Shown: positions 1 through 64,000 of the stretch, one piece after another
Numbering within the stretch: the stretch's first letter is position 1
Layout: each line of letters starts with the position of its first letter
Origin: Peribacillus simplex
GTDB taxonomy: Bacteria > Bacillota > Bacilli > Bacillales > DSM-1321
Assembly (NCBI RefSeq): GCF_900156045.1
Contig: NZ_FTMX01000005.1
Span: 434,001 to 498,000, forward strand
Direction of reading: 5' to 3'
DNA length: 64,000 nt
Position numbers and translations under genes: made by a program
The notes under the pieces: generated by a model
What the model was told of the DNA's origin: nothing
Database searches by the model: none
What the model saw: the letters and a program-made list of their open reading frames with translations, nothing else

Positions 1-1365
1 GGCTTGCAACTCAACGCCCGCGCTTTCTGCGTTTATACGGACAAGCCCTGCCTCAATTTCATCGATGAAATCCAAAATCGAGCTAATATTTGATGTGAAG
101 ATTGATGCACTCAATCCGTATTTCGTATTATTTGCCATGTCAATCGCCTCGGCAAGATCGGTTGCTTTCATAAGCCCGATAACCGGTCCAAAAATTTCTG
201 CCTGTGCTATCACCATATCCGTCGTCACGCCTTCAAAAATCGCAGGTGTAATGAAAAAGCCCCCATCATAGTCTCCGCCAGTTAATATCTCCCCGCCATG
301 TATGAGTTTTGCTCCCTCCTGCTTGCCTTTTTCAATGTACTCTTTCACCGTATTGAACTGGCTTTCGCTTGCACATGGGCCCATCCAAATTCCTTCTTGA
401 AGGCCGTTGCCAACCGTTATTTTCGCTGCTGCTTCTACCAGTTTTTGTTTAAATACATCATAGACCGAGGATTCAACAACAACACGGCTTGAAGCTGTGC
501 ATTTTTGGCCGGAGGAACGAAATCCACCGTTGATGACCGCTTCGACTGCTTGGTCGATGTTTGCATCTTTCGTCACGATGACTGGATTCTTGCCTCCCAT
601 TTCAAGCTGATATTTTATCCCGCGGGCGGAAGCTGATTTTGCGACGCTCTGACCGACACTTTCAGAACCGGTAAACGTGATTGCATTTAAAAGCGGATGA
701 TCGATGAGCCCTTGGCCAATGATCGATCCTTTACCGGTAATGAAATTCAAAACACCCTCAGGGAAGCCTGCTTTGGTAAAGCATTCCATGACTTTGGCTG
801 CTGTAACGGCACCTTCCGTAGCGGGTTTCCATACGATTGTATTGCCATATACAAGAGCTGGAGCCATTTTCCAGATGGGAATTGCAACCGGGAAGTTCCA
901 TGGCGTGATTATCCCGACTACACCAAGTGGGGAGCGTTTTGTAAACATTAGGGCATCTTTATCGGATGATGGTATAACATCGCCGTCTTTCCGCATCCCT
1001 TCCCCAGCATAGTAACGGAGGATTGCAACGCCTCGTGCAGTTTCGCCTTTTGCTTCAGGTAACGTTTTACCCATTTCGCGAGTCATGGTTTCGGCAATTT
1101 CATCTAGATTTTCTTCCAATATATTCGCCGTTTTGAAAAGGATTTGTCCACGTGCAGACTGCCCGAGCCTGCGCCATTCCCTCTTTGCCTTATCCGCAGA
1201 AGCCACAGCTTCGTTCAAGTCATTTTCTGTTGAGCTTTGTACGTAGCCAACCGGTTCTTTGTCCGCAGGATTAATGCTTTCGATTGTATTTCCAGAAGAT
1301 GCATTCACCCACTCATTATTAATGAAATTCTTATATGTTTTCGTTGCAAATGTAGTTGATATCAT
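1..1365 (-). CDS. Aldehyde dehydrogenase, 2-oxoglutarate-semialdehyde dehydrogenase type (3' end outside window)
   Basis: NAD(P)-dependent aldehyde dehydrogenase. In sugar-acid pathways this family oxidises 2-oxoglutarate semialdehyde to 2-oxoglutarate in the cytoplasm. The start is an ATG at 1365 behind an AAGGAG site. The frame is open to the window edge (455 residues), so about 30 C-terminal residues of a usual 485-490 are missing. The catalytic Cys lies in a GQKCTASSR motif at residue 289, and the usual C-terminal IFGPV motif follows. It is the last visible gene of the sugar-acid operon, 22 bases after the UxaA catalytic subunit. The substrate is inferred from its neighbours (dehydratases plus an FAH-family enzyme), because ALDH subfamilies are hard to separate by eye. 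Family assignment is secure; substrate assignment is moderate. Confidence 0.85.
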
Positions 1366-1387
1366 AATCTTTAGCTCCTTTTTCGTT

Positions 1388-2560
1388 TTAGAATGTTGGT
1401 CCAATTCTCCAAATACCAAAGTCATGCTGCTTTAAGATCTCCGCTTTTGTTAGTTTTCCGTTTGAAACATGCTGAATTTCTTCCATGATGCGCCTTCCCA
1501 CTTCATCAACGGTTTCTAAACCATCAACAATCGAACCGGCATTTAAATCCATATTTTCATTCATCCTGTCAAACATTGGAGTATTAGTTGAGATTTTTAT
1601 GACAGGTGTTATAGGAGAACCTGTAGGCGTCCCTCTTCCACTTGTAAAGAGAACGATTTGGGCGCCGCCTGCGACCATTCCCGTCAATTGCTCAATATCA
1701 TGGCCAGGCGTATCCATCCAGACGAGCCCTTTTTTTGTGGGCACCTGGGCATAATCAATGACTTCTTCCAGTCTGGTTGTGCCTGATTTTGTCGCTGCAC
1801 CCAATGATTTTTCTTCGAGTGAGCTGAGACCTCCCTCAATGTTTCCCGGACTTGGATTTCCGGTACGGATATCTACGCCCATTTGAATCGAGCGGTCTTC
1901 CATCATTTTAATAACCGCATAAGCTTTTTTGGCTACCTGGTCGTTTGCCGCCCGGTTAGCGATCAAATGCTCTGCACCGATGAGTTCAGTCGTTTCCGCT
2001 AATATTGCGGTTCCCCCCTGCTGAACAATTAAATCACTTGTACGTCCGACAGCCGGATTTGCCGATAAGCCGGAGCATGCATCCGACCCACCGCATTCCG
2101 TGCCGACAATCAGCTCGCTGAAATCACATAATTCCCGTTGCACCATCGAGGCATCCTGGACCATTTTGACAGCAATTTTAGCTACTTCGGCAATGGTTTG
2201 AAGAGTGCCTCCATGTTCCTGAATCGATACAGTTTCCACTGGTTTACCGCATTTAGCAATTTCATCTCCCATACGGTGCGCCTGATGTGTTTCACAGCCA
2301 AGGCCGAGTACTATGACACCATATACATTTGGATTCATCCCCATTCCCGCATAGGTTCTGGCCGTTTGATCAAAATCAGAGCCCACTTGCGCACAGCCAT
2401 GCTGATGAATGAATGTGACGGTTCCGCTCACCAATTCTGTGACTCGCTGTGCAGTTTGGGTTGCGCATGTTATCGTTGGCAAAATCAGTACATGATTCCG
2501 GACTCCGACGCGGCCATCCTGACGGCGGTAGCCCCAAAACTGCATTTTTTCATTCAGCAA
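1388..2560 (-). CDS. UxaA-family dehydratase, catalytic (large) subunit
   Basis: 390-residue catalytic domain of the altronate/galactarate dehydratase (UxaA/GarD) family, which removes water from sugar acids. Family hallmarks are an early [14 protein letters not shown] segment, QHGCAQVG, a GLGCETHQ motif, and a [12 protein letters not shown] motif with clustered Cys that probably bind iron. In UxaA and GarD the small SAF domain is fused N-terminally; here it is the separate upstream gene, as in SuyAB. The start is best placed at TTG 2560. The 13 bases AAGGGGTGACAAA precede both this TTG (with one extra A) and the ATG of the SAF gene. A GTG at 2569 lies inside that site, and an ATG at 2545 is too far downstream. 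Altronate, galactarate and sulfolactate activities all occur in this family, so the substrate is open. Confidence 0.85.
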
Positions 2561-2849
2561 TTTTGTCACCCCTTCCTCTTTTACCTTCTAAATTGTGTAC
2601 ATGAACATGTGCACCAGCGGGAATAAAAGCTGAGGCTGCACCTATGACTTCCCCATATTTAATTATGTCTGCTCCTTGTTCGATGGCTTTGACTGCGAAC
2701 TTATGTCCAAAACGAATCGGTTCAAGAATGGGTACGACAATTTCTTCAAGCTCTGCCTTCACAACCACTGATGTGTTTGCAGGGATTTCGGATAAAGCGA
2801 CAGCTACACTATCTTTCGTACTTAAGTAAAGTGTTTTATACTCGCCCAT
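2550..2849 (-). CDS. UxaA-family dehydratase, SAF-domain (small) subunit
   Basis: 99-residue SAF-domain protein, the counterpart of the N-terminal domain of UxaA/GarD. It contains the conserved IPANTSV segment, a PIRFGHKFAV motif and a C-terminal stretch with HVHNLEGKRGRG. It should pair with the catalytic subunit encoded next. The start is ATG 2849 behind AAGGGGTGACAAA. Its stop overlaps the start region of the large subunit by 11 bases (with TTG 2560), which suggests coupled translation at equal stoichiometry. The FAH gene ends 11 bases upstream. It does nothing catalytic by itself in characterised relatives; the role is inferred from the pairing. Confidence 0.82.
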   Translation of the reverse strand: MGEYKTLYLSTKDSVAVALSEIPANTSVVVKAELEEIVVPILEPIRFGHKFAVKAIEQGADIIKYGEVIGAASAFIPAGAHVHVHNLEGKRGRGDKIAE

Positions 2850-2860
2850 TTTGTCACCCC

Positions 2861-3748
2861 TTAAATTGTTTGAACTGCTTTACTTTGGATAACCGGGTTG
2901 TTTAATACTCCAATCCCTGGTATTTCGATTTCGATTCGGTCATCGCCTTTCAATGTAAATTCATTTGGCGGAACCACGCATGTACCTGTAAGTAGCACTG
3001 ATCCGTCAAAAACAGTGTTATCTAAGACTAAATAGTCGACAAGCTCCTCCAATTTTCGTTTCAGTTGGTTTACTTTCGCTTCACCTTCAAATACTTTTTC
3101 TTCATTTCGATAAATACGGCACATGATTTTAAGCTCATATGGATCCGGAACTGCCTCTTTTAACAAGATGGCCGGTCCAATGGAGCAAGAGTTTTTCCAT
3201 ACTTTTGCCTGTGGAAGATAAAGCGGATTTTCACCTTCAATATCACGGCAGCTCATGTCATTACCGGCGATATATCCGAGGACCGTTCCCTCTTTATCGA
3301 TGACAAGACCAAGCTCCGGCTCCGGAATTTGCCATTTTGAATCTGAACGCAAGTATACCGGATCATTCGGGCCAACGGTTCTTGCTGCAGTCGATTTAAA
3401 GAAAATCTCAGGACGCACTGCATCATAAACTTTGTCATAGAAAGTTTGGCGGTCCAGCTTTCCTTGTGTCGCTTCGTAGTTACGTGCTTCCTTGCTTTTC
3501 TTATATGTAACGCCAGATGCCCATACTTCCGGTGCGTCGATAGGAGTTGTTAATTGAAGACCTTCCAATGGCCGTTTTTCCCCTTCGGCGATAATTTGTT
3601 TTACAATGCCAAACGCCGTTCTGTTATCATGGCGTGCCGTTGTAATCAACGACATAAAATCCGTAAATGGAAGGTCCACCACATAGTTTTCGTTTGTCAC
3701 GGCAGCAAGTTGTTTCTTATTTTCTTTTACATAGCGAATAATTCTCAT
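2861..3748 (-). CDS. Fumarylacetoacetate-hydrolase-family protein, probable 2-keto-3-deoxy sugar-acid dehydratase
   Basis: 295-residue FAH-fold enzyme. Members split C-C bonds or, as 2-keto-3-deoxy-arabinonate/xylonate dehydratases, convert a 2-keto-3-deoxy pentonate into 2-oxoglutarate semialdehyde. The metal-binding E-x-E pair is at about residues 143 and 145 (PEPELG), and the following Asp is at about 164 (GNDMSCRD). A SIGP motif lies near 190. The start is ATG 3748 with a strong AGGAGG site. It sits between the IclR regulator and the UxaA subunits and upstream of the semialdehyde dehydrogenase. That order fits dehydratase, then keto-deoxy acid dehydratase, then dehydrogenase. The family is secure; the precise reaction is inferred. 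Confidence 0.83.
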   Translation of the reverse strand: MRIIRYVKENKKQLAAVTNENYVVDLPFTDFMSLITTARHDNRTAFGIVKQIIAEGEKRPLEGLQLTTPIDAPEVWASGVTYKKSKEARNYEATQGKLDRQTFYDKVYDAVRPEIFFKSTAARTVGPNDPVYLRSDSKWQIPEPELGLVIDKEGTVLGYIAGNDMSCRDIEGENPLYLPQAKVWKNSCSIGPAILLKEAVPDPYELKIMCRIYRNEEKVFEGEAKVNQLKRKLEELVDYLVLDNTVFDGSVLLTGTCVVPPNEFTLKGDDRIEIEIPGIGVLNNPVIQSKAVQTI

Positions 3749-3779
3749 TTTCTAGTTCCTCCTAAATGGCAGGCCTCAT

Positions 3780-4547
3780 TTATATTTTTTGATATTCATA
3801 ACCGAGCTCCTGCGAAATTTTACTGCTGCATTCCTTTAATAGACGTACATAATACTCATGTGTTTCTTCATTTACTTTCGAAGCAGGCATCGATACACTC
3901 ATTGCAGCGATTACCTTTCCTGAATAATCTTTTATCGGTACGGCAAGACAGTAAATCCCTGGTTCGTTTTCTTCATTATCCATTGAATAGCCATTAGTGC
4001 GTGCTTTTTCGATTTCTGCTAAAAACTGCTCCTTGGATCTAATCGATTTTTCGGTCGGCCCCGTATAATCATAACCGTCCAAGAGCAAATCAAGTTCACT
4101 ATCCGTTTTGGTTGCAACAAGGGATTTGCCAACTGCACTCGTATGAATCGGAACACGTCGTCCAATACGGGAATAGAGGACCGTTACCCCAGTGCCCTCC
4201 ACTTTATCGACATAAACACCTTCCTGCCCGTCTAATATGACAAGGTGCAGCGTTAAATTCGTTGTTGCTGAAAGCCATTCAAGGTGTTTTCTTGCTACGT
4301 TGCGCAAATCGAGATGGGTCACAACAACGCTTCCCCTCTCCAATAGCTTTAATCCTAACGAGTATTTTCCATTTTCTTCGCCTTGAGAAATATAGTGATG
4401 CTCCTGTAAGGTTTTTAATAGTGAATGAACCGTACTTTTATGTAAATTCATTCGCTTGCTTATCTCTGTGATAGTTAGTTCGCGCTCACGCTCATCAAAT
4501 AAATCCAATATTTTCAAGGCACGCTCCACCGATTGGATGATAGGCAT
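3780..4547 (-). CDS. IclR-family transcriptional regulator
   Basis: 255-residue IclR regulator with an N-terminal winged helix-turn-helix (about residues 20-60, with ITEISKRMNLHKSTVHSLLK) and a C-terminal effector-binding domain containing the conserved SAVGKSL segment and the C-terminal Cys of GIYCLAVPI. The start is ATG 4547 behind AAGGAG with 9-base spacing. It is encoded inside the sugar-acid operon, 63 bases after the IlvD/Edd gene, so it is probably the local regulator. IclR proteins of this kind typically sense a pathway intermediate. The twin palindromes AAAAC-n3-GTTTT at 12274 and 12403 upstream of the operon resemble KdgR-type operators and are the best candidate targets; that link is inference. 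Confidence 0.88.
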   Translation of the reverse strand: MPIIQSVERALKILDLFDERERELTITEISKRMNLHKSTVHSLLKTLQEHHYISQGEENGKYSLGLKLLERGSVVVTHLDLRNVARKHLEWLSATTNLTLHLVILDGQEGVYVDKVEGTGVTVLYSRIGRRVPIHTSAVGKSLVATKTDSELDLLLDGYDYTGPTEKSIRSKEQFLAEIEKARTNGYSMDNEENEPGIYCLAVPIKDYSGKVIAAMSVSMPASKVNEETHEYYVRLLKECSSKISQELGYEYQKI

Positions 4548-4610
4548 CGTTCCTCACTCCTTTTATAATTCTGTCTACCTTTATCTTATCGGATTTATGA
4601 CGAGCATTCC

Positions 4611-6815
4611 TCACTTTATTTCAACTTTTTTTCCTTGGAGTAAGATATCCTGTTCATAATCAAGGACCGCATCCTCAATGACAGCGATTGGAACAACACC
4701 ATTTGCTGCATCTGTATGTCCAAACATCCTGTTGCTGGCCGCAACCATTTTTTGTCTAACTTTCATCCGCTGCTTTCGTTCAGCTGCCAATGATTGTCTT
4801 TCTTCTATAAAATGATCCGCAAAATCATGAACAACCTTTCCTGAATATAGTTGAGTAGCATCTACAAAATCAATCCGTCGATCACGAAGCTGAAGGTGGA
4901 TTACATCCCCTGATTTTAGTAAACCAATGCCGCCGCCTTCATACGATTCCGGTGTCATATGTCCTATAGCAGCACCATATGTGACTCCTGAATAGCGGCC
5001 GTCGCTAATGATTGTAGCGATTTTTTTCATAACACGATTTGCATTGATGTGTTGCATTGGTGTAAACATTTCCGGCATTCCGAATGCTACTGGCCCCTGC
5101 CCTGAGATAATGACCGCAATTTTCAATGTGCCTTCTTCAACCATCCTGTCAAATAATTCCCCATAGGAAGCATTTTTTAGAAGAGACCATTCCTGCTCAT
5201 TGTTGTATTTAAGAGATTCGAGCAATAAATTATGTTCAAAAAGCTTTTGCTCTTTTATTTTTGAAAGCAGATTTGAATCGAGCAGGCTTTTATTTGCATC
5301 ATCTTCATTTTCGTAATAAAGGACAAATGCCAGCTTATCATCGAATTGGTCAAGCTGCGGTGTCGGCATTCCGCTGATTTTTACAACGGCGCTTTCAAAG
5401 AAGTTTCCTTTTAATACATCAACACCGCTGAATCCACGGCGTGGAGTGGATAAAATGACCTGATTTTTCTTTACGTTAACCGCTTTTAGGCTACTTGTAA
5501 TCGCAAGACGTTCTTTCCAGGTTTTTGCTGCGACAGTCGGCGCATCCTGATCCATTGGTACACCATTCTCGATAAGTTCATAAAAAAGTGTTTCCATTCC
5601 CCTGCTTGTCCCACTGCAACACTGCATCGCAAGTGAATAAATGTCCCTTCCTTCTGTCAAACTGTAATCAAATAAATCAGGAATTGGGTGTGAATGATGA
5701 ATGCGGTCAAGTTCCCATAAGCTGAATTTGAATCCTGCATAAAGCATGCCGGCGACAATATGCATCATTAAGTTAGTAGAACCACCCGAAGCGCTGTGAA
5801 TACGGATTGCATTTTTTATGTTCGCAGCGACAATGTTGGCCACGCCGTAACGCTCTTCGTTTATCATTCCGGCAAAGCTATCAAGAACCGAATTAATCTG
5901 GCGTTGTGTTGGTGGATCGGTTAACAGCTCCACGGCTGGATGAACGAGACCCATGCCTGCCACTAAATGACGTGAACTATTCCCCGTACCATTGAAGGCA
6001 CATACACCTCCCTGCCCGTCACATGTTGCGACAGCAAGTCTCATTTCAAAATATTTATGCTGCTCCTTCGTCAATATTCCTCGTTCATAGGCCCGTTCAA
6101 ACACGCCCTGGAATGCAGTATTCGATGAACATTGCAATATATATGCCATTGTATCTCGTAAATCAACGGCTACATCATTAGCTCCTTTACTTTCCGCTTT
6201 TTTCGCGAGAGTTTCCAATTCCTCGATCACGTCAGCTGGAATCGAGCCGCCTTCTAATACGTGAGCAGGTGCAAATGTTGCGAAAAAGGGTGCTTCACCA
6301 CGGTTTCGGCGAACACGATCCACATGTGCGAGTGCACTTACAACACCAAGAGGCTGCTTATCACACCCTTGAATGACGAATGCACCGTGATAACTGTGAG
6401 CTTCTAGCTGGTTGACAACCATTTGTGCAACCGCGTTTCGGCTCTGGAGAGAGTAACTCATCCCTTGATTGTTTTGCGCAGTTCCATCACACATTACCGG
6501 TGTCGAGAAATGAAACGGCACGCCGCCGTTTTGCCAGATGCGAATTGCTGCCCGTGCCGACGTTTGGTAATCCATTATATGGGCCGGATGATCGGACGAA
6601 CCACCGATAATTGCGATACGAGGGGCATTCCTCTCTAGCCGCATATAAATTTCCTCAAGCGTCCAATCAGGCTTCCCCCCTTCATATGTGGAGCCAAGCG
6701 TCAGCTTCGAACGGTCCAACAGACCCGCAACCGTAATGGGTTCATTTGCTTTTCCCTGTACATTATCGCGGTAAGGGTTAATTTCGTTATCGATTAGTGG
6801 ATATAGGTGTGTCAT
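4611..6815 (-). CDS. IlvD/Edd-family sugar-acid dehydratase
   Basis: 734-residue member of the IlvD/Edd family of iron-sulfur dehydratases, nearest in look to aldonate (xylonate, YjhG/YagF-like) dehydratases. Cys that would bind the cluster stand at residue 109 (MCDGTAQNNQGMSYSL), residue 151 (GCDKQP) and residues 265/272 (TCDGQGGVCAF). The length is above the roughly 570-655 residues usual for the family; a segment around residues 500-560 rich in Leu, Lys and Asn may be an insertion. The start is ATG 6815 with an AAAGGAG site. It would form the 2-keto-3-deoxy acid. Having both this and a UxaA dehydratase in one operon suggests two substrates or two successive eliminations. Confidence 0.85.
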   Translation of the reverse strand: MTHLYPLIDNEINPYRDNVQGKANEPITVAGLLDRSKLTLGSTYEGGKPDWTLEEIYMRLERNAPRIAIIGGSSDHPAHIMDYQTSARAAIRIWQNGGVPFHFSTPVMCDGTAQNNQGMSYSLQSRNAVAQMVVNQLEAHSYHGAFVIQGCDKQPLGVVSALAHVDRVRRNRGEAPFFATFAPAHVLEGGSIPADVIEELETLAKKAESKGANDVAVDLRDTMAYILQCSSNTAFQGVFERAYERGILTKEQHKYFEMRLAVATCDGQGGVCAFNGTGNSSRHLVAGMGLVHPAVELLTDPPTQRQINSVLDSFAGMINEERYGVANIVAANIKNAIRIHSASGGSTNLMMHIVAGMLYAGFKFSLWELDRIHHSHPIPDLFDYSLTEGRDIYSLAMQCCSGTSRGMETLFYELIENGVPMDQDAPTVAAKTWKERLAITSSLKAVNVKKNQVILSTPRRGFSGVDVLKGNFFESAVVKISGMPTPQLDQFDDKLAFVLYYENEDDANKSLLDSNLLSKIKEQKLFEHNLLLESLKYNNEQEWSLLKNASYGELFDRMVEEGTLKIAVIISGQGPVAFGMPEMFTPMQHINANRVMKKIATIISDGRYSGVTYGAAIGHMTPESYEGGGIGLLKSGDVIHLQLRDRRIDFVDATQLYSGKVVHDFADHFIEERQSLAAERKQRMKVRQKMVAASNRMFGHTDAANGVVPIAVIEDAVLDYEQDILLQGKKVEIK

Positions 6816-6876
6816 TTCAGCACTCCTTTGATTTCAAATGAATTCTTCCATTCTCTAAAAATATTAAAGAAGGTTT

Positions 6877-8127
6877 TTAGTCTAGTGCCAATTCTTCTGG
6901 TTCTGAAAGGATCTCTATATTTTTGTTTTTTGAAGCTTCTTCCATCATGCTTTCAGAAATCCAAATTTCACCGATTTCAAGCGTGTTTTGTATTCTTACA
7001 ACTCTCACTTTATTCAAATCGAAGGCATTGCACGTTTTAATAGCGGCTTTAACAGCCAATTCCTGCGTATCTAAAAACATCGGGAGCTTTACTACATCTG
7101 TCACTGTGCTTGTGAGTGCATTGGCGTAGCCTTTTTCCCACTCAATTTCATTCATGACGGCCTTCGTCGTCATATCAGCCATCCCGATGCCGTTTGCATT
7201 ACCGTGAGTTTTTTCAGTAAGCCCAAGTACAACGGTCCGTTTAACGTCCGGCCCCCCGGTGGCATATGGAGTGGCGAAGTTACCCGTAATATTCGGATCC
7301 ATTCCATCCCCCGAAATGTCCTTTCCGAGTTCATTTACAATAAGTACGTCCATCGAATCGAAATGTATTTTTGGCATCAATGATTTTGCTTCAAGCAATA
7401 GTCCCGGCTCCGCTTCCTCCAGTTCCTCTGCAGGGACTGCGACGATTTTCGCTGGTTTATCATAGGCATTTTCAATAGTCGCAAGACCAAATATGATAGG
7501 AGCTTTTGTTAAGGAAATCTTCGCCATCTCAGGGACATGTTCCGCCATATACTTAAAGCTGTATGCATGTGCAGCTTCGGCTCCCTTTTGCTTGCCTAAA
7601 CCGATTGTAATCATTTTCATTAGTCCGCTTTCAACCGGTCCACGAAATGCCGTATGTGGTTTTATCCGATTAATGACTATGATTTTATCCGATTCATATG
7701 CAAGCTTATCAATATAGACAGGGAGCCCATTTGGCAATTCATCCAGTTTAATAACTTCCATCGATGAAAGTATTGGCGCTCCAACCGATTCTTCTGAAAT
7801 ACCCAGCTGAAGCAACACATCGATTTGCCCTTCCGCTGTAGCACCCCCATGGCTTCCCATTGCAGGGACGATAAAAGGATCGCCGCCAGCCTCCATAACG
7901 GCCGCCACCGTTTCTCTTACTAATATAGGAAGGTCCGCTACCCCTCTGCTTCCTACTGCAATTGCCACCCTGTCATCTTCATTTATTCTTGATAAGACAC
8001 CTGCTTCTTTTATCGCCTTCTTCACCTCACCAGCTACATCAGCGATTTGAGGTGTACGAAATTTCTGCCTCACTTTGACCATTTTCGGTAATTGGATTTC
8101 ACGCAAAAGTTCAGAGATAATATCCAT
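6877..8127 (-). CDS. LarA-like (DUF2088) protein, probable nickel-pincer racemase/epimerase
   Basis: 416-residue protein of the lactate racemase (LarA) superfamily, whose members racemise or epimerise 2-hydroxy acids with a nickel-pincer nucleotide. Candidate cofactor residues are His93 (GSHGGAT), His158 (IKPHTAF), Lys171 and His187 (AAHAYSF); their order and spacing resemble the His-His-Lys-His set of LarA. The start is ATG 8127 behind GGAGG. It lies 24 bases after a TRAP binding protein and before the dehydratase, a position suited to a C2 epimerase that prepares a sugar acid. The cofactor makers LarB, LarC and LarE are not in the window. Family fairly sure; the epimerase role is inference. 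Confidence 0.72.
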   Translation of the reverse strand: MDIISELLREIQLPKMVKVRQKFRTPQIADVAGEVKKAIKEAGVLSRINEDDRVAIAVGSRGVADLPILVRETVAAVMEAGGDPFIVPAMGSHGGATAEGQIDVLLQLGISEESVGAPILSSMEVIKLDELPNGLPVYIDKLAYESDKIIVINRIKPHTAFRGPVESGLMKMITIGLGKQKGAEAAHAYSFKYMAEHVPEMAKISLTKAPIIFGLATIENAYDKPAKIVAVPAEELEEAEPGLLLEAKSLMPKIHFDSMDVLIVNELGKDISGDGMDPNITGNFATPYATGGPDVKRTVVLGLTEKTHGNANGIGMADMTTKAVMNEIEWEKGYANALTSTVTDVVKLPMFLDTQELAVKAAIKTCNAFDLNKVRVVRIQNTLEIGEIWISESMMEEASKNKNIEILSEPEELALD

Positions 8128-8151
8128 TTTCCATCCTCCAAACAGTCTGGA

Positions 8152-9198
8152 TTATTTACTGCGTACTTTTTCAACTTCTTTCATCATTTCCTCAACAAGA
8201 TCCGGTCCGAATTTTTGAGCATATTCTTCAGTCACTGGCTGGATGACTTTCTTCATTTTTTCCACTTCCTCCGGCTCTACTTCATTGATTTTCATTCCTT
8301 CTTCTTTTAGATACTTAAGTGCTTTTTCATTTTCTTTTTGGTTAACTTCCCGTTGATACTTTCCAGCCTCTTGTGCGGCCTCACCCATGATTTCTTGCTC
8401 TTGTTCTGATAAATCATCCCAGAACTTTTTACTGACAAGGAATACAAATGGTGTATAAACATGATTCGTTAGACTTAAGTATTCTTGCACTTCATTATAT
8501 TTTTGCGTTTGAATTGTTGCGAGTGGGTTCTCCTGCCCATCAACAGTACCAGTTTCCAACGCAGTAAATACTTCAGAGAAGGCCATCGGCGATGGATTCG
8601 CCCCTAACTTTGAAAATGCATCTAAATGCACTTCATTTTGCATGGTACGAAGTTTCAGACCTTTGAAATCATCAGCCGTTTTAACGGGATGTTTACTATT
8701 GGTTATGTTTCGGAAGCCGTTTTCCCAGTATCCCAAACCTACTAAATCATGTTCCGGTAATTTATCCAAAAGTTTTTTGCCTACTGTACCATCAAGTACT
8801 GTATAAGCTTCCTCTTCATTATTAAAGACAAATGGGAAGTCATAAATTCCAAATTCCTTAATCATCCCCACAAGTGGTGAGGTTGAAGGAACAGTTACTT
8901 CCTGTAAACCGCCTTGAAGTGCTTCCGTCATTTTCTGATCATCTCCAAGGGTGGCATCAAAAAAGTTTTGGACTTTCATTTTCCCCCCGCTTTTTTCTTC
9001 AACCAGTTCTTTAAATTTCTCCATTCCTTTTCCTTGTGGATGCATTTTACTATTTCCGATTCCTGCTTTGATTGTTCTTTTCTGAATACCGTCAGCTGAA
9101 GCGCTTTCATTTTGTCCGCTTCCGCAAGCACTTAATAGTAGTAATGAAGGCAGTAAAACTCCAACCGCCAAACGTTTGAACAAATTATTCATTTTCAT
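8152..9198 (-). CDS. TRAP transporter solute-binding lipoprotein (DctP family), copy 1
   Basis: About 348-residue extracytoplasmic binding protein. It has a lipoprotein signal (hydrophobic stretch ending LLLLSACGSG) and then a DctP fold with the typical RTMQNEVHLDAFSKLGA and FTALETGTVDGQENP motifs that contact the carboxylate of the ligand. It delivers an organic or sugar acid to the DctQM permease. The ribosome site TAGGAGG fits either ATG 9198 (short spacing) or ATG 9192 (9 bases), and the latter is slightly better. It is encoded downstream of dctM, so the operon carries a second binding protein besides the one at its head. The two share family motifs but are clearly diverged. Confidence 0.92.
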   Translation of the reverse strand: MKMNNLFKRLAVGVLLPSLLLLSACGSGQNESASADGIQKRTIKAGIGNSKMHPQGKGMEKFKELVEEKSGGKMKVQNFFDATLGDDQKMTEALQGGLQEVTVPSTSPLVGMIKEFGIYDFPFVFNNEEEAYTVLDGTVGKKLLDKLPEHDLVGLGYWENGFRNITNSKHPVKTADDFKGLKLRTMQNEVHLDAFSKLGANPSPMAFSEVFTALETGTVDGQENPLATIQTQKYNEVQEYLSLTNHVYTPFVFLVSKKFWDDLSEQEQEIMGEAAQEAGKYQREVNQKENEKALKYLKEEGMKINEVEPEEVEKMKKVIQPVTEEYAQKFGPDLVEEMMKEVEKVRSK

Positions 9199-9257
9199 TT
9201 TCCTCCTAATAAATTAAGATGGGTATCGGAATACAGACCAATTACTTGATAAATCCG

Positions 9258-10535
9258 TTAGGAAGTAAACCATTCTAGAGGAACAAGCACTAAGGAAGGA
9301 AACAAAATCAACAAGATCAATACAATTACTTCAACGAGCAAGAATGGCCAAATCCCCTTCATGATATCTTCCATACTGATCTTACTTATGCCGCACATGA
9401 CATTTAAAACGGTTCCGACAGGTGGTGTAAGTAAGCCGATGGCGTTATTCAGGATAAACAGGACACCAAAGTAAACTGGATCAATACCTGCAGCGACCAC
9501 CAGTGGCATCAAGACAGGTGTTAGAATAAGGATAGTCGGCGTCATATCCATAGCAGTTCCAACTACGATAACCAATAGGTTTATCATGATTAATAGAAGG
9601 AATGGATGATCCATAAATGGCTCCAGCAATCCAATTACCTGACCAGGTAAATCGGCTACAGTTATCAGCCAGGATGACACGAGTGCTGCAGCGACCAGAA
9701 ACATGACAACACTCGTCATTTTTCCAGCATGAACAAAGACCTCATACAAATCTTTCACTTTCATCTCGCGATAGATTACTAGACCGACAAATATTGCATA
9801 GACTGCAGCCACCACTGCCGCTTCAGTCGGTGTAAATAAACCGAATTTCAATCCACCAATGATAATGACGGGCAGGAATAGAGCCCAAATGCCTTGACGA
9901 AGAGAAGTAAATATTTCTTTTGCTGAAGCTCGGCGGTTAACGGCGACTTTATCTTTTCGTGCAACAATGGCCCAGGTAACCGTAAGTCCAACCGCTAGTA
10001 AAATACCTGGAACGATTCCTGCCATGAACAGCTTTGTAATGGACACACCACTCGCGACACCGAAAATGATAAAGCCAATACTTGGCGGAATGATCGGGGC
10101 AATGATGCCACCTGATGCAATCAACCCACTTGACCGGTTCACATCATAACCGGACTTCACCATCATTGGAATTAATATAGCCCCAAGCGCTGCCGTATCG
10201 GCAACAGCAGATCCCGATAAACTCGCAAACAACACACTCGCAATGATCGCAACATAGCCAAGGCCTCCCTTGATATGGCCAACCAATTTCATTGCCATCT
10301 CAACGATACGGCGTGATAGACCGCCCCGATTCATCGCCTCTCCTGCCAGCATAAAGAACGGTATGGCCATTAGAGGAAAGTTATCCGCGCCACTGATTAG
10401 GTTTTGTGCGATAATTTGACTATCAAAAATACCAAGAAAATACATAAGCACTACGCTACTGACAAGTAAGGCAAATGCAATAGGTATTCCAAGTCCCATG
10501 GCTCCCAGTAAAGATCCGACAAATACACCTATCAT
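9258..10535 (-). CDS. dctM: TRAP transporter large permease DctM
   Basis: 425-residue large membrane subunit of a TRAP transporter, which uses an ion gradient to import an acid delivered by DctP. It consists almost entirely of hydrophobic segments (about 12), with the family motifs PLMAIPFFMLAGEAMNRGG, SGSAVADTAALGAILIPMM and PPSIGFIIFG. The ATG at 10535 overlaps the stop of dctQ by four bases (ATGA) and has a GGAGG site. The next gene, encoding a binding protein, follows after 59 bases. Family, topology and operon position agree. Confidence 0.95.
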   Translation of the reverse strand: MIGVFVGSLLGAMGLGIPIAFALLVSSVVLMYFLGIFDSQIIAQNLISGADNFPLMAIPFFMLAGEAMNRGGLSRRIVEMAMKLVGHIKGGLGYVAIIASVLFASLSGSAVADTAALGAILIPMMVKSGYDVNRSSGLIASGGIIAPIIPPSIGFIIFGVASGVSITKLFMAGIVPGILLAVGLTVTWAIVARKDKVAVNRRASAKEIFTSLRQGIWALFLPVIIIGGLKFGLFTPTEAAVVAAVYAIFVGLVIYREMKVKDLYEVFVHAGKMTSVVMFLVAAALVSSWLITVADLPGQVIGLLEPFMDHPFLLLIMINLLVIVVGTAMDMTPTILILTPVLMPLVVAAGIDPVYFGVLFILNNAIGLLTPPVGTVLNVMCGISKISMEDIMKGIWPFLLVEVIVLILLILFPSLVLVPLEWFTS

Positions 10536-11104
10536 CCCTGCTTCTCCTCCTTAATTATCCTAATATCTGACTCAAATTCATCAGCATGGAGGGAAATTAG
10601 CTCTTCTGACTCACTTATCATCACTAATTCTTCGTCTTTAATTTTATTGAAGAAAATCCGATACAAGTTGAATATGATCATGCTGCCCATTGAAACACTT
10701 ACAAGAATACCTGTCCCATATACAAATGCCAGTGGCATTCCAGTGGCCGGTGCAGCACTATCAATGTTTATCATGGTCATTTTCCAGCTTCCATCCAGGA
10801 TTAAGAGAAGAACGAATAACATCATCAAATCACTAATAACCAGTACCACTTTTTTCATCTTATTCGGGAGCCGTTTAATGACCATGTCGACACCTAAGTG
10901 TTCTTTGTTTTTGAAAGCTCCGATGGCGCCGAGGAACGTCAACCAAATAAAGAGATACCTTGACATTTCCTCTGACCAAGTAATCCCTGAATTAAAGAAA
11001 TAACGAAGAACTACATTACCAAACACGAGTACGACCATTATTGCTAAAGCAGCTGCCATAATAATGTTTAACGAATTTTCTAAGATTCTGGATATTTTAT
11101 TCAC
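10532..11104 (-). CDS. dctQ: TRAP transporter small permease DctQ
   Basis: 190-residue small membrane subunit with four predicted membrane segments and the conserved RYFFNSGITWSEEMSRYLFIW motif region around residues 34-54. The start is GTG 11104 behind GGGGGAG with 8-base spacing. The last about 35 residues are hydrophilic and rich in Glu and Ile, somewhat longer than usual. It forms the DctQM permease with the overlapping downstream gene and works with the binding proteins encoded on both sides. Confidence 0.93.
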   Translation of the reverse strand: MNKISRILENSLNIIMAAALAIMVVLVFGNVVLRYFFNSGITWSEEMSRYLFIWLTFLGAIGAFKNKEHLGVDMVIKRLPNKMKKVVLVISDLMMLFVLLLILDGSWKMTMINIDSAAPATGMPLAFVYGTGILVSVSMGSMIIFNLYRIFFNKIKDEELVMISESEELISLHADEFESDIRIIKEEKQG

Positions 11105-11140
11105 CTATACATCTCCCCCTTCCTATCTGGAGCGCCTGCT

Positions 11141-12169
11141 TCATTCTGCTTTTATTTTTCCGACGAGCTCCTCGGCCCAGTCATTTTCCTCAAAGACTTC
11201 ATCATAAACAGGTTGAGATGCCTTTAACATTTGTTCTGAAAAGTCTTCGTCAGGCGTAGTGAATTTGATTCCATTATCCTTAAGATATGCTTTGTCATCT
11301 TCATAACTTTTTTCCATCAATTCAAACTCATATGCTGCCGACTCTTTTGCGGCTTTTTGAATGATTTTTTGTTGCTCCTTTGTTAGCCCTTTATAGAATT
11401 TGCTATTGATAATGTAAATATTGGGGCTGAACATATGCTTGGATTCCAGTACATCACTTTGAACTTCATTCCACCCCGAGGATCTCAGCGTGGCAATGGG
11501 ATTATCTTGAGCATCAACTACCTTTTGTTCAAGTGCGGTAAAAACTTCTGAAATAGGTAATGGGCTAACGTTCGCCCCCAATGATTCACCTAGTTTTATG
11601 TAATTCGGGATGTTCGGCATTCTGAGTCGAAGTCCATCAAAGTCTTTCATACTCTTAATTGGACGATTACTCGAAAACATCCTAAATCCGTTTGCACTCC
11701 ATGCAAGTGGTGTCACTCCATGTTTTGGATCAAGCTCTTTTGTCAATTCCTCTCCTATAGGTCCATTCAATACCTTCTTTACATGACCGTAATCCCTAAA
11801 AAGGAAGGGCCATTCAGGAACACCCATTTTAGGAATGTCCGACTGCATAATTAGTCCTGGAACACCCATTTCGATCGTTCCATTTCTGACTCCGTCGTAA
11901 AATTCTTTTTCTGCACCTAATGTACTGTTCGCATAAATCCGCACCTCTAGTTCACCATTACTCTCCTTTTCAACGATTTTTTTGAATTTTTCTTTCAAGG
12001 CAATGTTTTGAGGATGATTTTCAGCAAAATAATGCGCCACTTTAATCGTTTTCTTTTCAACTCCAGATCCACTGGTTTTTTCTCCCTCTCCTCCACCACA
12101 TCCTGATAAAAGGAATCCCATTGCTAATGCCAAGCTTGTGGAGAATACAAAAAGCTTTCTTTTTTTCAA
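11141..12169 (-). CDS. TRAP transporter solute-binding lipoprotein (DctP family), copy 2
   Basis: First gene of the sugar-acid operon. The 342-residue product starts best at TTG 12169, which has a GGGAGGG site 6 bases upstream and yields a textbook lipoprotein signal (MKKRKLFVFS, then GFLLSGCGGG). The longer frame from ATG 12208 has poor ribosome-site spacing and its first codons overlap a cre-like sequence. DctP motifs are present (RLRMPNIPNYIKLGESLGA, FTALEQKVVDAQDNP). It lies 36 bases before dctQ. Together with the second DctP gene downstream of dctM, the same permease may be served by two ligands. Family secure, ligand unknown. Confidence 0.92.
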   Translation of the reverse strand: MKKRKLFVFSTSLALAMGFLLSGCGGGEGEKTSGSGVEKKTIKVAHYFAENHPQNIALKEKFKKIVEKESNGELEVRIYANSTLGAEKEFYDGVRNGTIEMGVPGLIMQSDIPKMGVPEWPFLFRDYGHVKKVLNGPIGEELTKELDPKHGVTPLAWSANGFRMFSSNRPIKSMKDFDGLRLRMPNIPNYIKLGESLGANVSPLPISEVFTALEQKVVDAQDNPIATLRSSGWNEVQSDVLESKHMFSPNIYIINSKFYKGLTKEQQKIIQKAAKESAAYEFELMEKSYEDDKAYLKDNGIKFTTPDEDFSEQMLKASQPVYDEVFEENDWAEELVGKIKAE

Positions 12170-12193
12170 TAAAAACCCTCCCAAAAGTTTTTT

Positions 12194-12208
12194 TGTAAGC
12201 GTTATCAT
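12194..12208 (-). promoter_or_regulatory. cre-like catabolite-control site
   Basis: Read on the minus strand, ATGATAACGCTTACA matches the CcpA consensus WTGNAANCGNWNNCW at all but one fixed position (T for A at position 5). It lies 25 bases upstream of the TTG start chosen for the first TRAP binding protein, in its leader. CcpA would be expected to repress a sugar-acid operon when glucose is present. One mismatch makes this a candidate only. Confidence 0.4.
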
Positions 12209-12265
12209 TTATCGCTGATCTTATAACTTCTCCTCACCCTTGTATAAGCCAAAATTAAATTATTT

Positions 12266-12287
12266 TATAATATAAAACTCCGTTTTT
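12266..12287. promoter_or_regulatory. Candidate IclR operator, box 1
   Basis: A 22-base sequence that recurs 129 bases upstream with a single change. Its core at 12274-12286 is the palindrome AAAAC-TCC-GTTTT, the half-site and spacer arrangement of IclR-family (KdgR-like) operators. It lies about 100 bases upstream of the first gene of the operon that encodes an IclR regulator. A wider inverted repeat CTCCG/CGGAG spans 12279-12300. Confidence 0.5.
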
Positions 12288-12394
12288 GTTTTATTCGGAG
12301 TAAGGAAAACACTTCACCTCTAATTACGTTTTTCAAGTTGATTCATGACTTTTTAAACGATTACTTTTAATAAAATGAAGGGTTAATTTGTTCT

Positions 12395-12416
12395 ATAATA
12401 TAAAACTCGGTTTTTA
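12395..12416. promoter_or_regulatory. Candidate IclR operator, box 2
   Basis: Second copy of the 22-base sequence, with core palindrome AAAAC-TCG-GTTTT at 12403-12415; 21 of 22 bases agree with box 1. Two spaced identical boxes suggest cooperative binding or looping by the operon's IclR protein. Target assignment is inference. Confidence 0.48.
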
Positions 12417-12998
12417 AATTTAAAATCTTACGTTGATTATAAGCTTCCATTTTTACTAATGTCAAACCATTTTTTTGAATTTTATAACAACTTAACAAAT
12501 CCTCTATTTCACTAAATAATATTTAGAGATTCAACATTTAATAACTTCATCCTTTCCAATAAAGATTTATAGAATCAGAACGTAAAAGATGAAATTTATT
12601 TTTTTCTATACTAGGATAGAAAATCATACAAAGCCAGGTTCTCTTAAAATACATTCCTTTACTCTTTTTAATTGTATTTCCTGCTGAAAAAGCCTGTCTT
12701 TAAGAATTTATTTTTCTTATTTGGTTTAATTTTTTCCTTGTTATAAGTTTATTACCCCTTCCATTCCTTCAAAAGATATATTCCATTTTTAAAGGTTTAT
12801 ATCTTTTTTTCTCTTTTGAAAAATTACAATCCATATTTAATATTGAGATCATTTCATTATGAACCTCTCATACAAGTTAAAGACGAAAGGTATAAAAACT
12901 CCAACCGAAGGTTTTAAAAAGGTCTCATTAAATATAGTTACTTATTACCGATATATAAAACATGGTTAATATATAACACGGGGAAGGAATAAACAAAG
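12417..12998. other. A+T-rich gene-free stretch
   Basis: About 580 bases between the divergent sugar-acid operon and the chemoreceptor gene. The sequence is strongly A+T-rich with many homopolymer T tracts. No reading frame with a ribosome site or protein-like composition was seen. It must hold the chemoreceptor promoter, but no clear -35/-10 pair stood out. Confidence 0.5.
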
Positions 12999-14735
12999 AT
13001 GAATAAACTCAGTTCGAAAATAGCTTTTGTTCTTTTAACAGGCATGGTCATTACATTAATTGGAAGTTTACTATTGATGTATAAAAGTACGAATGATACG
13101 GTTGAGAAAACTATCGCTATGAGCAGCTTAGACATAGCAAGCAACATCTCTCAAGGAATAAATCCAACATCTTATGCTGATTTTTTAAGTAATCAATCCG
13201 AAACCTCTACATATTGGGAGATACGCGAACAATTAGACGATTATAGACAAAAAACTGGAGCATTGTATGTATATACAGTGGGGATTAACGAAAATAGCGA
13301 AAAAGTCCATATTCTTATAGATGGAATGGGTATGGGAGATAAAAAAGCATCTCCCATTTTAACACCCACAACCGCAACTTCATATCAGGATGTAGAAAGC
13401 GTCATGAAGGGAAAGGTTTCTACCACTTCCATCGTTCATGATCCAGAATATGGTGACTATTTATCCGTTTTTGTTCCCATCAAGAAAGGGGACGAGGTCA
13501 TCGGAATACTTGGGGTGGATATTGATGCCAGCAAAGTCGACGCTACGGCCAGCAAGGTTCTGGGTGGCATCCTTCCCCTGACCATAATAATCAATGTAAT
13601 CTTAATGGCGATCGTAGTTGGTGCCTTAATATGGTTCTTGACTAGAAAGTTAAGCCCCCTTCTCAAGGTCAGCTTGGCTGCAAAAGAAATATCAAATGGA
13701 AATTTATTAACAGCCAATAAACTGGTTGGCAACATAAAAGTAAACGGGAACGACGAAATCAAGGTTTTAGTGAAATCCTTTGAAGAAATGATTACCAATA
13801 CAATTATGATCGTCAACTCCATGAAAAGCTCATCTTACCAGCTTTTGGAGTCATCAAGTGATATCGAACACAAAATCAAAGAAATGGATACTTCCACACA
13901 ATATATAGTTAATGGCATTCAGCAAGTCGCAGGAGCTGCGGAAGTACAATTGCACAGAAGTGAAGAATCATCGAGGGTCATCGAGGAAATGACCATAGGG
14001 ATACAAAGAATTGCCGAAGCTTCTTCAGAAGTCAGCGAACAGACAAATCATGTTTCAACTAGAATGTCCATTGGAAATAAAGATATAAATGAACTCTCAA
14101 ATCAAATACTGCAAGTAAAAGATGTGATGCTGCAAACAAGTTCAAAAATAAAGAAATTGGACGAACAAGCTAATGAGATTGTGAATATTGTACATTTAAT
14201 TACAGGAATTGCCGAGCAAACAAACCTGCTATCACTAAATGCGGCAATTGAAGCTGCTAGGGCCGGTGAACAGGGTAAAGGTTTTGCGGTGGTATCGAAC
14301 GAGGTACGGAAATTGGCAGTCGGTACGAAGGAATCTGCCACCAATATACAAGAGTCCCTACTACATTTTAAATCCATCATAAATGAGTCAGTGAAAATGA
14401 TGGAAACTGGAACTAAAGAGGTAGAGGAAGGGACAAAATTCGTCCTGAATACAAGAGAAACTTTTAAACAGACCATAAAATCTTTTGAGCATGTTAGTGA
14501 TCAGATTCAAGAAATATCAGCCATTACAGAGCAAATGGCAGCAAGTTCCCAGGAAATCAATGCTTCGATAGAAGATTTTGCAGGGTTAACAAGGGAAACT
14601 GCAGTAGCTTCAAGGCAAGTGGCACAATCAACAGATCAACAAGCGAAATCCATGGAGGACATTTCTTTCTCTACCTCCTCGATGGTAAAGCTCGCTAATG
14701 ACCTGGAAACATCCGTTGAACAGTTTAACGCGTAA
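12999..14735 (+). CDS. Methyl-accepting chemotaxis protein
   Basis: 578-residue transmembrane chemoreceptor. Membrane segment 1 spans about residues 8-28, followed by a roughly 160-residue extracellular Cache-like sensor domain, membrane segment 2 at about 190-213, a HAMP linker, and a cytoplasmic signalling domain. The hairpin tip contains [19 protein letters not shown] and [15 protein letters not shown] near residues 403-440. The sensor includes YVYTVG and GVDID segments typical of PAS/Cache folds. The start is ATG 12999 behind GGGGAAGG. It is divergent from the sugar-acid operon, so it could sense the same ligand, but no shared site proves that. It signals through CheA/CheW, encoded elsewhere. 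Confidence 0.93.
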
Positions 14736-14766
14736 ACATCTTGAAACACTATTCTATTACTATATT

Positions 14767-14804
14767 AAGAAAGGGATTTTGCTATAATGCAAAATCCCTT
14801 TCTT
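14767..14804. terminator. Bidirectional rho-independent terminator
   Basis: Perfect 16-bp stem (14767-14782 with 14789-14804) around a 6-base loop, A-rich on one side and T-rich on the other. It lies between the convergent chemoreceptor and lipoprotein genes and can serve both. Confidence 0.9.
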
Positions 14805-14805
14805 T

Positions 14806-15765
14806 TTATTTAGTTGATTTTAGTTTCAAATCACCCTCATAAGGTATATGTTCAACCGTTATCGTTATATCTTTTCCCTCTTTATCTTTACCGATTCGTT
14901 TATAAGTGAATTTTTGTTCATTAAGCTCTGTAAGTTCAAGAACTGCACCATACTTATTTTCCCCTTGTGAAGCAAGGGCTCTTATCTTATTTCCATGAAC
15001 AACATCGTAATAGCCGTAATCACCACGGCTTTCACCGGTTTTAGCATCAAAAAATTCATACTTATTTGTTTTATCATCATATTTTGCCAGTCCTAAATAA
15101 TTCGAGTTATAGCTTGATACATCATTTCCCTTTTCATCCAACGCCACTGTTCCTTGCCATATGGTGCTGGATAAAATTTTGTCTCCATCAACGTCTGTAT
15201 CTACTTCCCCAGTGTAAGTTTCCAAAGTCTTATCTGGATCAGTAAAAGAAAGTTCTGTTTCAGTATAAGGAATATGATCAACAAACACTTCTACATCATT
15301 ACCATTAGCATCTTTTCCCATTCTTTTATAGGTAAACATATCCTCATTCAGTTCTGTTATTTCAACAACGGCTTGGTAACCCATTGATTCTGAAATTAAC
15401 ACTCGCATCTTTCCATTTGTGATAAAGAAAGTACCTTTATCACCTCGACTTTTTTTAGTATTTTTATCAAAAAATTCATATCTCGATGAATCATCATCAT
15501 ACTTCGCTAGACCAATAAAGTTTGCATTCTCCTTAGTTAAGTCATTATTATGCTTATCATAAACTTTTGTTCCTTGCCAATTCGTGCCACTAAGAATTTT
15601 AGTCATTTCCTGTCCTGCGGTTAACTTATGTTCTTGTTTACTCTCTTTAGCAGGTTGTTCATGCTTCTGAGCACTTTGAATGCCTTGTGCGTTTGTGTTG
15701 CATCCTGTTAAGGCCAATGTTAATCCAAGTAGTATAGATGATGAAATTTTTGCTTTTTTGTTCAT
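14806..15765 (-). CDS. Lipoprotein with two tandem DUF4822-like domains
   Basis: 319-residue predicted lipoprotein; the signal peptide ends in LALTGCNT. The mature part is two copies of one roughly 120-residue domain (about residues 55-185 and 195-315). Each copy begins ILSxTxWQGT, continues LAKYDDxxxxYEFFD and SRGDxG, and ends YKRxGKD followed by a HIPY motif. This repeated layout resembles proteins annotated DUF4822, but that name is from memory and unverified. No enzymatic residues are evident. The gene is monocistronic and convergent with the chemoreceptor. An 82-base gap separates it from the upstream ankyrin gene, so the two may be co-transcribed. Confidence 0.75.
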   Translation of the reverse strand: MNKKAKISSSILLGLTLALTGCNTNAQGIQSAQKHEQPAKESKQEHKLTAGQEMTKILSGTNWQGTKVYDKHNNDLTKENANFIGLAKYDDDSSRYEFFDKNTKKSRGDKGTFFITNGKMRVLISESMGYQAVVEITELNEDMFTYKRMGKDANGNDVEVFVDHIPYTETELSFTDPDKTLETYTGEVDTDVDGDKILSSTIWQGTVALDEKGNDVSSYNSNYLGLAKYDDKTNKYEFFDAKTGESRGDYGYYDVVHGNKIRALASQGENKYGAVLELTELNEQKFTYKRIGKDKEGKDITITVEHIPYEGDLKLKSTK

Positions 15766-15847
15766 TTTTTCGTCTCCTCAATTATATTATGGTTGTGATT
15801 ATTTAGTAGTGAAATGACATTTCAAATTGCAAGTATCGGCGATCCGG

Positions 15848-16561
15848 TTATTTTGCTCCTGCGGATAGTAAAATTTGTTCAATCTCTTTAAACCCTTTCT
15901 CGCGGGCATGTTGTAAAGGTGTCAGACTACCATTATCAGGGATGTTGACATCTGCCCCATGATCTATTAGCAATTTCACTGTTTCCTGCTGTTTTCCATC
16001 ACCATTATTCAAAATGATAGCTTCTAGTAAAGCTGTCCAGCCGAGATCATTTACATGATTCACATCAATATCGGTTTTAGTAAGGAGTTCTTTAATAACC
16101 TCGACATATCCATGTTCCGAAGCAGGGATTAAAGCCGTTCCTCCATAACGGTTGGTAATAGACGGGTCGGCACCTGCTTCAATTGCTAATTTAAGTATAT
16201 CTACATAACCTTCAGCACCGGCATACAAGAAGGGGCTATTTTTCATGTCATCCTGAATGTTGACGTCTGCACCCGCTTCAATAAGGATTTTTGCAGTCTC
16301 TACATCATTGTTATAAGTCGCAATCATAGTTGCGGTTCGTCCTTCCGGGTCCTGTGTATTAAGATCAGCACCTTGCTCTATCAAACTTCTTATTCTATCC
16401 GTTTCATTTCGTTCTACAGCTTGAATCAGTTGTTCATTCATTCCCTTTCCTGTCTCCTTTTCTTGTTTATTTATCCCTGCTTCGTTATCTGGGACACAGC
16501 CTTGAAGGATGAAAAGGCATCCGATGACAATCGTTAGCCGTCTCAACATGAAACACACCAT
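15848..16561 (-). CDS. Ankyrin-repeat lipoprotein
   Basis: Up to 237 residues: a lipoprotein signal (IVIGCLFILQGCVPD) followed by five to six ankyrin repeats (about residues 45-235), recognisable by GADLNTQDPEGRTATMIA, GADVNIQDDMKNSPFLYA and GADVNIPDNGSLTPLQHA. It is probably a protein-binding module anchored to the outer face of the membrane. ATG 16561 directly abuts the AAAGG site, so the second ATG at 16549 (12-base spacing) may be the true start. Secreted ankyrin lipoproteins of this size are common in Bacillus; the partner is unknown. Confidence 0.85.
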   Translation of the reverse strand: MVCFMLRRLTIVIGCLFILQGCVPDNEAGINKQEKETGKGMNEQLIQAVERNETDRIRSLIEQGADLNTQDPEGRTATMIATYNNDVETAKILIEAGADVNIQDDMKNSPFLYAGAEGYVDILKLAIEAGADPSITNRYGGTALIPASEHGYVEVIKELLTKTDIDVNHVNDLGWTALLEAIILNNGDGKQQETVKLLIDHGADVNIPDNGSLTPLQHAREKGFKEIEQILLSAGAK

Positions 16562-16766
16562 CCTTTCCCCATTTGTACATCATCTGCCCGCACCAAAAGG
16601 GCTTGTTCTAAGCTTTTTTAGGTTGCATGAGGATTTTATCTCCCTTTTATTTTTAGTAGCTTGCTTACTTATTCCGTCTTCATTATATTAGTGCCTAATC
16701 TTAAACTCCCTCTAAACAATTTCTTAAAAAATGATTAATTTATTCATAAAATTTCTTAATGTTTAT

Positions 16767-16794
16767 AAAAAAATCCCGCCACCTTCGTGACGGG
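16767..16794 (-). terminator. Rho-independent terminator of the two-component operon
   Basis: 8-bp G+C-rich stem (16775-16782 with 16787-16794, one G-U pair) with a GAAG loop, followed on the minus strand by a run of seven T. It lies 17 bases beyond the response-regulator stop. Confidence 0.9.
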
Positions 16795-16810
16795 TCTTAA
16801 ACCATACTAT

Positions 16811-17497
16811 TTAAACATTAAAGCGATACCCTGCTCCCCAAACGGTTTCCAAAAATTTAGGATGTGCGGGATCCCTTTCAATTTTTTCACGTAGTTTCCT
16901 GATATGGACGGTGACAGTCGAAACATCTGCAGCCGATTCCAATCCCCAAATATTTTCATAAAGCTGTTCTTTGCTTAATACTTGATTCGGATGCATGACA
17001 AAAAACACTAGAGTATCGAATTCCTTTGTTGTAAACGGGACCATCTCTCCGTTTATGTGAACTCGACGTGCAGACTTATCTATTGAAATGCCATGAACAT
17101 AGATTGAATTGGATTTGGGGTGACTTCCTGATAAACGTTCATAACGCGCTAAATGCGCTTTTACTCTTGCAACTAGTTCACTTGGACTAAAGGGCTTTGT
17201 AATATAATCATCTGCCCCTAAACCAAGCCCACGAATTTTATCAATATCTTCCTTTTTGGCGGATACAAACAATATCGGAATATTATGGACAGCACGTATT
17301 TGTTTGCATATCTCAAATCCATTCAATCCTGGAAGCATGATGTCCAAAATGATTAAATGATAATTTCCTTGAAGGGCCTGTCGGAGACCTGCATCACCAG
17401 TATGTTGAATATCGACACTAAAATCATTTATTTCCAAATAATCCCTTTGTAATTCAGCAATACTGACTTCGTCTTCAATAAGTAATATCTTTTTCAC
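16811..17497 (-). CDS. OmpR-family response regulator
   Basis: 228-residue two-component regulator. The receiver domain has the acidic pair at residues 8-9, phospho-acceptor Asp52 (ILDIMLPG) and Lys101 (YITKPFSP). The C-terminal OmpR/PhoB winged helix (about 130-228) has the usual VSTVTVHIRKLREKIE recognition segment. The start is GTG 17497, which overlaps the kinase stop by four bases (GTGA) behind a GGTGAGG site. It partners with the kinase encoded just upstream. The stimulus and regulon cannot be told from the sequence. Confidence 0.93.
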   Translation of the reverse strand: MKKILLIEDEVSIAELQRDYLEINDFSVDIQHTGDAGLRQALQGNYHLIILDIMLPGLNGFEICKQIRAVHNIPILFVSAKKEDIDKIRGLGLGADDYITKPFSPSELVARVKAHLARYERLSGSHPKSNSIYVHGISIDKSARRVHINGEMVPFTTKEFDTLVFFVMHPNQVLSKEQLYENIWGLESAADVSTVTVHIRKLREKIERDPAHPKFLETVWGAGYRFNV

Positions 17498-18942
17498 TTT
17501 TCCTCACCTTTCTTTATGGAAAAGAAGACACTTGTACCTTTTCCTATCTCGCTAGTGGCCCAAATATCTCCTCCATGTTCGCCGATAATTTTTTTTGCGA
17601 TCGCAAGTCCTAAACCACTTCCACCTGTCAGAGAATTTCTAGATTGCTCAGCACGATAAAAGCGGTTAAAAATATAAGGCAAAGCAGAAGACTCTATTCC
17701 ATAGCCATTATCAGTTACTTGTACTACCACATCATACAATCCTTCATGCAGTGAAATGGAAATGTGTTTTTCCTCTTTATTCATATACTTTACACAATTA
17801 CTGATTAGGTTGGCCAATACACGTTTTAGTTTCTCTCTATCCGCTGTCACGTATATCGGTTTATGCAGCTGTTGAAGTTCAATCTGGATTCCTTGTTGAA
17901 GTAAATCCAGTTGAAGTTCATCTACGTAGTCTTTTAAATATTTATCTAGTCTGACCGATTCAAAAGTGAAAGGTTCTTTTTTTAAATCCAGCTTGGAAAA
18001 TAAAAACAATTCATCTATCAATGAATCCATATCCCTTGCTTTTAGGTATACAGTCGATAAGTACTTGTCCATTTTCTGCGGGGTGTTTGCTACTCCGTCT
18101 TTTATCCCCTCAACATATCCCATAATCGAAGTGATCGGTGTCTTTAAATCATGAGAAATATTGGAAAGAAGTTCTTTGCGATTTTCCTCATACTGAAGCT
18201 GAAGGTTTACGGACTCTTTTAACTTTTTTCTCATTTCCTCAAACTCCCTATTCAATTGTCCGATTTCATCATTCGAAGTCGCTTTGATTTCAAAGTTTAA
18301 ATCTCCTGATTTTATACGCTCTGCGCCTTCTTTAAGTACTGAGATAGGTTTGATGATGCTTCTTGAAACTAAATAATTCAAAAGTCCAATAATCATTACA
18401 AGCAGTAATAACAATAGCGCGAATAAAATGGGAAATGACTCGCGAGTCAGCTCGGCATAGGAACTTGCCTTTCTCAATACAAAAACACTTCCTTCACTTT
18501 TATCCGAAAAATAAAAATCAAACTTCACATATGTGAAAAAGGAGTCTTTCATTCTGATTGTGTCCCGCGTATTGATGTTCGTCTCTTCGAACATGGGAAG
18601 TGATTGAACCAAGCCTAGCTTATCAAGTGTGGGGGACGTATACTCTATGTTATTACCTTTTCTAACGACAATCTTAATATCTCTATGTTCAATCTTCTTC
18701 AGCTGTTCTTCGTTCAGAAGCTGCTCTGGATTATTTTTTGCCAAAAGCTTTAAATCGAGAAACACACTTTCTTCTACTGCAGTCAAAGGTTTTTGGAGAT
18801 AAGATTTTTTGTATAAATGCTCTATCGATTTTATATCACCTGTTATTGCAAAAATAAGTAAAAATCCAGCTGCTAAAAATAAAGTGATAGAAATAAGAAT
18901 TACGCCAACGTAGGACAACAGAAATCTCATTTTAATTGACAA
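17494..18942 (-). CDS. Sensor histidine kinase
   Basis: 482-residue membrane kinase. One membrane segment lies near the N terminus (about 8-32) and a second at about 168-192, enclosing a roughly 135-residue extracellular sensor. HAMP (about 193-245) follows, then a dimerisation/phospho-acceptor domain with His near residue 264 (SHDLKTPITS), and an ATPase domain with the N box (NLISNCVKY) and G boxes (DNGYGI, GSGLGLAIAKKI). It starts at TTG 18942 (GGGGTG, 7-base spacing) or ATG 18930. It is followed by its response regulator in a four-base overlap. Confidence 0.92.
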   Translation of the reverse strand: MSIKMRFLLSYVGVILISITLFLAAGFLLIFAITGDIKSIEHLYKKSYLQKPLTAVEESVFLDLKLLAKNNPEQLLNEEQLKKIEHRDIKIVVRKGNNIEYTSPTLDKLGLVQSLPMFEETNINTRDTIRMKDSFFTYVKFDFYFSDKSEGSVFVLRKASSYAELTRESFPILFALLLLLLVMIIGLLNYLVSRSIIKPISVLKEGAERIKSGDLNFEIKATSNDEIGQLNREFEEMRKKLKESVNLQLQYEENRKELLSNISHDLKTPITSIMGYVEGIKDGVANTPQKMDKYLSTVYLKARDMDSLIDELFLFSKLDLKKEPFTFESVRLDKYLKDYVDELQLDLLQQGIQIELQQLHKPIYVTADREKLKRVLANLISNCVKYMNKEEKHISISLHEGLYDVVVQVTDNGYGIESSALPYIFNRFYRAEQSRNSLTGGSGLGLAIAKKIIGEHGGDIWATSEIGKGTSVFFSIKKGEEK

Positions 18943-19133
18943 ATATTTTCACCCCATATCGATCTCTCTTTTACTCTTTTATAGAAAAGTTCACCGTTTA
19001 TCTGCTGTTCTTGCATGAAAAATGTTTCCCACGATAATTTTTCTTAGAACTAAAAAAAACATATCACACAAATCTTAAAATTTTCTAAAATACATAGAAA
19101 AAAAATCCTATTCAATTGTCGGTCTACAGTTTT

Positions 19134-19368
19134 TTTATTTAGGCTCTTTTAGTAAAGATTGTTGTTTTAAAAACGAAACGATTTAAGGTTGATTGGAACG
19201 CAAGTGCGGGACTCCTGCGGGAGAGCGGGACAGGTGAGACCCCACAGGCGTTCACGCCGAGGAGGCTCACCGCCCGCCCCGTGGAAAGCGAGCATCTTGG
19301 AGGGGAAATCAACCACACCGCATTATTTGGTAAATAGCAACAAAGTATGCGAAAACAGCCTTTATTTA
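19134..19368. mobile_element. MITE-like element, copy 1, with 8-bp target duplication
   Basis: The element spans 19142-19360 (219 bp) and is flanked on both sides by the same 8 bases, TTTATTTA (19134-19141 and 19361-19368). The ends are imperfect inverted repeats of about 23 bases that begin GGCTCTTTT and GGCTGTTTT. The interior is G+C-rich and can fold: GGTGAG...GGCG pairs with CGCC...CTCACC. It encodes no protein. Copies 2 (22361-22548) and 3 (34751-34969) have the same ends and different 8-base duplications, which shows independent insertions. The GGCT tips plus 8-base duplications are what ISL3-family transposases produce; that source is inference. Confidence 0.85.
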
Positions 19369-19380
19369 AAAAACGTTCCT

Positions 19381-19470
19381 GTTGTTTTCAGAAATCCGCT
19401 CCCTTTCCGCGACTGTCCGCCAAGCCTCCTCGCCGCAAGCTTCTCTGTGGTCTCGGCTAGCTAGTTTTTT
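19381..19470 (-). repeat. Second repeat family, remnant A
   Basis: Read on the minus strand this stretch (AACTAGCTAGCCGAGACC, then GAGGAGGCTTGGCGGACAG and GGGAGCGGATTTCTGA) aligns over about 85 bases with 63238-63330. It sits 13 bases beyond the target duplication of MITE copy 1. It has no coding capacity and no visible terminal repeats. Confidence 0.6.
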
Positions 19471-19637
19471 GTTAAAATATTGGTTTTTCATCTTACCTTT
19501 TATAATAATGGAATGGTTTATAAATTATCCAGGAGTTAAATAAAGTTGCCCTTCAATGTTATTTAAATTAATAACTATATCTCCATTTTGATGTATTATC
19601 TTAACAAAGATACGAAATAAATGAGTGATAAACAAAG

Positions 19638-19675
19638 AAAAAGCGAACTTACCTCATAAGGAAAGTCCGCTTTTT
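19638..19675 (-). terminator. Rho-independent terminator of the metallophosphoesterase gene
   Basis: 13-bp stem (19638-19650 with 19663-19675, one G-U pair) followed on the minus strand by T-rich sequence, 37 bases past the stop codon at 19712. Confidence 0.85.
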
Positions 19676-19711
19676 ACTAATACAAATTTTTTAAAAAGTT
19701 CACCTGTTCTT

Positions 19712-21973
19712 TCATACATTTGGTGAAACGATCAGTTGGTCATCCAATCTAATATCGTCAATCGACCAAAACCAATTATTTTTAGCATTATGCATTCTCC
19801 ATTGTATTTTCATCGAAGAAGCACCTTCAGGAACCTTAATCGATTTAACTTCATACTTATTCAAAACATATCCATTTTTATTATCGGAATCAGCTTTATT
19901 GTCATAAACGAGAACTTGTTGTTTTTCCCCATTATCAAAGACAGCAGTCACTTCAGCTGTTTGCGTTCCTTCTTGTTTATAATGGGATGCAAATCCTAAG
20001 TATAGATCTTTTGCACCATCAACTTTTACAGAAGGTGAAGTTAATGTACTATCAAAAAAGCCCTTTGATGATGGTGAACCGTTATCATCCCATTCATCAG
20101 GATCCGCTACAGCTATAACACCTTGCCCAAGCTCAAATTTGTTACGATCTTGGTCTTCTGCTTTTGTCCAAAAGTCCTTTGTTGTGAAACTCCAACCTTG
20201 CCACTCCTCTGTACCAGTTGGCATATTTGAGCCATTTGTAACCGACCAGCCGTTAGGAGCTGTATGGCTCCAACCGAGAATGGAACTTGGAATGTTTTCA
20301 TTCACTGCTGGCTTTAATGCAGACTCTAATAGGTCAAAACTTTCTCCAAGCATCATGTTTACGAATACATTTATATTCTTGGAGCCAATTTTTTGGCCGC
20401 CTTCGTAAGCTGTAATCGTGAATTGTGATGAATCGGAACTTTCCTTACTAGGTGTAGCTTTTATTGCCAACGTTTTTTCTTCAGTTCCTGAAAGCTCATA
20501 CTCAAGTTCGGTGTGCTCCACACTCCAATCTTCAGGAGCAGCAACTTTAATTTTCCCTTTCACACTGCCATTTCCATAATTTTTCATCTTCACTTGAAGT
20601 GTAGTCGATTCACCTGAGGTTACTAAAGGAGGGGAAGCTTGTGCTGAGACCACTTCCAGGGCTTTTGTCTGACCTTCAGCCAGTAACCCCTTTTTACTGC
20701 TATTGTTAAATGAATCTAGTGCTTGTACCTTAATTTCATAATCCGTACCTGGCTTAAGACCAGCTACAGGGAACTCTAAATTCTTTGGAACAGGATCAAT
20801 ATAGAATTCAGAAAATGCGATGAAGTCTGCGTCTAACTCCCCAGTTTCCTTATTTTTGGCTGTAATGTGATATGAATGTACGAGCATGTTATCTTTTGCT
20901 TGTGGAAATGTAACATTTAAACTTTTTAGTGTCGATTTTTCTTTTACAATCGAAGCCTTGTCTTTAACTGCAAAAACCGGTGGTAACTGATCTCGATCGT
21001 CTGTATATTTAAAGTTATTTTTTTTAGAAGGATTTTTGATTACCCATGGTTTTCCTGCCCAATCGTCTTTATGAAAGTCACGTTTTTTAATGACAACTTC
21101 ATTATTATAAACTTCTACAATCATACCTTGACTAATATCCCGATATCCTTCTGGATGAAACCCTTGAAGTTTGCCCGGCTCTAATTCCAAATAACTTACA
21201 GAAGACGTGCCAACTGACGTAAAGTCTTTTTGATGAATCGTTCTAGGGTCTTCAAGTGGATAATGAGAATGGCCTGAAAATGTAATAACCTGTGGATGTT
21301 TCTTTAAGGTATCATATAAAAGTTCTTTATTTTCCTGAGTTCCCCATAAGTCACTTCCATACACAGTGTCTTTAATGTGTTGATGAAGAAAAACAAAGAT
21401 TGGTTGGTCCGGATTCTCTTTTTCTGCTGCAGCTAACTTTTCGCCAAGCCAGTTAATTTGATTAACAGAATACAAACCATGCGTATTCCCATTTTCCGGA
21501 CTTAACGTAATAAAATCATATCCATTTACTTTTTTATGATAGTAAAGAGAATCCATTCCTGTTTTCTCGAGAAAACGATCTTGTGCTTTTTCTACTGAAA
21601 GTCCATTCCAATAATCATGGTTTCCCATTGTAAACATGGATTGGACATCGCCTTGTTTCTTTTCATTATAAATGGAGAAGAACTTATCATACTCAGTAGC
21701 GTATCCATAGTCCGTTAAATCCCCAACGACAACAAAAGCATCCTGTTTAGGCGCAGCTTTGTTTAATTGATCCATGGCTGTTCTAAACTTGTTCATATCA
21801 GCAGATGATCCATCATCTATATGTACATCACTGATTACAGGAAAAACGAGCTCCGGTTTACGTTTATTATCAGAATTTGAAGATTCCGAGAATACTTGTA
21901 CACTTGATAAAGAAGTTGTTAATCCTACCGTTACAACTGTCAACATTGCAGCAAATTTATTTTTCGCTTTCAA
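19712..21973 (-). CDS. Secreted calcineurin-like metallophosphoesterase, multi-domain
   Basis: 753-residue exported phosphoesterase with a Sec signal peptide (about 1-30). The catalytic domain (about 40-270) carries all metal motifs: SDVHID, GDLTDYG, GNHDYW, LHQH and SGHSHYPL. A fibronectin-like region follows (about 340-430), then an immunoglobulin-like domain (about 435-535) and a C-terminal lectin/MAM-like domain (about 545-750, with WSIDDIRLDD). It probably cleaves phosphate esters or phosphodiesters outside the cell. TTG 21973 is preferred over TTG 21979 because the AGGAGG site then lies 8 bases away. The gene is monocistronic with its own terminator; the substrate is not determinable. 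Confidence 0.9.
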   Translation of the reverse strand: MKAKNKFAAMLTVVTVGLTTSLSSVQVFSESSNSDNKRKPELVFPVISDVHIDDGSSADMNKFRTAMDQLNKAAPKQDAFVVVGDLTDYGYATEYDKFFSIYNEKKQGDVQSMFTMGNHDYWNGLSVEKAQDRFLEKTGMDSLYYHKKVNGYDFITLSPENGNTHGLYSVNQINWLGEKLAAAEKENPDQPIFVFLHQHIKDTVYGSDLWGTQENKELLYDTLKKHPQVITFSGHSHYPLEDPRTIHQKDFTSVGTSSVSYLELEPGKLQGFHPEGYRDISQGMIVEVYNNEVVIKKRDFHKDDWAGKPWVIKNPSKKNNFKYTDDRDQLPPVFAVKDKASIVKEKSTLKSLNVTFPQAKDNMLVHSYHITAKNKETGELDADFIAFSEFYIDPVPKNLEFPVAGLKPGTDYEIKVQALDSFNNSSKKGLLAEGQTKALEVVSAQASPPLVTSGESTTLQVKMKNYGNGSVKGKIKVAAPEDWSVEHTELEYELSGTEEKTLAIKATPSKESSDSSQFTITAYEGGQKIGSKNINVFVNMMLGESFDLLESALKPAVNENIPSSILGWSHTAPNGWSVTNGSNMPTGTEEWQGWSFTTKDFWTKAEDQDRNKFELGQGVIAVADPDEWDDNGSPSSKGFFDSTLTSPSVKVDGAKDLYLGFASHYKQEGTQTAEVTAVFDNGEKQQVLVYDNKADSDNKNGYVLNKYEVKSIKVPEGASSMKIQWRMHNAKNNWFWSIDDIRLDDQLIVSPNV

Positions 21974-21979
21974 AATCAA

Positions 21980-22352
21980 TTCCTCCTATTTATCGTTTAG
22001 CCGCTTTAATTATGTAAGTATTTTGAAAAAAGACAAATATCCTCCTTATTTTTAAATTTTTATGTGTTTTACCAATTAAAATAGTAACTTTACATTATTA
22101 ATAAAATATAGGTTCAGTGTAATTTAAATATTAATAAATCAATAAAGGCCTATGGCCAATATTCGTTCCATACACTTTTGGCTCGTTTTTGGTATTGATT
22201 TGCCTTTGCTTGATGGGAATGGGGAACTATCCCTTAACTACGTAGTCATCCGAATTATGGTTATATTTATACATTTGGTAAATGATTCCATATTATATAG
22301 AAATACCAATTTTCATATGGTAAATTACAGAAGAATGAAAGGAGAGAGGTTA
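21980..22352. other. Gene-free stretch upstream of the metallophosphoesterase gene
   Basis: About 370 A+T-rich bases between the metallophosphoesterase start and MITE copy 2. A 68-codon open frame at 22152-22358 has no ribosome site and no recognisable composition, and it runs up to the MITE; it is not called as a gene. Confidence 0.4.
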
Positions 22353-22556
22353 TTATAAAAGGCTCTTTTCGTAAAGATTGTTGTTTTTAAAACGAAACGA
22401 TTTAAGGTTGATTGGAGCGGAAGCGCGAGACTCCACAGGAGTTCACGCCGAGAGGCTCACCGCCCGCCCCGCGGAAAGCGAGCATTGGAAGGGAAATCAA
22501 CCACACCGCATTACTTGGTGAATAGCAACAAAGTATGCGAAAACAGCCTTATAAAA
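22353..22556. mobile_element. MITE-like element, copy 2, with 8-bp target duplication
   Basis: Element 22361-22548 (188 bp), flanked by TTATAAAA at 22353-22360 and 22549-22556. The ends are the same as in copy 1. It is shorter because about 30 bases of the G+C-rich interior (the segment after CGCGAGACTCC) are missing. The right duplication ends 9 bases upstream of the -35 element of the dapA riboswitch promoter. Confidence 0.87.
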
Positions 22557-22565
22557 AAATTGTCC

Positions 22566-22594
22566 TTGCAATAAGAAGGATTCCTTGTTATATT
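22566..22594 (+). promoter_or_regulatory. SigA-type promoter of dapA
   Basis: TTGCAA (22566-22571), a 17-base spacer and TATATT (22589-22594) form a good vegetative promoter. Transcription would begin near 22601, about 30 bases before the lysine riboswitch aptamer. Confidence 0.6.
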
Positions 22595-22630
22595 ACAGTC
22601 AATTAAATATTTTCTTACTTCATACTTTTT

Positions 22631-22811
22631 GAAGTGAGGATAGAGGAGCAAAGACCATTAGTACACATTTTGAGGAGAATGAGATCCTATGACTTTTGTG
22701 GAAAGGGGAATTTGCCGAAGCGGAAAGAATCTCATGTTCTTGAAGCTGGTTCTGCTATTGAATAAATGCAGGACTGTCATATAGGAAACTATATGGAGGG
22801 CTATCTTATGC
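22631..22811 (+). promoter_or_regulatory. Lysine riboswitch (L box) aptamer
   Basis: The conserved L-box blocks are present in order: GTGAGGATAGAGGAGC, AAAGGGG, TTTGCCGAAGC, GCTGGTTCTGC, TGAATAAATGCAGGACTGTC and GGAGGGCTATCTTATG. The closing P1 helix pairs 22634-22643 with 22801-22810. Lysine binding stabilises P1 and favours the downstream terminator at 22847, which lowers dapA expression. The aptamer is complete and lies on the same strand as dapA, directly upstream. Confidence 0.93.
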
Positions 22812-22846
22812 GCGGAAACATTTTTTTGATAAATATTGTTTCTACT

Positions 22847-22876
22847 GCAGCAGCGAATCCTCGTTGTTGCTTTTTT
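22847..22876 (+). terminator. Riboswitch-controlled intrinsic terminator
   Basis: 10-bp stem GCAGCAGCGA / TCGTTGTTGC (22847-22856 and 22861-22870, two G-U pairs) with loop ATCC and six T. It lies 36 bases after the L-box P1 helix and 70 bases before the dapA start, so it is the expression platform. Confidence 0.92.
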
Positions 22877-22945
22877 GCGTTTACTCCTGAATCGCCCTAA
22901 CCACCTCTGAATTTTTATAAAAATTATACAAAAGGGTGTGAAGTT

Positions 22946-23833
22946 ATGAATTTTGGCCAAGTTTTAACCGCAATGGTTACCCCGTTTAATCATAATGATG
23001 AGGTTGATTTCAATGCTACGAGAACTTTAGTAAATTATTTAATTGCTAATGGTTCTGATGGATTAGTAATAGCTGGTACAACTGGAGAGTCTCCTACATT
23101 AACTGCAGAAGAGAAAGTGGATTTATTCAAAATTGTTGTAGAAGTTGTTGATGGAAGAGTTCCAGTCATAGCTGGAACTGGCTCAAATAACACGAAGGCT
23201 TCCATCAGCTTAACAAAACAGGCAGAGGCGGCAGGAGTCGACGGAATCATGCTCGTTACCCCATACTATAACAAGCCGTCTCAAGAAGGATTATTTCAGC
23301 ACTTTAGTGCCATTGCCCATTCAACATCTTTACCGGTAATGCTTTATAATATCCCAGGACGAAGTGTTGTGAACATGTCAGTAGAGACGATTGTTAGCCT
23401 CTCAAAAATCAACAATATCGTGGCAGTAAAAGAAGCAAGTGGTGACTTAGATGCCATGGCACAAATCATAAGCAAAACAGCTAGCGATTTTACATTGTAC
23501 AGCGGCGATGATGGGCTAACATTACCGGTTTTAGCCATCGGTGGAACAGGTGTTGTTTCGGTTGCTTCACACATAATTGGTAATGAAATGCAAGAAATGA
23601 TCAATAGCTTTAAAAATGGTGATGTCCATGGTGCTGCCACTGCACATCGTAGACTTCTTCCAATTATGAAAGCATTATTTACTGCACCAAGCCCAGCACC
23701 GGTAAAATCAGCATTAAATATGCGGGGGGTAAATGTTGGAGGTGTCCGCTTACCAATGGTCCCTTTAAACAATGAAGAAAAAAGTGCACTACAAATAGCT
23801 CTACAATCTAGTAAAGTATATAACTTAATTTAA
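22946..23833 (+). CDS. dapA: 4-hydroxy-tetrahydrodipicolinate synthase
   Basis: 295-residue DapA, which condenses pyruvate with aspartate semialdehyde in the first committed step to diaminopimelate and lysine. Expected residues are present: Thr45-Thr46 (AGTTGES), Tyr134 (YNIPGR), Arg139 and the Schiff-base Lys162 (VAVKEASGD). The length is normal. The start is ATG 22946 behind AAGGGTG. It is transcribed alone from a riboswitch leader and ends in a terminator at 23938. The lysine riboswitch supports a true DapA role rather than a keto-deoxy-sugar aldolase or dehydratase of the same fold. Confidence 0.95.
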   Translation: MNFGQVLTAMVTPFNHNDEVDFNATRTLVNYLIANGSDGLVIAGTTGESPTLTAEEKVDLFKIVVEVVDGRVPVIAGTGSNNTKASISLTKQAEAAGVDGIMLVTPYYNKPSQEGLFQHFSAIAHSTSLPVMLYNIPGRSVVNMSVETIVSLSKINNIVAVKEASGDLDAMAQIISKTASDFTLYSGDDGLTLPVLAIGGTGVVSVASHIIGNEMQEMINSFKNGDVHGAATAHRRLLPIMKALFTAPSPAPVKSALNMRGVNVGGVRLPMVPLNNEEKSALQIALQSSKVYNLI

Positions 23834-23937
23834 GTAAAATTAGAGAAAGATATTTTCATGAATGAATTATAATCGATTTATAGTTCAACTTAGAAATGGA
23901 TTTATATCTACTTATATAATTTGATGATGAATAAATG

Positions 23938-23970
23938 GCCTTTGTTCTCTTTGAGCAAAGGCTATTTTTT
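23938..23970 (+). terminator. Terminator after dapA
   Basis: 7-bp stem GCCTTTG / CAAAGGC (23938-23944 and 23956-23962) followed by TA and seven T. The remaining 370-base gap to the convergent Lrp gene holds nothing else recognisable. Confidence 0.82.
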
Positions 23971-24205
23971 TGATAAGTTTTTTTATCCACCCCCCTTTTA
24001 TTTCATGGCCTGAAAGTTGCTGTCCTTCATTTTGATCCTTGCTGTAGACTTGTATGTTTCCAAACTTACGGACTTCATTTTTTTATTCCATCTTCTATTT
24101 TTCTCTCTCTTGTTCTATCAAAAACCGTTCGTAAAAGTGAATACAAAATCATTATCGTCCGAAAAGTATTTTAAAACTGTACTTACAGTTAAAAATAGGT
24201 AACTT

Positions 24206-24697
24206 TTACGAACGGGACTTTTCTTCCCATATAGGCAACACTGTTGAATATTTAATTTCTCTGAGAGCTAGGCTAGTTTGAATTCTTGTTATGCCTAGTT
24301 TATTTAACTTTCTAATAAATGTTTCCAATTCCTTCCGATCTTTGTTAGCCACTTTTAAAAGATAATCATACTCACCTGTTAAACAATGGCACTCTAATAC
24401 TTCTGACATAGATGCTAATGCCTTCTCCAAAACTTCCAGTTTTTCAGCTTGATGTATATCCGTACTCATAAAAATAAAACATAATAAATCAAAACCTAGC
24501 TTCTCCTGGTTTAAAATTGCTACTTGTCCATTAATAAATCCTTCATTTTCCAAACGTTTTATCCTTGAATGTATAGCTGGCGGAGATAACTTGACGCGCT
24601 TTGCAAGCTCAGTATTGCTTAACTGTGCATCCTTTTGTAGTAAATCTAAAATTTGAATATCAACATTATCCAGAACCTTGCTTACGATAGATTCCAC
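24206..24697 (-). CDS. Lrp/AsnC-family transcriptional regulator
   Basis: 163-residue regulator. The N-terminal helix-turn-helix (about residues 8-65, LDLLQKDAQLSNTELAKRVKLS) is followed by an RAM/ACT-like effector domain (about 70-150), with GEYDYLLKVANKD and the C-terminal TSLALREIKYSTVLPI signature. The start is GTG 24697 behind AAGGAG (9-base spacing). It is divergent from the EamA transporter gene 250 bases away, a layout typical of an amino-acid exporter and its Lrp-type regulator. The effector is unknown. Confidence 0.92.
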   Translation of the reverse strand: MESIVSKVLDNVDIQILDLLQKDAQLSNTELAKRVKLSPPAIHSRIKRLENEGFINGQVAILNQEKLGFDLLCFIFMSTDIHQAEKLEVLEKALASMSEVLECHCLTGEYDYLLKVANKDRKELETFIRKLNKLGITRIQTSLALREIKYSTVLPIWEEKSRS

Positions 24698-24884
24698 TTA
24701 TAATCACTCCTTTTACAATTGTTCCAAAAACGGTATCATCCCAATAACGAAACTTAATTTAATTCTGTATATTAGCAATATTTTTTAATATTATTTTAAG
24801 TTTCCTCTATTATACAAAATAATATATAAAGTAATGAACTAAAATGTTAAAATTAGTAGTAATTAATTATGAAAATTGAAATGT

Positions 24885-24898
24885 CATTGTGCACAATG
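24885..24898. promoter_or_regulatory. Perfect 14-bp palindrome, candidate operator
   Basis: CATTGTGCACAATG is a perfect inverted repeat in the shared intergenic region of the Lrp-type regulator and the EamA transporter, 53 bases before the transporter start. It is a candidate site for the divergently encoded regulator; no second copy was seen here. Confidence 0.4.
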
Positions 24899-24950
24899 GC
24901 TTCGATCTTTTTTCACTTAAACTGTGAAAGATGAAAAGGAGCAAAAAGAT

Positions 24951-25865
24951 ATGCAATATTATTATTTTTCGTTATTACTTTTAACAAGTTTATTATGGGG
25001 TGGAAACTTTGTCTTAGGAAAATCGCTTGTCGGTCATGCTTCTCCGATGACGTTGACGAGTTTAAGGTGGATTATTGCCATTAGTTGTCTTTTGCCAATT
25101 GTATGGTGGAAAGAAAGAAAGATATTTCCCCCTCGAAGTGCAATCCTTCCTTTATTTTTGATGGGAATTACTGGTGTGGCTCTATTTAATCTATTACAAT
25201 TTGCAGCATTAGAGAAAACATCCGCCACTAATGTTGGATTAATATCCACATTAAACATGATATCAATTGCTGTTTTTTCATTTTTCTTTTTAAAAGAAAG
25301 AATTAATATTCTACAAATGTTTTCTATGTTTTTTTCGCTTATTGGCGTAATACTTGTACTTTCAAAAGGAAATATTGATCTATTCCTTTCATTACGTTTT
25401 AATACAGGAGATTTATATATGATGGCTGCTGTATGCGTTTGGGGAATATATTCCGTTTGTAGCAAATGGGCAATGATAACAACAACACCCATGATGTCTA
25501 CATTATATTCTGGTATATTTGGACTTATAGTTCTTCTTCCGTTTAATTTTTCTAATTTTACAGTGTCTAATATAAATGCTTCTTTCATACAATCTATTTT
25601 ATATACAGGCGTTATCTCAACTGTAGCATGTATGGTACTTTGGAACATTGGTGTACAAAAATTAGGTGCAACAACATCAGGTATTTTCTTGAATTTTAAT
25701 CCTATTTTCACTGCAGTTTTAGCCTATCTATTATTAGGTGAAAAAATGACTTGGGTACAAGGAATTGGTAGTGGTATTGTGATTATAGGCTGTTATTTGT
25801 TCTCACATTTTAAAGCGAAGGTGATTTTCAAAAAGAATTCTAGACAAACGCAGATTCAAGCATGA
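24951..25865 (+). CDS. EamA/DMT-family transporter
   Basis: 304-residue membrane protein with ten predicted membrane segments in two EamA repeats (about residues 5-135 and 150-290). Recognisable pieces are LLWGGNFVLGKSLVG near the start and the FLKERI and LLGEKM ends of each half. Members export amino acids or other metabolites by a drug/metabolite exchange mechanism. ATG 24951 is preferred because AAAAGGAG lies 9 bases upstream; the GTG at 24924 has no site. Divergence from an Lrp/AsnC regulator suggests an amino-acid-related substrate (inference). Confidence 0.9.
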   Translation: MQYYYFSLLLLTSLLWGGNFVLGKSLVGHASPMTLTSLRWIIAISCLLPIVWWKERKIFPPRSAILPLFLMGITGVALFNLLQFAALEKTSATNVGLISTLNMISIAVFSFFFLKERINILQMFSMFFSLIGVILVLSKGNIDLFLSLRFNTGDLYMMAAVCVWGIYSVCSKWAMITTTPMMSTLYSGIFGLIVLLPFNFSNFTVSNINASFIQSILYTGVISTVACMVLWNIGVQKLGATTSGIFLNFNPIFTAVLAYLLLGEKMTWVQGIGSGIVIIGCYLFSHFKAKVIFKKNSRQTQIQA

Positions 25866-25922
25866 TTTTTATTCAAAGTCTATAAACGTAATATCTCTCG
25901 TGATTAATTTTCTAAATATACT

Positions 25923-25952
25923 TAAAAGCCTGATCCAAGGTGGATACAGGCT
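25923..25952 (-). terminator. Probable terminator of the AlkD-type gene
   Basis: On the minus strand GAGCCTGTATCC pairs with GGATCAGGCT (one bulged base) and is followed by TTTT. It lies 48 bases past the stop of the 26000-26707 gene. The T run is short, so strength is uncertain. Confidence 0.55.
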
Positions 25953-25999
25953 CGTCTGTTCAAAAACTTCCGGATAAGGAATTAATAAAAAAGTGCTAT

Positions 26000-26707
26000 T
26001 TAACATCTTACATATTTGCGTTTAAAACCAAGCCTTCCTTTATCGACTTCTTTTTGAATACTTTCGTAAGCATTTAGAAAACTGCTTTTTTTCTTGTCCC
26101 GTTTGACTTCTACTATTCCTATTGCCTTTGCAGTCTCGACTGCCTTTTCATGGAGTGGCAAATATGAAATCCCCACGGTGTATAGAAAATTATTCATAGC
26201 GGATTTCGTTCGTTCCGGCGAATCGTGAATCGTATTTTTCACATTATCAAGCATATTGGAAATCTTACTTTCTGAAAATTCAACGTCTAGCCGATTCCCT
26301 AAAAGCCAGCAGTAGCAGCTCCAGCCCGCTGACATTCTCAGATCTTCACCGCTTGCGATCCATTTATCAGAAACTTCTTGTGCAATATCTGACTCTGCTA
26401 AAGTTACGGCCACTACATAATCGGACAGCATATAAAAATACGCAGCATCCATCCAACGATCATAATCCGACTCAGTCATGGCTTTTGGGTCTGCAATAAT
26501 GCCCGCAAAGTACATTGCATCGTAGTTCCCCGTGGAATAAAGCTCTTCAGCTAAACGGTTACTTATTTTTATTTTCTTTGCAATTGGTTTCATAGCGCCT
26601 GTAGCCACTCCAAAAAGCGGCTCATGCGCACCATTGGATATGTACATTTTTTTAGTTCGTTCCTTGCCAAGGGCTTCAAGTTCCTGCATGACCATCTCTA
26701 AATTCAT
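26000..26707 (-). CDS. DNA alkylation repair protein, AlkD family
   Basis: 235-residue all-helical protein of the AlkD/HEAT-like glycosylase family, which excises bulky alkylated bases from DNA. Typical pieces are the N-terminal QELEALGKERTKKMYISNGA, GVATGAMKPIAKKI, AGWSCYCWLLG and a C-terminal basic tail (GRLGFKRKYV). The conserved Trp and Asp that line the AlkD active groove have candidates (Trp86 in DRWMDAA and the Asp residues nearby), but which is functional cannot be told by eye. The start is ATG 26707 with an AAGGAAG site. The gene is monocistronic. Confidence 0.82.
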   Translation of the reverse strand: MNLEMVMQELEALGKERTKKMYISNGAHEPLFGVATGAMKPIAKKIKISNRLAEELYSTGNYDAMYFAGIIADPKAMTESDYDRWMDAAYFYMLSDYVVAVTLAESDIAQEVSDKWIASGEDLRMSAGWSCYCWLLGNRLDVEFSESKISNMLDNVKNTIHDSPERTKSAMNNFLYTVGISYLPLHEKAVETAKAIGIVEVKRDKKKSSFLNAYESIQKEVDKGRLGFKRKYVRC

Positions 26708-26983
26708 CGCTTAGCACTTCCTTCTTTTCGGAGTTTTCCCACTAATAATTTGCCCATCAAATATATCACCATTATCCTATAACAAACTACCATTTGTCAG
26801 CAAAAACTACCGTCTTAACTCATGAGTATTACGCAGGAATCGACTTAATATTGCCGACTTTTTTTAATTGAATTAACTTAAATTCGTACTTTCACCTACG
26901 CTAAAAACACAACTGAGGAACATATTAGAAAAACTTTCATGTAAAATAAACAACCTTCCTTTCGCTTGCTTAAGTTTATAGAC

Positions 26984-27024
26984 AAAAAGCATTCGGAACG
27001 AATTAATTCCGAATGCCTTTTTTT
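26984..27024 (-). terminator. Terminator of the serine dehydratase operon
   Basis: 10-bp perfect stem GCATTCGGAA / TTCCGAATGC (26989-26998 and 27007-27016) with A and T runs on both sides, 75 bases past the operon's last stop. The remaining 275 bases up to 26707 show nothing. Confidence 0.88.
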
Positions 27025-27098
27025 GAATTTAATCGAATACCATGCTTTTTTGCATCAGCGGAAATACGATGCGAGCTTAAAGGGTAATTATTAGGTAA

Positions 27099-28661
27099 TT
27101 ACTTAGTTTGAACCAAGATAATTTCGTCAATAATCGGAATCTCTCTTTTTAATAAGGATAGGAGAGTGTCTTCGATTGTATTGTCGATTTCACAAATGGT
27201 TATTGCAGCACCATTGATTTTGGAACGTTCATTGGCCATTCGGGCTATATTGAACCCGTTTTGATAAAGAATATCCGATAATTCGGCAATAACCCCTTTT
27301 TGGTCGGAATGGCGAATCACAAGTGTTGGCCGTTCTCCTGAAAATTTAAATGGATATTCATCAAATTCCTGAACCTCCACTTTACCACCGCCTAAAGAGC
27401 TGGCCAAAACCTTTACAGTACGTGTGACCCCTGACAATTCCACGAGGACGGTATTCGGATGATAGCTTCCAAGCACCCTTTTCGTGAATTCATATTGTAG
27501 GCCATTTTCTTCAGCAATATTTTTGGCATTTGGAATGCCATCATCCATGGTAGATAACCCCAGAACACCGGCTAATAGAGCCAGATCTGTTCCATGGCCT
27601 TGATAGGTTTCGGCGAAAGAGCCCATCAGCGAGAACGTTACATACAATGGATTTTCGTTTAATAGCTGGCGGGCAATATTCCCGATTCGGACAGCTCCGG
27701 CTGTATGAGAACTCGAAGGACCAACCATTACGGGACCGATGATTTCATACGCACTTTGGTATTTAGCCGGCCCACTGCCACTCGTTTTTCCGCTTAGAAT
27801 CTGCTTCTTTAATTTTTGCCCGGTCGGAGTTCCGGCGAGACCGCCTATCCCGGTTTCTCTCAACGATTCGGGCATTTGCTGTCCGACTTCATGCATCACA
27901 TGAATCACTTCATCAGGCGGGATGACGCTAGATATCCCAGCTAAAGCCATATCTGCAGCAGCTTGGGCGGTAATTGCATGTAAACCGTTGCGGATGATGC
28001 ACGGGATTTCCACCAGTCCAGCAACCGGGTCACATACCAACCCCAGTGAATTTTTCAAAGCAATTCCGACGGCATTTCCAACCTGCTTTGGTGTTCCACC
28101 GGCAAGCTCTACTAGGGTGCCTGCTGCCATTGCGGTTGCAGAACCGATTTCAGCTTGGCACCCCCCGGCAGCCCCTGATATCGAAGCTTTATTTGCAACA
28201 ACCAAGCCAAGTGCAGAGGCAGTGAATATTGACTGTACAATCTGCTTTCGGGTAAATTTCCCGCTGTCAAGGGCGTGAACAAGGACAGCTGGCAAGATTC
28301 CCGCTGACCCAGCTGTTGGCGTCGCCACAATCCGCCCCATTGCAGCATTTACTTCCGATACCGCGAGCGCATTTGCTGCAGCATTCAATGTTCTCGGATT
28401 GACAAAGGAATTCCCGTTTTGGGCATACTGATAAAGACGGTTTCCATCCCCTCCCGTCAAACCAGTACGCGACATGACTGGACTCTTTGTACCTCTGCGG
28501 ACTGCCTCCTCCATTACAGTAAATTGTTCCGACATTTTTTCGATAATCGTCTCCCTGGAACAACCTTTCTGATGCACCTCTGTTATGATCATCAATTCCG
28601 AAATGGTTGTTTTCTCCTGCTCTGCTAGTTCAATTAACTCTTTCAAATTGGTAAAAGACAT
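27099..28661 (-). CDS. L-serine dehydratase, alpha-beta fusion
   Basis: 520-residue iron-sulfur L-serine ammonia-lyase that makes pyruvate and ammonia. Residues about 1-295 match the SdaAA alpha chain (MSRTGLTGGDG, ATPTAGSAGI, SISGAAGGCQAE, GLVCDPVAGLVEIPC; these Cys would bind the [4Fe-4S] cluster). Residues about 305-520 match the SdaAB beta chain (GPVMVGPSSSHTAGA, GSFAETYQGHGTD), ending in an ACT domain. B. subtilis has two separate chains and E. coli SdaA is fused beta-then-alpha; here the order is alpha-then-beta. ATG 28661 with AAGGAG 7 bases away is the start. It is the last gene after an MFS permease and an M20 amidohydrolase. Confidence 0.92.
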   Translation of the reverse strand: MSFTNLKELIELAEQEKTTISELMIITEVHQKGCSRETIIEKMSEQFTVMEEAVRRGTKSPVMSRTGLTGGDGNRLYQYAQNGNSFVNPRTLNAAANALAVSEVNAAMGRIVATPTAGSAGILPAVLVHALDSGKFTRKQIVQSIFTASALGLVVANKASISGAAGGCQAEIGSATAMAAGTLVELAGGTPKQVGNAVGIALKNSLGLVCDPVAGLVEIPCIIRNGLHAITAQAAADMALAGISSVIPPDEVIHVMHEVGQQMPESLRETGIGGLAGTPTGQKLKKQILSGKTSGSGPAKYQSAYEIIGPVMVGPSSSHTAGAVRIGNIARQLLNENPLYVTFSLMGSFAETYQGHGTDLALLAGVLGLSTMDDGIPNAKNIAEENGLQYEFTKRVLGSYHPNTVLVELSGVTRTVKVLASSLGGGKVEVQEFDEYPFKFSGERPTLVIRHSDQKGVIAELSDILYQNGFNIARMANERSKINGAAITICEIDNTIEDTLLSLLKREIPIIDEIILVQTK

Positions 28662-28729
28662 GTTATCACTCCTTAAAGAAGAAGGTTCCCACGCCGTAAG
28701 CATAAGAACCGTCCCTTTTTTCCCTTTGT

Positions 28730-29914
28730 TTACTTCTGCTCAAAATATTCTGCAACTACAGCTGCCATTGCTTTTGCTGCGATGATCAAGCTATCCTCAT
28801 TAATAACAAACTTAGGATGATGGTGAGGATAAACTGGACCATCCTCCGGCTTTGCTCCAACATAAAACATACTGCCAGGAATCTTTTGCAAATAGTAAGC
28901 AAAATCTTCTGACCCAGACATTGGAGGTGTTTCCACTAACGCTTTGACTTCAGGAATTTCGGCCTTTTCAATCCCATTTACAACCAGTTCTGTCATGGCA
29001 TTATCATTCACTAAAACTGGGTAATCATGTGAGTATATTAAATCATAGGTAATGTCAAACTCTTGAGCAAGCCCTGCTAAAATTCGCTTGAATTCAATTT
29101 CCACTTTAGCACGAACTTCACTGGACATGGTTCTGACATCTCCCTCAAGTTCCACGCTGTCCTTTATAACATTAAATGATCCCTTTCCATCAAACGAGCC
29201 AATCGTTACTGTCGCCATATCAAAAGGATTGATTCGGCGACTTACGATCGTCTGTGCTGCTACAACAAAATGGCTTGCTGCGACAATACTGTCATTGCTT
29301 GTATGCGGCATCGAACCATGTCCGCCTTTTCCTTGGATTTTCACTTTGAAATACGAGCGTCCAGCCTGCATTTCACCAGCACGATAAGAGACTTCCCCGG
29401 TCACCGATAGGGACATGAGGTGAATGCCGAAAATACTATCCACACCTTCTAAACATCCATCTTCAATCATTGCAATTGCTCCACCTGGAGGCGTTTCTTC
29501 CGCAGGCTGATGCAAGATAACAACATTTCCCCTTAATTGGTCTTTTATTTCGATCAATGCTTCGGCTAAGATCATTAAATAGGCAGTATGTCCATCATGG
29601 CCGCATGCATGCATAACACCTGGATTACTCGATTTAAATGGGACATCTGCCTCTTCCATAATTGGCAGTCCATCAAAATCAGCACGCAGGGCAACCGTTT
29701 TACCTGCGAGTCCGCCTTCGATTGTCACAACCACTCCGTATCCGCCAACATTTGTCCGTATCATTACATTTTTATCTTTATAAAAATCAGCAATGTATTG
29801 AGCCGTTTTTTCTTCTTTAAAAGATAATTCAGGATGTTGATGGAGATATCTGCGAATTTCTATCATTTTTTCTTTTTTCTCTTCAAGTTTTTGCATGAGT
29901 TGATCTAACATCAT
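28730..29914 (-). CDS. M20-family amidohydrolase
   Basis: 394-residue metallopeptidase of the M20D type (hippurate, IAA-amino acid and N-acyl amino acid hydrolases). Metal ligands are visible in MHACGHDGHTA (about residues 97-107), HQPAEE and the C-terminal PHHHPKF. A dimerisation lid domain occupies about 180-290. It would release a free amino acid from an N-acyl conjugate in the cytoplasm. It starts at ATG 29914 or the next ATG, 29911, behind GGAGGG. It lies between an MFS importer and serine dehydratase, suggesting that the released amino acid is serine (inference). A 68-base gap leads to the dehydratase. Confidence 0.9.
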   Translation of the reverse strand: MMLDQLMQKLEEKKEKMIEIRRYLHQHPELSFKEEKTAQYIADFYKDKNVMIRTNVGGYGVVVTIEGGLAGKTVALRADFDGLPIMEEADVPFKSSNPGVMHACGHDGHTAYLMILAEALIEIKDQLRGNVVILHQPAEETPPGGAIAMIEDGCLEGVDSIFGIHLMSLSVTGEVSYRAGEMQAGRSYFKVKIQGKGGHGSMPHTSNDSIVAASHFVVAAQTIVSRRINPFDMATVTIGSFDGKGSFNVIKDSVELEGDVRTMSSEVRAKVEIEFKRILAGLAQEFDITYDLIYSHDYPVLVNDNAMTELVVNGIEKAEIPEVKALVETPPMSGSEDFAYYLQKIPGSMFYVGAKPEDGPVYPHHHPKFVINEDSLIIAAKAMAAVVAEYFEQK

Positions 29915-29925
29915 ATTCCCTCCGA

Positions 29926-31161
29926 TTATTTTTCTGCTTTAACGGTAAGTATGACTAGACCGCAAATTACAACGGCTATTGCCAAGGTGATGAATACGAT
30001 AGAAAACGATCCACCGGCCATAGAAATTAAAGCACCGAATGCCATTGGAGCAATAAAGCCCCCAAGCGTTCCACCCGTATTGACGATCCCAATGGATGAC
30101 CCAATTACTTTCTCAGGTAAAATCTTGTGCGGCCAAGAAAAAATTCCCACAAAGATCGTAGTTAATAAAAATGTAAGCACATATAAGAAAGCAATGGAAA
30201 GGGCCAATGAATTTGAAAATACTAAACCAAGAAACAACAGGGATGAAACTACTGAACAGCACATTAGCAGTAACTTTTCCTTACCAGCAAAATATTTTGT
30301 CAATAATACACCAGCAAATATGGAGGCCAGTGTTCCCCCAATAGCGTTCACCGCCAGGATTATCCCAACCGTACTAATGGAAAGTGTAAATTTTGTCTTT
30401 AAGAAGGTTGGCAGCCATGACATATTTCCATAAAAAGCTACATTCGCAAGCAGCATAGCAACGAATAAAATAATTACATTTCGATTGGAAATCACTGATT
30501 TAAAACTAACTTGTTTCTTTTCCGTTTTCGTTTTGGCAGTTGGGAGGCTATTAGGTACCAAAAAGGCAACCAAAAGTAACGAGATCGCGAACATTGTCCC
30601 CAGTGCATAGTAGGCATAATGCCAATTCAAGTCAATCAGCCGTGCCCCAATCACAAATGCTAAAATTCCGCCAATTCCACTCGTTGACAAAATGAGCGAT
30701 TGAACAAAGGTTCGTCTTTTTTTCGGGAAATTTTCGGCGATTCCTTTTGAACAGCTTGGAGGATAGCCTGCATGGCCAATACCAGACAAAAAACGAATCA
30801 AAATAAACATCAATAAGCTTCCAGCAAGGCCAAATGCGAATGAAAATATTGTAATAAGCGAAAGCGAAAGCATTAGTACCTTTTTATATCCAATCTTATC
30901 TGCGAGCCATCCCCCAGGTATCTGCATTAAAGAATAACCCAGGAAAAATAAACTCATGATCAAACCGGTTTGACTTGTTGTTAGATGGAATTGTTCTGCA
31001 ATTGGGATAATTGCAGTCGAAATCATGTTTTTGTCCATGTAAATCATGGAATAACCAGCCATTAAAGCTGTAGTCAACAAAACTCCACGGGTATTTCTTT
31101 CCTTTGATACCGAAAGTGGTGCTTCGCTTTGCTTCTTAATCGTTCCTTGAGAAACAGACAT
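29926..31161 (-). CDS. MFS transporter, anion/acid-type
   Basis: 411-residue transporter with twelve predicted membrane segments. The inter-helix loop 2-3 motif GGWLADKIGYKKVL is clear, and a second set lies around PHKILPEKVIG. The overall look (YMDKNMISTAIIPIAEQF, FLSGIGHAGYPPSCSKGIAENFP) is that of the anion:cation symporter branch, which imports organic acids and conjugates. The start is ATG 31161 behind GGAGG. It is the first gene of a three-gene operon and has a full-consensus cre site 27 bases upstream. The likely substrate is an N-acylated amino acid, inferred only from the two downstream enzymes. Confidence 0.9.
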   Translation of the reverse strand: MSVSQGTIKKQSEAPLSVSKERNTRGVLLTTALMAGYSMIYMDKNMISTAIIPIAEQFHLTTSQTGLIMSLFFLGYSLMQIPGGWLADKIGYKKVLMLSLSLITIFSFAFGLAGSLLMFILIRFLSGIGHAGYPPSCSKGIAENFPKKRRTFVQSLILSTSGIGGILAFVIGARLIDLNWHYAYYALGTMFAISLLLVAFLVPNSLPTAKTKTEKKQVSFKSVISNRNVIILFVAMLLANVAFYGNMSWLPTFLKTKFTLSISTVGIILAVNAIGGTLASIFAGVLLTKYFAGKEKLLLMCCSVVSSLLFLGLVFSNSLALSIAFLYVLTFLLTTIFVGIFSWPHKILPEKVIGSSIGIVNTGGTLGGFIAPMAFGALISMAGGSFSIVFITLAIAVVICGLVILTVKAEK

Positions 31162-31187
31162 AAAAGGCTACCTCCGAAATAATATTT

Positions 31188-31202
31188 ATGTAATCGCTTT
31201 CT
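31188..31202. promoter_or_regulatory. Consensus cre site
   Basis: ATGTAATCGCTTTCT matches every fixed position of the CcpA consensus WTGNAANCGNWNNCW. It lies 27 bases upstream of the MFS start, where bound CcpA would block or overlap the operon promoter. Confidence 0.68.
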
Positions 31203-31303
31203 TGTCTTCATTATAAATATTTTAAGTATTGAAAACATTCCAATCATTGTCGAAAACATCCCCCTTCATTTGCCCTTTTTCATTACTTGGCTTAACCGGA
31301 CAA

Positions 31304-31337
31304 CAAAAAAAGACCATTAAGTTTTAACCTAATGGCC
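31304..31337 (-). terminator. Terminator of the AraC-type regulator gene
   Basis: 8-bp stem (31312-31319 with 31330-31337) that includes the stop codon region of the regulator gene and is followed on the minus strand by seven T. Confidence 0.82.
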
Positions 31338-33642
31338 TAATTTCAAAGAGATGAATGGCATTTAACGTCAAAGTGGATTGTAAAAAGAGCTCCGAGTCAA
31401 TGTTTTCCTCATAGATTTGCAAATCTGGATAAGCTCGCTGCTTGAGATACGTAATGACCTCTTGGTCATAGATATACTGCTGATTGAGATTGAGCCAATT
31501 AAAGTAAAAAGCACCGTTATTTCTATCGAGAATGTGTTTGCGAATTTGATAAGTGCCAGAAGGCAGTCCTGAAATCATGATTTTCTTTTCCTTGGTTAAG
31601 GAGCGCAAAAAGAAACCTTCGACAGAATAGGTGGGATTGACATAGGAATTGTTATAAATGGCCAATTGATACCCTTGTTTCCCCTTCGTCAGTACAAAGT
31701 CCTCACCTTCGGCTAAAATCTCAAGTCCTATTTTCGCGATTAATTGCATGTTAAAAAACGCCGGCCGTTTTATTTGATAATAATAAAGCAGGGCAATTCC
31801 ATTCATTGCAATATTTTCATTATTCATATTACTTTTTTCCCATGAATGGGTGTCAATCCAAAATCCCAAACCGGAAATCTCTTTTATAACATCAAGCATG
31901 TCTTTAAAAATGAGAGCTGATCGAAAAAAAGTTCCGCTTAAATTTACTGTATTACCGTATAGTGTATTCCAGTTTGTCAGGTAAATTGGTGTGCCAGCCA
32001 AGCCAGCTGACAAAAGCTTTGCTTTTAATTCGATACATGATTTCTTTATATAATCTTTTACTCCCCTAAAAGAACTGTTATCCATATCGGTAAAGTCAAC
32101 TTTTTCATTTGGATTGCAGCTAAAGCAAACCAGGTCAATTTGATCCATTTGCTTTAAAAATTCAGTAACGGGGACTGATAATCCTTTTTCTAAGGAAAAA
32201 GGCACTTGTACTCCGACTTTTGCGGTGGAAGCCCTCTTTTTCACAGTTTGAAAGTATTGTTGATAAAAAGTCCGGGCTGTTTGATCCCACTCCGAGAAAA
32301 CCAATTCAAATTGCCATTTCCCGACAAAGGTATCGCCAAAATAACTGACAGCGTGCTGTAAAAATTCATCTAACATCTTTATATAATCCGGGGGGCTTTC
32401 TACTTCCTTTTCAAACTCCACACTAATGAATGGAACTAAACCAAGCCTTTGAAACTCGTTAAATAAAGCATCAATCTTATAATACGGCCCACCTATTTGC
32501 AAAAGCGGGTCGATTGTCGTAAATGTTTTGGAAAATAGGTTCGTGAAATAAGCATATTCAAAATGGAGCTGCTCCTGAATAAGCTTTAATTCTGCTTGGA
32601 CCTCTTCATTCAAGGCATATTCCAGCTGTCCAATCACCAGTAATCGCTGGGCTTTTTCCCTCACAAGAACAGGCTCTTGCGGCAGGTTGATATGTACCGC
32701 CGAAACTCCCGATTCTTTCACCTTCACACTTTGGTCCTTTTGCGAAATATACTTGCTCAATTCAATTAAAAAATGCGGCGAATTCACCAAGGTATATTGT
32801 TCACTAATATTATTTACTTCCTGGAAAGGTTCTTTTTTGTGAAGACCTCGATATTCAGCAGGTGTTTGATTGTACATTTCCTTAAAAGCCTTGTTAAAAG
32901 CTTTCACATTTGGAAAACCATTATTTAGCGAGACTTTCATAATGTTATGATCGGTATATAACAGCTCATGAACAGCCGATTTCAAACGGATTTGTTTTAC
33001 ATATTGCGAAAAACTCACACCAACAGCCTGTTTGAAATAACGGGACAAATAGTATAGGGATAAATATTGCCGTTTGGCAATCTCCTCAAATGACATCTGT
33101 TTGCGATAATTTTTTTCAATAAAAGTAAGGATATCCCTAATTCTTTCATCCTTGATGTCATTAAATCGATTCTGCCCGAGATGTGTAGTTTTGAAATTCC
33201 GGATAAGGAGTGTAACTAACTTGTAAATCTGGCTGTTGATTTCGAGTTCACTTCCATCCTGCTCTTGGTAATGTGCGATCAAAATTTCAGCCAAGAGTTG
33301 ACGGATTTGGTCAAAAAGAAGATATAACCCGCTATCCCCTTTGGATGAATGGCAGTCGAAATCACACACATGAATATCCGGATAATGCTGCTCGATGGAG
33401 TGAAGAGGAATTTGCAGCAATAGAACTACATTGTCTTCATGCCCCTTTACGGTATGGACATCATTAGCATTAATAAGCAGAAGATCATTTTCCGCCAAGT
33501 GATAGGAATCTTGATTGACCATAACCTCAATTTCTCCCCGGATAACGAAAAGAATTTCAATTCCTAAATGGATATGCTTTGAGTGATGGCGAATATTTTG
33601 CAAACTGATTTGGTAAGAATCTTCCATTACTGGTTCAGACAT
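31324..33642 (-). CDS. AraC-family regulator with GH39-like C-terminal domain
   Basis: 772-residue regulator. It has an N-terminal cupin (about 1-130), a double helix-turn-helix AraC domain (about 170-275; SLYYLSRYFKQAVGVSFSQYV and the FPNVKAFNKAFKEMYNQTPAEYR region), and then about 490 residues resembling a glycoside hydrolase family 39 TIM barrel plus beta domain. In GH39 enzymes a Glu sits where LTNWNTLYGN here has Asn, and the acid/base motif is also altered (FELVFSEWD). The barrel is therefore probably a non-catalytic sugar or glycoside sensor. ATG 33642 suits the AAAGG site best. It lies upstream of, and in line with, the MFS operon and is a likely regulator of it (inference). Confidence 0.82.
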   Translation of the reverse strand: MSEPVMEDSYQISLQNIRHHSKHIHLGIEILFVIRGEIEVMVNQDSYHLAENDLLLINANDVHTVKGHEDNVVLLLQIPLHSIEQHYPDIHVCDFDCHSSKGDSGLYLLFDQIRQLLAEILIAHYQEQDGSELEINSQIYKLVTLLIRNFKTTHLGQNRFNDIKDERIRDILTFIEKNYRKQMSFEEIAKRQYLSLYYLSRYFKQAVGVSFSQYVKQIRLKSAVHELLYTDHNIMKVSLNNGFPNVKAFNKAFKEMYNQTPAEYRGLHKKEPFQEVNNISEQYTLVNSPHFLIELSKYISQKDQSVKVKESGVSAVHINLPQEPVLVREKAQRLLVIGQLEYALNEEVQAELKLIQEQLHFEYAYFTNLFSKTFTTIDPLLQIGGPYYKIDALFNEFQRLGLVPFISVEFEKEVESPPDYIKMLDEFLQHAVSYFGDTFVGKWQFELVFSEWDQTARTFYQQYFQTVKKRASTAKVGVQVPFSLEKGLSVPVTEFLKQMDQIDLVCFSCNPNEKVDFTDMDNSSFRGVKDYIKKSCIELKAKLLSAGLAGTPIYLTNWNTLYGNTVNLSGTFFRSALIFKDMLDVIKEISGLGFWIDTHSWEKSNMNNENIAMNGIALLYYYQIKRPAFFNMQLIAKIGLEILAEGEDFVLTKGKQGYQLAIYNNSYVNPTYSVEGFFLRSLTKEKKIMISGLPSGTYQIRKHILDRNNGAFYFNWLNLNQQYIYDQEVITYLKQRAYPDLQIYEENIDSELFLQSTLTLNAIHLFEIRPLG

Positions 33643-33773
33643 GAACATTCACCTTTTTTTACTGGGATTTTACCACTGCCCATCAAGCTTTAGCAAATCA
33701 TGATCAAACGCAATTTTTCATGAAATATGATGGTAAGCAAGGTTTTTCATTCTATTGGTAAGAAAAGCCACAA

Positions 33774-33818
33774 CTACCCGCTTATTGAAGTGAAGCAGTC
33801 AGTACAATAAGCGGGTAG
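33774..33818. terminator. Long hairpin downstream of the HPP gene
   Basis: 14-bp perfect inverted repeat CTACCCGCTTATTG / CAATAAGCGGGTAG with a 17-base loop, 42 bases past the HPP stop. There is no good T run on either side, so it may terminate weakly or protect a 3' end. Confidence 0.5.
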
Positions 33819-33859
33819 CTATAAAACAGTCACATATAAAAGTATATGAAATAGGTTTT

Positions 33860-34435
33860 TCATAACCAGTGTTTTGGATATTGTCTTGTTTGAAATAAAT
33901 TATTATAAATCATCGATACAAAAACTAATAATAAGGTACCTATTACAATCGGAATCAGGAATCCCCAACCAGCTTGAGAATTGATCGAAACAAGGGCACT
34001 TGCTGCTGCGGGAGGGTGAACGGTTTTTGTAAAAGTCATGATAATTAATACAATAGCCAGTACCAGCCCGATAATGAATAGGCTTTTACCAAAAATGCTC
34101 CAAATGATAAGGGCTGATGTTGTAGAGATTATATGTCCTCCAATAACATTACGGGGTTGTGACAAGAGACTTTTATGCGCACCAAAAACAATAACACAGC
34201 TCGCCCCAAGAGGCGCTAATGCCATAGGATACCCTAAATAGACAGCTATAAAACTAATAATGATAATGGCAATGAGTCCACCCATAGCTGAAACAAAGGA
34301 ATCCATATAATCAATTCTGTCTTTTTCTCGAGCTTCGCCCTTCATTTTCTTTAAATATGCTGTTAAACCAGCGTTTTGTTGATTACTCCAACTTTTTTCA
34401 AGACTTTTCTCAAGACTTTTTTCTAATTCCATCAT
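33860..34435 (-). CDS. HPP-family integral membrane protein
   Basis: 191-residue protein. A hydrophilic N terminus with repeated LEKS (about 1-40) precedes four to five membrane segments and the family motif TVHPPAAASALV near residue 140. Some HPP proteins in cyanobacteria and plastids transport nitrite, but most bacterial members are uncharacterised, so no substrate is claimed. The start is ATG 34435 with GAGGAA upstream. The gene is monocistronic. GGAAAACA / TGTTTTCC inverted half-sites lie 70-120 bases upstream and might be an operator. Confidence 0.87.
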   Translation of the reverse strand: MMELEKSLEKSLEKSWSNQQNAGLTAYLKKMKGEAREKDRIDYMDSFVSAMGGLIAIIIISFIAVYLGYPMALAPLGASCVIVFGAHKSLLSQPRNVIGGHIISTTSALIIWSIFGKSLFIIGLVLAIVLIIMTFTKTVHPPAAASALVSINSQAGWGFLIPIVIGTLLLVFVSMIYNNLFQTRQYPKHWL

Positions 34436-34742
34436 TTATGTATTCCTCACGTTTTCTAAGTAAGCCGACAAGTCGACAGGGTTTTTATATATTGTTATCT
34501 TACAGGAAAACAATGAATTTTTAAATATATATCTGAATTTTCATTATTGTGTTTTCCAGAAAACTGTTAACAATCTCCCCTAGTCTGTGAAGTTATCATT
34601 ATAGTTTGTTATTTTATAGCGGGTTGGCCGTTATTAAAGAGTATAGATTAGCATCAAATGAAACATCATTCTGGTACATATAATTTTCTCAAGATCCCTT
34701 CCTTTTTGAAGCCTAAATTTGTCTACAACTTATTTGCTTTAT

Positions 34743-34977
34743 TTTCAATAGGTTCTTTTCGTAAAGATTGTTGTTTTTAAAACGAAACGATTTAAGGTTG
34801 ATTGGAGCGCAAGTGCGAGACTCCTGCGGGAGCAGCGGGACAGGTGAGACCCCACAGGCGTTTACGCCGAGGAGGCTCACCGCCCGCCCCGCGGAAAGCG
34901 AGCATCTGGAGGGGAAATCAAACACACCGCTTTACTTGGTAAATAGCAACAATGTATGCGAAAACAGCCTTTCAATA
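34743..34977. mobile_element. MITE-like element, copy 3, with 8-bp target duplication
   Basis: Element 34751-34969 (219 bp, the same length as copy 1), flanked by TTTCAATA at 34743-34750 and 34970-34977. The left end reads GGTTCTTTTCG (one change from GGCT). The interior is nearly identical to copy 1. The 300 bases between this copy and the HPP gene contain nothing else recognisable. Confidence 0.87.
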
Positions 34978-35068
34978 AAAACAATTGCTCCAATACGAGT
35001 TAGGTCTAGTTCTTTAAAACCATAAGAAATCACCTTACGGGCAGCTTCTGTTTATCTTGTTTAATTTA

Positions 35069-35510
35069 TTAGGATTTGCTGTTATGTTCCATAATTATTA
35101 CGACACTACCCTTCTTGTGTCCATTCTCTCCATATGTATGGGCCTAAACTATTTCTTACAACGCATACTATCTGTCAATGACCACTTTTAACTTCCCCAC
35201 TTCAACAAGTTCATTGAGGATGTTTAGAGCTTCGGGAGTTTCAGGTGAATTTTGACTCAATATCAGCTTCTTGCTGGTTGTCAATTTAGTCCATAGCATT
35301 CGAACACAGGTACAGGTACGGTGACATTTAGATAGGTTCCGTCCTTCTTCAGCGAAATCATACAAGCTGAAAACGGACTCTTTTTTACCGCTTCCAAATA
35401 ACATCATAAGACTCAACTTCCCCAGATAACTTCATGCCCAATATGGATTCTTCGGCATCATGCCATAATAATCGCATCACCCGCATGATTTCGGCCGACA
35501 AGAATTTTTA
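35069..35510 (-). pseudogene. Zinc-type alcohol dehydrogenase / quinone oxidoreductase remnant
   Basis: Translation of the minus strand gives fragments of one enzyme in different frames. ILGMKLSGEVES (around 35440) belongs to the N-terminal GroES-like domain. LILSQNSPETPEALNILNELVEVG followed by KLKVVIDR is the C-terminal region, ending at an in-frame stop where the family continues Tyr-Pro-Leu. AYTYGENGHKKGSVVI, further on, is the normal C terminus. Most of the NAD-binding domain is missing. An 82-codon open piece (35168-35416) is part of this and is not a gene in its own right. Confidence 0.7.
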
Positions 35511-35561
35511 ATGAAGTTTTCCCCCACTTTATATTCCCCCTTCAATTCCTATTATTAGAAG

Positions 35562-35590
35562 AAAAAAACCCATTCGTATCGAATGGATTT
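35562..35590. terminator. Intrinsic terminator-like hairpin
   Basis: 7-bp stem CCATTCG / CGAATGG with a TAT loop, preceded by seven A (seven T on the minus strand). It lies 250 bases downstream of the DUF1360 gene on its strand; the stretch between shows no gene. Confidence 0.6.
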
Positions 35591-35839
35591 TAATCAATGT
35601 TTTGCTTCCCTGATGCTTAACAATAGAATTTAATGCCACCTTCGTACTTGCTATCATCAATATACAACACCGTCCAAGCTGTCTAAACTTTAACCTAAGA
35701 ATATTAGCCTCTCTGTCTATAAAGCACTTTTATGATGATCCGCATATAATTAGTCTGAATAACTATTCGCTAATCAAATTACATAAAGTTCATTATGCTT
35801 TTCTTTGTCTGCGCCTACACGATTAGGGAAAATGCACGT

Positions 35840-36178
35840 TCATACTTTAGATTCGATAAAAGCAGCAGCCCCCGCAACAGCTAAGACCAATAAGATTGGA
35901 AAAGCAGCAGGAAAATGATAATAAGTAAGTACAGTAATGAGGGAACACCAAAACCCTACACACCAATAACAACTTAAAAGCGAACCTATGAAATAACGAA
36001 GTCCAGATCCTTTTATTTCAATGATTTCCTCCAGTTGTCCAGAGGCATTTTCTTGGATGGTGGCAGTCAAGAAAGGTTTTCTGATGAATGAAGTGATTTC
36101 GTCAAATACAATTAAATGAGTTAAACGGAAGGTCGCCAATATTAATATAATAAAATCAAGCCACTCAATAGCAAACAC
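35840..36178 (-). CDS. DUF1360 membrane protein
   Basis: 112-residue membrane protein. It has a hydrophobic N-terminal helix followed by ATFRLTHLIVFDEIT, then a central hydrophilic loop, and a LLSCYWCVGFWCS motif with paired Cys typical of DUF1360 proteins found in Bacillus spore formers. Two to three membrane segments are predicted. The start is GTG 36178 with GGAGG 7 bases upstream. It is divergent from the Cys-rich surface-type gene. Function unknown; association with sporulation is inferred from family and neighbourhood. Confidence 0.8.
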   Translation of the reverse strand: MFAIEWLDFIILILATFRLTHLIVFDEITSFIRKPFLTATIQENASGQLEEIIEIKGSGLRYFIGSLLSCYWCVGFWCSLITVLTYYHFPAAFPILLVLAVAGAAAFIESKV

Positions 36179-36288
36179 CTATTCACCTCCTAATCTTTCT
36201 ATTAATATTTTATGATTTGAATTTAGATTATATAAATATACATTTATAAATCCCGAAATTTTATTAGCCCATTTTCTAAGAAAAATGT

Positions 36289-36316
36289 ACCCATAAAAAG
36301 ATATCCCCATAGTATG
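36289..36316 (+). promoter_or_regulatory. SigK-like late sporulation promoter
   Basis: ACC (36289-36291), a 16-base spacer and CATAGTATG (36308-36316) resemble the mother-cell SigK promoter (AC, 16-17 bases, CATAnnnTA). The last position deviates. It lies 42 bases upstream of the surface-protein start. Confidence 0.42.
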
Positions 36317-36357
36317 TTAATGTGTTCAAAACCTGATACTGAAGGGAAAGATGTTTG

Positions 36358-37512
36358 ATGAAAAAAAGGAACGTCAAATCTATTCAGGGCCGACAAGTGG
36401 TACCGAACCCCATCGGACCTGAATGTATTCGTGTTACAAAAGTATATGACTGGGTTGTTCTAACAAATCGTGATCGCAATAAAGTTCAAATACCTGAGGA
36501 ATGCTTTGCAGCAATTGAAGATGCACGCCATGAAGGTAACACAATAACAGCTACTTGTTCGGAAGTAGTTGGTTCACGAAGCTGTGATTTTATCGGATCC
36601 ACTCCAGCAAATATTCCTAGTGTTCCAGGGGCCCAAATTGTTTCCCTTGCCTTCCATGTCCATATCCGGGTTCAATTCTTTTGCAATGGAGAACCACTCC
36701 CAGGGTGTAATTTCGTAGTACCTGTTAGTTTCATGGATGAAGTAATCCTATGTTTCCCAGAGGGAACAGAAATCAACTGTAATATTTTCGATGTTCAATG
36801 TACAGTTGTTTTAAATCAAATGCTTGGAGATATGGTTGTACTTGATGTGACCATGTGTAAAGATGTTCAAGTCGAGGCTGAGGTTAAGCTAGAGGTCGAG
36901 GCTAAGTTCTGTGGACCGCGTCCTGTCATTCCAATTGAAGAAGATGGGTTCGTGTGCCCAACACCACGATTCCCTCAACAATGCCCAACCTTCTTCCCGA
37001 CATTGAACTGTGACTGCCAAGGTGCAGCAGAATTCAATGGCGAAGCATCCATCCTTGTATTTGAGGACGGTCTAGGTGGTCCTACAACAGGAAACTTAGA
37101 TTTGACTGCCCTAGTTTGTGACCAATGTACCCTTTCTGGTAGCAGGATTCAAGTTACCTTCATCGATACATTAGGACCTACTCCTACTCCTACTCCAACT
37201 GGCACCCCGGATGCTGATATTGACCAAAGCTTCACGTTCACAGCCAATGACTTTAACCAGCCAACATGTGCTACAAACGCTGCTGGAGTAGTAACTGGGC
37301 TTACTGTAACTGGAACGGGTATTATAACACCAGCAGGAGGTGTACCAGAAAACGCGACATTCACACTTATTCTAAATGATTCTGATCCTCTTGGAGATAC
37401 TGCTTCACTGTCTATATTGAGTCCATCTTTATCCGTCACTATTTCTCTGACAGAAGTAGCTAATCCTGGATTAGAGGTTGAAGTAGGAGATTGCGATCGT
37501 TTTCCTGTATAA
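36358..37512 (+). CDS. Cys-rich probable spore-surface protein
   Basis: 384-residue protein without a signal peptide or membrane segment. Residues about 15-190 form a Cys-containing beta-rich domain that starts CIRVTKVYDWVVLTNRDRN, a look shared with Bacillus exosporium and coat proteins. A second Cys-rich stretch (about 205-265) follows, then a PTPTPTPTGTP linker (about 273-283) and a C-terminal beta domain of about 100 residues with no further homology recognised. ATG 36358 is chosen over TTG 36355; a GAAGGG site is upstream. A SigK-like promoter precedes it and a strong terminator follows, so it is monocistronic. It is probably assembled on the spore by the mother cell (inference). Confidence 0.65.
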   Translation: MKKRNVKSIQGRQVVPNPIGPECIRVTKVYDWVVLTNRDRNKVQIPEECFAAIEDARHEGNTITATCSEVVGSRSCDFIGSTPANIPSVPGAQIVSLAFHVHIRVQFFCNGEPLPGCNFVVPVSFMDEVILCFPEGTEINCNIFDVQCTVVLNQMLGDMVVLDVTMCKDVQVEAEVKLEVEAKFCGPRPVIPIEEDGFVCPTPRFPQQCPTFFPTLNCDCQGAAEFNGEASILVFEDGLGGPTTGNLDLTALVCDQCTLSGSRIQVTFIDTLGPTPTPTPTGTPDADIDQSFTFTANDFNQPTCATNAAGVVTGLTVTGTGIITPAGGVPENATFTLILNDSDPLGDTASLSILSPSLSVTISLTEVANPGLEVEVGDCDRFPV

Positions 37513-37553
37513 AAAAAAAACCCGAGGGATGTTACTCTCTCGGTTTTTTTTTT
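37511..37553 (+). terminator. Terminator after the surface-protein gene
   Basis: 8-bp stem (37522-37529 with 37536-37543, one G-U pair) preceded by ten A and followed by ten T; it begins within one base of the stop codon. Confidence 0.9.
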
Positions 37554-37693
37554 GGAAAATCTGATGCCATTATTTACTTCATCAATTAATAAATGTATCC
37601 AGGATTTTAGGCGACCCATTTCTTAATTATTAGGTTACATAAGGATTCATGTTTTCATATTTATAGAGCATACCTATAAAAGGAGAGAATAAA

Positions 37694-37840
37694 ATGGCAT
37701 CTGATAAGCTAAGACGCAAAGTAAGAAGAAAATTAGGAATTTCCAACCTGCAACCCGCTCACATACAACAACCAAGCACTCCCTCTACCCTTCAGGTTCG
37801 GCCAGTACGAGCAAAAGGTTGCTGTGGAAAAAACAAATGA
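37694..37840 (+). CDS. Small basic peptide with C-terminal Cys-Cys
   Basis: 48 codons starting at ATG 37694 behind AAAAGGAG with a 7-base spacer. The product begins MASDKLRRKVRRKLG (very basic), has a Gln/Pro/Ser/Thr-rich middle and ends RAKGCCGKNK. Its last 17 bases overlap the start of the JAMM protease gene, so translation is probably coupled. No known family is recognised. The good ribosome site, the overlap and the ordered composition argue that it is real. The Cys-Cys tail could be a crosslinking, lipidation or processing site (speculation). Confidence 0.6.
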   Translation: MASDKLRRKVRRKLGISNLQPAHIQQPSTPSTLQVRPVRAKGCCGKNK

Positions 37841-38258
37841 TCTAAGTATAACAACCGGTACTTTTTCCATCACTAATCAAGTTAGGCAAAAATTGATTTC
37901 TCATTGCAATCGAGAACTTCCTTATGAAGCCTGTGGACTGCTTTCAGGGGAAAATGGAGTAGCAGAAACAATTTGGCCAATGGAAAATGTCAATAGGAGC
38001 TCCTATTCCTACTCGATGGATTTAGATCAAATTCGTCATGTATTTGAACTTATCGATAGGAGGAATGAAGATTTGATTGGCATCTACCATTCCCACCCAA
38101 CGGATAGTGCTTATCCGTCAGAAGGAGATATTTCCTTAAATAACTACCCAGAGGTAGCCCACCTTATAATTTCGTTTGCAAATTCGACCCCTGATATAAA
38201 ATGTTTCCAACTAACAGGAAAAAACGTCTTTCCGATACAATTAAAATTCGTTAACTGA
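37824..38258 (+). CDS. JAMM/MPN+ metalloprotease (M67-type)
   Basis: 144-residue stand-alone JAMM domain. The zinc site is complete: Glu35 (LPYEACGLLSG), His89 and His91 (YHSHP), seven residues, then Ser99 and Asp102 (SEGD). Bacterial members cleave after glycines of ubiquitin-like proteins or act on sulfur-carrier fusions; archaeal members are desampylases. No ubiquitin-like, E1/ThiF or sulfur-carrier gene is nearby. Instead the start (GTG 37824) lies inside the end of a gene for a 48-residue peptide ending in Gly-Cys-Cys-Gly. Fold and zinc residues are certain; the substrate is unknown. Confidence 0.88.
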   Translation: MEKTNDLSITTGTFSITNQVRQKLISHCNRELPYEACGLLSGENGVAETIWPMENVNRSSYSYSMDLDQIRHVFELIDRRNEDLIGIYHSHPTDSAYPSEGDISLNNYPEVAHLIISFANSTPDIKCFQLTGKNVFPIQLKFVN

Positions 38259-38273
38259 AATTAGTGTAAATAG

Positions 38274-38326
38274 ATACTCGCACCTCATCCTTATGAATTA
38301 AAGGTTGAATCTGCGAGTATTATTTT
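38274..38326. terminator. Bidirectional terminator
   Basis: 9-bp stem ATACTCGCA / TGCGAGTAT (38274-38282 and 38312-38320) with a 29-base loop and TATTTTAT after it. It lies between the convergent JAMM and GT-D genes. Confidence 0.6.
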
Positions 38327-38372
38327 ATATTTATTTCCCTACAACGATTACATTTATTTCTTGTTTTCCTAT

Positions 38373-39119
38373 TTAGGAAAACTGATCATTCCACTTTTTT
38401 ACTAGGTCAGAGTGTTTGTATTCTTTTCCGTCAAGAATCATATCAAGGGCATGCCCGAAATCAATGGCAACCTTCTGGGTCAATTTTGCAATTCTTGGAG
38501 CTAAAATGGTTGCCGGAATCCCGGCAGAAATTAACGCCATTTCCCATTCCTGATTAGACTGTAGTTCATTTTGTACTCCACTTAATTCTGCATATCCATT
38601 TAACTCTATACTGCCAGTAATTTGTACGCCTTTTTCTTTAAAAACGATTTCTGCTTCTTTTGAACGGCGTCCAACAAGAAATACCTTCTTATTACTCAGC
38701 CATGGCCATAATGTACCCTCGTCCAAGAGTATCTGCATGATCCAAGCACAACAAGCTTTCGAAGGCATGAACTTCAGTTGTTTAAGTACATTTCGAGTTT
38801 GTTTTGCCCAAGGATCCAATCTCCAAGGAGCTATCAAACCAGCTATGTCTGTATCCCGTAATGACCTGACCAATTCCCTCCTAATTATTTCTGGGGAATC
38901 GGATGCGCCCGCATAAGATTCATACCGTTTAAACTCCTGAACTAATAATCCATTGGCTGGCCAGCTTAAATAGCTTATTTCACCTATTCCAAAACGGGCA
39001 AGAGAAAAGCCATTATTCTGTTTTATCGCTTGGTCCAATAATTTTATCACTTTCATATTATCTAAAAAGTATTTCTCAAAGTGATAATCCCCTTCAACCA
39101 ACCCACTTCCACCCCCCAT
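38373..39119 (-). CDS. GT-D fold glycosyltransferase
   Basis: 248-residue protein of the GT-D (DUF1792-type) glycosyltransferase group. The nucleotide-sugar-binding motif near residue 40 reads FSLARFGIGEISYL, where RFGDGE is usual (Asp replaced by Ile). Later blocks VFLVGRRSKEAEIVF and ALISAGIPATILAPRIA fit the Rossmann-like core. It would transfer a sugar onto a glycan or protein in the cytoplasm. The start codon is uncertain: ATG 39119 has GAAGGG 14 bases away. It is 24 bases downstream of the 413-residue gene and probably in one operon with it. Confidence 0.72.
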   Translation of the reverse strand: MGGGSGLVEGDYHFEKYFLDNMKVIKLLDQAIKQNNGFSLARFGIGEISYLSWPANGLLVQEFKRYESYAGASDSPEIIRRELVRSLRDTDIAGLIAPWRLDPWAKQTRNVLKQLKFMPSKACCAWIMQILLDEGTLWPWLSNKKVFLVGRRSKEAEIVFKEKGVQITGSIELNGYAELSGVQNELQSNQEWEMALISAGIPATILAPRIAKLTQKVAIDFGHALDMILDGKEYKHSDLVKKWNDQFS

Positions 39120-39142
39120 ATGTTGCCATTTACCCTTCTACT

Positions 39143-40384
39143 TTATTGTTTCTTCGTTAATAATAAGGAAATTTGATTACTTGAACTGATTTCCAGATCT
39201 TGTTCTTTAAAAAACACAAAAGCTTCTACACGAATATTGCTGTTTTCTACAGGTTGAAGGACGCTTATTTGTAAGTTAGTTAAAGATTCTATTTGTCTAG
39301 GGTTAATATTTTTTGATTCAATTGGACATATCCAGGTTTCTCCCTTCTCCATTTCCTCAAACCATTCATCATTCATATATTTCCACCCTTTTGTTTCTTC
39401 ATTTTTCATTACCCCCATCGTTTCGGCAACATTCGGCGGCAATATTTGCCCGGATATTTTTATACTTTCTGAAGGGGTGGAACGCAGACAGATAACTGGA
39501 TTCCGCAAAACTTCCGTACCTATATTTTTAATATGAAGATTTCCAATAAGCTTGATTTTGTTACGCTCTTCAAGTTCTTCAATAAAAATATGATAATCTA
39601 AAAACACTTCTGCTTCTTTTCTTTTATTAATAGTTGGTTTCTTTAATAAAAACTTTTTCTTTTCTGGTAACCTTTTTTCTTTTTGTATGGCAGGCTCTAA
39701 ATTTAGCCCAGTATTTCCAGAATGAACAAACATGTTTGAGAAAATTTCCATTGGAACTAATGACAAAACAGATAAAGGCGAACTTTCTTGAAATCTAGAT
39801 AATATTCCTATTGTTATGGACATCGCATATTTTTCACCAAGTTTTTCCCAAAAATCTTCATCAGCAATAACTGGATACATAATCTGTATGTTAATAAAAG
39901 GGTTATTTGCGCCTCTAACTATCTCATTAGATTTAAATTTTGTTCCAGTTCTTCTACATTCATAATGAAAAATATCCAATAACTTTTTATTAGTTGATTT
40001 TGAATTATGAATCAATTCAAGAATGGGCTCTTTTATTACTGGAATTTCAAAGAGTGAAAAATACACATGAAAATCTGCCTTTTCTGTTTCCTTCTTTTCA
40101 TCTATAAGAATCACCTTTGCCCCACATGCAGAAAGGAATGTTTGAATATACTCCAGCACCTTCCTTTCTTGAAGGTGCTTTCTAAAGGTGTTATGTGTAA
40201 CATCATAATCGGAAGAAAGTACAATTCTTTTACCATGCAAAGCAGAACATAATTGTACTTTCTGATTTTCAGTATCTGGATGCACATCAAATCCCATTTC
40301 CCTAAAAAGAAAAGTAAATGCCGGGAGAGACTCATAAGGTATGGTTCCTGCCTCCTTATCGCCAACTTCTACTCTAAAATCCAT
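39143..40384 (-). CDS. Unrecognised 413-residue protein
   Basis: No family is recognised with confidence. Residues about 48-115 (GKRIVLSSDYD, LQERKVLEYIQTFLSACGAKVILID) faintly recall the start of an amidase_3 (cell-wall amidase) fold, but the expected zinc His and Glu are not evident. The middle (about 210-260) is basic and linker-like. The C-terminal about 150 residues look like a beta-sandwich (LIGNLHIKNIGTEVLRNPVICLR). There is no signal peptide. The start is ATG 40384 behind a GGGGGATCC-type site. It is encoded just before the GT-D glycosyltransferase and divergent from the giant coiled-coil gene, so a role in the same surface structure is plausible but unproven. Confidence 0.6.
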   Translation of the reverse strand: MDFRVEVGDKEAGTIPYESLPAFTFLFREMGFDVHPDTENQKVQLCSALHGKRIVLSSDYDVTHNTFRKHLQERKVLEYIQTFLSACGAKVILIDEKKETEKADFHVYFSLFEIPVIKEPILELIHNSKSTNKKLLDIFHYECRRTGTKFKSNEIVRGANNPFINIQIMYPVIADEDFWEKLGEKYAMSITIGILSRFQESSPLSVLSLVPMEIFSNMFVHSGNTGLNLEPAIQKEKRLPEKKKFLLKKPTINKRKEAEVFLDYHIFIEELEERNKIKLIGNLHIKNIGTEVLRNPVICLRSTPSESIKISGQILPPNVAETMGVMKNEETKGWKYMNDEWFEEMEKGETWICPIESKNINPRQIESLTNLQISVLQPVENSNIRVEAFVFFKEQDLEISSSNQISLLLTKKQ

Positions 40385-40961
40385 TAATGGATCCCCCTTT
40401 ATGTTAATCCAGGTACAGATTTGATTTTCAAAAGGATAAAATAATACCGTGCGGCTTGTTTCATCATAACCCTTATATCACTCAATATTAATGATATGTA
40501 AGAGTAATGAAGAAATGATAAAGAATAAACTTAGCGGTCTTCAATTTTTTGTGAAATTGTGAGAGCACTAAAGATAATAAATATAATCACCAATTTGAAA
40601 TACGGTACATATAACTATTATGGAATCATTTAGGGAATCGGTTTTTGATTAAAACCCGTCAAATGAAGATTTATTAATTGAAATTCAAGATTTTCGGTCA
40701 AGGTGATAAATTTATGAGGAGGAATTTACTTTTGTCTACATGCCCATGCATGATTTGGATATCGCTGCATTCCTTATCACGAAGAAACACCAACAATCTC
40801 ACGAACGAGTACTCCATCTTAAGTTTCCACACCCATAAAAATCTTGATAAACATCTCCGCATAGGAACTTCTTGGTCATTTACAGTAGCTGAATCTCATC
40901 TTCCTGTCTAATTGAGATTGCAGCCTGTTCACACGTGATCAAAAATAAGGAGTGGTTATTT
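40385..40961. other. Gene-free stretch before the coiled-coil gene
   Basis: 577 A+T-rich bases between divergent genes. A 77-codon open frame at 40678-40911 lacks a clear ribosome site and family features and is not called. Promoters of both flanking genes must be here, but no convincing sporulation or vegetative promoter was found by eye. Confidence 0.4.
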
Positions 40962-43900
40962 TTGTATACAGATGATGAAAGAGCCAATGAAATACAAAAA
41001 AGTAAATTGAATAAAATAACTCCAGTACAACTTCAGCAAATGATCATTCACCTTAGATCTGAACTTTCCCTATACAAATCAAAAGTTAATGAATACGAAG
41101 TGGATTATAGTAAAAAGAAAATAAGAAAGTTAATAAAACACAATGAAGAAATGATAAATGAACAAAGAACATTTAAAGAACTAATCAATCGGAAGGAAAA
41201 TGAACGAAAGAATGCAGAAACCAAGGTTCAGAAATTAGAAGACGAAATAAAGAAATGTAAGACCGAACTACAGTACATTAAAGGAACCAAAACAAACGAC
41301 GAAAAGAACAAAAATGATATAAAAACTCTTGGAGATAAAAATAAAATATTACAAAGGGAAATTGCTTCTCTGCAAAAGAAACTTCAAGATTATGAGTCTG
41401 CCCAAAAACAAAATGTAAAAGATGAGGATTTCAAAAAGTTCGGCGATGAAGGTTTTAAAAAAATGGCGGATGGGCTTTCAGAGGTGAAATCACTTCTTGC
41501 TCCAGTAAATAAAAAAATAACTAATTTGGATGTACAAAGCATTAATTTAGAGATTGAGAAATTAGTTGAAACAGTTTTGTTTTATTTTCAAGAGCAAAAT
41601 ACATTCAAAAAAGAAATTCAAGATTTAAAAGAAACCATTAATTCTCTCAACGAAAAAGAAATGAAATATAAAAATGAAATGAATCATCTTACTAAAACCA
41701 TAGATCTTTTATACGATCAAGAAAAGCAATATAAAGTGAAGATTAATAATTTAGAAAAAGCACTTTCAGATAAAGAAGAGCATCATAAACAAGATATTAA
41801 AAAATTCAAACATGAAATTGAAAATTACATTTCAAGGATCGGCCACCAATCGGAACAGGAAAGCCAAGATAAGGCGGACATTGAAAATTTAAAACAGATG
41901 ATTATGGATCTAAAGGAAAAAGAAAACTTCCATCAACAAGAAATCAATCAGTTAAATCAAACGATTAGCGATGTATCTGAACATGAGAGTAAATATAAAG
42001 TAGAGGTTGAAAATTTAGAGAAAGCCATGATCGAACTTACTGAAAAGGAAGAGCATCATAAACAAGTTATCGAAAACTTTAAACTTGAAATTGAAAACTA
42101 TACTCAAATGATCGACCACCTATCCGAACAGGATAGTCAATATTTGGTGGACATTGCAAATTTAGAACAGATGATTACCGATCTAAGGGAAAAAGAAAAA
42201 TACCAGCAACAAGAAATCGATCAGTTAAATCAAACGATTACCGTTGTATCTGATGAACAAGAAAATAAATATAAAGTAGAAATTGAAAATTTTGAAAAAG
42301 CTGTGATTGAACTTTCCGAAAAGGAAGAGCATCATAAACAAGTTATCGAAAACTTTAAACTTGAAATTGAAAATTATGTTATGACAATCGACCACCTATC
42401 CGAACAGGAAAGTCAATATAAGGCGGAAAATGAAAATTTAAAACAGATGATTATGGATCTAAAGGAAAAAGAAAACTTCCATCAACAAGAAATCGATCAG
42501 TTAAATCAAACGATTAGCCTTGTATCTGAACAAGAAAATAAATATATACTGGAGATTGAAAATTTAGAAAAATCCATGATCGAACTTTCCGAAAAGGAAA
42601 ATCATCATAAACAAAAAATTGAAAATTATACTCAAATAATCGGCCACCTATCCGAACAGGAAAGTCAATATAAGGTGGGCATTAGTAACTTAGAAAAAGC
42701 CATTAACCAACTTACCGAAAAAGAAGATCACTACAAGCTAGAAATTGATCAGTTAAATCAAACGATTACCGTTGTATCTGAAGAAAAAGAAAATAAATAT
42801 ATGTTGGAGATTGAAAGTTTAAAAAAAGCCATGATCGAACTTTCCGAAAAGGAAGAGCAGCAGAAACAAGTTATCGAAAACCTTAAACATGAAATTGAAC
42901 ATTATGTTCAAACGATCGACCACCTTTCGGAACAGAAAAGTCAATATAAGGCGGACATTGCAAATTTAGAACAGACGATTAACAATTTAAAGGAAAATGA
43001 AAATCAACATCAACAAGAAATCGATCAGTTAAATCAAAAGATTAGCATTGTATCTGAACAAGAAAATAAATATAAAGTGGAGATTGAAAGTTTAGAAAAA
43101 ACCATAATCGAGCTTTCCGAAAAGGAAGAGCAGCAGAAACAAGTCATCGAAAACTTTAGAAATGAAATTGAAAATTACACTCAAATGATCGACCACCTAT
43201 CCGAACAGGAAAGTCAATATAAGGTGGACATTGCAAATTTAGAACAGATGAATATAAATCTAAAGGAAAAAGAGAACTACCATCATCAAGAAATCGATCA
43301 GTTAAATCAATCGATTAGCGTTGTATCTGAACAAGAAAATAAATATAAACTGGAGATTGTAAGTTTAGAAAAAGCCATGATTGAACTTTCCGAAAAGGAA
43401 AACCATCATAAACAAGTTATCAAAAACTTTAAACAGGAAATTGAACATTATACTCAAACGATCGAACACCTATCGAAACAGGAAAGTCAATATAAAGTGA
43501 ACATTGAGAATTTGGAACAGATGATTACCGATCTAAATGAAAAAGAGAACTACCATCAGCAGGAAATCAATCAGTTAAATCAAACAATTAGCGTTGTATC
43601 CGAACAAGAAAATAAATATAAAGCAGAGATTAAAAATTTAGAAAAAGCTATGATCGAACTTTCCGAAAAGGAAGAGCAGCATAAACAAGTTATCGAAAAC
43701 TTTGAACATGAAATTAAAAATTATACTCAAACGATCGAACACTTATCGGAACAGGAAAGTCAATATAAGGTTGACATTGCAAGTTTAGAACAGATGATTA
43801 CAGATTTAAAGGAAAAAGAAAAATACCATCAGCAAGAAATCGATCAGTTAAATCAATCGATTAGCGTTGTATCTGAACAAGAAAATAAATATAAAGTGGA

Positions 43901-45959
43901 GATTGTAAGTTTAGAAAAAGCTATGATTGAACTTTCCGAAAAGGAAAATCATCATAAACAAATTATCGAAAGCTTTAAACAGGAAATTGAACATTATACT
44001 CAAACGTTCGACCACCTATCGAAACAGGAAAGTCAATATAAAGTGAACATTGAGAATTTGGAACAAATGATTTCCGATTTAAAGGAAAAAGAGAACTACC
44101 ATCAACAAGAAATCAATCAGTTAAATCACACGATTAGCGTTGTATCTGAACAAGAAAATAAATATAAAGTGGAGATTGTAAGTTTAGAAAAAGCCATGAT
44201 CGAACTTTCCGAAAAGGAAGAACAGCAGAAACAAGTTATCGAAAACTTTAAACATGAAATTGAAAATTTTAATGAAATGATCGGCACCCTATCGGAACGG
44301 GAAAGTCAATATAAGGTGGACATTGCAAATTTAGAACAGATGATTATAGATTTAAAAGAAAAAGAGAACTACCATCAGCAAGAAATCGATAAGTTAAATC
44401 AAACGATTACCGTTGTATCTGAACAAGAAAATAAATATAAACTGGAGGTCGAACGTTTAGAAAAAACAATGATCGAACTTTCCGAAAAGGAAAATCATCA
44501 TATACAAGTTATCGAAAACTTTAAACATGAAATTGAAAATTATGTTCAGACAATCGACCACTTATCGGAACAGGAAAGTCAATATAAGGTGGACATTGGT
44601 AACTTAGAAAAAGCTAATAACCAACTTACGGAAAAAGAAGAACACTACAAGCAAGAAATTGATAATTTACATCAATCCATCGGTATTGTTTCGGAGCTTG
44701 AAAATAAATATAAAGCCAAGATTGAAAACCTTGAGCAAATGATTATTAATTTTAAGGAATATGAAAATCAACATCAACAAGAAATCGATCAGTTAAATGA
44801 CACGATTGCTCTTGTTTCGGAGCAAGAAAATAAATATAAAGCCGAGATTAAAAACCTAGAGCAAATGATTATTAATTTTAATGAAAATGAAAATCAACAA
44901 CAACAAGAAATTGATCAGTTAAATCACACGATTGCTCTTGTTTCAGAGCAAGAAAATCACTATAAAGTGGAGATTGATAATTTAGAAAAAACGATTATCA
45001 ATTTAAAGGAATATGAAAATCAACGTCAACAAGAAATCGATCAGTTAAATCACACGATTTCGCTTGTTTCGGAGCAAGAAAATAAATATAAAGTGGAGAT
45101 TGAAAGTTTAGAACAGACGATTAACAATCTAAAGGAAAATGAAAATCAGCATCAACAGGAAATCGATCAGTTAAATCATTCGATTGAGCTTGTTTCAGAG
45201 CAAGAAAATCACTATAAAGCGGAGATTGATAATTTAGAACAGACGATTATCAATTTAAAAGAAAATGAAAATCAACATCAACAGGAAGTGGACCATTTAA
45301 AGCAAACGATTGCTCTTGTTTCGGAGCAAGAAAATAAATATAAAGTGGAGATTGAAAGTTTAGAACAGACGATTAACAATCTAAAGGAAAATGAAAATCA
45401 GCATCAACAGGAAATTAAGAACTTAACCGAATCCATGACAGATTTTAAAGAAAAAGAAATACGTTATAAAGATGAACTGGCAAAATATATTCAAGAACAA
45501 GGAAAAAATCATTTGCAACCAAGAAGTAAAATGGAAAAACCTTTTAATAATAATGGAATACAACAGCAAGTTGGAAATACTCGTGTAAATATGGGGAATT
45601 TCAATTCGCAAAATAACAAAGAAGTAATTAATCAACCAAATGCGTTTCGATTCTCGAATGATACAATCCAACAAAAAACTACAACCCAAAATTTTAATAT
45701 GCAAACATCGCATTATCAAACACTCTATCCCCCAAATAAACCGAGGTACACAGAAAATGTTAGAACACAACAAAATTATAATTCTGGGATAATGTCATCA
45801 TATCAGAAAAAAGATTACCCAGATACTAAATTTAAAAACACTAAAACAGATTCATTTTCATTAGATATGTTTTATAAAAATCATCCTTTATATAATTTAC
45901 ATTCGGGAGCGCCAAAAACAGCGATAGATCCCTTTAAGAATTTTAGGAAGCCTAAATAA
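40962..45959 (+). CDS. Giant repetitive coiled-coil protein
   Basis: 1665-residue protein, almost all long coiled coil and rich in Glu, Lys, Gln, Asn and Ile. After a roughly 270-residue non-repetitive coiled part, a 91-residue unit (13 heptads; DNA period 273 bp) recurs about ten times, roughly 41780-44690. Key blocks are KQVIENF, TIDHLSEQESQYK, NLEQMI, HQQEIDQLNQTI and VVSEQENKYKVEI. A 42-residue unit (6 heptads, 126 bp) then recurs six times to about 45420. The last about 160 residues are Asn/Gln/Pro/Tyr-rich and not coiled. The start is TTG 40962 (AAGGAG, 9 bases). There is no signal peptide or membrane segment. Probably a structural filament or scaffold; the spore-surface role is inferred from neighbours. 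Confidence 0.85.
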   Translation: MYTDDERANEIQKSKLNKITPVQLQQMIIHLRSELSLYKSKVNEYEVDYSKKKIRKLIKHNEEMINEQRTFKELINRKENERKNAETKVQKLEDEIKKCKTELQYIKGTKTNDEKNKNDIKTLGDKNKILQREIASLQKKLQDYESAQKQNVKDEDFKKFGDEGFKKMADGLSEVKSLLAPVNKKITNLDVQSINLEIEKLVETVLFYFQEQNTFKKEIQDLKETINSLNEKEMKYKNEMNHLTKTIDLLYDQEKQYKVKINNLEKALSDKEEHHKQDIKKFKHEIENYISRIGHQSEQESQDKADIENLKQMIMDLKEKENFHQQEINQLNQTISDVSEHESKYKVEVENLEKAMIELTEKEEHHKQVIENFKLEIENYTQMIDHLSEQDSQYLVDIANLEQMITDLREKEKYQQQEIDQLNQTITVVSDEQENKYKVEIENFEKAVIELSEKEEHHKQVIENFKLEIENYVMTIDHLSEQESQYKAENENLKQMIMDLKEKENFHQQEIDQLNQTISLVSEQENKYILEIENLEKSMIELSEKENHHKQKIENYTQIIGHLSEQESQYKVGISNLEKAINQLTEKEDHYKLEIDQLNQTITVVSEEKENKYMLEIESLKKAMIELSEKEEQQKQVIENLKHEIEHYVQTIDHLSEQKSQYKADIANLEQTINNLKENENQHQQEIDQLNQKISIVSEQENKYKVEIESLEKTIIELSEKEEQQKQVIENFRNEIENYTQMIDHLSEQESQYKVDIANLEQMNINLKEKENYHHQEIDQLNQSISVVSEQENKYKLEIVSLEKAMIELSEKENHHKQVIKNFKQEIEHYTQTIEHLSKQESQYKVNIENLEQMITDLNEKENYHQQEINQLNQTISVVSEQENKYKAEIKNLEKAMIELSEKEEQHKQVIENFEHEIKNYTQTIEHLSEQESQYKVDIASLEQMITDLKEKEKYHQQEIDQLNQSISVVSEQENKYKVEIVSLEKAMIELSEKENHHKQIIESFKQEIEHYTQTFDHLSKQESQYKVNIENLEQMISDLKEKENYHQQEINQLNHTISVVSEQENKYKVEIVSLEKAMIELSEKEEQQKQVIENFKHEIENFNEMIGTLSERESQYKVDIANLEQMIIDLKEKENYHQQEIDKLNQTITVVSEQENKYKLEVERLEKTMIELSEKENHHIQVIENFKHEIENYVQTIDHLSEQESQYKVDIGNLEKANNQLTEKEEHYKQEIDNLHQSIGIVSELENKYKAKIENLEQMIINFKEYENQHQQEIDQLNDTIALVSEQENKYKAEIKNLEQMIINFNENENQQQQEIDQLNHTIALVSEQENHYKVEIDNLEKTIINLKEYENQRQQEIDQLNHTISLVSEQENKYKVEIESLEQTINNLKENENQHQQEIDQLNHSIELVSEQENHYKAEIDNLEQTIINLKENENQHQQEVDHLKQTIALVSEQENKYKVEIESLEQTINNLKENENQHQQEIKNLTESMTDFKEKEIRYKDELAKYIQEQGKNHLQPRSKMEKPFNNNGIQQQVGNTRVNMGNFNSQNNKEVINQPNAFRFSNDTIQQKTTTQNFNMQTSHYQTLYPPNKPRYTENVRTQQNYNSGIMSSYQKKDYPDTKFKNTKTDSFSLDMFYKNHPLYNLHSGAPKTAIDPFKNFRKPK

Positions 45960-46036
45960 TAATCTTTATTTATAGTGAATGACTACCACTTTAACTCAAC
46001 AACAAGCAAAAACTTAGCTACTACTTGCAACCGAAG

Positions 46037-46083
46037 ATCAAGGATTGTGATACTCATCTTTTTCACAGTCCTTGATATTTTTT
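46037..46083 (+). terminator. Terminator after the coiled-coil gene
   Basis: 14-bp stem with one mismatch (46037-46050 with 46063-46076) followed by TATTTTTT. It separates the coiled-coil gene from the glycosyltransferase gene 38 bases on. Confidence 0.85.
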
Positions 46084-46121
46084 AATATTTAAAAATCGTT
46101 TCAAAAGGAGAGATAGATGAA

Positions 46122-47000
46122 ATGAAAACTCATCCTTTAATTTCAATAATTTTTCCAGCTAAAAATGAAGGGGAAAATGTGAAAAACACTCTTGATTCAT
46201 TATTTTCAGTTGAAACACATTATTCCTACGAAGTGATTATTATAAACGATGGATCATCAGATGATTGCTGCGATTTCCTTAATACCTATAAACACGCAAA
46301 CCAGGTTAAACTTTTTGAAACAGAAGGAATTGGGGCTGCAAGCGCACGAAATTTAGGAGCAACAAAAGCTTCTGGAGAATTCCTGATTTTTTGCGACGCT
46401 CATTTACAGTTTGAAGATTTGTGGATTGATCATATCATAGAACCTCTCTTAACAGGAAAATCAGATGCAGTTACCCCAGCAATCACTTCGTTTGGCAATT
46501 CCGATTTCATTGGCTATGGTCAGACCTTAAAGTCAAACCTTAGAATTAAATGGAACCCTAAACAAAATGGCCTCTTTGAAACTGCCGTATTACCCGGAGG
46601 ATGTTTTATTATCTCCAAAAAAGCGTTTGAAGATGTGGGCGGATTTGAAACGGGATTTAAAACTTGGGGACATGAAGATGTAGAGCTTTCTATTAAGCTA
46701 TGGCTGTTTGGATTTCGCTGCCACGCTCTGCCGGATGTAAAAATAATCCATTTATTTAGAAAAACTCACCCCTATGAAGTTAGCTATGATGAAGTTTATT
46801 ATAATTTATTAAGGATGGCCTACTCTCATTTTAATACTCATCGCATACAAAAGTGCAAACAACTCATGATCCATGTAAAAGCAAACCCTATTGAATCCCA
46901 AGTGCTCCTTGATGGAGTTAAAAGGCAGCGACGGACCTACTTTCAAAAACGAAAATATGATGATGATTGGTACTTTGCCAAATTCAATATAAATTTCTAG
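46122..47000 (+). CDS. GT2-family glycosyltransferase
   Basis: 292-residue inverting glycosyltransferase with GT-A fold. The N terminus SIIFPAKNEGENVKNTLDSL is followed by IINDGSSDD and the metal-binding FCDAHLQF (DxH in place of the usual DxD). A later block, GGFETGFKTWGHEDVELSIKL, is the acceptor/ED motif seen in polypeptide-GalNAc-transferase-like bacterial enzymes. No membrane segment. The start is ATG 46122 with AAAAGGAG 11 bases upstream. It follows the coiled-coil gene and its terminator; the surface protein could be its acceptor (inference). Confidence 0.88.
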   Translation: MKTHPLISIIFPAKNEGENVKNTLDSLFSVETHYSYEVIIINDGSSDDCCDFLNTYKHANQVKLFETEGIGAASARNLGATKASGEFLIFCDAHLQFEDLWIDHIIEPLLTGKSDAVTPAITSFGNSDFIGYGQTLKSNLRIKWNPKQNGLFETAVLPGGCFIISKKAFEDVGGFETGFKTWGHEDVELSIKLWLFGFRCHALPDVKIIHLFRKTHPYEVSYDEVYYNLLRMAYSHFNTHRIQKCKQLMIHVKANPIESQVLLDGVKRQRRTYFQKRKYDDDWYFAKFNINF

Positions 47001-47070
47001 ATTTTAAGAAGCGCCCTATCTCCCAAAGAGAGTCATGTCCTTTTTATAATCCCTTTCTAAATAAATCAAA

Positions 47071-47673
47071 ATGATGAAAGGTGAGAATGTAAACGAAAGA
47101 ACCATTTACAAATATTTATTATAAAAATATATAGGGAAACTCTGAGTCTCTATCAGGTCCTGGTTCATCACTTACTCAGGGCCAAAACACTCATTCAGGA
47201 ATTATCAAGCATTATAAAACAACTACAGATAAAAAAATGATAGATGCACCATGTGGTGATTTTAATTGGATGAATGGAAATATACAAAAAACAGAATTAT
47301 ATATTGCGATTGATATAGTCGATAAGATAATAAAAAGAAATATAAAACAATATCCATTAAAATAATGTACGGTTTTTTCATAAGGACATAACAAAAGAGC
47401 GTCTACCTACAGGTGATTTGATCCTCTGTCTAGATTGTCTTGTATATTTTAGTTTTTCTGATATTCATTTAGTTTTCAAACAATTTTAAAGCAAGCCAGT
47501 CGAGGTATTTTCTAACGACTACCTTTACTAGCTGGCACCCTCTTAATCTAGAGATTGAGCCATTCAACTTTCCAAAACCTATCTTGGTTATTAATGAGAT
47601 TTGTACGGAAGGAGAAGTGAACTATACTGATAAATCACTAGCTTTATGGGATTTGAATATCATCAATTTTTAA
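47071..47673 (+). pseudogene. Class I SAM-dependent methyltransferase, decayed
   Basis: In-order fragments of one methyltransferase occur in shifting frames: VNERTIYKYLL, then SLSGPGSSLTQ, MIDAPCGDFNWM (SAM-binding motif I), a stop after QYPLK, DITKERLPTGDLILCLDCLVYFSF, a further stop, SRYFLTTTFTSWH, and finally PLNLEIEPFNFPKPILVI with SLALWDLN near the end. At least three stops and several frameshifts interrupt it, so it cannot make the enzyme. It starts near ATG 47071 (ATG ATG AAA GGT) and is in line with the GT2 gene, suggesting former glycan O-methylation. Confidence 0.82.
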
Positions 47674-48061
47674 AATATAGTTCACTACTTCCACTTCCGC
47701 ATGATAATATATCCCTTTTGTTTGACAGTGTAAAAATCGTTTTAATAACATGTTGTTAAATTACGAATTGGATAGATCTTATTATTCCTGAAAAAAGGAT
47801 ACATTCCAAACTTAGTCAAAGAAATTAAAGATACAGGTTGTACTAAGTTATTTGTATAATGAGCGTAGCCAATAAGCCACCTCGCTAATATATGAACTTA
47901 TAAGTATAGGATTTGGTGCGAAATATTAAAATGCAGACGGCTTTTCAGATTGAAGGAGGATAAAGCAATATAACAAGGGCTTAATAAACCCCTTGCATGG
48001 ACTTCCTCGTATGATACAGGATGGTAGTTATGCCTTCTGGTTAATCCTTGCCCTGTTTGGT
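47674..48061. other. Degenerate stretch without a recognisable gene
   Basis: About 390 bases between two pseudogenes. Short translated fragments occur in several frames, but none could be assigned to a family. Confidence 0.4.
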
Positions 48062-48782
48062 TCATGCCCCCTTATCATCTGCAGGTATATCATCCTTTTT
48101 CGTTTCACCCACAAGAGGATTCAACAAAAGCCCATCAACCGTTTCTAATGCCGTTTTTTGCAAGTATTCATGGGCTCGATGCACTGGATTTCTAGTTTGA
48201 AACCCGAACACAGTACGCCAACCCCAGTCGGTGAACATTTTTCTAGTTTCTTTTGGTCTCATATAAAATTCTTCAAACGGTTTATGTGTAGGCCTATTTA
48301 CCAGGAAAATACAGCAATATACACATCCCCTTGCTCAAATAGCTTGTTGACCCCAGGGTGGTTAGAATCTTTTGTTTTATAAACGAGTGTAGCTTCTTCC
48401 TGTTTATCGGATTCAAACATTTCTTCCACCTTAATGGCTCCGGACAGTTCTCCCTCAACACATTATAGAGCCACTTCATCCCCCACATTCATACTCTTCG
48501 CATATTCCTTTGCTAAAGGAAGCGTAACCAGAAGCGTCCATGGTAATCCGTTTGCCAGATGCATATATTTTAAGACGCTTTGGTAAGCTTTTTCCCCCAT
48601 AAATCCAATAAGTGACTAAACCCATCATTTGAAATCATTTTCCTTATCCGAAATAATCCATTTGAGATATTCAAGGACGAAAGGGATTTACTTTTCCAAA
48701 TATTCTTTTCAATCAATTCCGGTTAATTCACGATTAATCAACTTGCCTCCATGTGGTTCAATGATGGTTCTTTAAACATCCA
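48062..48782 (-). pseudogene. sat: ATP sulfurylase (sat) remnant
   Basis: Minus-strand fragments in order: PHGGKLINRELTG, then (after frameshifts and an internal deletion) GFMGEKAYQSVLKYMHLANG, PLAKEYAKSMNVGDEVAL and a stop, [38 protein letters not shown], then in another frame [32 protein letters not shown] (nucleotide-binding region, over 48,100-48,260) and [20 protein letters not shown]. The C-terminal third is gone. Sat would make APS from sulfate and ATP. It is plainly non-functional. Confidence 0.88.
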
Positions 48783-48837
48783 TTTATAACACCTTAATCA
48801 TTTGTACGTTCCATTGTCACTTTACATCCCCTAAATG

Positions 48838-49149
48838 CCCATTATCTTTTAAGAAGTTCATGATCTGCCCCGCACATTCTTCAATAGAATATTGACTGGT
48901 TTCAATAATGTTTCAGTGTTTACCGTTTCTTCATAAGGTGCTGAAATCCCTGTGAATTGAGTGATCTCTCCTATTCTCGCTTTCTTATACAACCCTTTGG
49001 GATCTCGTTTCTCACAGGCTTCTAAAGGACATTTAACATAAATCTCAAGAAGTTAACCCTGCTGTACCTTTTTTCGTCATCTTCTCGGTCACTAATATAA
49101 GGCGAAATAAACGTGGCTAATACCACTATCCCGCTAAAATTTTGGCAAC
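48838..49149 (-). pseudogene. cysC: APS kinase (cysC) remnant
   Basis: Minus-strand fragments: [47 protein letters not shown] in one local frame with breaks, [15 protein letters not shown], then [16 protein letters not shown]. The N-terminal P-loop region is missing and several frameshifts are present. It lies immediately before the sat remnant on the same strand, the order of a cysC-sat pair that makes PAPS. Confidence 0.82.
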
Positions 49150-49170
49150 TCCCCCTTCGATTAAAATAGG

Positions 49171-49199
49171 AAAAAGCCCTTGTTTAAACACAAGGACTT
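49171..49199 (-). terminator. Terminator of the GT2 gene at 49244
   Basis: 10-bp stem (49174-49183 with 49190-49199, one G-U pair) followed on the minus strand by TTTCC and T-rich sequence. Confidence 0.65.
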
Positions 49200-49243
49200 C
49201 CAACTTGGAGAAACAAGGCTAGTTGCATATTCAGTCTGAATAA

Positions 49244-49960
49244 TCATTGTTTTCTAAGTTCTTTTAACATTAATTGTCTCATTTTAGCTTTGTGTCGATT
49301 AACAACGAGACTAGTTTCTTTTTTGATACTAACTGCATGCTTAGTCGAACCCATTTGTGAATGAATTCTATAAAGTAATAAAGGTTGAGACAAAAACTGT
49401 ATGTCAAATTTTTGTACTATCCTTAACCATAAATCATAATCGTGTGTATATGGAAGTGTTTCATCAAAAACTCCAATTTGATCAAATATCTTCCTATTAA
49501 TCATTACGGTGCAGCCATTAATAATATTTCCCCTGCTCATTGTTTTAATTAATTCAAATTTATTAGGCAGATGTATACCCAAACTAGGAGTGATAATTTC
49601 CCCTTTTTCATTTATACAATAATAAGAAGTATAACTAAATAACGCTCGATTTTTATTCATAAAGTCTAATTGAACTTCTGTTTTCTTAGGGTAAAAGATG
49701 TCATCTGAACTGAGCCAGCAAAAATAGTCACCTGTCGCATTTTTGATGCCCATATTTAATGCGCTCGCTGTTCCACCGTTTCCCTTTACGATGTATCTAA
49801 TTTTATTTAGATACGGGGTGATTTTATCTGAATGTGTTGTAGAGCCGTCATTCACAACGATAATTTCAATATTTTTATATGTTTGATTCATCAAACTTTC
49901 CAATGCTTCTTCAATGTAGGGACAGTTATAAAACGGAACAACAATAGATACTTTCTTCAC
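49244..49960 (-). CDS. GT2-family glycosyltransferase
   Basis: 238-residue GT-A transferase. It has VSIVVPFYNCPYIEEALESL, IIVVNDGST and the LSSDDIFYP metal motif (DD at about 93-94), followed by the usual acceptor block FDETLPYTHDYDLWLRI. It ends in a basic tail and is near the minimum size for a complete domain. The start is GTG 49960 behind AAAGGAGGG. It stands alone between the cysC remnant and a decayed paralogue of itself (50440-50670). The sugar donor and acceptor are unknown. Confidence 0.88.
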   Translation of the reverse strand: MKKVSIVVPFYNCPYIEEALESLMNQTYKNIEIIVVNDGSTTHSDKITPYLNKIRYIVKGNGGTASALNMGIKNATGDYFCWLSSDDIFYPKKTEVQLDFMNKNRALFSYTSYYCINEKGEIITPSLGIHLPNKFELIKTMSRGNIINGCTVMINRKIFDQIGVFDETLPYTHDYDLWLRIVQKFDIQFLSQPLLLYRIHSQMGSTKHAVSIKKETSLVVNRHKAKMRQLMLKELRKQ

Positions 49961-50439
49961 ATTTACCCTCCTTTAAAGACCAATGAACACTTCAATTCCT
50001 TAAAAGATGCAGATCTTTACTCGTAATATATAAGAATGGCTTAATAATGGTATAGGCTTAAGGGTTTTCTAAAGATTTACCTCTTTTACTTTCAATCTAC
50101 TGCTTAATTATTTTCAGTCTCCTTTCTGTTATATATGCTAAAAATGGGTAAAGTACACATGTTGATATGGGCTTTCCACCATTTATTGCGAGCTCAGCAC
50201 TGAATTATATGTATATCATCTAGTTCCATTACATATACATACATTTGATTCTTTTTTATAAAATGCTGGAGGTTTTTTAATTATGCTTTACAACTCTTTT
50301 CTTACATTCCATTGGAATAGCACCATAATGACTCAAATTCAACTTTACACTGAAATTTAACATACATTTACCATAGAATTTTGGCAGTAGCTAATATAGG
50401 AATTGTTTTCTTTCATAAAGGTTTATTTGGAAACTTTCT
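49961..50439. other. Gene-free A+T-rich stretch
   Basis: About 480 bases upstream of the GT2 gene with no supported coding region; probably decayed sequence. Confidence 0.4.
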
Positions 50440-50670
50440 CTTCTTTAAAAAGGTCATCTGAGCATAGCCAGGCAAAGTATTCACCTGTAGCATTCTTGAT
50501 CGGTAAATTAAGAGTGCTGGCTTTACCGCCGTTTTCCTTTTCAAAATAGCCATTGCGGCTCAACAGTGAATTAGTTGAACCATCATTTAACGACAATCAC
50601 TATATCAGGATAGAACTGATTTAATGCGCTTTTTAAAGAAAGGAATAACAATCACTTCTTTCTTAATTAA
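50440..50670 (-). pseudogene. GT2 glycosyltransferase remnant
   Basis: Minus-strand fragments [38 protein letters not shown] and [18 protein letters not shown] occur in three frames. They align with the first 95 residues of the intact GT2 at 49244-49960 (which has NGGTASALNMGIKNATGDYFCWLSSDD, given here only as the matching region). The rest of the gene is absent, so it is a truncated paralogue. Confidence 0.78.
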
Positions 50671-50831
50671 TTCAAAGTGTTTTAAATAGGGCTAAGATAA
50701 GTTATATCAGGACCACAAATGGAATATACATAAACATCAATCATGTTTTCAAATTATGTTATGTATATTTTATGATATGTGAGGAAATTCCTTTGAAATG
50801 TGAAGGTAACTAAAGGGAGGTAAGATAGCAA

Positions 50832-51911
50832 ATGAACATCCTATTTGCCTACTATTATCCAAGCGGGGGTGTAGAAACATTAGCACGTCAGAGAAGTTAT
50901 GCATTAAAAAAACATGGAGTGAATTTTCATTTTTTATATTATAAGAGTGGTCCTGGACTTCAGAATATCGAAGAGACACCAACTTTTATAACGGATACCA
51001 ATAAAGGAATTAAGGCGGTTATAACGAATGGGAATTATGATGTAATTATTGTTTGCTCTGACCATTCACTTCTACCCCGAATTAGAAACATGAACTTTAA
51101 GGGCAAACTTATTTATGAGGTACAAGGTTTAGGTTCATTTGACGATGCACAACAATGGCTAAAAGTAGCGCATCCATATGTCAATAATAATGCAGACGTT
51201 ATTCTTTTTCCTAGAACCCGCCATTTAATCAATTTAATTTACACATATTATCCCTCAATCAGGAAATATTCATTTCATAATTGTATTGATACTAATATAT
51301 TTACGTATAAAACAAGAGGTCCTTCGGAACCTAATCCGATTATTGGTTGGGTAGGTAGAATAGAAGAAAATAAAAACTGGAAAGGATTTTTAGAAATTGG
51401 TCATGAAATGGTTAAAATTAATCCTTCAATAAAATTATGGATGTTTATAGATGCCACGTTGACCTATCCGGATCAAGAACAACAATTCAATGATATGCTC
51501 ACAAAATATCAATTAAATGATAATCTTAAGATCTTTAATAATATCCCCCATCAAAAAATGGCGGAATATTACTCCATAATAGGGGATTCAGGAGGATTTT
51601 TATGTTCTACTTCAAAAGTTGAAGGATTTGGTTTTGCGATTGTCGAAGCCATGGGTTGTCGATGTCCTGTACTTACAACGGATTCAGATGGTATCAAAAG
51701 TTTTATTTTTCACAATAAAACAGGGAAAATATATCCACATGATAATATACAACTAGCTACAACAGAAGCTAAAAGTTTATTATTTGATAATTTAGTTAGG
51801 GAAAAAATATGCTTAAACGCACAGAAACATATTCATACTCATTTTAACCCTGATACTTATGCAAATAATTTTTTAAATATGCTAAAGGACTTGGGAGTGT
51901 ATAAAGCTTAA
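50832..51911 (+). CDS. GT4-family glycosyltransferase
   Basis: 359-residue retaining glycosyltransferase with GT-B fold. The N-terminal domain opens FAYYYPSGGVETLARQRSYAL (a glycine-rich acceptor loop). The C-terminal domain begins IIGWVGRIEENKNWKGF and carries the family nucleotide-sugar motif KVEGFGFAIVEAMGC (E-x7-E type, about residues 265-280). No membrane segment. The start is ATG 50832 behind GGGAGG. It is followed by a very long hairpin, then IS110 debris. It probably adds a sugar to the surface glycan whose nucleotide sugars are made by the operon at 53-57 kb (inference). Confidence 0.88.
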   Translation: MNILFAYYYPSGGVETLARQRSYALKKHGVNFHFLYYKSGPGLQNIEETPTFITDTNKGIKAVITNGNYDVIIVCSDHSLLPRIRNMNFKGKLIYEVQGLGSFDDAQQWLKVAHPYVNNNADVILFPRTRHLINLIYTYYPSIRKYSFHNCIDTNIFTYKTRGPSEPNPIIGWVGRIEENKNWKGFLEIGHEMVKINPSIKLWMFIDATLTYPDQEQQFNDMLTKYQLNDNLKIFNNIPHQKMAEYYSIIGDSGGFLCSTSKVEGFGFAIVEAMGCRCPVLTTDSDGIKSFIFHNKTGKIYPHDNIQLATTEAKSLLFDNLVREKICLNAQKHIHTHFNPDTYANNFLNMLKDLGVYKA

Positions 51912-51949
51912 AGACTATTTCAAAATACCCCTTTATAAACGGTATAAAA

Positions 51950-52007
51950 TGTCCAATCATCTTCGAACAATGGTCACCTCCCTCCATTATTCGAAGATGA
52001 TTGGACA
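51950..52007. terminator. Exceptionally long hairpin after the GT4 gene
   Basis: 24-base arms (51950-51973 and 51984-52007) with a single mismatch and a 10-base loop, 39 bases past the stop. It can terminate in either direction, though the T run is short. An alternative is one end of a lost mobile element, given the IS110 debris just beyond. Confidence 0.6.
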
Positions 52008-52149
52008 CTATTATGTTTTCTAGACAACATTGATAAATATGGTCCTAATATTAAAAATCCACTATTATCCTCCATAACTTGTCTATACCCTTACTATAAA
52101 AATTCTACTATAAAAAAGGGATTGTCAAAAAAAGGAGGTGCGATCTTAC

Positions 52150-52980
52150 ATTTTACCCATAGGTGAAGGCAAATAGTTTTGCGGATTATTAAACCGACCG
52201 ATTTCACCAATCTCAGCGATAATCATGGCTGTGAGTTTTCTCCCATACCTGTAATTTATTGGATTTTCTTATACTCTTCCAATTCATTCAGGGCCACTAT
52301 CCGATCTTCAAAATCAGAATGGTGTCCCTGGTTGAAAAACAACTCAATTTACATACGAAGATTGATTACGTGAACTTCATACACTTTTTTTGAATGGATT
52401 TCGGGATATGGGTCCATTATTTTTTTACTTTTTCCTATGCCCATTTGACCCGATCAGCTAAAACTGAACTCTATAACACACTCTGCTAGTCTACTTTCTC
52501 CCGCTGTCAATACCGGATATGCCTTTAACAACTTTAAAGAAACCTTTGAATATAAAGCTCCAAAAACCTTCGCGTATTCTCAGGAAACACTTGATCTATA
52601 ATAGAGTGAAACTGAAGTTTAGCTTCCACATACATATTCGTTACGCTTTCCTGTTGTATTGGTGCAAATTCAGAAGGTCTAAAAGTTTAATTCCTCTAAT
52701 TTTACGAGGTCAAAATCCTCTTTATAATACAATTACTACTGGTACGCATCGATCACGCCTGCTTTTACGTTTCGTAAACTGGACTTCTTTGCCTGATTAG
52801 AAATTGTAAGATATATAGAATCCCTTGTTCCTCCAGGCATTGAATAAAGGGAGAATGGTAATGCCCTGTAGATTCTAAAATGACCATAGGCATCTGCGCT
52901 GTCACCTCTTCGATCTCTTTTAGAATGTCTAAAAAATGATCTAGTTCCTTTTTGATATGCTTCATTGAAAGGCGCTTCAC
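52150..52980 (-). pseudogene. IS110-family transposase remnant
   Basis: The minus strand carries an N-terminal piece (52765-52980) with LDILKEIEE and VILESTGHYHSPFIQCLEE, characteristic of the IS110 DEDD transposase. Beyond many stops there is a C-terminal piece near 52160-52300 with ITGMGENSQP, IIAEIGEIGRFNN, the helix-hairpin region of the same family. Everything between is frameshifted. No ends or target duplications can be expected for this family, and none were seen. Confidence 0.75.
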
Positions 52981-53017
52981 ATACGTTTTTGATTGAATAT
53001 TTTATCTGCCTTTGAAT

Positions 53018-53932
53018 TCAGAGTTTATTTTTACGATAAAAATAAAGAATATCCTCTAAGGATGACTTCAATGAAAGAACTGGTTTCCAACCTAATTTCA
53101 CGATTTCCACTGGTAAGATTTCAACCCTGCCTTCTTCCTGATCCTTTATTTTAGACTTCACTTCAAATTCAATGGTTGTTAAGGCTCTAAAACCGGTGAT
53201 TACTTCTCCTAAAGAGTGGCTATTCCCAGAAGCAATATCATAGATTACACCTGGTTTCCCCTGGGTTAAAATAATTTCATATGCATTTACCGCATCTCTT
53301 ACATCTACAAAATCCCGTTTTGCTTGAAGGTTACTCACTTCAAGTACTTTTTCAGCTTTATTTTCTTCCATATCGACTATCTTTTTTGCAAATATGGAAC
53401 AAACACCATTTGATATTCCGGGACCAATCAAGTTTGAGGGCTTAGCAATTACGATATTCATGTTGTAAAGTACTCCCCATGATTGGGCAATAAGTACCTG
53501 AAGAGTTTTACTTAAACTATAAGGGTGTGTTAGGGTTGAAATATTCTGGGGGTCAAATTCCAGCGCTGAACCGACTATAACTACTTTACAGGCTGGATTT
53601 TCTTGCCTAAGTGCTTCAATTAAATATAGGGTTGACATTGCATTTGCTTCCAGAGATGAAACAGGATCAATCCATGATTTTCCTACATGGTTTTGCCCTG
53701 CTAAATGAAGAAGATAATCGGGTTTCACTTTCTTTATTAATTCACCTACATTTTCCTTGTTTGTTAGATCACACAACTCTGTATGAACTTGACCATTTCC
53801 AAAACCCTTTCTAGATACAGCAGTAACAGCAAAACCTGCGTTTACAAAGTGATTACACGCATGCTGGCCAGTGAACCCGCTTGCCCCAGTAATTAATAAT
53901 TTAGGCATCTGGCTCATTACTTTTCCATCCAA
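53018..53932 (-). CDS. Extended SDR NAD(P)-dependent nucleotide-sugar epimerase/reductase
   Basis: Up to 304 residues. Rossmann motif GASGFTGQHA near the N terminus, a LAGQNHVGKSW segment, and the catalytic YSLSK (Tyr-x3-Lys) in HPYSLSKTLQ. The look is that of GDP-6-deoxy-4-keto-mannose reductase-type (RMD) enzymes. It overlaps the preceding RmlD-like gene: possible starts are ATG 53932, 53917 (TAATGA overlap) or 53908, and the last two give a normal N terminus. It is the last gene of the nucleotide-sugar operon and would act on a 4-keto-6-deoxy sugar nucleotide; the product is uncertain. Confidence 0.85.
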   Translation of the reverse strand: MDGKVMSQMPKLLITGASGFTGQHACNHFVNAGFAVTAVSRKGFGNGQVHTELCDLTNKENVGELIKKVKPDYLLHLAGQNHVGKSWIDPVSSLEANAMSTLYLIEALRQENPACKVVIVGSALEFDPQNISTLTHPYSLSKTLQVLIAQSWGVLYNMNIVIAKPSNLIGPGISNGVCSIFAKKIVDMEENKAEKVLEVSNLQAKRDFVDVRDAVNAYEIILTQGKPGVIYDIASGNSHSLGEVITGFRALTTIEFEVKSKIKDQEEGRVEILPVEIVKLGWKPVLSLKSSLEDILYFYRKNKL

Positions 53933-54741
53933 CTCTTTAATTCTTTCAGCATATGTTCATAAGTGGGAATCTGATAATAAAAATCGTTCCTTGTATTTTT
54001 TATTGTTCGATCCTGTATGATATGTGAGTCTGGTAAAATCTCAACATCTGTTTTATTAAAGGTCCTCTTGATTAATTTCAATAGATTATATTTTGACACT
54101 TTATTCTCAGAACCTAAATGATATAAGCCCGTTACGTTATTCTCAATAAATGATTCAATGGCTTTAGCTAACTCAAGTGTCGTTACTCCATTCCACATAA
54201 CTTTCTCATAACCATTAATTTGATTCCTTTGCTTCATAAACCATTGAAACAACCCTATGCCATTTTCTTTTAACTCTGGACCGATAATTGAGGTACGAAT
54301 AGTTAAATGTTTATCGCTAATGATTTCTCCCAGTTGTTTTGATTGGGCATATAAAGATGTACCGTCAGGAATATCATCCTCCGTATAATTTCCTTTCGTT
54401 CCCGAAAACACGCAATCTGTACTAATATGAATTAATTTACCCTTGTTCCGGTCAGTTAATTTGACCAGCTCATGTGGCAATAAGCTATTTACCTGAAAAG
54501 CCAGCTTTGGATTATTGCTTGCATGATCATTTAATATACCAATACAGTTAACAATAATATCCGGCTTTATAGATTCAATGATTTCCTCCAACATTGTTGG
54601 GATAGTAATATCTAGGTAGATACTCTCCTTATCTTCAGGGTCCCTTGATGTATAGAACACTTTATACTGTGGATTTTGTAGAAAATAAGCTGTTATTACG
54701 TGTCCTGCCATCCCTTTTCCGCCAAGGATTAGTACTTTCAT
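53917..54741 (-). CDS. RmlD-like nucleotide-sugar 4-reductase
   Basis: 274-residue reductase of the RmlD/SDR type. It has a GGKGMAGHVI dinucleotide-binding loop, STDCVFSGTKGNYTEDD (the RmlD signature region), catalytic YAQSK at about residues 132-136, and RTSIIGPE. RmlD makes dTDP-L-rhamnose; relatives such as WbvR reduce a UDP-4-keto-L-hexosamine. The neighbours (a UDP-GlcNAc-type dehydratase/5-epimerase and a 2-epimerase) support the second role. It begins with ATG 54741 directly at the end of the upstream gene. It lacks the cupin domain that CapF has, which argues against a CapF reaction. Confidence 0.85.
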   Translation of the reverse strand: MKVLILGGKGMAGHVITAYFLQNPQYKVFYTSRDPEDKESIYLDITIPTMLEEIIESIKPDIIVNCIGILNDHASNNPKLAFQVNSLLPHELVKLTDRNKGKLIHISTDCVFSGTKGNYTEDDIPDGTSLYAQSKQLGEIISDKHLTIRTSIIGPELKENGIGLFQWFMKQRNQINGYEKVMWNGVTTLELAKAIESFIENNVTGLYHLGSENKVSKYNLLKLIKRTFNKTDVEILPDSHIIQDRTIKNTRNDFYYQIPTYEHMLKELKSWMEK

Positions 54742-55734
54742 TTAAATAAACCTGCCTTTTTGTAATATCTCTTTGATTTCGACTTTACTCATCAATTCTT
54801 TGCTCGAATTGTAGTTCAATAAGTTTACAGGTTTATATTTTGAATAATGTTCCTTCAATTCTTCTGATTGGATTGTAGGAAGAATAACAAAGTACTCATC
54901 ATCAAAAGTAATCGTTGTTTTACTTTCGTATTCGGAGAGGAGGAGTTCATGCAATTTTTCTCCAGGCCTTATACCTAGGATATCCACTTCAACATTTTCC
55001 ACATCAGAAGAATCAATCAATACTTGAGCAAGATCAATAATTTTACAGGACGGCATTTTCATTACGAAAATTTCTCCGCCAATGCTTTCAAAGGTTGCCT
55101 TAAAAACCAATTTAATCGCTTCTTCAACGGTTAAAAAGAATCTCGTCATGTTCAAGTCGGTTATTCCAATTTTCCCCTTTTCTTTAATCTGCTTTTTAAA
55201 AACGTGAATGACACTTCCATTTGTGCCAAGCACGTTTCCGCCCCTGATACAAACAAATCTTGTTTTGGTGTTTAATGTATTAGCGTGTATGATCAGTCTT
55301 TCTGCCATCGCCTTTGAAAGGCCATAAAAGTTGGACGGATTTGAAGCCTTATCCGTAGAAATATTAACAACCGAATGTACATTACAGCTTATAGCGGCTT
55401 CTATAACATTCTGTGTTCCAATTACGTTCGTCTTTAAAGCTTCAATGGGTTGATCCTCACATACAGGAACATGCTTTAACGCTGCCAAGTGGAAAATATA
55501 ATCAACACCTTGGCAAGCTTCCAATAAAGCCTCCTTCTCTTTTACATCCCCGATTATGAAATGTAATTTCGGATTATTATCAAACTCTTGCTTCATTGTA
55601 AATTGATTGGTTTCATTTCTAGAAAAAATCCGTATTTCACTCGGTTCAAAATCCAATAACTGCTTAACCAATTCATATCCCCATGAGCCTGTACCGCCTG
55701 TTACCAATATTGTTCGATCTTTAATCAATTTCAT
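54742..55734 (-). CDS. UDP-GlcNAc 4,6-dehydratase/5-epimerase (CapE/WbjB/FlaA1 type)
   Basis: 330-residue enzyme of the short inverting 4,6-dehydratase group. Rossmann motif GGTGSWGYELVKQL, then HLAALKHVPVCEDQP, the catalytic STDKA and FYGLSKAMAE (Tyr-x3-Lys), and a C-terminal LGIRPGEKLHE motif. These enzymes turn UDP-GlcNAc into a 4-keto-6-deoxy intermediate with inversion at C5, the first step to L-fucosamine, L-rhamnosamine, L-quinovosamine or pseudaminic acid. The gene overlaps the upstream 2-epimerase by 14 bases. ATG 55734 is only 2 bases after GGGAGG, so TTG 55728 (8 bases) may be the real start. Confidence 0.9.
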   Translation of the reverse strand: MKLIKDRTILVTGGTGSWGYELVKQLLDFEPSEIRIFSRNETNQFTMKQEFDNNPKLHFIIGDVKEKEALLEACQGVDYIFHLAALKHVPVCEDQPIEALKTNVIGTQNVIEAAISCNVHSVVNISTDKASNPSNFYGLSKAMAERLIIHANTLNTKTRFVCIRGGNVLGTNGSVIHVFKKQIKEKGKIGITDLNMTRFFLTVEEAIKLVFKATFESIGGEIFVMKMPSCKIIDLAQVLIDSSDVENVEVDILGIRPGEKLHELLLSEYESKTTITFDDEYFVILPTIQSEELKEHYSKYKPVNLLNYNSSKELMSKVEIKEILQKGRFI

Positions 55735-56812
55735 GGCCTCCCAGTATTATTTTAAGCACTTTATCTGAAACGTTTTTATGGTCGTAGCCTTCTGGAAAAG
55801 TCCAGTCTTTTTGCTGGTTAACCATAACCTTCACACAATTTACGATTTGTTTAGCGTTAATTCCTGATAACATATTGCTGCCCGACTCAATGGTTTCTGG
55901 CCTTTCCGTTGTTTTTCGTATCGTAACGGTCGGTACATGGAACAAACAACATTCCTCTTGAACGGTTCCACTATCGGTAAGCACACAAAATGCATTTTTT
56001 TCAAGCTTTACGAAATCAAAGAAACCAAATGGCTCATTAAATTCAATTAATGGATGCATTTCTAATTTGGGACTGAGCTCAATGCGGGATTTTGTCCGGG
56101 GATGTAAACTGCATATGATTCTTTTTTGATAGGATTCGGCAACTAAATTAATGCCCTTCATAATCTCCACCAAACGGTCTTCATAGTCAACATTTTCAGC
56201 ACGATGGGCTGTAACGAGGAAATAATCATCCTTATTTAGATTCAATTTGTCCAATATTAAACTTTGCTCGATTTCATTGTCGTAATGGTTCAAGACCTCG
56301 TAAATGGGGTTACCCGATAAATATATTTTGTTACTCGGGATACCTTCTTTCAAGAGATTCTCTTTACTTTGAGGAGTATAAGGTAAATTAAAGCTTGAAA
56401 CCGCATCAATAATACGACGATTTTTTTCTTCAGGCACCTCCAAGTCAAAACAACGGTTCCCTGCTTCCATATGAATAACTGGTATGCCCATTCTTTCTGC
56501 TAAGATAGAGCTGAGTCCGGAGTTTGTATCCCCCAATACTAATATTTTGTCGGGCTTTTCAGTTAATAGGATGACCTCTAATTTTTTAAATATGGCCGCT
56601 AACTGTTCACCAAGAGTTTGCTGTTGATTCAACAAGACATAATCAGGGGTTCGAACCTTTAGCTGTTGGAAGAATATTTCACTTAAGGATTCGGTGAAAT
56701 TTTGTCCTGTGTGTACTAGAATATGTGAATCGGCATATTGATCCAGCTTCTTTATAATTAGACTTAATCTGATGATTTCAGGTCGAGTCCCTAAAATGGT
56801 CATTACTTTCAC
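55721..56812 (-). CDS. Non-hydrolysing UDP-N-acetylglucosamine 2-epimerase (WecB/CapG/WbjD type)
   Basis: 363-residue GT-B-fold epimerase. Typical blocks are ILGTRPEIIRLS, HTGQNF, VLGDTNSGLSS, HMEAGNRCFD with PEEKNR, TAHRAENVD, LTDSGTVQEE and RKTTERPE. The start is GTG 56812 behind AAGGAG (8-base spacing). It is the first gene of the nucleotide-sugar operon. With the CapE-type dehydratase downstream it most resembles CapG/WbjD/WbvD, which epimerises a UDP-6-deoxy-L-hexosamine at C2, rather than a housekeeping WecB/MnaA. Confidence 0.92.
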   Translation of the reverse strand: MKVMTILGTRPEIIRLSLIIKKLDQYADSHILVHTGQNFTESLSEIFFQQLKVRTPDYVLLNQQQTLGEQLAAIFKKLEVILLTEKPDKILVLGDTNSGLSSILAERMGIPVIHMEAGNRCFDLEVPEEKNRRIIDAVSSFNLPYTPQSKENLLKEGIPSNKIYLSGNPIYEVLNHYDNEIEQSLILDKLNLNKDDYFLVTAHRAENVDYEDRLVEIMKGINLVAESYQKRIICSLHPRTKSRIELSPKLEMHPLIEFNEPFGFFDFVKLEKNAFCVLTDSGTVQEECCLFHVPTVTIRKTTERPETIESGSNMLSGINAKQIVNCVKVMVNQQKDWTFPEGYDHKNVSDKVLKIILGGHEID

Positions 56813-57073
56813 GATTTACACTCCTTACTCTTATCTGGTTTATGGCCTCTCCGTCTACCCTTTATTGTATGCACAGGTAATCCTATTGTTATAGGCTATC
56901 CTATTAGATTTCGCCTCAATTTGAACGAATAGCCTGCTAATAAGCCATCATTCCCGCGCAACCTAGATCTGTTAAAGGATTGTATTCCTTAAGTTGGTGT
57001 AGGAATATGTTTGATTCCTTTTTGGAATTTTAAGTAGAGATCATTATTGATTGAACTCCATCCCATTCTATTA

Positions 57074-57109
57074 AAAAAGCTATATGTCCTTAAGGACATA
57101 TAGCTTTTT
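57074..57109. terminator. Perfect palindromic terminator
   Basis: 36-base perfect palindrome with five A and five T at its ends, one base beyond the stop of the ABC exporter gene. It also insulates the nucleotide-sugar operon start, 260 bases away. The gap 56813-57073 shows no gene. Confidence 0.9.
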
Positions 57110-57110
57110 A

Positions 57111-58826
57111 TCATTTTTGAAATTGTAATTGATGCAGATTGGCAAAAATGCCCCCCTGCTTGAGTAGGTCATCGTGACCGCCCTCTTCAGCAATTCCTTC
57201 TTCCGTAACAACGACGATCTTGTCAGCGTTTCGAATGGTTGCCAAACGGTGTGCGATGACTAACGTAGTTCTGTTCTCAGCTAGTTCAGTAAGAGCCTGC
57301 TGAATGATTCTTTCCGTCTCGGTATCGAGTGCAGAGGTTGCCTCATCGAGAATTAATATTGGCGGATTTTTCAAAAACATCCTTGCTATTGCAATTCGTT
57401 GTTTTTGTCCTCCTGATAATTTCAAGCCGCGTTCACCTATTTGAGTTTCATAGCCTTCTGGAAGTCCTTCAATGAAAGTCTCCAAATGGGCTTTCCTTGC
57501 GGCTTCTTGAATTTGTTCATCCGATGCGTCAAGCATTCCGTACGCAATGTTCTCTTTTACAGTTCCCGTGAAAAGAAACACGTCTTGCTGGACAATGCCA
57601 ATTTGTGAGCGCAATGACTTTTTCGTCATCTCACGAATATCAATTCCATCAATGGAAATCGAGCCGGCATTAACATCATAAAATCGTGGGATCAATGAAC
57701 ATATGGTCGTTTTCCCGGCTCCTGAAGGTCCGACAAAAGCGATGGTTTCACCCGCTTTAACTGTTAGGTCAATACCTTTTAAAACCTGCTTTTTATCTTC
57801 ATAGTTAAAGGAAACGTCTTTAAAGGAAATATCACCCAAAAGGGCTGTTACCTCTATTGCATCCTTTTTATCCACGACATCAGGCGCGATATCCAGAAGT
57901 TCCGTAAAACGTTTAAAGCCGGCCATCCCTTTTGGATAGAGTTCCATCAACGCACTGATTTTGTCGATCGGCTTAAATAATACGTTAACGTATAAGACGA
58001 ATGCAACCAGTTCACCATAAGAGAGCTGCCCATGAAAAGTTAGCCAAGCTCCTATCACCAACACGGCAAGGGTCATAAACCTCGTCATCATGTAAATGCC
58101 TGATAGGCTAAAGGACATTACCTTATATCCAAGAAGTTTCGCTTTACGGAATTTGCGATTATTAGTAGAAAATCTTTTCATTTCATATATTTCATTAGTA
58201 AAGGATTGGACAACCCTCACCCCTGAGACGCTATCTTCCACACGGGCATTTACATCGGCAACTTCTGTATACATTTTCTTCCACGCTTTATTCATCTTTA
58301 AATTACTTATGACAATTAATAAAACGAGGAACGGTAATATACAAACCGATATGAGTGCCAATTTCACATTGATTGTCAACATAATCCAAAATGCACCTAA
58401 AAAAGTCATGAAGGCAATGAATAAATCTTCAGGACCATGGTGAGCAAGTTCACCAATATCGAACAGATCATTGGTTATGCGGCTCATGATATGGCCGGTT
58501 TTCGTGTTATCAAAAAAACGAAAGGATTGTTTTTGCACATGCTCAAATAACTCCTCACGCATATCAGTCTCAATATTGATACCCAATTTGTGACCCCAAT
58601 ACCCTACGATGAACTGTAAGAAGGTACTAATGATATAAAGGAGGAACAAACCGGCACTTACCGAAACAATTGCAGACCAATCGTCGCCAGGCAGCAGTGT
58701 ATCTATAAACCACTGAACAGCTAGCGGAAATGCAAGTTCAAGTACAGCCACGACCACTGCACTGAAGAAATCAATAATGAATAACCGCTTATGCGGCAGG
58801 TAATATGAAGCAAAACGTCGAATCAT
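57111..58826 (-). CDS. ABC exporter, fused membrane and ATPase domains
   Basis: 571-residue half-transporter of the MsbA/BmrA type. A six-helix membrane domain (about 1-310) precedes an ATPase with Walker A GPSGAGKTT, Q loop GIVQQDVFLF, signature LSGGQKQR, Walker B ILILDEATSALD and the switch His in AHRLATIR. It acts as a homodimer or with a partner to export lipids or hydrophobic compounds. The start is ATG 58826 (AAGGAG, 9 bases); an upstream extension to 58877 has no site. It is monocistronic with its own terminator. The substrate is unknown. Confidence 0.93.
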   Translation of the reverse strand: MIRRFASYYLPHKRLFIIDFFSAVVVAVLELAFPLAVQWFIDTLLPGDDWSAIVSVSAGLFLLYIISTFLQFIVGYWGHKLGINIETDMREELFEHVQKQSFRFFDNTKTGHIMSRITNDLFDIGELAHHGPEDLFIAFMTFLGAFWIMLTINVKLALISVCILPFLVLLIVISNLKMNKAWKKMYTEVADVNARVEDSVSGVRVVQSFTNEIYEMKRFSTNNRKFRKAKLLGYKVMSFSLSGIYMMTRFMTLAVLVIGAWLTFHGQLSYGELVAFVLYVNVLFKPIDKISALMELYPKGMAGFKRFTELLDIAPDVVDKKDAIEVTALLGDISFKDVSFNYEDKKQVLKGIDLTVKAGETIAFVGPSGAGKTTICSLIPRFYDVNAGSISIDGIDIREMTKKSLRSQIGIVQQDVFLFTGTVKENIAYGMLDASDEQIQEAARKAHLETFIEGLPEGYETQIGERGLKLSGGQKQRIAIARMFLKNPPILILDEATSALDTETERIIQQALTELAENRTTLVIAHRLATIRNADKIVVVTEEGIAEEGGHDDLLKQGGIFANLHQLQFQK

Positions 58827-59044
58827 CAAATTTTTCTCCTTTTTTACATATATTAAGGAGTATAATTCCAATTTCAATATTCAGCAAGCATTTCAGAACC
58901 CTCGATTTCATAATATGGTAAAATCATCTATAAAACAGCCCAACCCGGCTCATGCAATCTATTAAATGAAGGAGTGAATCCAGTGTAAAAAAAATAACCA
59001 TTCTAAATATCCATGAACTTTATTATCGTAAAAGGATGGTATTC

Positions 59045-60286
59045 ATGAAAAAAACATCGTTTCGATGCCTTTGGATTGGTCAGGCGTTTGCAAATCTAGG
59101 GGATATATTTTATGTAGTCGGGTTGATTTCACTATTATATACCTTGACGGGATCTGCCTTTTATTTGAGTTTGCTTCCGTTCACTACAACGATTTTTCGG
59201 TTTATCAGCAGTTTCCTTGCCCCCCTCGTCATTGACAGGTTTCCTTTAAAAAGAATCCTTGTACAATCTCAAGGGTGGAAAACCATCTTACTCGTTTTCC
59301 TAGGAATCTATATAACAAGTTTCAATCATGGTTTTTCTGTTGCCGTCATTCTCTTCATTGCCTTGATTTCATTATTGGATGGAGTCGCTGCCCCGGTCAG
59401 CGCAGCTTTGGTTCCTCAATTGGTTCCAAAAGATGAACGGATGAAAGCGAATGGTTTCTTGAATGTGATTACCCAGACCATCTTTGTAGCAGGATGGCCA
59501 CTAGGTTCCGTCTTATTGATAAGCACTAACAGCAGCTTCATCATTTGGCTTACGGTCATGTTTTTTGCCGTTTCAACGATCTATACAGTGAGAATCGAAA
59601 TCCCTGAACAACCGACGGACTCTGTTGCTCCGACAAACTGGGGTTCCATTAAATCCGGATGGGTTGCGATTCGCCAAATCCCAACTATCCGTACACTCAT
59701 TTCCATTGATTTTATAACTACTTTAGCTTCAAGCGTGTGGGTGGCTGCCGTTATCTATTTATATGTAGAACAGAACCTGCAACTTGGTGAGGAGTGGTGG
59801 GGATACATTAACACAAGCTACTTTGTCGGCATGATTGTCAGTGGATTGATCGTCATCCGTTTTGCCAAGTTACTAGAAAAATATATTGGCTTCTTCATCA
59901 CTTTAGGGCTATTTCTCAGTTCACTGCTGATCCTGCTTTTTGGAACTACCAGTATTCCAGCTTTGGCTTTGCTGCTGGCATGCCTGTACGGTCTGCCAGA
60001 ACAAATCCGGGAAGTGATCTACACCAAGCTATTCCAAGACCATGCAACGGAAAAGACTCTTGCAAAAATTCATGCCGTTTGGGGAGCTGTCATCAATCTT
60101 ACATTTGCCGGCTCTGTCTTACTATTAGGCTATATATCGGAAACATACAGTGTCAAAACAACGTTCCAATTTTCTTCCAGCCTGATATTCCTTGCCTTCC
60201 TTTATGCAATGTTTAAAAGGAAGGACCTACAAGGGAAAAAATGTGATCAATCACTGTCAAGTCAGTCATCTAATATTCCTAGATGA
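59045..60286 (+). CDS. MFS transporter
   Basis: 413-residue transporter with about twelve predicted membrane segments, of the macrolide/enterobactin-exporter-like MFS_3 look: N-terminal FRCLWIGQAFANLGDIFYVVGL, a FLAPLVIDRFPLKRILV loop motif, and an EIPEQPTDS central loop. It probably exports small molecules or antibiotics. ATG 59045 is the start because AAAGG lies 9 bases upstream; ATG 59036 overlaps that site. The gene is divergent from the ABC exporter gene and followed by a strong terminator. Confidence 0.9.
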   Translation: MKKTSFRCLWIGQAFANLGDIFYVVGLISLLYTLTGSAFYLSLLPFTTTIFRFISSFLAPLVIDRFPLKRILVQSQGWKTILLVFLGIYITSFNHGFSVAVILFIALISLLDGVAAPVSAALVPQLVPKDERMKANGFLNVITQTIFVAGWPLGSVLLISTNSSFIIWLTVMFFAVSTIYTVRIEIPEQPTDSVAPTNWGSIKSGWVAIRQIPTIRTLISIDFITTLASSVWVAAVIYLYVEQNLQLGEEWWGYINTSYFVGMIVSGLIVIRFAKLLEKYIGFFITLGLFLSSLLILLFGTTSIPALALLLACLYGLPEQIREVIYTKLFQDHATEKTLAKIHAVWGAVINLTFAGSVLLLGYISETYSVKTTFQFSSSLIFLAFLYAMFKRKDLQGKKCDQSLSSQSSNIPR

Positions 60287-60309
60287 TGCATTCCATTCGA
60301 TTCACCAAT

Positions 60310-60345
60310 AAAAAAGGAGCCTTGGTTTTCCATGGCTCCTTTTTT
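60310..60345 (+). terminator. Terminator after the MFS gene
   Basis: Stem GGAGCCTTGG / CCATGGCTCC with two central mismatches, flanked by six A and by seven T; 24 bases past the stop. Confidence 0.9.
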
Positions 60346-60491
60346 ATGTTTCAAGGGCTCTTCGAAGAATATTGTCTCTCTTTAAAATCTTGCTTAGCGT
60401 GATTGACTTACCCCTGATTAAAGCTGCTGCACAACCAAACAAGGAAAAAAAATATATAACGCTTCTTTTCACCACCTGGCACCCATTCATC

Positions 60492-61754
60492 CTATTTGAT
60501 AATCCAGATATTCTTATCTATAAACGCCCAATTCTGCGGGAATTCCAAACCAATCTGCCAATAAGTTGCACCTACCAGTTCAAATGCATCAATCATTTCA
60601 TATTTTGCGCTTATCGATCGAATATCTTCAAACCAAACGACATGGTTCGAATTCTCACTTCGATATGAATAGGTAGGTGAAGCCGCTGAAGTGTCAAAGG
60701 TTATTTCAGTGCCAGTTGCAATGGCAAGATTTTGGGCATTTTGAGCTGATAATGCTTTCGTCTCGTTGCTTGGTATTATCCAATCGTATCCATACATCGG
60801 AAATGCCGACTGCAGTTTATAATCAGGTATGGTCGACAAAGCATAACGAAGAACCTCTCCCATCCACCAAAGTGGGGAAATGGGTTCAGGCGGGCCAGTT
60901 GGATACCCATAGTCAATGGTCATCACGGCAACAAGGTCGGCTGCCTCTCCGATCCCCCGATAATCATGCCCACCTACAATTCGATTATCAGGATTATCCG
61001 CTGTTTTTGCATGTACGTTTACATGCAGGATCAGTTCGTTTAACCCCTCCTTCAATTCTTTTAAAAAAAGCACATAATCTGAACGCCTGGCAGGTGGGAT
61101 GAATTCGATGTCCATACTGACACCGCCATAGCCTTTCTCCCTAACGAAATTCAGCATACTATTGATTAAATTCGCTCTGTATACTGAACTGGCAAGGACA
61201 TCACCAGCCAAATCAGCATCAAAATCACCACCTTGAAAGTTCCGGATCATCAGTAGCGGCTTCACACCTGTCTGCTCGCATTTCGCAATAAGAGGGAGAT
61301 CATCACCATCAACGTAAGCATTTCCTTCCCTTGTAAACGAATAAGCTACAATCGCTAAATATGATAATTTATCACCATTCTGCTCAAGTGTTTCAAACAC
61401 TACTCCACCTGAAGTCGGGAAGGCAAAACCCAGCGTAATCAATTGATTTTTGTAAGGGGAAGGAATCAAAATTTCCGTACCGACTTTTAGCGAGTTTGCA
61501 ACGATTCCTGGATTGGCCTCCAAGATTGCCGCTGCACTTGTACCAAAACGACTGCCGATTCTAGTAAGGGTATCCTGACTTTTAATTAGATACCTTCGAT
61601 TCACCGCTTTTTCATTAGGAATATACAATGCCAGGCCAGGAACCAAATTTGTTGATTCCAATCCGTTGACTTCAATTATCTTCGATGGGTCAACTTTATT
61701 TTTCGTGGCAATTCCCCAAAGACTGTCACCTTTTTTCACAATAACGATCGTCAT
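60492..61754 (-). CDS. LysM-GH18 spore cortex peptidoglycan hydrolase (YaaH/SleL type)
   Basis: 420-residue protein with two N-terminal LysM domains (residues about 2-46 and 52-97; KKGDSLWGIATKNKVDP and SQDTLTRIGSRFGTSAAAI) and a GH18 barrel (about 105-420) with SMDIEFIPP as the catalytic DxE motif. YaaH/SleL relatives are N-acetylglucosaminidases that cut cortex muramic-lactam peptidoglycan during germination. There is no signal peptide, as is normal for mother-cell-made spore enzymes. The start is ATG 61754 behind GGAGGG. It is convergent with the MFS gene. Confidence 0.92.
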   Translation of the reverse strand: MTIVIVKKGDSLWGIATKNKVDPSKIIEVNGLESTNLVPGLALYIPNEKAVNRRYLIKSQDTLTRIGSRFGTSAAAILEANPGIVANSLKVGTEILIPSPYKNQLITLGFAFPTSGGVVFETLEQNGDKLSYLAIVAYSFTREGNAYVDGDDLPLIAKCEQTGVKPLLMIRNFQGGDFDADLAGDVLASSVYRANLINSMLNFVREKGYGGVSMDIEFIPPARRSDYVLFLKELKEGLNELILHVNVHAKTADNPDNRIVGGHDYRGIGEAADLVAVMTIDYGYPTGPPEPISPLWWMGEVLRYALSTIPDYKLQSAFPMYGYDWIIPSNETKALSAQNAQNLAIATGTEITFDTSAASPTYSYRSENSNHVVWFEDIRSISAKYEMIDAFELVGATYWQIGLEFPQNWAFIDKNIWIIK

Positions 61755-61883
61755 TCAAAACCCTCCAAACTCCCTCCAAAAAAGTTTATGTCAATCAGGT
61801 AATTGGATAGAACGCATTATCACATTTCCTAAAGATGATAACCTCTTTTTTAAACGTTATTTTAACTGGAATGAAGGATCACG

Positions 61884-61914
61884 AAAAAAAGAGGCTGTCC
61901 TAAGGGACAACCCC
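61884..61914 (-). terminator. Terminator of the SDR gene
   Basis: 10-bp stem with G-U pairs (61891-61900 and 61905-61914), followed on the minus strand by seven T; 47 bases past the stop at 61962. Confidence 0.82.
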
Positions 61915-61961
61915 AAGCTATAAGCCATCAGTTGATTTTTCGTTTCACATACTCCCATACA

Positions 61962-62711
61962 TCAAAGTAAATTCTTAATATCGTAGAACTTCCCATTCTC
62001 CAAATCTTCCGCTTCAAGAAGCTGCAAAAGTTTACCTGCCACAAATTCGGGGCTTCTTAACATGCCCTTTTCTTTATATTCATGAAATTTGTCTCGATCG
62101 GAAAAGTCCCGTTCGTCTGCTGAGCGGATTGTCCCTTGCATCTCCGTATCCATTACACCTGGAGAAAAAGAAATGAGAGACGTAGGGAAAGATGTTTTAT
62201 CCTGTTCCAACCCTGCAACCCGTGTGAACATTTCTAGCCCAGCCTTAGTGCTGCAATAGGCTGCCCAGCCATGGTAAGGGTTTTTTGCTGCTCCTGAAGA
62301 TATGTTGACCATTACCTTCTTTCTGTTCCAGTCCTTTGTCTGTTTAACGAATTCATCAGCCAATACGACGGGTGCCATGAAATTCACCCGCATGCTTGTT
62401 TCCAAATTTACTATGCCAAGGTTTCCTACCGGCTTTATCGGTTCAATGACACCTGCATTATTAATGAAAAAAATGTCACTTGTTTCATCTACAGCAGCAA
62501 GAATCTCGTTGACTAAGGTAGGTAACTTTTCAGTTTCATTCAAGTCCATCGAAATAAATGTAAGTTTCGTCCCGGATCTGTCAGCCAACCGCTGCATTTC
62601 AGGATGGGCTGTACGGGAAACTAAAATGCAATGATCACTCGTCTGCAAACATCCTTTGGCGATGGCAGCACCTAAACCTTTTGAAGCTCCTGTGATTATA
62701 AACGTTTTCAC
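61962..62711 (-). CDS. SDR-family oxidoreductase, benzil-reductase type
   Basis: 249-residue classical short-chain dehydrogenase. NADP-binding GASKGLGAAIAKG, INNAG, catalytic Ser in NISSGAAKNPYHGW and Tyr-x3-Lys in AAYCSTKAGLE, then SPGVMDTEMQ. The size and the FFINNAG / VMDTEMQ blocks resemble (S)-benzoin-forming benzil reductase YueD of Bacillus and sepiapterin-reductase-like SDRs. The natural substrate of that group is not established. The start is GTG 62711 with AAGGGGG. Monocistronic. Confidence 0.88.
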   Translation of the reverse strand: MKTFIITGASKGLGAAIAKGCLQTSDHCILVSRTAHPEMQRLADRSGTKLTFISMDLNETEKLPTLVNEILAAVDETSDIFFINNAGVIEPIKPVGNLGIVNLETSMRVNFMAPVVLADEFVKQTKDWNRKKVMVNISSGAAKNPYHGWAAYCSTKAGLEMFTRVAGLEQDKTSFPTSLISFSPGVMDTEMQGTIRSADERDFSDRDKFHEYKEKGMLRSPEFVAGKLLQLLEAEDLENGKFYDIKNLL

Positions 62712-62871
62712 GGCATTTCCCCCTTTTATGGATATAAACTATTGTACCAAAATGGAGTATGAAATGGTCTCCTGCCGAATCCCTTTCACTATTCATACCG
62801 AAGATGATTACTATAATTTTAAAACACTCTTGGCTATACTCCATGATTTTTTTCATTTATATGTAATAAAT

Positions 62872-62917
62872 CCTCATTAGATTGAAGAATTTTGCGACAC
62901 TCTTACCGAAAAGGTGG
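62872..62917 (+). repeat. Short direct repeat, copy A
   Basis: About 45 bases starting CCTCATTAGATTGAAGAA and ending CCGAAAAGG. It is repeated with about 85 percent identity at 63199-63243 in the same orientation. The two copies bracket the MITE-related core at 62941. Confidence 0.65.
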
Positions 62918-62940
62918 TTTCTGAAAGAGGGGTTGTGAAA

Positions 62941-63066
62941 TGATTTCCACTCCAGGCACTCGCTTTCCGCAGGCGGTCCGGGAGCCTCCTCGGCGCTCTT
63001 TGCGCCTGTGGGGTCTCCCTTGGAAACGCTTTTCCCGCAGGAGTCTCGTACCTTCCGTTCCAATCA
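62941..63066 (-). repeat. MITE-related core without the GGCT ends
   Basis: On the minus strand this matches the G+C-rich interior of the three MITE copies (GTTGATTGGAACG, GAGACTCCTGCGGGA, GACCCCACAGGCG, GCCGAGGAGGCTC, GCGGAAAGCGAG, GGAAATCA in the same order). The terminal inverted repeats and 8-base duplications are absent. It is either an older relative or a different element sharing the core. The open frames across it are not genes. Confidence 0.72.
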
Positions 63067-63198
63067 ACTGAATACTATAGGGAAACTCACTTTTCTTCAT
63101 ACAAAATGGGGTTCGGAATGGACTGCCCTGAACAATGATAATAAAAAGAAGAATTGGTTATCCTTCATGAATTTATACCTTTTAATATGGAATGAAAC

Positions 63199-63243
63199 CC
63201 TCATTAAATTGAAGAAATTTACGACACCCTGCCGAAAAACTGG
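63199..63243 (+). repeat. Short direct repeat, copy B
   Basis: Second copy of the 45-base repeat (CCTCATTAAATTGAAGAA to CCGAAAAAC), directly joined at its right end to the second-family remnant at 63238. Confidence 0.65.
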
Positions 63244-63330
63244 CTAGCCAAGACCCCGCAAGATGCTAGCTTTGATGAGGCTTAGCAGACAGTCCGTCGA
63301 ATGGGAGCGGATTTATGAAATCAGGCTAGA
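63238..63330 (+). repeat. Second repeat family, remnant B
   Basis: CTGGCTAGCCAAGACC, GAGGCTTAGCAGACAGT and GGGAGCGGATTTATGAAAT align in order with the reverse complement of 19381-19470. Both remnants adjoin first-family elements, so the two families may have been one composite unit. Confidence 0.6.
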
Positions 63331-63383
63331 ACTTTTTTTGAGGGTTTGTAAAATTTGAACGCTGATTGGAACGTTTTTCAAAT

Positions 63384-63429
63384 AAAAAAAACTGCAGGCA
63401 AACTCGTCTTCTGCGAATTTGTCTACAGT
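63384..63429 (-). terminator. Terminator of the cardiolipin synthase gene
   Basis: 16-bp stem with two mismatches (63391-63406 with about 63414-63429) followed on the minus strand by eight T; 40 bases beyond the stop at 63469. Confidence 0.88.
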
Positions 63430-63468
63430 CTGAGCGGCCTATATAATAATGGTCCGCAACTTTAAAAA

Positions 63469-64000
63469 TTATAATATGGGTGATACCAGCCTTGCAATGG
63501 ACTCTTTAAAACGAATCCATTTTGAACGCTTTTCAAACTCTTCAATTGTAAGCTGCCTGCAGACTTCGACATCCTTATAAAAGATCCTTGTCAGTGTCTC
63601 GGCCATTCCTTCATCATAAATGAAGGCATTGACTTCAAAGTTCAATTTAAAACTTCGGACATCAATGTTAGCTGTCCCCACCGAGGAGACCTCTTCGTCG
63701 ACCACGATCATCTTCGCATGAATAAAGCCGTTATCATAGATGTATATTTTAGCTCCCGCTCTTAATAACTGCCCTGCATTGAAAGTTGTTGCCCAATAAA
63801 CGAAAAGGTGATCAGGTTTATTCGGAATCATGATTTTTACATCTAACCCTGATAAGCTGGCAATCCTGAGTGCATCCAATAAACTTGCATCCGGTATGAA
63901 GTAAGGTGTTTGAATGAGAATCGATTTCTTTGCTGAAGATATTAATTTAATATAGCCATTTTTAATTTGTTCCCATTCAGAATCAGGCCCACTTGTCACT
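63469..64000 (-). CDS. cls: Cardiolipin synthase, phospholipase-D type (C-terminal part)
   Basis: The last 176-177 residues of a PLD-superfamily cardiolipin synthase, which joins two phosphatidylglycerols at the membrane. The second HKD motif is intact: [26 protein letters not shown] spans it, with its His, Lys and Asp in the expected spacing. Before it lie IQTPYFIPD and [15 protein letters not shown], and after it the usual FEVNAFIYD and a C-terminal basic segment. The N-terminal membrane helices and first HKD motif lie beyond the window, so the GTG at 63999 is not the true start. Confidence 0.93.

Follow-up and report, generated by a model that had tools for sequence, protein, structure and literature searches.

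A high-copy, recently mobile MITE family in Peribacillus simplex and its probable IS1595-family partner

Background

Within a 64-kb stretch of Peribacillus simplex DNA (the window; bases 434001-498000 of contig 29, in a draft genome that comprises 31 contigs and 6.08 Mb), three short elements each lie between two copies of an 8-bp repeat. Are these elements transposed members of one MITE family, and which transposase would move them? An earlier note, made from the letters of the window, had proposed exact borders and real transposition in answer to the first question, and an ISL3-family transposase acting in trans in answer to the second.

ISL3 and IS1595 elements both make 8-bp A+T-rich duplications, so that the duplication length alone is not decisive. 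For the IS1595 family, 23 experimental insertions of an ISEc69 transposon possess 8-bp duplications with an A+T content of 100% at positions 1, 2, 7 and 8 and of 83-91% at positions 3-6 (excerpt of PMC7835479). ISApl4 is flanked by 8-bp repeats, mostly A/T-rich (excerpt of PMC12561309), and replicative excision with a circular intermediate is suggested for IS1595-type elements in a review (excerpt of PMC5704250).

Results

Three copies in the window

The borders of copies A, B and C lie exactly where the earlier note had placed them (Table 1). Identical 8-mers abut these borders, TTTATTTA at A, TTATAAAA at B and TTTCAATA at C, and the flanking repeats match at 8 only, among lengths from 6 to 14 tried. 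The number of three copies also holds, as no further full copy was found in the window, and the inverted ends are imperfect, as had been noted, and agree at 18 of 23 consensus positions. Copies A and C share 94% blastn identity, B shares 81% with either of them. A transposase gene is absent from the copies: the listed ORFs of at least 80 aa that touch A and C extend beyond the element, and B is free of them. Copy C as a whole has a folding z of -4.6; the first 149 bases have -2.65 in A and -2.89 in C, the first 140 bases of B +0.44. No Rfam family is assigned to the MITE at the gathering threshold. Next to copy B, a lysine riboswitch (RF00168, 114.8 bits, window 22633-22811) begins 77 bases past the right duplication.

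Table 1. Coordinates of the MITE copies, their target duplications, ends and cores in the window.
Feature	Position	Strand	Remark
8-bp target duplication TTTATTTA, left of A	19134..19141	.	single copy in orthologous locus L071
MITE copy A, 219 bp	19142..19360	+	also present in same-species genome G041
8-bp target duplication TTTATTTA, right of A	19361..19368	.	
G+C-rich core of A, GTTGATTGG...GGAAATCAA	19188..19312	+	approximately element positions 47-171; borders from core-only copies
8-bp target duplication TTATAAAA, left of B	22353..22360	.	
MITE copy B, 188 bp	22361..22548	+	31 bp shorter, mainly within the core; site occupied in G041
8-bp target duplication TTATAAAA, right of B	22549..22556	.	
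8-bp target duplication TTTCAATA, left of C	34743..34750	.	single in 6/6 other-species loci with both flanks
MITE copy C, 219 bp	34751..34969	+	query for genome searches
8-bp target duplication TTTCAATA, right of C	34970..34977	.	
Left end of C, 28 bp	34751..34778	+	family consensus against IS1595-clade ends: 27/28 (L175), 26/28 (L209, L210, L402)
Right end of C, 28 bp	34942..34969	-	family consensus against IS1595-clade ends: 26/28 (L212, L403)
G+C-rich core of C	34797..34921	+	
Core-only relative of the MITE interior	62941..63068	-	without MITE ends; inside a longer repeat

Copy number and target duplications in the genome

The MITE right end, with up to three mismatches, is present at 107 sites genome-wide (64 forward, 43 reverse), and the reversed-pattern control has none. 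The duplication census drew on the sequence around 100 of these 107 sites and comprised 102 right ends at distinct genome places; 95 of them could be paired with a left end of at most 6 mismatches in 23, and 7 were dropped. A search of the genome with the MITE ends, as the earlier note had suggested, yields about a hundred copies, and in 66 of the 95 paired ones the 8-bp duplication is perfect, with 1.1 expected from random re-pairing of the flanks. A further 13 match at 7 of 8 positions, and 16 are without a duplication under the rigid rule, among them L238 and L266, which look like indel border shifts. The copies of 214-222 bp (n=71) have a mean identity of 95.8% pairwise and of 97.6% to the consensus. 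Among the 30 best scorers against copy C, a single one lies inside an ORF of at least 100 aa once the element is removed, and such ORFs make up 53% of the flanks.

The A+T-rich target choice seen in the three copies extends to the family: the duplications are 93% A+T and the flanks 65%. Position by position, the 66 perfect duplications contain 100, 100, 89.4, 86.4, 87.9, 84.8, 98.5 and 100% A+T, a profile near-equal to that of ISEc69 (PMC7835479, in part) in a family whose ISEc69, ISApl4 and IS1016 group share the 8-bp A+T-rich duplications (also PMC12561309, in part).

Ordinary extragenic repeats spread by recombination, with flanking repeats that arise by chance in A+T-rich DNA, would fit the 65% A+T of the flanks and the 16 of 95 copies that lack a duplication. 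They would fit neither the excess of perfect duplications over the 1.1 expected nor the empty sites described below, which are clean and contain the 8-mer once. The probability of this reading is next to nil, and for the family as a whole it is refuted here. The exact borders and the real transposition claimed for the three copies are borne out by the same duplications together with empty sites between and within species.

Empty sites and movement

The six loci of other species in which the flanks of site C are joined are L071-L076; a seventh locus, L078 (G005), gave the right flank alone. At site A, the 8-mer TTTATTTA is single in L071, and L073 and L074, small differences apart, run through without interruption; L072 carries other sequence, and the right flank is unmatched in L075 and L076. 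A clean empty site was not seen for site B, where the relatives are more divergent; the flanks lie several hundred bases apart in related genomes, with an apparent secreted-protein gene start between them (by eye).

The same-species genome G041 possesses copies A, B and C. Its copy B (L070, 3916-4114) lies where copy B of the window does, between identical TTATAAAA duplications, and has a deletion near the left end. Since the internal deletions of copy B differ between the two strains, both copies decayed after one insertion. Copy C of G041 (L070, approximately 16292-16545, orthologous to window 34751-34996) is inverted in place with about 27 bases of right flank; the inversion leaves GGCTCTTT behind, and its breakpoints share a short inverted match, TCGTA/TACGA (by eye).

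Fifteen further G041 copies, chosen from the listed high-identity matches and the tip search and hence biased towards young copies, comprise 9 that share both flanks with a copy in the window's genome and 6 that do not. The latter are 216-218/219 identical to the family consensus. When their joined flanks were searched in the window's genome, continuous sequence was found for four of the six, and one flank for the remaining two. Base by base, three of these sites are clean empty ones (L352, L354, L356) and one has a small deletion (L358). As G041 insertions thus stand at empty sites of the window's genome, the MITE family has moved since the two strains separated. Empty sites in sister strains, which the earlier note had named as a check, are therefore available three times in clean form within the species, besides the six of six loci between species at site C.

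ISL3 and IS1595 elements as partners

Mobilisation in trans by the transposase of another element, as the earlier note had it, remains likely in general, without support for its ISL3 part: the transposons with matching ends belong to the IS1595 family. An ISL3-family transposase moving the MITE in trans would account for 8-bp, mostly A+T-rich duplications, and ISL3 elements of the order also begin with GGYTCT. PF01610 (ISL3) is present in 11 of 36 genomes of the genus and in 112 of 299 of the order, but has no match in the window's genome (G000), in G041 or in those relatives that carry copies of the MITE (G001, G005, G012, G031 and G044). The tips differ as well. From 32 ISL3 loci examined, the 18 with a perfect 8-bp duplication were used, and most tips of the delimited elements are of the type GGYTCTA...TGTTGGGG, where the MITE ends read GGCTSTTTTCG...TTGTTG. 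No more than 12 of 23 bases are like the same-side MITE end in the 18 loci, and again no more than 12 crosswise in 11 of them, whereas tips of the IS1595 clade reach 22/23 and 26-27/28. With an inner tip sequence unlike that of the MITE and a family not found in the host species, ISL3 is a very improbable partner. One ISL3 locus, L082, has a MITE tip with two mismatches, but upstream of the ISL3 gene and pointing away, and was rejected.

In the window's own genome, the tip pattern with one mismatch leads to a decayed IS1595 transposon of 2,015 bp, which has a perfect ATTTTAAA duplication and retains fragments of a transposase. One of its ends matches the MITE in 21 of 23 bases, the other in 15. 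The transposase piece scores 76.7 bits against NF033547 (cut-off 75) and 22.5 bits against PF12762, which is under Pfam's cut-off of 27; within the genus, 22 of 36 genomes contain a PF12762 match. A full-length, uninterrupted transposase of the MITE-tip group occurs in one of the 36 genomes, G031, with two frames of 345 aa. One of these belongs to the 3,021-bp element L210 (632-3652), which has a perfect TTAAAAAT duplication; this transposon sits inside a copy of the same MITE. Against NF033547, L210 reaches 200.9 bits, L209 208.5 bits and L212 190.8 bits (cut-off 75), and the L210 transposase has no sequence match in the PDB at E 0.01. Neither the window's genome, which holds the broken copy only, nor G041 was found to possess an intact transposase of this clade.

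Plasmids of Niallia sp. Man26 (NZ_CP095745.1, NZ_CP095746.1) carry elements of 1,686 and 1,765 bp with annotated transposase genes, whose products (74% and 65% identity) are annotated as IS1595 family transposase. A plasmid element of Cytobacillus solani (1,560 bp) contains a broken transposase gene. The Niallia and Cytobacillus elements all have MITE-type tips at both ends, which depart from the pattern at 0-2 bases, and their 8-bp duplications are perfect. Across the loci, both tips and a perfect duplication are found in L210, L402 and L403, all with an uninterrupted gene, and in L404 with a broken one; the broken L178 has one good tip, one poor tip and a perfect duplication, and L209 and L211 have both MITE-type tips without a matching duplication. 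L403 matches the two MITE ends in 26 and 24 of 28 bases, L402 in 24 and 26. Passenger genes recognised by Pfam are an MFS transporter (L210), a GNAT acetyltransferase (L211) and DUF2975 (L178), with none recognised in L209, and a DinB-family protein is annotated in NZ_CP095746.1.

The tip follows the transposase clade. Where identity to the L210 transposase is at least 55%, a MITE-type tip within one mismatch lies nearby in 11 of 14 loci and the other tip, GGCTNTGTTAAA, in 0 of 14; where it is at most 43%, GGCTNTGTTAAA is present in 16 of 16 loci and the MITE tip in 0 of 16, these 14 and 16 loci being a selection from the listed matches, in which a nearby tip could be that of an adjacent element and not of the transposase in question. 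The second clade, with tips GGCTNTGTTAAA, could itself be imagined to move the MITE: it is of the same family, has the same duplication length and is uninterrupted in several genomes, and a core-bearing MITE, L038, uses its tips. In each of the 16 chosen loci, however, the best tip is at least 3 specified bases off the MITE pattern, which makes this clade an unlikely source of the enzyme.

Named genomes were also scanned with a pattern of those bases that the two MITE ends share, the usual interior being excluded. Bacillaceae account for most of the 38 stretches obtained, and 15 of the 38, with element lengths of 87-372 bp, have an accepted end pair together with a duplication in which 7 or 8 positions agree. 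Stretches from other phyla (e.g. Algoriphagus, Herbaspirillum) are without an accepted partner end and are taken as chance. The same tips also bound a second, A+T-rich type of MITE, which is 181-184 bp long and without the core (L113, L114, L122, L129, L138, L140, L143, L144); it contains a further copy of the tip start in its interior (by eye) and occurs in Neobacillus, Mesobacillus and Bacillus records. Two candidates were rejected: L126, a weak end pair of 1,742 bp with ORFs unlike transposases by eye, and L157, of 1,056 bp with a perfect duplication, but containing nested repeats. Many matches of the plain plasmid tip search are likely chance, and five were examined: L175 (Priestia flexa) is a broken IS1595 element, and L173, L174, L176 and L177 gave no paired element with a duplication. 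In viral contigs the tip pattern has 0 matches, and the MITE has no match to phage.

The G+C-rich core

The core of the MITE (positions 47-171, about 125 bp) occurs without MITE ends in many of 31 genomes, 25 of which have some match. Plasmids of Bacillaceae and Paenibacillus contain it as well (15 records); in none of these records does a single place cover 80% of the MITE. The borders GTTGATTGG...AATCAAC are constant in most core-only repeats examined, some of which are clustered. The core-only copy of the window is part of a repeat of about 400 bp (62941-63339) with many matches in the genus, and core clusters occur elsewhere (G031:C1:702683-704241; L335, L337), some in tandem. Just inside both borders lie near-identical 9-base direct repeats, GGARYGGAA (by eye; e.g. 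L035, L300).

Conversely, 18 of 41 paired elements with MITE tips have no core match, although L117 and L153 of these seem to hold a core stub. The stub of L153 contains one GGARYGGAA repeat, which fits a deletion between the repeats or an old insertion. A 184-bp MITE of G021, L038 (1464-1647), has the core as its interior and is bounded by tips of the other IS1595 clade; these tips show 0 mismatches, and the TATACAAT duplication is perfect. Among the loci examined, core matches lie in a MITE shell in 116, in the other shell in 1, in none in 68 and too near an end in 7, counts that reflect the loci chosen and not natural frequencies.

The constant borders of the core and its presence without MITE ends in many genomes might suggest that this core, rather than the ends, forms the unit of transposition in the MITE family. 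The duplications of the MITE, however, abut IS1595-type tips and not the core, and many of the paired same-tip elements without a core match possess 8-bp duplications, so that such a unit is hardly credible. With the core found without MITE ends and MITE tips without the core, ends and core seem to have separate histories, and the core may have been captured by the MITE shell once or several times. More tentatively, and with the odds rather against it, the core could itself be a modular genetic parasite that moves between shells (MITEs of at least two IS1595 clades, core-only repeats, tandem clusters) and exploits any available transposase across the order.

Discussion

The elements of the window are members of a real, high-copy and recently mobile family, most often 219 bp long. 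The family is a further case of a known kind, the MITE, to which the corrected likely partner and the unusual shared core are the additions. Judged by the copy number, the borders and duplications, the empty sites in other species and in a second strain, the similarity of the ends and the correlation of clade and tip, all of them read from sequence, it is very likely that the family consists of IS1595-type ends round a shared core, that a transposase of an IS1595 clade acts on it in trans, and that the recent jumps probably went through a lost or transient enzyme. Confidence in the IS1595 reading is slightly lowered, since no single partner matches both MITE ends better than in 26 and 24 of 28 bases.

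On this IS1595 reading, two transposon ends, of which about 28 bp per side are recognisable, would flank the G+C-rich core, and a clade of IS1595-family DDE transposases would recognise them in trans. The source would be transposons of Bacillaceae, often with passenger genes and on plasmids as well. Insertion would take place at A+T-rich, mostly intergenic sites with duplication of 8 bp, and we infer that the MITE probably moves replicatively. As the search for an intact transposase was negative in both strains, the enzyme behind the recent jumps has probably since been lost or arrived transiently, e.g. on a plasmid; the IS1595 elements on plasmids make a transient source plausible rather than proven.

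The IS1595 family resembles the MITE in its duplications, and the candidate partner transposases exceed the NCBIfam cut-off for IS1595. The window elements differ in being without a transposase, and their tips match one Bacillaceae clade, a comparison made outside ISfinder. The bcr repeats are repeats of the Bacillus cereus group; they and the MITE of the window are both repeats of a bacillus, set side by side here by name only. A closer parallel in kind is MITEAba12/ISAba12 of Acinetobacter, which is likewise short and non-coding with ends shared with an IS, and for which trans mobilisation was inferred from the ends and the duplication length; its duplications are 9 bp long, however, and its IS is another one (excerpt of PMC6382973). 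The same excerpt describes bacterial MITEs as A+T-rich, whereas the interior of the window MITE is G+C-rich and common to other repeats. Titles and abstract openings of the literature on MITEs with ISL3, with IS1595 or in bacilli, with subscription literature mostly outside, contain no publication on this family, and a search of the literature with core oligomers gave unrelated titles only. The prokaryotic MITE review PMC10969869 does not mention IS1595, Bacillus, Bacillaceae or ISL3.

For an abundant MITE family of Bacillales, IS1595 thus replaces ISL3 as the likely partner, and the Niallia sp. Man26 plasmids NZ_CP095745.1 and NZ_CP095746.1 offer transposons with an uninterrupted transposase gene on which this can be tested. 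Movement within the species, together with the lack of a detected intact transposase in either strain, opens the idea of a lost or plasmid-borne transient enzyme to a direct test. With the shared core comes a further question, that of how a short non-coding stretch enters unrelated repeat shells.
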